Source: Eubacteriaceae bacterium
Lineage (GTDB): Bacteria; Bacillota; Clostridia; Lachnospirales; Lachnospiraceae
Length of the DNA stretch: 17,002 nt
Reading direction: 5' to 3'
Assembly: GCA_902362455.1 (NCBI GenBank)
Contig: CABIWJ010000016.1
Coordinates: 1-17,002 of the forward strand
Below are positions 1-17,002 of the stretch, one piece after another. Made by a program: the position numbers and the translations under genes. Numbering within the stretch: position 1 is the stretch's first letter; each line of letters starts with the position of its first letter. Under the pieces are notes generated by a model that worked only from the letters and a program-made list of their open reading frames with translations, was not told where the DNA came from and did no database searches.

Positions 1-86
1 CATTTTTGCTTAGTGTTCATATCAATATATTCATCACTAACATTTTCAGGCGATAATTCTTTAACTTCCGGTGCTGTTTTTTCTAT
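1..86. repeat. 86-bp terminal direct repeat, left copy
   Basis: Identical base for base to 16917-17002, the last 86 bases of the window. Both copies lie in the Ig-like coding sequence and are read in the same frame (they encode TAPEVKELSPENVSDEYID plus MNTKQKWIK). The match extends exactly to both window ends, as expected for an overlap of contig ends. Confidence 0.95.
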
Positions 87-2462
87 AACTAACTTATTTT
101 CTGATAATAAAACATAATCACTATTTCCTGCATTATCTGTTAATTTAGCATATATATACTTACTAAGTGTTGTATCCTGTCTCTTGATAGTTACATTAAC
201 TTCATCATCAGATATTTTCACATCAGCAGGATTAATTTTATTCTGTTCTATTTCACTATCCTTAGGTTCATCGATTATACTATCTAATGCATATACTTCT
301 ACATTATTTACTCCGGATATTTCATCTTTTACATAGAAATTTACCTTTACATCGTCATTAGTAAACATCTCATTTCCAATTGGGCTGATTTCCATATCAT
401 TTTTATCTTTAAATGTAGTTTTCTTTTCTGCATCATTTATAACATAAGGTGGCTTTGTATCAATACCAATTTCTTTTGATATATTAGAATTGTCATTTCC
501 TGCGTTATCTCTAGCTTTAACAGATACAATATAATTGTATACTCCACCTATTTTATAATCAGTTGTATACGTGCCTTTTATTTCTATAATTCTATTACCA
601 TCTTTTATGGCTTCTATATTTTCAAGACTAGCCTGCTTATTATTAACTTCTATTTTATAATCTTCCGGTTTATTATTGTAATCACTTACATCAATTCCTG
701 ACTCTTCATCCGTAATTGTAATTTCATATTTAACATTTTTATTAAACCAATTCGAATAAAATGAATTTTCTTTCTTATCTATGCTAATCTTTGGAGCATT
801 CTGTTCAATTATTAATTTTTTATCTGATAAAGCTACATATCTGTAATTTCCCACCTTATCATATAATTTGGCATATACATATTTTTCATAAGCAGCTCTG
901 TCAGGATTAGGTGCAATTATTGTATATGTTGCTACACCGTCGGTAATTTCAGCATTACCACGTCTATTACTGTCGTTTAATAAATCATTAATATCCTCTA
1001 CTGTTCTATTATCTGTATCAATAAATTCATCATATTCATATATTTCTACTTTGTCTATTTCTGAACTTAATTCATCATCTTTTACATTAAATAATATATT
1101 TACATTTTTATTACCATACATATAAAAATCATCTTCATTGGTAATATTTTTAAATTCTACTTTTCCATCTATATATGGTGCATTTTCATCTACATAGATA
1201 ATATCTTTGCTATCATCACTTTCTTCGCTCTTATTATCTGCATTATCAGCAGCCTCTATGACAATTTCATATTTACCATCTATTGGTGTATAATCTTTTA
1301 ACTCGAAACTTCCATTAATGATTTTATTAAAACCATCGTCTGTTGTCTCAATAATATTTTCTGTTTTATTACTTACTTCATTGCCATTAACTTTTATACT
1401 ATATTCTTTTATACCTGAACCATTATCAGATATTTCATAGTTATAACCATATGACTCTATATCTTGAACTTTTATCCATTTTTTACCATCTAATAAACTA
1501 TAGTCATTATTGTTAATTGAAATTGTACATGTTGGATTATCGTTATCCAGTAATAATTTTTTATTACTCAATAATACATAATTTTCCTTACCACATATAT
1601 CTTTAATATATGCACATAGATATCCTCCTGTGTAATATCCTTTTTCCACCATTTCATAATTCAACGTTGTTACCAGTGTAGTATTACTGTTATTAATATT
1701 ATTATATTTTAAAATAATGGACTTATTTTTTATGTCATCTGTACTATTAGTATTTGCAAGATAAAATTCTACAGTTTCAATACTTGATTGATTATTATTA
1801 TTATCTGAATCAGTATCAAATGAAACATTTAACTTATTACCAATTATGTAATTATCTTTTTCTTCAGTAAAACCACTAATTTTGATACTATCATTAATAA
1901 TTTCAGGTGCTTTACTTTCTACATAGATAACCTTTTCTTCAGTACTATCTATATTATTTGCATTTATTGAAGTTACATTTATCACATATTTATCATCCTT
2001 AAGTATGTCTTTTTCTAATTTTATATTATATTCTTTAGATTTTTTCTGATTGTCCTCGTCATATGTAATATTAATTATTTCTGTATTATTAACCTTAATT
2101 ACAGTTTGTACAATATTGCTTTTATCATCTTTTACATTGACTTTGATTCCAGGATTATTGTCTAAGTCATCAACACTTATATAATTTAAACCTTTTTGCT
2201 CATCCTTAATCACTAAAGCATCTAATTCAAATGTTATCTCTGGTTTACCTTTTTCCTGTACATTTCCCGAAGATGACGTATTGCCATCTGAGGCTGTATT
2301 TCCCGAGCTTGAAGTATTACCTTCTGATGCATTGTTACCTGATGTGGCACTGTTTCCAGATGTTGCACCATTATATTCAATTGCTTTGGTAACATTCGGA
2401 ATTCCACATACAAGCATGGTTGCTGCCAATGTGGCTGCCAAAATTCTTCTTTTACTTATCAT
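1..2462 (-). CDS. Giant Ig-like repeat surface protein, N-terminal part (runs off the left edge)
   Basis: An open frame of 820 codons starts at the ATG at 2462-2460 and is still open at position 1. An AAAGGA ribosome site lies 10 nt upstream. Residues 1-27 form a signal peptide (basic MISKRR, hydrophobic core, probable cut after VTKA). Residues 32-67 are six Ser/Gly/Asn-rich hexapeptides, probably a flexible spacer. The rest holds about six Ig-like modules of about 100-130 residues, recognised by SGI/SGV turns near the start and D-N-A-G-N-type motifs near the end of each. The last module runs into TAPEVKELSPENVSDEYID and MNTKQKWIK, which also open the fragment at the right edge. Likely an exported adhesin-like protein; ligand unknown. 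It follows the zinc-ribbon gene by 38 nt, so it is probably the last gene of the operon. It and the 13373-17002 fragment are either one gene on a closed or tandem molecule, or two paralogues. Confidence 0.85.
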   Translation of the reverse strand, partial: MISKRRILAATLAATMLVCGIPNVTKAIEYNGATSGNSATSGNNASEGNTSSSGNTASDGNTSSSGNVQEKGKPEITFELDALVIKDEQKGLNYISVDDLDNNPGIKVNVKDDKSNIVQTVIKVNNTEIINITYDEDNQKKSKEYNIKLEKDILKDDKYVINVTSINANNIDSTEEKVIYVESKAPEIINDSIKISGFTEEKDNYIIGNKLNVSFDTDSDNNNNQSSIETVEFYLANTNSTDDIKNKSIILKYNNINNSNTTLVTTLNYEMVEKGYYTGGYLCAYIKDICGKENYVLLSNKKLLLDNDNPTCTISINNNDYSLLDGKKWIKVQDIESYGYNYEISDNGSGIKEYSIKVNGNEVSNKTENIIETTDDGFNKIINGSFELKDYTPIDGKYEIVIEAADNADNKSEESDDSKDIIYVDENAPYIDGKVEFKNITNEDDFYMYGNKNVNILFNVKDDELSSEIDKVEIYEYDEFIDTDNRTVEDINDLLNDSNRRGNAEITDGVATYTIIAPNPDRAAYEKYVYAKLYDKVGNYRYVALSDKKLIIEQNAPKISIDKKENSFYSNWFNKNVKYEITITDEESGIDVSDYNNKPEDYKIEVNNKQASLENIEAIKDGNRIIEIKGTYTTDYKIGGVYNYIVSVKARDNAGNDNSNISKEIGIDTKPPYVINDAEKKTTFKDKNDMEISPIGNEMFTNDDVKVNFYVKDEISGVNNVEVYALDSIIDEPKDSEIEQNKINPADVKISDDEVNVTIKRQDTTLSKYIYAKLTDNAGNSDYVLLSENKLVIEKTAPEVKELSPENVSDEYIDMNTKQK
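2262..2369 (-). repeat. Hexapeptide repeat (Ser/Thr-rich, ending Gly-Asn) coding for a surface-protein spacer
   Basis: Six in-frame 18-bp units encode GATSGN, SATSGN, NASEGN, TSSSGN, TASDGN and TSSSGN, just after the signal peptide of the Ig-like protein. Such Ser/Thr/Gly spacers usually hold the folded part away from the membrane or wall. The repeat count may vary between strains. Confidence 0.75.
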
Positions 2463-2500
2463 TTCTTTCTGTCCTTTCTCTAATGTTTTATATATTATAT

Positions 2501-3820
2501 TTAGTTATCATATTCTGCTATAACATCATATTCTCCATCTTCATCTAATGTAATAGTTATACTGATTAAGCGATTATTACCATCTACTTTACTTGTTGTA
2601 TTGCAACCATCTGAAAATGCATTCTCTAAATATGTCACAAAACTGTCCTCTCCTCCATAAGATTCGAATATAATTGCTCCATTATCTTTTATATAATATC
2701 TGGCCGGTTCTCCAACATACTCTACAACCGCCTCATTACCTCCATCCATAACTGCCTCTGTTATACAATTCTTAACAGTTTTTACTACTTCATCCAAATT
2801 CTTTGAATCTTCTTCTTTGGTTGCCTCTAAATCAAATTCTTCAGAATCATCATCTTCTTCATATGTTGAATCGTCATTCTCAGAATCTATTGAAATCAGA
2901 TACCATGAATCATTAATTTCAAACATTGTGAACCAATACTGCTCCGTTTCACCAGAATTATCATCTTTAGTTCTATAGGAAATATCTGCCTGTACTCTTT
3001 TAGCTGCGGTTATATGTACAGCTTTGCCATATTCCTCTTTATACATTTGGTTAATCTCTTTGATTGAATATCCAATATCATTTTCTTGTTTAATTATCTT
3101 ATATGTAAAAGTAATATCATCATCATCTGAAATATCTTCATCAAAGCCTTCTTTAAATTCTGTAATAAAATCTTCCATGAATTCTTTAATTTCTTCTTTA
3201 GACGAACTCTCTGTCCACTCTTTTATTTCATCAATAGCTTCTTTGGGCATAAGTGATAACAACTTTTCTGTATCTTTATCATTAACTGATTGAATAAACT
3301 CTTTAACGACATCATTAGAACTTCTGCTTTTATTTTTATTTACCAATAACATTGTCACAGCTATTCCTGATACTATAATAAGTAACATTACCAGACTTAT
3401 TATTACTCCAGTAATTAATCGTTTCTTCTTTCTATTAGGCGAAGCTGTTTTCTTGTTTTTCTTATTTGTCTTATTGTTAATATCGTTTTGTACTGTATAT
3501 GGCTGATTATTATAATACTGTTCACCATATGTGTTAGTACTTATATTACTTTGTTGTCCCGTATAGTATTGATTTACATATTGACTATTTTCATAGTTAT
3601 TTCTATTATTCTCATATCCAGTATATGGTTGATTTAGCCTTTGCTGACCTCCATACATATTTCCATTTGAATTATTCTCATATCCCGAATATGACTGATT
3701 TGAATATTGAGTGTTTCCATATGAATTATTATTCACATAATTTTCTTCCATGGTACTTCCACACCTTGGACAAAACGGTGTTCCGGCACTTACTTCTGCA
3801 CCACATTTTCTACATAACAT
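2501..3820 (-). CDS. Zinc-ribbon single-pass membrane protein with an N/Q/Y-rich linker
   Basis: 439 residues. The start at 3820 has a perfect AGGAGG 8 nt upstream. Residues 3-20 form a four-cysteine zinc ribbon (CRKC, then CPRC; Cys3, 6, 17, 20), common at the N terminus of Clostridial membrane proteins. Residues 25-117 are low complexity, very rich in Asn, Gln, Tyr and Gly, with repeated NQPYTGYENN-like words. A basic stretch (about 118-134) precedes one membrane helix (about 135-160), so the zinc ribbon and linker should be cytoplasmic. The outer part begins with a helical SNDVVKEFIQSVNDKDTEKL stretch like the opening of NTF2-like/DUF4878-type domains, followed by an acidic region and a C-terminal beta-rich segment. 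Function unknown. It lies 25 nt after the small ETT protein and 38 nt before the Ig-like gene, so it belongs to the operon and may support the surface protein. Confidence 0.85.
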   Translation of the reverse strand: MLCRKCGAEVSAGTPFCPRCGSTMEENYVNNNSYGNTQYSNQSYSGYENNSNGNMYGGQQRLNQPYTGYENNRNNYENSQYVNQYYTGQQSNISTNTYGEQYYNNQPYTVQNDINNKTNKKNKKTASPNRKKKRLITGVIISLVMLLIIVSGIAVTMLLVNKNKSRSSNDVVKEFIQSVNDKDTEKLLSLMPKEAIDEIKEWTESSSKEEIKEFMEDFITEFKEGFDEDISDDDDITFTYKIIKQENDIGYSIKEINQMYKEEYGKAVHITAAKRVQADISYRTKDDNSGETEQYWFTMFEINDSWYLISIDSENDDSTYEEDDDSEEFDLEATKEEDSKNLDEVVKTVKNCITEAVMDGGNEAVVEYVGEPARYYIKDNGAIIFESYGGEDSFVTYLENAFSDGCNTTSKVDGNNRLISITITLDEDGEYDVIAEYDN

Positions 3821-3845
3821 ATTTTCTTCCTCCTGTTTATCAATA

Positions 3846-4355
3846 TTAAATGACTATATCCGTATTTATATACACTATATCTCTGATTATAATAAATTCA
3901 TTTGGCATAATATCAGTCTTCTGATATGAATTAACTATTGAGCCGGAGACTACATTGTAAATAGGCCTAACATTATTATTACTATTCAATAATGTGGTTT
4001 CCTCCGTATACAATAAGGTTGTCTCATCATTTGATAATACAGTGGTTTCCTCTATATTATTTTGTGTGATTTTTGAAGTCGGTATTTTACTGGTAATTGG
4101 GACACCACCAATTTTAGATGTCCTGCCCAGTTTTCTTCCTGTATCCTGTGTAATATTTCCAGACGATACATCACTTGTATACGAATTATGTTCATTTATT
4201 TCTTTAATTGCCTTTTTCCTTGATATACCTGTGATGTAGCCAAATACCCGGTTAATCTTTAGTGTAAAAAATAAAATAACAGCGATTACAAGAAAAACTA
4301 CGGCACATATATATCCTATCTGTGAAATCAATCTATATTTATCAACAATATTCAT
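3846..4355 (-). CDS. Small membrane protein with three ETT(V/L)L motifs
   Basis: 169 residues; family not recognised. One membrane helix lies at about residues 13-33, with a basic segment (INRVFGYITGISRKK) after it, so the rest is probably cytoplasmic. Residues 102-125 hold three copies of an 8-residue unit: ETTVL at 103-107, ETTLL at 111-115 and ETTLL at 119-123. The C terminus (MPNEFIIIRDIVYINTDIVI) looks like paired beta strands. The ATG comes 2 nt after the kinase stop codon, and its GGAGG ribosome site lies inside the last codons of the kinase gene, so translation of the two is probably coupled. ETTVL is also found twice next to the FHA domain of the 8676-6958 product. Threonines in ETT motifs are known phosphoacceptors in the mycobacterial FHA protein GarA. 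I infer that this protein is a membrane-bound kinase substrate or FHA docking site. Confidence 0.8.
   Translation of the reverse strand: MNIVDKYRLISQIGYICAVVFLVIAVILFFTLKINRVFGYITGISRKKAIKEINEHNSYTSDVSSGNITQDTGRKLGRTSKIGGVPITSKIPTSKITQNNIEETTVLSNDETTLLYTEETTLLNSNNNVRPIYNVVSGSIVNSYQKTDIMPNEFIIIRDIVYINTDIVI
3981..4052 (-). repeat. Triplet of (D/E)ETT(V/L)L 8-residue units
   Basis: Three consecutive 24-bp in-frame units encode EETTVLSN, DETTLLYT and EETTLLNS. The glutamates are spaced exactly eight residues apart (103, 111, 119). The regular spacing and the matching motif in the FHA protein suggest selected phosphorylation or docking sites, not random low complexity. Confidence 0.7.
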
Positions 4356-4357
4356 AA

Positions 4358-6013
4358 TTAATCCTCCATATAGACTGTATCAATTTTTCTATTGACATAT
4401 TCAAGTCTTGACTCTATATATTTTTTTATCTGTACAATATCTTCCGTCTTATCATCCTGAACACTTCCACTGATAATTTCAACATTATCTAAACAGATAT
4501 TCATCTGATCCTTAGTTACACCATCAGTTTTAAATTCATCTGTATATCCCTCTATTGCATTTAATATCATTTTGCATGAATTAAGTTTAAGATTGTCATT
4601 GACTCCTTTATTCAATATAGCTTCAATTAACTTATCTATGTTTTTCCAATATTCCATATATTCGCCTCTATCAGTAGACTCCGTAATGGAATTCTGAATG
4701 TTTCTTCTGAAATTCGCCATATTGTAAAATATTTCTGCCAAGTCTTTATTACTATCTCTTTTAGACACCTTTCCAAAATAAGTGCATACTGCATCAAATC
4801 TGGAATTATCTTCCTCCATTGTCTCATCGCAATAGTACCAATATAGAATTCCGATGTTATAACATACATCACTGTATCCCAGTTCATCACTTTTTAATGA
4901 CTTCCCATATGTAAGCATAACCTCTTCAATTTCATTCATTTCGGTTCTGGAAAATATTTTGTCATCCTTATATATTTTATTGATTAACTCAAGGTATGCC
5001 TCCTTATCTCCCGGTTTAATCTTTATCGCATCTATATATAAATCGTGTTTTTCATCCATTGTAGAACTTTCTGCCCGCTCTAAAACCGAATCATATTGTT
5101 CTTCTGTTTTGGCAAGTACCAGTTTATTTCCTGTGATACCTGTTGCTACTCCGGCTAAGGATAAACATACCATTGAAGAGAAAGCAATCATCTTTCTCCA
5201 CTGTTTTTTTCTATATTTTTTATCACTCTCATCGCAATGTTCTAAATCATACATTAATTCAGCACAATTCTGATATCTCTTATCTGCATCATGTTCGGTA
5301 CATTTTCTGATAATCTGTTCTAATCCCTCTGACAGCATCATATTACTTGCCCTTATTCCCTGTGCAAACCCACTAACTGTAGGATAATTTCCCGTAACTA
5401 AATGATACAATGTAGCACCAAGACTATATATATCTGTTCTTGCATCTGACTCACTTGTCTTTTCATACTGTTCCGGTGCTGCATATCCGACCGTACCAAG
5501 AGCAATTGTATCTTCCATCTTCATTCCCTTGAATTCTCTTACAGTTCCAAAGTCGAACAATTCAACATTGCCATCTGGTTTACGCATTATATTTGCCGGT
5601 TTCATATCTCTGTAAATTATGTTTTTCTTATGTAAATATCCAAGCACATCGCATAACTGTTTTCCCCATTTAATAACCAGTTCCTGAGGCTGGGCGCCAT
5701 ACTCATCTAACAGTTTTTTCAGTGTAACTCCTTCGATATAATCCATAACTATCAGATAATTATCTTCATTTTCTATAACATCTATAATTTCCGGCATATT
5801 AGGATGTCGACAGTTTTTGAGCAGATTAATCTCAGCTTTAATACCTATACTATTTATAGAAGCATCATTCTGACTATCTTTTCTTACTTCTTTGATTGCC
5901 CATGATTTATTAACACTTTCATTCATAGCCAGATATACAACACTCATACCACCTTTACCTATCTGGTTAAGAATCTTATATTTTCCGTCAATGACTTCAC
6001 CAATCTTTAACAT
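4358..6013 (-). CDS. Transmembrane Ser/Thr protein kinase (Hanks type) with TPR-like outer domain
   Basis: 551 residues. The kinase domain spans about residues 10-260: Gly loop GKGGMSVVY (19-27), ATP-binding Lys41 in AIKEV, helix C Glu61, catalytic loop YRDMKPAN with Asp136, Lys138 and Asn141, metal-binding DFG (154-156), and APE (179-181). All catalytic residues are present. The usual HRD is YRD, an accepted variant that keeps the Arg. Thr169 and Thr174 in the activation segment are candidate autophosphorylation sites. One membrane helix lies at about 275-295. The outer part (about 300-551) is helical and TPR-like, without PASTA repeats, so it is not a PrkC/StkP-type peptidoglycan sensor. 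The start at 6013 has GAGG 5 nt upstream, supplied by the end of an intergenic repeat. The PP2C phosphatase gene lies immediately upstream and an ETT-motif protein immediately downstream. Confidence 0.95.
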   Translation of the reverse strand: MLKIGEVIDGKYKILNQIGKGGMSVVYLAMNESVNKSWAIKEVRKDSQNDASINSIGIKAEINLLKNCRHPNMPEIIDVIENEDNYLIVMDYIEGVTLKKLLDEYGAQPQELVIKWGKQLCDVLGYLHKKNIIYRDMKPANIMRKPDGNVELFDFGTVREFKGMKMEDTIALGTVGYAAPEQYEKTSESDARTDIYSLGATLYHLVTGNYPTVSGFAQGIRASNMMLSEGLEQIIRKCTEHDADKRYQNCAELMYDLEHCDESDKKYRKKQWRKMIAFSSMVCLSLAGVATGITGNKLVLAKTEEQYDSVLERAESSTMDEKHDLYIDAIKIKPGDKEAYLELINKIYKDDKIFSRTEMNEIEEVMLTYGKSLKSDELGYSDVCYNIGILYWYYCDETMEEDNSRFDAVCTYFGKVSKRDSNKDLAEIFYNMANFRRNIQNSITESTDRGEYMEYWKNIDKLIEAILNKGVNDNLKLNSCKMILNAIEGYTDEFKTDGVTKDQMNICLDNVEIISGSVQDDKTEDIVQIKKYIESRLEYVNRKIDTVYMED

Positions 6014-6167
6014 ACTAACCTCATTTCTGAGCGGCTTGTCGCAAAGAGGCGATGCGAAATTCGCACAGGCGATTTCTCATCTGACATAAACGATATTTGC
6101 TTTCGCTCCGAAGCAAATAGCTGTGTGAAAAACAATCGCATCAGCATTATTTTTTCACACTAACCTC
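6014..6167 (-). repeat. Intergenic palindromic repeat element, copy 1
   Basis: This element fills most of the 165-nt gap between the phosphatase and kinase genes. It shares with copy 2 (10729-10849) a stem-loop around GCATCAGCATTATTTT (arms 6123-6132 and 6151-6160) and a second one around AATTCGCACAGGCGATTTC (arms 6051-6060 and 6072-6081, one mismatch). Copy 1 has about 38 extra bases (6084-6121) with another perfect 9-bp hairpin (6094-6102 and 6111-6119). The 9-mer ACTAACCTC occurs at both ends (6014-6022 and 6159-6167). Read on the minus strand it is GAGGTTAGT, and the copy next to the kinase ATG serves as its ribosome site. The flanks may be a target-site duplication or part of the element itself. 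Confidence 0.75.
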
Positions 6168-6178
6168 CAGATATTTTT

Positions 6179-6946
6179 CTAATATGTTCTTATAAATGCT
6201 ACAGAAATATTATCTTTTTCATTTCTAAGCTTATTCATCTCTATTAATGTAGTTCCATTCCGACTCATTATTTCTTCGTTTGTTGAAACCTCCGGTCCAA
6301 GGTAAGCATATATCTCTTCCGGTAAAATAACGTGTCTAAAACCATCTGAGCAGAACATATATACTGTATCCTTTTGCACCTCACCAAAGAACATATCAGG
6401 AATGACAACCTGAGAAGCACCTATGCATTGCAGAAGTATACTTTTTCTAGGATCGTTATCTGCCTGTTCTCTTGTAAGTAATCCTTTTCTGAATTCACTT
6501 TCAACAAGTGTCTGATCTTCAGTAATAACCTTTACTGCACCTTTTAACTCATATGCTCTGGAATCACCCACGTTCATAATGTAATATCTTGTGTCTGTAA
6601 ATAATCCGACACATAATGTGGTTCCAATTGCTATTCCATTTCTTCCACCATATTCACTTAAACGTCTGTTTTCAATAGCAACTATTTTCTCCCATTCACT
6701 TCTGATTACTCCATCAGATAATCCATTTTTAACAAGTGCAGGCAAAGTATTATAAAACCAACCTGAAAATGCATTTACTACGTCTGCACTTGCAACTTCT
6801 CCGAGTGCTAATCCACCCATTCCATCACACATAACAACCATAGCAATATTTCCTATTACAGTTTTAGCAACCTTTATTGTGACACTATCCTGATTAGTTT
6901 CTTTATGAATACCTACATCTGTACATGCAGCCACTAAATATTCCAT
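6179..6946 (-). CDS. PP2C-family Ser/Thr protein phosphatase
   Basis: 255 residues, the normal length of a bacterial single-domain PP2C (PrpC/Stp type), soluble and cytoplasmic. The metal-binding and catalytic motifs are in order: KETNQDS (Asp20), VMCDGMGG (Asp41, Gly42), GTT (108-110), NVGDSRAY (Asp128), CSDG (Asp201) and EKDNIS (Asp245), so it should be active and Mn/Mg dependent. It removes phosphate from Ser/Thr residues and is expected to oppose the kinase encoded next. The start at 6946 has GGAGGC 4 nt upstream. The gene begins 11 nt after the FHA gene stop, so the two are probably co-translated. A palindromic repeat separates it from the kinase gene. Family and motif assignment are firm; the identity of the substrates is inferred from context. 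Confidence 0.95.
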   Translation of the reverse strand: MEYLVAACTDVGIHKETNQDSVTIKVAKTVIGNIAMVVMCDGMGGLALGEVASADVVNAFSGWFYNTLPALVKNGLSDGVIRSEWEKIVAIENRRLSEYGGRNGIAIGTTLCVGLFTDTRYYIMNVGDSRAYELKGAVKVITEDQTLVESEFRKGLLTREQADNDPRKSILLQCIGASQVVIPDMFFGEVQKDTVYMFCSDGFRHVILPEEIYAYLGPEVSTNEEIMSRNGTTLIEMNKLRNEKDNISVAFIRTY

Positions 6947-6957
6947 TCAAGCCTCCA

Positions 6958-8676
6958 TTACATTACGCTAAAGATAAATTCTTCATCAGCAAGTTTTATC
7001 TTACAATCATTACTGATACTTACTTCAGTGTTAGGTGTTATTAATTTTCCGTTAATATATGTATGATTTTTAGAATTCGTATCTACGATATAATATTCAT
7101 TATTATGATTGATAATATATGCGTGACTACGGCTAATTGCTGTGTTATCAGCAATAAAATAATCTACAAAACTTTTTTCTTTACCAATAAGGAATTTCTC
7201 CTTTGTAATTGGTATGCGTTCTCCATTTTTCTCTCTTATTAAATATGCCTGCTTTATATTTTCAGGATTATTAGGATTCATACTTGCATTTAACACAGTT
7301 GTCTCTCCACTATACGCATTTCCTAATACAGTTGTTTCTCCAAAACCTGGCATATTATTCTGTGGTACATTACCCATTCCCATATTATATTGAGCCATAT
7401 TATTAAATGAATTATTGCCCATTCCATTAGAATTAGGTATTGAATTATTTAACATATTATTAGATATCGTTCCATTAACCGACATATTATTTGAATGAAT
7501 TGCCTGATTATAATTCAGCTTTACATTTGTATTCTGAGCATTTTGGTTTGGCACATTCATATTTTTATTATTTTTCTCAGACTTACCACCAAATAATTTA
7601 CTTTTCTTTTTCTCTTTCTTATTGGCTTTCTCATTTTTCTTAGACATTGCAGTCTGACCAGGCATCTGGTTTCCTACCGGCTGATTCTGTCCCGGTACCT
7701 GCATCTGGTTTCTTCCTGCTATCTGACTCTGTCCCGGCACCTGCATCTGGTTTCTTCCTGCTGCCTGTGGCTGTCCTGACATCTGCATCTGATTTCTTCC
7801 TACCGCCTGACTCTGTCCTGGCACCTGCATCTGGTTTCTTCCTGCCGCCTGACTCTGTCCCGGCACCTGCATCTGGTTTCTTCCCGCCACCTGACTCTGT
7901 CCCGGCATTACCATCTGATTTCTTCCTGTCTGCTCTGATTTATTAGGTATATATGAAATGTCATTATTTGTCATACCTGATGCAGCAAATGTATCAACTA
8001 TTGTCTTTACATTATCATCCTCTATAGAATTTCCCTGTTTCATCTTATAATCGGCTGCTTGTCCGGCTGACATATTATTTAAGCCTGATTGTACATAACC
8101 TTCTTCTTTAACTGAATCATTCTTTAACCCGGCTATTTGATGAAGATAATCGTAGAAACCTACCAATGAAAATGATGCTGAATTAAGATAACTTATTATC
8201 TGAGCCACATATTCACAATTCTCTGTCGCATCATACTTAGAAATCAATATAAGGTTCTTAAAAAACATACTATAATCTACTTTTTTCGTTTCCATCTTAA
8301 GTGGCAGATAAATCATACCAACCTCATATGAACTTAAATCAACATATATCTTTTCCATATCTAGAACAAAACAATCCTGTTCAAGCAGGTATTCATCGGC
8401 TGAAATAAGTGTTCTTATTGTATTTGTAAGTACTGAAATAATTACTTTCTTTGTTACATTTCTCTCTAGTAACTGCTGTAATGTAATCTTTGATGTAATA
8501 TTATATTTCAATAAACGTAATGAATTATTCTGTGTATAAATCATTTTTAATAATCCCGGAATATTAGAATTCTGCTGAATCATTTCTATCGCAACCATAT
8601 CTGCTGCTTCATTTTCTTTTAACTCATAAATCAAGTTTGTATTTATATCATTATTTTCAACCTTAAATTCCTGCAT
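6958..8676 (-). CDS. DUF6382-like N-terminal domain + disordered linker + C-terminal FHA domain
   Basis: 572 residues, no signal peptide or membrane helix. Residues 1 to about 180 are folded and resemble the domain I know as DUF6382 from Clostridial FHA proteins (from memory). Residues 190-470 are low complexity: six 14-residue GRNQM units (251-334), a Lys-rich patch (345-372), then Asn/Met/Gly-rich sequence. ETTVL occurs at 447-451 and 458-462, just before the FHA domain (about 480-572). FHA signatures are present: IGK (497-499, where many FHA domains have GR), SRSHA (515-519) and NHTYING (537-543), giving the phosphothreonine-binding Ser515, Arg516, His518 and Asn542. The start has AAAGGA 9 nt upstream, 18 nt after the WG gene. 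The order FHA, phosphatase, kinase suggests it is the phosphothreonine reader. The ETTVL sites could be bound by its own FHA, as in GarA, or in trans. Confidence 0.9.
   Translation of the reverse strand: MQEFKVENNDINTNLIYELKENEAADMVAIEMIQQNSNIPGLLKMIYTQNNSLRLLKYNITSKITLQQLLERNVTKKVIISVLTNTIRTLISADEYLLEQDCFVLDMEKIYVDLSSYEVGMIYLPLKMETKKVDYSMFFKNLILISKYDATENCEYVAQIISYLNSASFSLVGFYDYLHQIAGLKNDSVKEEGYVQSGLNNMSAGQAADYKMKQGNSIEDDNVKTIVDTFAASGMTNNDISYIPNKSEQTGRNQMVMPGQSQVAGRNQMQVPGQSQAAGRNQMQVPGQSQAVGRNQMQMSGQPQAAGRNQMQVPGQSQIAGRNQMQVPGQNQPVGNQMPGQTAMSKKNEKANKKEKKKSKLFGGKSEKNNKNMNVPNQNAQNTNVKLNYNQAIHSNNMSVNGTISNNMLNNSIPNSNGMGNNSFNNMAQYNMGMGNVPQNNMPGFGETTVLGNAYSGETTVLNASMNPNNPENIKQAYLIREKNGERIPITKEKFLIGKEKSFVDYFIADNTAISRSHAYIINHNNEYYIVDTNSKNHTYINGKLITPNTEVSISNDCKIKLADEEFIFSVM
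7291..7338 (-). repeat. Two GETTVL motifs in front of the FHA domain
   Basis: Residues 447-462 of the FHA protein contain ETTVL twice, 11 residues apart, in an otherwise Asn/Met-rich linker. The same pentapeptide occurs in the 169-residue membrane protein of the same operon. By analogy with the N-terminal ETT motif of GarA, these are candidate kinase sites that the adjacent FHA could bind; this is inference. Confidence 0.6.
7675..7926 (-). repeat. Coding minisatellite, six 42-bp units (GRNQMQVPGQSQAA-like)
   Basis: Six in-frame 42-bp units encode 14-residue repeats starting GRNQM at residues 251, 265, 279, 293, 307 and 321 of the FHA protein; a shortened VGNQMPGQ follows. The units differ at only a few codons (for example MVMPGQ and MQMSGQ), which implies recent expansion. 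The segment is predicted disordered, rich in Gln, Pro and Gly. It creates a long open frame on the opposite strand that is not a gene. Confidence 0.9.
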
Positions 8677-8694
8677 AGTATGTTATCCTTTCAT

Positions 8695-10065
8695 TTATCT
8701 GTATAATTTTATTAACTGCCAACTATCTCCTGCCAGAACATAAGCACTGCCACTTGATGAGAAATTCTTAGCACCATCAAACTGCTGCTCTATTACCACT
8801 TTTCCATTCTTATCTATATATCCCCATTTTCCATCTATGTTTACTGCTGCCAGGCCATTAGAAAATGAACCTGCATCTACGAACTGTGGCTTTATAACCA
8901 TTTTGCCTTTAGCATCTGCAAAACCCCATTTTCCATCTTTCATAACTGCCAAATATTCATCCTGAGACATTAATCTGACATCTTCATATTCATCTGAACC
9001 GATTTTATTCTCGTTATTGTCCATAAGATAGAATGTGTCATTTTTCTTAACTGCATATATTCCTGAACGTGAAGCATAGCCAAGCTCATCTGTCTTAATC
9101 TCTTTATATACATTTTTACTGCATTTCTTACCTTTATTGTCTATCAGATAATAACCTGTCTCATCTTTAACCATTGCTTTGCCATTATTAAATGCATAAG
9201 CCTCTTCATATTCTCCAAACTGCTTTACAAAAGATGAATTAGTGTAACAATATTTACCGTTTATCTTCGTTGGTAATAATCCCTCTGAATATGTACCTAT
9301 TTCTTCTATCTGTGTTCCCTCCGGTAATTCTGCTACGTCAACTGCCTCACCTGTCTTATCAATGAACCAATATTTATTTCCATCAGTGGTCATAGGTGTA
9401 CTGTCTGAATCAATATAAGGTGATAACTGCATATATACACACGATAACATTACCGTGCCATCAGAATAGACAATTCCATATTTGCCATCTTTATCTGTTA
9501 CCCTGCACATATTATTGTAGAATTCATCTACTTCTACATAGCTGCTATATGCATACTCAAACTTATATTTCAATTCATTTTCTACTTTAGTCATATATTC
9601 CGAAGTAACCTTTCTACTTTTAGCAGCATTTATTACTTCCATACAATTACTGTAATTTCCTTTATCATAATAATATTTTAATGACATATCATAGCCTTTG
9701 TTAGAATACTTATGGTTATCAATAATTTCCTCTACCATATCCTCATATGCATAATATTTACCCCATGCGTAGTACATATCAGCAATCTCACATTGTAAAT
9801 CCAATGAATTATTCATCTCTTTCGCTGCTGTATAATAGGCATTTGCCCTTTTATATAACTGCTTGTCCTCAAAATAATGTGCATATTCTATATACTGATT
9901 ATATTGCTTTTCTTTCTTAGCACTTTCATTGAATAAGTAATACCAGCTTATAGCGAACATAACCACTACGCCTAAAGCAATTAGTAGTCTGTTTCTCTTA
10001 TTATTAGCATTACTATTTTCCTGAACATTCTCTGTTTCATTCTCAATATTCTTCTTTTTCTTCAT
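8695..10065 (-). CDS. Single-pass membrane protein with TPR-like and WG-repeat outer domain
   Basis: 456 residues. A charged cytoplasmic N terminus (about 1-25) leads into one membrane helix (about 26-46). Residues 50-170 are helical with TPR-like periodicity (YFEDKQLYKRANAYYTAAKE). From about 188 to the end lie WG repeats, short beta units of the type DGKWGF/Y-x-D-x-x-GK-x-V-I. The clearest are DGKWGFADAKGKMVI and DGKWGYIDKNGKVVI near the C terminus; about four earlier ones are degenerate. WG repeats are thought to form ligand- or protein-binding beta structures; the ligand here is unknown. The start has an AGGTGA-type site that overlaps the stop codon of the peptidase gene, with a 10-nt gap, so the genes are translationally linked. 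The outward domain suggests an envelope or sensing role alongside the kinase. Confidence 0.9.
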   Translation of the reverse strand: MKKKKNIENETENVQENSNANNKRNRLLIALGVVVMFAISWYYLFNESAKKEKQYNQYIEYAHYFEDKQLYKRANAYYTAAKEMNNSLDLQCEIADMYYAWGKYYAYEDMVEEIIDNHKYSNKGYDMSLKYYYDKGNYSNCMEVINAAKSRKVTSEYMTKVENELKYKFEYAYSSYVEVDEFYNNMCRVTDKDGKYGIVYSDGTVMLSCVYMQLSPYIDSDSTPMTTDGNKYWFIDKTGEAVDVAELPEGTQIEEIGTYSEGLLPTKINGKYCYTNSSFVKQFGEYEEAYAFNNGKAMVKDETGYYLIDNKGKKCSKNVYKEIKTDELGYASRSGIYAVKKNDTFYLMDNNENKIGSDEYEDVRLMSQDEYLAVMKDGKWGFADAKGKMVIKPQFVDAGSFSNGLAAVNIDGKWGYIDKNGKVVIEQQFDGAKNFSSSGSAYVLAGDSWQLIKLYR

Positions 10066-10075
10066 CTGTCATCAC

Positions 10076-10726
10076 CTACATTCCCGTAAGAATTACCGAT
10101 ACATATGTACCTAATAGAATAAATGGTGCAAATGGAATAGTATCCTTCTTACTCTTTTCTTTCTTAACTAATAAATATATTGAAGCTATCATTGATAACA
10201 CTAACGACATAAAAATGGCACTGAATGAGCTTGCAAAACCAAAATATAAAATCATAATAAACATAAGTTTTATATCCCCCATTCCAAAACCGTTCTTTAT
10301 AATAAATATTCCAATAATCGCCATAAGTAATACCAATACAAAGCCAAGTCCCATTGATTTTAAATTAATAACTGCCTGTCTGCTGTCTAATATAAATTCA
10401 GCTATTAACATAATGACTCTTATTCCAAGACTTATAAGTATTACTTTATTCTCGATTATTTTCTTCTTATAATCTATGGCTGCTACAGGTACGAGAATAA
10501 TTAACATTATCAATAATCTTATATTATCTATGAGCCTGTTCGAATATCTAATATCCAGAACACAGTCCAGAATTATTAGAAACACACCTGAAATCAGAAA
10601 ATAAATTATGTGTTTCTTATTTGCTTTCGTAAATGCCTTTTTATCCTTAAATTTGCTATAGTTCTCATATATAAAGCCTATGAATGTTCCTATAACTGTT
10701 AGTATTATGAGTATTGCCAGATTCAT
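10076..10726 (-). CDS. A24-family prepilin peptidase (TadV/CpaA-like)
   Basis: 216 residues from the preferred start. It is a multi-pass membrane aspartic protease that cuts prepilin leader peptides at the cytoplasmic face. The two catalytic aspartates are visible in AAIDYKKKIIENK (the IDxxxxxIPN-type site) and in GFGMGDIKL (the GxGD site). The C-terminal IPFAPFILLG matches the conserved (I/V)PFGP segment. It lacks the N-terminal cysteine-rich methylase domain of classical PilD and so resembles the short Tad/Flp-type enzymes. An in-frame ATG at 10738 would add four residues, but it has only a weak ribosome site. The ATG at 10726 has GAGG 6 nt upstream, within that upstream ATGAGG, so I prefer 10726. 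It sits directly after a TadE-like gene whose product has a cleavable leader, its likely substrate. Confidence 0.92.
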   Translation of the reverse strand: MNLAILIILTVIGTFIGFIYENYSKFKDKKAFTKANKKHIIYFLISGVFLIILDCVLDIRYSNRLIDNIRLLIMLIILVPVAAIDYKKKIIENKVILISLGIRVIMLIAEFILDSRQAVINLKSMGLGFVLVLLMAIIGIFIIKNGFGMGDIKLMFIMILYFGFASSFSAIFMSLVLSMIASIYLLVKKEKSKKDTIPFAPFILLGTYVSVILTGM

Positions 10727-10728
10727 AT

Positions 10729-10849
10729 TAAACCTCATTTCTTAGCTACTTATTGTGAAGAGGCGATGAGAAATTCGCATAGGCGATTTCTCATCTGCCT
10801 GTGAAAAATAATCGCATCAGCATTATTTTTCACACTAAACCGCATTTCT
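10729..10849 (-). repeat. Intergenic palindromic repeat element, copy 2
   Basis: This element occupies the gap between the TadE-like and peptidase genes. A perfect 13-bp hairpin has arms 10800-10812 and 10822-10834 around the loop CGCATCAGC. A second hairpin has 10-bp arms at 10765-10774 and 10786-10795. Both are shared with copy 1 (6014-6167). The ends are a near-perfect direct repeat, TAAACC(T/G)CATTTCT (10729-10742 and 10836-10849, 13 of 14 identical). On the minus strand the element ends in AGAAATGAGGTTTA, which supplies the ribosome site of the peptidase gene. Confidence 0.75.
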
Positions 10850-10852
10850 ATT

Positions 10853-12247
10853 TCATGTATCTTCCTGCAATGCACAACCATATGATGATGTCAATTTAAC
10901 TGTAACTCCATGTGTCTTACAGTCCTTTATGATTTCTTCATACAGTTCCTTTACTCCCTCGTCCTGCGGAATGACAAGGTCAAGTATATAACTCTTATTC
11001 TTACCACTATCGTAAGTTACCTTTTCAGTTCCTCCGTCTCCAATTCTCTTTATGGTAACCTTACTCTGATTCTCACATGAGCTTACAATTCCCGATGTCA
11101 GCTTTTCTATCTGATTCTTTATATACTTCTTAGTTTCCTCCGACTTAAGTGTTTCTAAATTAACCTCTCCATACAGCGGATTAGATGAAGATATCATTAC
11201 AAATGTGTTCGTTTCTGAATTGTATAACTGTGCATATGTAGAACCTGATAAATTTTCATATCCTTGTGTTTTATAATCACTAATTCCCATATTTCTGATT
11301 AATTTATTAATTTCAGTCGGATCTGTTCCATTCCATACTGAATCGGTATTAGTATATTGTGTAGGTGTACTTTCATCTTTAACTGTTGATTTACCACTAC
11401 TTTCATCAACCTTCAATACCTGACCATCGCCATGCAGCCAGCCTTTAGTACTTGCTTTCTGTTTAACGGAATATTCTAAATTAACCGGTAATAATGGAAT
11501 TATCTTTATCTTATATTCAGCTACAATTGTTATCTCATCTGAACCATATGGAAATAATGTAGAATGTGAGAAATCTATACCATTTATATATGATGTCTTA
11601 CCGAATCTTGAACCCGGTACTATTCTCATTCCCTGTAATATCTGTTCTAAATCTTCATTGCTCTGACCTTTAGAGGTCATAAGATGTTTCTTCATCATTC
11701 CTCTGGCTAATGGATCCACAATAAGTTGTGACTTAAATATCTCTAGTCCCTCGCTCATTATCAATTGCCCGATTCCAAAGATGAATTTCTTAGGGTCTTC
11801 TGCAATAGTCGAAACTGTTTCTTTAAGATTATCTATCTGCTCTTTAGACTGATCAGCATTACTCTTAACACTATCGTACATAGTCTGCACTGAAGCTGCT
11901 ATACTGCTTAAATCAGAAGTATCTGTATTAGCTACTGCACCTTTCATATCCTTTCCCACATTCTGTGTGGCTTCATATAATGATGCTATATTGCTAATGG
12001 TATTATTAACATCTTCTTTTTTAGTATTCGCATTTTCCTGAAGTTGACCTACACTTTTATCAAGCCCTGTAACTCCAATAATATATGAATACTGTGAAAA
12101 TTCTTTCGCTGTATTATTCAATGCTTCAGCCACCTTAGCCTGTGTAATACATACTGTCAGCAAATCATAAAGCATCATAAAAAAGAACATAAATGCTGTT
12201 AAAGTCAATGTTGCCTCTACAGTTATTACTCCTTGATTCTTCTTCAT
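10853..12247 (-). CDS. TadE-like pseudopilin with a long outer domain
   Basis: 464 residues. The N terminus, MKKNQGVITVEATLTLTAF, is a type IV/Tad-type prepilin leader: a short basic leader ending in Gly6, then a hydrophobic helix (to about residue 35) with Glu at position +5 after the predicted cut. The A24 peptidase encoded next is the obvious processing enzyme. After the helix, residues about 65-155 are rich in Asn, Gln, Lys and Asp with heptad-like spacing, so a coiled coil is likely. A mixed domain follows to the end. TadE proteins are normally about 130-200 residues, so this is a much enlarged member of the group. The start has GGAGGTG 7 nt upstream, and the gene lies 62 nt after the lipoprotein gene. 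It is likely anchored at the cell surface as a minor pilin or pseudopilin. Family assignment rests on the N terminus; the role of the C-terminal region is unknown. Confidence 0.8.
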   Translation of the reverse strand: MKKNQGVITVEATLTLTAFMFFFMMLYDLLTVCITQAKVAEALNNTAKEFSQYSYIIGVTGLDKSVGQLQENANTKKEDVNNTISNIASLYEATQNVGKDMKGAVANTDTSDLSSIAASVQTMYDSVKSNADQSKEQIDNLKETVSTIAEDPKKFIFGIGQLIMSEGLEIFKSQLIVDPLARGMMKKHLMTSKGQSNEDLEQILQGMRIVPGSRFGKTSYINGIDFSHSTLFPYGSDEITIVAEYKIKIIPLLPVNLEYSVKQKASTKGWLHGDGQVLKVDESSGKSTVKDESTPTQYTNTDSVWNGTDPTEINKLIRNMGISDYKTQGYENLSGSTYAQLYNSETNTFVMISSSNPLYGEVNLETLKSEETKKYIKNQIEKLTSGIVSSCENQSKVTIKRIGDGGTEKVTYDSGKNKSYILDLVIPQDEGVKELYEEIIKDCKTHGVTVKLTSSYGCALQEDT

Positions 12248-12309
12248 TTAAGCACCTCCATGTATGCCCGGATATTTTGCATAAATTATTTATCACTATC
12301 TATGCCTGC

Positions 12310-12999
12310 TTATTCCTCTATTGTTATTGTGTCTATTGATTTATCCATTATTTCCTTTATCTGTGATTTTACTTCTTCAAGATTATAGGCACTCTCATCT
12401 ACCTGTGTTAACTGTTCTGAACTGAAACCGATATACTGATATGAATGTTTATTCCCATTAAAGCAGAAACAATAAAACCATATTGGATCACTTCCCTCTT
12501 TCTCTAATGTCCCCTCATATTTAATTCCCTCTATTCCATTCTTAGTTGTATAATTCTCCTGCTTCTCTATGTTATATGTTCTTTCCTCTACATCCCCATA
12601 TATAATATCCATTCCCAAATCTTCTCTATGCTTCTCAATAATCTCACCTAATTCATATTTATCATCAAGATTTGTTGACATTGCAAAAAACATCTTTTCT
12701 GAATCGTTTATTTCACTTAATGTATTACTATAATTATGCATATATGGTAAATAATAATTAACCTCTGCCTTATAATATTTTCCCAAATCCGAATCATCTT
12801 TATTACTTTTATCAACAGTTTTATCTTTCTCTGTTTCATCCGTATCTTCTGTTTCTTCATCCTTATCTGAATGTGTAGTGGTTACTTTAGTATCTTTCCC
12901 ACTATCCTTATTGCCACTATCTTTCTTATTTCCACATCCTGTACATATCATTGCCATTATTCCTGCTGTTAATAGTGCTATTGTTAATTTCTTCTTCAT
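12310..12999 (-). CDS. Predicted lipoprotein of unknown function
   Basis: 229 residues. The N terminus MKKKLTIALLTAGIMAMICTGCG is a lipoprotein signal peptide; the probable lipidated residue is Cys22 in ICTGC, a slightly non-standard lipobox. Residues 24-72 are a highly charged Lys/Asp/Glu/Thr-rich spacer. The folded part (about 73-229) contains several aromatic beta segments (IWFYCFCFNGNKHSYQYIGF) and a helical end. I do not recognise the family. The start has AAAGGAG 10 nt upstream. It is the first gene after the promoter at 13204-13176 and precedes the TadE-like gene by 62 nt, so it probably opens the operon and works at the outer face of the membrane. Confidence 0.85.
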   Translation of the reverse strand: MKKKLTIALLTAGIMAMICTGCGNKKDSGNKDSGKDTKVTTTHSDKDEETEDTDETEKDKTVDKSNKDDSDLGKYYKAEVNYYLPYMHNYSNTLSEINDSEKMFFAMSTNLDDKYELGEIIEKHREDLGMDIIYGDVEERTYNIEKQENYTTKNGIEGIKYEGTLEKEGSDPIWFYCFCFNGNKHSYQYIGFSSEQLTQVDESAYNLEEVKSQIKEIMDKSIDTITIEE

Positions 13000-13175
13000 T
13001 TCTTTTATTCTCCTTTATCCACTATGATTATTTTGTTTACTCACCAATATTAAAATTATTGGCCCATTATGTTATTCTATTACTCTCTTTGACCTCAACT
13101 CCTTTATTTATTATTTTATTTTAGAAGATAATTAACATTATAACTAATTTTCATAACTCCTAAAACTTATCCAGC

Positions 13176-13204
13176 ATATTAACATTTATACATAATTATG
13201 TCAA
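13176..13204 (-). promoter_or_regulatory. Sigma-A-type promoter for the lipoprotein-led operon
   Basis: On the minus strand a perfect TTGACA (-35, 13204-13199) is followed by a 17-nt spacer and TAATAT (-10, 13181-13176). A TG one base before the -10 makes it an extended -10. Transcription would begin near 13169, leaving about 170 nt of untranslated leader before the lipoprotein ATG at 12999. It lies directly downstream of the terminator of the preceding gene, the expected place for a new transcription unit. Confidence 0.6.
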
Positions 13205-13212
13205 TTTTTTTC

Positions 13213-13264
13213 AAAAAAGAAAAGTAAATTTACTTTATGCCTAAGAAATTTACTTTTCCTTTTT
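13213..13264 (-). terminator. Intrinsic terminator after the surface-protein gene
   Basis: An inverted repeat with 19-nt arms (13213-13231 and 13246-13264) and a 14-nt loop. On the minus strand all 19 positions pair, one as G-U; on the plus strand that pair would be A-C, so it fits minus-strand transcription better. The 3' arm ends in a run of U broken by one C. It lies about 110 nt after the stop codon at 13373 and just before the promoter at 13204. The stem is AT-rich, so its strength is uncertain. Confidence 0.65.
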
Positions 13265-13372
13265 GGTATACTGAATATAAATATTATATATTGCTCATAT
13301 TTTTATTCATATTCTGTAAATTATTTAACTTGGATTTATTATTCCATTGGTAATTTATAGACTTATTGAATT

Positions 13373-16300
13373 TTATTTATTCTTTTCAGTCTTTTTTTCG
13401 GTAATTTTAGTTGAATTCTTGTTTGATTTTCTAATTATCATAAGAATAATTAATACGATAATTGCAACTACAGCACAGCTTATTCCTATAACAAGTGGTT
13501 TATTGTTAATAAATCTAATCCATAAATTGGTTGTTATATAGAAGCCCTTTATCTCTGTCTCGCTTTCATTACCTGATTTATCAATGCACTTAATTATTAA
13601 ATTCTGAGATTTATTTGATGATGGGATTGTTATCTTTAAGGTTCCATCTTCTGACATATTTTTCTTTATGTCATCTCCCTCCAATTTCATAATCTCTTTA
13701 CCATTTAATAACACAATTACTGACTCTGCCTCGATATTATCCGTAACCTTGAATCTGATGTCTTTACTATCTGCAACATACACATTTCCTTTTTTTAATT
13801 CAAAAATTGTGCATACCGGTGGTTCATTATCTATAACAAATGAAAACTTTTCAGAAATAGCATCATTTTCAACAGAATCTTTTGAAGCAATTGTTACATG
13901 ATAAATACCATTTTCCTCAAAATTATCTTTACTTATTATATATCTGTATTTACACCATGTGTCTATTCCTTCTACTTTTTCTATAGTATAATCTTTACCT
14001 TCTACTAAATCCCATGTGGTATTTCCTCTATATACTGTTATCTTAATGGTATCTGCTGAAAGTTCATTTACATTTATTTCATTAAATATAATATCTTGTG
14101 GATTAATTAAATATTTATCCTTTATATTTAATGTTTCTTCATCATCTATATAATATGTTGGACCATTTCTGTTAATTGAAAATAATACATTATTTTCTGT
14201 GACTCTACCTGCTTTATCAGATGCCTTACATACTAATCTGTAGATACCATCTGATTCAAGATTTGCTACACTAAGCCTTCTTCCATTTTCTATATTCTGA
14301 TAATCAATACGAACATTTGCTTTCTCTTCATTATTGCTTATTAAGTTTGTAGTACTTCCGTCTTTATTTAGTAAATCCAAGGATATACTTAGACTTTCAA
14401 AATATGTATCAGCCGAAGAAATATTAAAACCAACTACATTGTCTCTGTAAGCTCTTTCGTTATCCACTCCTGATATAATAACCTCAGGTGCTTTTTTATC
14501 TATATAGAACGCAGTATTATATGCATTTTCAATTGTATTACCTGCCATATCAGTATAATTTGCCATAATACTATATAATGCCTCTTCATCTAATGCAATA
14601 GATGCTGTATGTGTATCACCATTATTTATCCAGTTTATATTCTGCTGTACTGCTGCATTATTTCTATTAATCAGCAATTCAAAACGTGATGCATCAAAAT
14701 TATGTTCAATAATTGTAAATGTTGCAACTCTCTGATCAAGATAATAATTTCCATTTACTGCTGAATTATTATTAAACTGAACTGATAATGCTGGTCTTGT
14801 TTTATCAATTGTAAACTCTGTTGGCTCTACTGTTCCTGATACAAAATTAATATTTGCAATATTATCAGCATTATCCTGATATCGCATAGCAAATGTATAA
14901 TCACCATCATTTACATACGAGAGGCTTGCTGTATATGTTGTATTATCTCCATTTCCTGTTCCATTTGCCACACTCCAGTCACTTATAATCGGCACTATAC
15001 CATCAGTATTTTTAATATCAATAACAACATTCTTAGGATTAAAATTTCTTTCTTTAATAGAAATTATTGCTTTTCTATCCGATTTAAACATCTTTCCATT
15101 AGTAGCATCTGGTATATTATTATCATACGAAATGCTAATTTCGGGTGCTGTCTTATCTATGCTGAAAGTATCTGTTGCATATGAAATATTACCTGCTCTA
15201 TCTTCTACCCTTATATTAACCGTTATTCTGTTGTCATTATTTCTTACTGCAATAGCTTTAGAAATTGCTGTAATAAGGTTCTTATCAGTAGAAATTACAT
15301 TATAATTATCACCATTTATTTTTCCTGAATTATCAATATCAATTCTTCCTGAATAATTGTTTTCTTCACCATTAGCTGATGTGACTTCCCATTCAATACT
15401 TCTGATACCCGATGTTACATCTTTAATATTAAATACAACAGGAATATCTTTATTATAAAGGTCTAGTCCTGAATTATCCTTATATGCTGTCTTAGGTCTG
15501 TTTATGGTAATTATATCTTTATCATTTCTGTTATCATCTATTACAATAGCATCTGGTTTTACATAGCTGCTTGCTTTTGTCAAATCACCATTACCTACAT
15601 TATCAACAGCTGCAACATAAATCTGTCCCCTAAATGCTTCTGGTATCTGAATGGTTATTTCATTATTTGTTGGTGTAACAATTATTTTGTTCTTTATTGC
15701 ATCTGAAACTTTTTCTCCATTTTTACATAAGAAATATCCAACTTTACTTATTCCTGAAGATGTACCGTCATCGGCTAATGTAACTGTTACTTTTGTAGTA
15801 TGCTTAAAATAGTATCCATACTTATCATCTGTAACTGGTAATGAATTTCCTTCAATATATTTGTCAGATTTCATAGTGAATTTTGTAGCCTTTGGTGTAT
15901 TAGAATCATAATATACCGTATATGTTTCCTGCTTATGATTGCCGGCATTATCACTCATTTCTATTACTATGGTATACTTTCCATCTTTAGCTGCTATAGG
16001 GCTTAATTCAAATGTACCATCAATATCATTTACAACACCTTTAGCAAAATTAAGGTTACCATTCTGTTTTGGAGTAACTTTCTCTTGTTTATCTTCATAC
16101 TTTACATATATTTCGTATGATGCAATTCCTGATATTTCATCTTTAATCGCATAATTATATGTTACTTTACCTTTTATCCATTTTTGCTTAGTGTTCATAT
16201 CAATATATTCATCACTAATATTTTTAGGTGACAATTTAGTAACTTCCGGTGCTGTTTTTTCTATTAACAGACCATTTTCTGATAACAGTATATATCCGCT

Positions 16301-17002
16301 ATCATTTCCTACGTTATCATATACTTTTGCATAGAAATATTTATATTCTTTATTAGTATCAGCTATTTCAAATGTAACTTTTCCGTCTGATAACTTTACA
16401 TCATTATCATTTATCTTACAAATATCTGAAATTTCGGTTTCAGAATCATCTAATATTTCCTTAACCGCGTATACCTCTACATTTCTAATTCCTGATGATG
16501 GTATAATGTCATTCACACTGAATTCAACCTTTACTGTACCCTTTGCAAACATTTTTCCATCAACTATTTTTACATTTTTAAATTCAGGCTTATTTTCTTC
16601 TGTTATTATAACTTCAGGATTATCTAAATCTGCATTTACTACATATGTATATGCCTTATCTTCATTAGAATTTCCTGCATTATCAATAGTTTCAATTATT
16701 ATTGTATATTCGCCTGATTTATCCGGAACCAATTCAAATGTACCACTAACATTTTCTACTACACTGTTAACAAAATCAAGGTTACCATTCTGCGTTGGAA
16801 TAATTTCTTTTTTAACTTCTTCTTTACCATTTTTATACTGTACATATATTTTATATGAGGATATACCTGCTTCAGTATCTTCAATTGAATAATTATATGT
16901 TACTTTACCTTTTATCCATTTTTGCTTAGTGTTCATATCAATATATTCATCACTAACATTTTCAGGCGATAATTCTTTAACTTCCGGTGCTGTTTTTTCT
17001 AT
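13373..17002 (-). CDS. Giant Ig-like repeat surface protein, C-terminal part (runs off the right edge)
   Basis: The frame is open for 22 codons beyond the Met codon at 16936, up to the last base, so the true start is outside; 1209 residues are visible. It holds about ten Ig-like modules with the markers SGI near the start and D-N-A-G-N/D-x-x-G-N near the end. The first 246 residues from MNTKQKWIKGKVTYNY form a unit whose opening is repeated 738 bp later. Near the C terminus is one membrane helix (PLVIGISCAVVAIIVLIILMI) and then a Lys/Glu/Asn-rich tail of about 20 residues; there is no LPXTG motif, so it is membrane-anchored rather than sortase-anchored. The terminator at 13213-13264 follows. 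Module sequences are closely related to those in 1-2462, where VEVYA, LLSEN and IEKTAPEV recur. Joined through the shared 86 bp, the two parts give one in-frame protein of 2001 residues. Confidence 0.88.
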   Translation of the reverse strand: MEKTAPEVKELSPENVSDEYIDMNTKQKWIKGKVTYNYSIEDTEAGISSYKIYVQYKNGKEEVKKEIIPTQNGNLDFVNSVVENVSGTFELVPDKSGEYTIIIETIDNAGNSNEDKAYTYVVNADLDNPEVIITEENKPEFKNVKIVDGKMFAKGTVKVEFSVNDIIPSSGIRNVEVYAVKEILDDSETEISDICKINDNDVKLSDGKVTFEIADTNKEYKYFYAKVYDNVGNDSGYILLSENGLLIEKTAPEVTKLSPKNISDEYIDMNTKQKWIKGKVTYNYAIKDEISGIASYEIYVKYEDKQEKVTPKQNGNLNFAKGVVNDIDGTFELSPIAAKDGKYTIVIEMSDNAGNHKQETYTVYYDSNTPKATKFTMKSDKYIEGNSLPVTDDKYGYYFKHTTKVTVTLADDGTSSGISKVGYFLCKNGEKVSDAIKNKIIVTPTNNEITIQIPEAFRGQIYVAAVDNVGNGDLTKASSYVKPDAIVIDDNRNDKDIITINRPKTAYKDNSGLDLYNKDIPVVFNIKDVTSGIRSIEWEVTSANGEENNYSGRIDIDNSGKINGDNYNVISTDKNLITAISKAIAVRNNDNRITVNIRVEDRAGNISYATDTFSIDKTAPEISISYDNNIPDATNGKMFKSDRKAIISIKERNFNPKNVVIDIKNTDGIVPIISDWSVANGTGNGDNTTYTASLSYVNDGDYTFAMRYQDNADNIANINFVSGTVEPTEFTIDKTRPALSVQFNNNSAVNGNYYLDQRVATFTIIEHNFDASRFELLINRNNAAVQQNINWINNGDTHTASIALDEEALYSIMANYTDMAGNTIENAYNTAFYIDKKAPEVIISGVDNERAYRDNVVGFNISSADTYFESLSISLDLLNKDGSTTNLISNNEEKANVRIDYQNIENGRRLSVANLESDGIYRLVCKASDKAGRVTENNVLFSINRNGPTYYIDDEETLNIKDKYLINPQDIIFNEINVNELSADTIKITVYRGNTTWDLVEGKDYTIEKVEGIDTWCKYRYIISKDNFEENGIYHVTIASKDSVENDAISEKFSFVIDNEPPVCTIFELKKGNVYVADSKDIRFKVTDNIEAESVIVLLNGKEIMKLEGDDIKKNMSEDGTLKITIPSSNKSQNLIIKCIDKSGNESETEIKGFYITTNLWIRFINNKPLVIGISCAVVAIIVLIILMIIRKSNKNSTKITEKKTEKNK
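16179..16264. repeat. Internal diverged copy of the 86-bp repeat
   Basis: 79 of 86 bases match the terminal repeat; the differences cluster in the middle. It lies 738 bp (246 codons) from the right terminal copy and encodes TAPEVTKLSPKNISDEYID plus MNTKQKWIK. The similarity continues to lower coordinates into GKVTYNY. It marks a duplicated module boundary inside the Ig-like gene. Confidence 0.9.
16917..17002. repeat. 86-bp terminal direct repeat, right copy
   Basis: Identical to bases 1-86. Overlapping the two would close the window into a 16,916-bp circle. The sequence context on the inner sides differs (module start here, module end at the left copy), so this is not simply a longer repeat cut at random. 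Confidence 0.95.

What the first reader, a model, noticed from the sequence alone, without database searches (positions are those of the whole stretch)
16917..17002. Window ends are an identical 86-bp direct repeat: circular, tandem or falsely closed molecule
Bases 1-86 and 16917-17002 are identical and the match reaches both ends, whereas the internal related copy at 16179 has already diverged (79/86). Overlapping the ends gives a 16,916-bp circle in which the two surface-gene fragments fuse in frame (2462 + 3544 = 6006 nt, 2001 residues plus stop), with signal peptide at one end and membrane anchor at the other. There is no replication, partition, mobilisation, integrase or phage gene, so a plasmid is unlikely. 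A tandem amplification of the segment, an excised circle formed by recombination within the Ig-like repeat, or an assembly closed wrongly on a repeat between two paralogous genes are the remaining options.
Basis: partly seen in the sequence, partly recalled or inferred. Interest (0 to 1): 0.7.

Follow-up and report, generated by a model that had tools for sequence, protein, structure and literature searches.

The report
Head-to-tail half of pilus locus
A 17-kb piece of DNA from an unidentified bacterium reads as one turn of a loop or tandem array that carries half of a pilus locus and one giant surface-protein gene, which suggests that this bacterium varies the number of copies of its surface genes.

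Summary
In detail: bases 1-86 equal 16917-17002, the longest end overlap. The ends belong together: 17 protein clusters hold the surface gene whole (2,000-2,001 aa), so closure between two different paralogues is refuted. Longest contigs of 13 of these 17 are 16,161-17,054 bp, against 2 of 100 further clusters listed: a recurring unit-length molecule or graph component.

The genes match the distal half of a Lachnospiraceae Tad/Flp pilus locus (TadE-like, TadV, WG, DUF6382-FHA, PP2C, kinase, p169, giant Ig protein); relative G021 continues upstream into TadZ/A/B/C-type genes. Here the surface gene's end runs into a lipoprotein and the TadE-like gene instead. The unusual joint is therefore near 13.0-13.4 kb; the 86-bp end only marks an assembly break at an intragenic Ig repeat.

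Repeat R2 has two forms: 12 of 12 clusters with the window's form are unit-length; of 8 with the R1-like form 6 sit on longer contigs (without partial and deleted clusters, 4 of 5, p 0.002).

Best reading: a head-to-tail unit, most likely a chromosomal tandem array; a free circle remains open. No same-species genome, other contig or read was seen.

The parts
1..86 (-). R (end copy 1): terminal direct repeat, the R1 Ig-like repeat inside the surface gene
   Evidence: identical to 16917-17002
16917..17002 (-). R (end copy 2): terminal direct repeat; 17002 is the exact upstream boundary of the R1/R2 homology
16179..16264 (-). R2: second Ig-like repeat copy in the same gene (TKLSPKNIS form), 79/86 to R1
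3..2462 (-). N-terminal part (820 codons) of the 2001-aa surface protein, start at 2462
   Evidence: ORF; joined to the C-part in P0001-P0017; no Pfam match
13373..17002 (-). C-terminal part (1209 residues in the open frame) of the same surface protein; Big_13 Ig-like domain, C-terminal membrane anchor and basic tail (by eye)
2501..3820 (-). zinc-ribbon membrane protein, 439 aa
   Evidence: Zn_Ribbon_1; 3 homologous clusters found
3846..4355 (-). p169, small protein with kin in the same place in relatives' loci
4358..6013 (-). Ser/Thr protein kinase, 551 aa
   Evidence: Pkinase 1.3e-48
6179..6946 (-). PP2C-type phosphatase, 255 aa
   Evidence: PP2C_2; Stp1 family below cut-off
6958..8676 (-). 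DUF6382-FHA protein, 572 aa, with a 42-bp tandem repeat in its linker (7671-7928)
8695..10065 (-). WG-repeat protein, 456 aa
   Evidence: WG_beta_rep 2.3e-33
10076..10738 (-). TadV-like prepilin peptidase, 220 aa
   Evidence: Peptidase_A24
10853..12247 (-). second TadE-like pseudopilin, 464 aa (no Pfam TadE call; 37-39% to the gene in the same place in G021 and G112, which Pfam does not call either in G021)
12310..12999 (-). lipoprotein, 229 aa, first gene after the unusual joint
   Evidence: ORF; lipo_SP0191 match below cut-off
13000..13372 (-). joint between surface-gene 3' end and lipoprotein: the adjacency not seen in six relatives' loci
13212..13265 (-). terminator-like hairpin with U-run after the surface gene
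   Evidence: -21.4 kcal/mol, z -6.1; not in the consensus list
13176..13204 (-). promoter-like TTGACA-17-TAATAT (10 of 12) upstream of the lipoprotein
   Evidence: such sites are no more frequent than in shuffles (97 found, 114 expected)

Best explanation
The window is one turn of a real head-to-tail unit of about 16.9 kb. The unit is the distal half of a Lachnospiraceae Tad/Flp pilus locus: lipoprotein, TadE-like, TadV, WG, DUF6382-FHA, PP2C, kinase, p169, zinc-ribbon and giant Ig-like surface protein, all on one strand. The surface gene's 3' end is followed by a terminator-like hairpin, a promoter-like site and the lipoprotein. SHOWN: the two window ends belong to one intact gene; contigs of unit length recur in the cluster table. 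INFERRED: the unit is most likely a chromosomal tandem duplication or array, kept and changed in copy number by homologous recombination, which raises the dose of the surface protein and its kinase/phosphatase/FHA regulators; free circles could be a by-product. The contig ends inside the Ig repeat because that repeat branches the assembly graph, not because the molecule was joined there.
For: P0001-P0017 (17 of 17) are intact 2,000-2,001-aa proteins joining the window's N- and C-parts, 98-100% identical over the C-part. Longest contigs of 13 of these 17 are 16,161-17,054 bp, versus 2 of the 100 further listed clusters P0021-P0120 (Fisher 4e-12). P0002 (one residue shorter than the window's protein) has 17,054 = 16,913 + 141, i.e. 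the window's circle less 3 bases plus a usual k-mer length (my arithmetic; 141 as a usual k is recalled; other indels unknown). Relatives G021, G112, G143, G278 keep the order TadE-like, TadV, WG, FHA, PP2C, kinase, surface gene, and G283 and G729 have it rearranged; in none of these six is the surface gene followed by kin of the 229-aa lipoprotein or by the TadE-like gene. TadZ, T2SSE, two T2SSF (just below cut-off) and TadE lie upstream in G021. Four full-length pairs (P0005/P0003, P0009/P0007, P0016/P0012, P0017/P0015) differ only at the same 4 residues of R2; the R1-like members lie on contigs of 242,561, 92,125, 16,264 and 177,060 bp, the others on unit-length ones, so the same gene is found both on long, probably chromosomal, contigs and in the unit. 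Unequal recombination at R1/R2 is seen in P0020, which lacks one unit. No replication gene.
Against: No contig other than the window was seen as DNA; contig lengths come from a table and show neither topology nor copy number. Tables for two other genes of the unit do not repeat the pattern: the 99% PP2C cluster P0121 has a longest contig of 3,825 bp and the 97% zinc-ribbon cluster P0241 15,904 bp. 15 of the 17 surface clusters carry no source label, so the number of independent samples is unknown. No read depth. The DNA flanking the long-contig copies was not seen, so an array border is not shown. Stable 17-kb arrays in many samples would be unusual. The R2 difference could be an assembly effect. 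In G283 a small (117-aa) lipoprotein-like ORF does follow the surface gene, so a lipoprotein in that place alone is not special. No same-species genome was found (best PP2C identity 55%).
Confidence: 0.5

Rival explanations
1. A free extrachromosomal circle of about 16-17 kb, either excised from the chromosome or kept as a plasmid-like element by host replication functions, exchanging its surface gene with a chromosomal copy.
For: Recurrent unit-length contigs; the k-mer graph of the window taken as a circle closes without repeats at all 13 tested k from 69 to 141. A PP2C relative at 85% also has a longest contig of 16,637 bp, but 4 of all 120 listed PP2C clusters fall in that size range, so this is weak.
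Against: No replication, partition or mobilisation gene; no near match in 72,556 plasmid records or 50,697 phage records, and none in viral contigs; most of the genes belong to a chromosomal locus in relatives; the surface genes of unit and long contigs are the same within a strain background apart from R2, so the unit does not evolve as a separate lineage.
Confidence: 0.25
2. A chromosomal locus in which only the surface gene is duplicated, one copy before and one after the operon; the assembler loops the two copies into an apparent circle.
For: Would also give an intact gene and a closed graph; two forms of the gene (R2) exist in the same backgrounds.
Against: Needs two copies of a 6-kb gene identical except for R2; ordinary assembly would then be expected to break at the gene borders and not give unit-length contigs holding the intact gene (inference); the window's form of R2 was never on a contig above 17,054 bp (0 of 12 clusters), whereas a resolved long contig would carry both copies.
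Confidence: 0.2
3. False closure: the two ends belong to two different surface genes that share 86 bp.
For: The end is on a repeat boundary.
Against: 17 of 17 clusters P0001-P0017 hold the N-part and C-part in one intact protein.
Confidence: 0.03

Closest known systems
Tad/Flp pilus loci of Lachnospiraceae chromosomes (seen here in G021, G112, G143, G278)
   Same: Same gene order from the TadE-like gene to the giant surface gene, about 27-54% identity by gene
   Different: The window lacks the TadZ, TadA, TadB, TadC, first TadE and DUF5702 genes that G021 has upstream, has a zinc-ribbon gene of its own, and its surface gene runs into the lipoprotein and TadE-like genes
Recombination-driven tandem gene amplification (review PMC11721125, seen as search listing with start of abstract)
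   Same: Head-to-tail copies of a chromosomal segment that change gene dose
   Different: Described there for antibiotic resistance; here a recurrent unit without drug genes, in what looks like one species
IS26 translocatable units (PMC11102541, seen as search listing with start of abstract)
   Same: Circular and multimeric tandem forms of a segment
   Different: No insertion sequence or transposase found in the window
CDI-bearing element of Burkholderia thailandensis (PMC6350997, search listing with start of abstract; its circles, duplications and bounding insertion sequences are recalled)
   Same: Surface-system genes on a chromosomal segment that, as recalled, forms circles and duplications
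   Different: As recalled far larger and bounded by insertion sequences; none here
T7SSe (PMC11217815, passages seen)
   Same: DUF6382-FHA protein together with a PPM phosphatase and a kinase
   Different: No FtsK-like ATPase or WXG100 protein among the window's genes

Membership tests
plasmid | replication initiator or known replicon | tested here: not met
   no Rep family in Pfam, NCBIfam or PHROGs scans of the minus-strand genes; plus-strand ORFs of 128 aa or less not scanned; an RNA-only replicon would be missed
plasmid | covalently closed circular DNA | tested here: inconclusive
   86-bp end overlap and intact gene across it fit a circle and a tandem array alike
plasmid | kinship with known plasmids | tested here: not met
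   no near match in PLSDB; a distant search with 3,781 bases gave one WG-repeat match of 140 bases at 72%
phage or phage-plasmid | virion, integrase or lysis genes; kin among phages | tested here: not met
   PHROGs gives kinase and unknown-function matches only; no near match in INPHARED; the WG protein alone has relatives at 25-31% identity in 5 phage records
IS26-type translocatable unit | insertion sequence or transposase | tested here: not met
   none among the minus-strand genes scanned
tandem gene amplification | unit joined head to tail | tested here: met
   N- and C-parts form one intact gene; unit-length contigs; a circle would meet this too
tandem gene amplification | two or more copies in a row between chromosomal flanks | not testable with these tools
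   no reads, no depth, no long contig accessible
Tad/Flp pilus locus | TadV prepilin peptidase and TadE-like pseudopilin | tested here: met
   Peptidase_A24; TadE-like by homology to the gene in the same place in G021 and G112, not by Pfam
Tad/Flp pilus locus | TadA ATPase, TadB/TadC platform, TadZ, Flp pilin | tested here: not met
   no such gene among the window's genes; TadZ, T2SSE and two T2SSF present in relative G021 (Flp itself not checked)
T7SSe | FtsK-like ATPase and WXG100 protein | tested here: not met
   not among the window's genes

The most novel reading that the evidence does not exclude
A replication-gene-free 17-kb DNA circle carrying half of a Tad locus and a giant surface protein lives beside the chromosome in a Lachnospiraceae species and repeatedly exchanges with the chromosomal copy. 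The two states are marked by the sequence of one Ig repeat (R2): the window's form in the circle, the R1-like form in the chromosome. It would act as a dose and variation switch for the cell surface.
Probability: 0.17. Interest if true: 0.75.

Novelty: new variant of a known kind. Interest (0 to 1): 0.42.

Why it matters
If the unit is a recurrent array or circle, these bacteria vary surface-protein dose by copy number of a pilus-linked operon in nature, outside drug selection. It also warns that an end overlap on a contig does not make it a plasmid: a chromosomal locus can appear as a closed 17-kb molecule in many assemblies.

Tried and rejected
Paralogue false closure: rejected on intact proteins. 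Plasmid or phage identity: no close kin. tRNA or Rfam features as attachment sites: 0 tRNAs, 0 Rfam matches at gathering score, one chance-level miRNA match on the terminator hairpin. Same-species genome: not found in 12 genome searches (1,824 genome look-ups with repeats; nine of them with PP2C); best PP2C identity 55%.

Unit-length contigs as linear pieces broken at repeats: a k-mer simulation of the window taken as a circle gives 16,182-16,242 bp pieces for the tested k from 37 to 67, close to three observed lengths (16,161, 16,264, 16,265), but such pieces would break the surface gene, which is whole in those clusters; so not adopted. Most observed lengths (16.1-16.7 kb) are below the window's 16,916-bp circle, so they imply indels elsewhere in the unit or breaks elsewhere; not resolved.

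R2 forms as an assembly artefact (R1 sequence copied over R2): not excluded. It would explain pairs that differ only at R2, but not why the R1-like form goes with long contigs.

P0124 (PP2C, 85%, 16,637 bp) as a second lineage with the unit: weak, since 4 of 120 listed PP2C clusters fall between 16,100 and 17,100 bp.

The third protein search (zinc-ribbon protein) gave 3 clusters only and no further support from contig lengths.

Literature: nine searches ran; no title or abstract start listed reports such a unit. Of one paper, PMC11217815, passages were seen (12 of 24 places); the others were seen as listings.

Full report
Observation. The two ends of the window carry the same 86 bases and no longer overlap exists up to 3,000 bases. 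A related copy at 16179 matches 79 of 86. The open frames at the two ends read the overlap in the same frame, and the lengths add to 6,006 nt, 2,002 codons.

The ends belong together. A search of about 5.8 billion clustered proteins with the C-terminal piece gave 397 matches, 120 listed; the first 17, P0001-P0017, are all 2,000-2,001 aa and 98-100% identical over the piece. Aligned with the window's two pieces, each holds the N-part, repeat R1 and the C-part in one protein; P0003 differs from neither window piece at any position compared. The window's gene is therefore one natural gene, opened by the assembly.

Why it opens there. The gene carries an Ig-like unit twice, 738 bp apart. The window's high end is exactly the first base of the R1/R2 homology: the base just upstream differs between the copies, and 28 further bases are shared downstream. 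In 8 of the 20 clusters P0001-P0020 the second repeat has the R1 residues (P0005, P0006, P0009, P0016-P0019, and P0020, where the two repeats are fused by a deletion). In P0001, R1 itself has two residues of the other form. A sample holding such a copy would make this repeat a branch in the assembly graph. The overlap of 86 equals k-1 for k = 87 (inference).

What the unit is. The genes lie on one strand: lipoprotein, a TadE-like protein, a TadV-like prepilin peptidase, a WG-repeat protein, a DUF6382-FHA protein, PP2C, a Ser/Thr kinase, p169, a zinc-ribbon protein and the giant Ig protein. Regions of 11 relatives' genomes were fetched and seven were laid out. G021, G112, G143 and G278 keep the order TadE-like, TadV, WG, FHA, PP2C, kinase, p169, surface protein (in G143 the gene in the p169 place was not called by similarity; G278 has a further 1,114-aa gene before the surface gene). 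G283 and G729 have TadV and WG further upstream, G067 keeps only PP2C, kinase and p169. In G021 the genes further upstream are TadZ (PF21194), a T2SSE ATPase, two proteins with T2SSF matches just below Pfam's cut-off, TadE and a DUF5702 protein; ORFs of like sizes and starts stand in G143, G278, G283 and G729 (by eye), but not in the fetched part of G112. A lipoprotein stands before the TadE-like gene in G021 and G143, and six lipoprotein genes stand further upstream in G112; similarity to the window's lipoprotein is weak and confined to the first 95 residues or less in G112 and G143. In none of the six loci with a surface gene is it followed by the TadE-like gene or by a gene similar to the window's lipoprotein; in G283 an unrelated-looking 117-aa lipoprotein-like ORF follows. 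The window thus holds the distal half of this locus closed on itself, and the adjacency special to it is the 373-bp stretch 13000-13372. This stretch has a strong terminator-like hairpin (not in the consensus list) and then a promoter-like site (such sites are not more frequent than in shuffles).

Unit-length contigs. For P0001-P0017 the longest contigs are 16,431, 17,054, 16,627, 16,657, 242,561, 31,351, 16,673, 16,463, 92,125, 16,265, 16,451, 16,466, 16,495, 16,161, 16,645, 16,264 and 177,060. Thirteen of 17 lie between 16,161 and 17,054; of the other 100 listed clusters P0021-P0120, 2 lie between 16,100 and 17,100 (P0018-P0020 are left out of this count because they are partial or deleted). 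I take the column as the longest contig that carries the cluster's protein. 17,054 equals the window's circle less one codon plus 141 (arithmetic). I did not see these contigs as DNA, so their topology is not shown, and 15 of the 17 clusters carry no source label, so the number of independent samples is unknown. Two other genes of the unit do not repeat the pattern: PP2C cluster P0121 (99%, 42 members) has a longest contig of 3,825 bp and zinc-ribbon cluster P0241 (97%, 104 members) 15,904 bp.

Two forms of R2. Of 20 same-gene clusters (P0001-P0020), 12 have the window's R2 form (TKLSPKNIS) and all 12 are unit-length. Eight have the R1-like form, with longest contigs 242,561, 31,351, 92,125, 16,264, 177,060, 26,331, 9,057 and 25,459: one is unit-length, six are longer, one is shorter (Fisher 1e-4). 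Without the partial or deleted P0018-P0020 it is 12 of 12 against 1 of 5 unit-length (p 0.002). Clusters that share a background are not independent. Four full-length pairs differ in nothing but the same four residues of R2 (P0005/P0003, P0009/P0007, P0016/P0012, P0017/P0015), and so does the partial P0018 from P0003; in one of the four pairs (P0016/P0012) both members are unit-length. So the same gene, within one strain background, occurs both in the unit and on a long contig, and the form of R2 goes with the state. An array whose last copy, next to the flank, has the R1-like form, or a circle beside a chromosomal copy, would give this. A recurrent assembly artefact at R2 is not excluded.

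Related lineages. The next relatives of the surface protein (P0021 78%, P0022 67%, P0023 64%) sit on contigs of 82,596, 195,339 and 69,499 bp, and a zinc-ribbon relative at 81% on 117,666 bp, so the unit-length state may be special to the window's species. A PP2C relative at 85% with a longest contig of 16,637 bp is a possible but weak exception, as 4 of 120 listed PP2C clusters fall in that size range. P0022 and P0023 differ in length by 238 residues and appear to differ by one Ig-like unit (by eye), as P0020 lacks one unit in the window's lineage: unequal recombination inside this gene recurs.

Plasmid or phage. No replication, partition, mobilisation, integrase, transposase or virion gene among the 11 minus-strand ORFs scanned; a TrbJ match of the zinc-ribbon protein is far below cut-off, and short plus-strand ORFs were not scanned. 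No near match among 72,556 plasmid and 50,697 phage records, none in the viral-contig scans; the WG protein alone has relatives at 25-31% identity in 5 phage records. The composition profile shows no sign change of GC skew, as expected when all genes are on one strand; it does not speak for or against an origin.

Host. The 3 PP2C relatives listed with an organism name are 'Lachnospiraceae bacterium'; two distant surface-protein relatives (30-32%) are named Bacillus and Ruminococcus. Twelve genome searches (1,824 look-ups with repeats, nine of the twelve with PP2C) found no genome closer than 55% PP2C identity, so the host species is not identified; a gut habitat is only a guess from the kin.

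Judgement. Head-to-tail arrangement: likely (array, circle and duplication of the surface gene together about 0.95). Chromosomal array as the main state 0.5, free circle 0.25, duplication of the surface gene alone 0.2, paralogue false closure 0.03. Function, by inference from the genes: the unit multiplies a surface protein with the FHA/PP2C/kinase module and two pilus-maturation proteins but not the pilus motor, so copy number would change surface-protein dose and its regulation rather than the number of pilus motors.

Noticed in passing
window 6017-6154 and 10731-10830: Two intergenic palindromic elements, parts 87% and 97% alike, stand at the starts of the kinase and TadV genes; one folds with z -5.75, the other only z -1.44. 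They look like repeated extragenic palindromes; no exact copy of a 25-base core was found in the 140 loci fetched.
   Followed up: partly
window 7671-7928: 42-bp tandem repeat, about 6 copies, in the linker of the DUF6382-FHA protein; a possible source of length differences between contigs.
   Followed up: no
L122, about 8848-16393 (G112:C4), upstream of the TadE-like gene: Six lipoprotein genes of 248-254 aa in a row, with short ORFs between some of them: this side of the locus is amplified in another species too.
   Followed up: partly
P0022 and P0023: Two relatives of the surface protein whose lengths differ by 238 residues, apparently one Ig-like unit.
   Followed up: no
P0124: A PP2C relative at 85% identity has a longest contig of 16,637 bp; the unit may exist in a second lineage, but 4 of 120 listed clusters fall in that size range.
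   Followed up: partly
P0018: A cluster of 36 member sequences is represented by a surface protein that starts at an internal methionine (residue 690), longest contig 26,331 bp; contig edge or a shortened gene.
   Followed up: no
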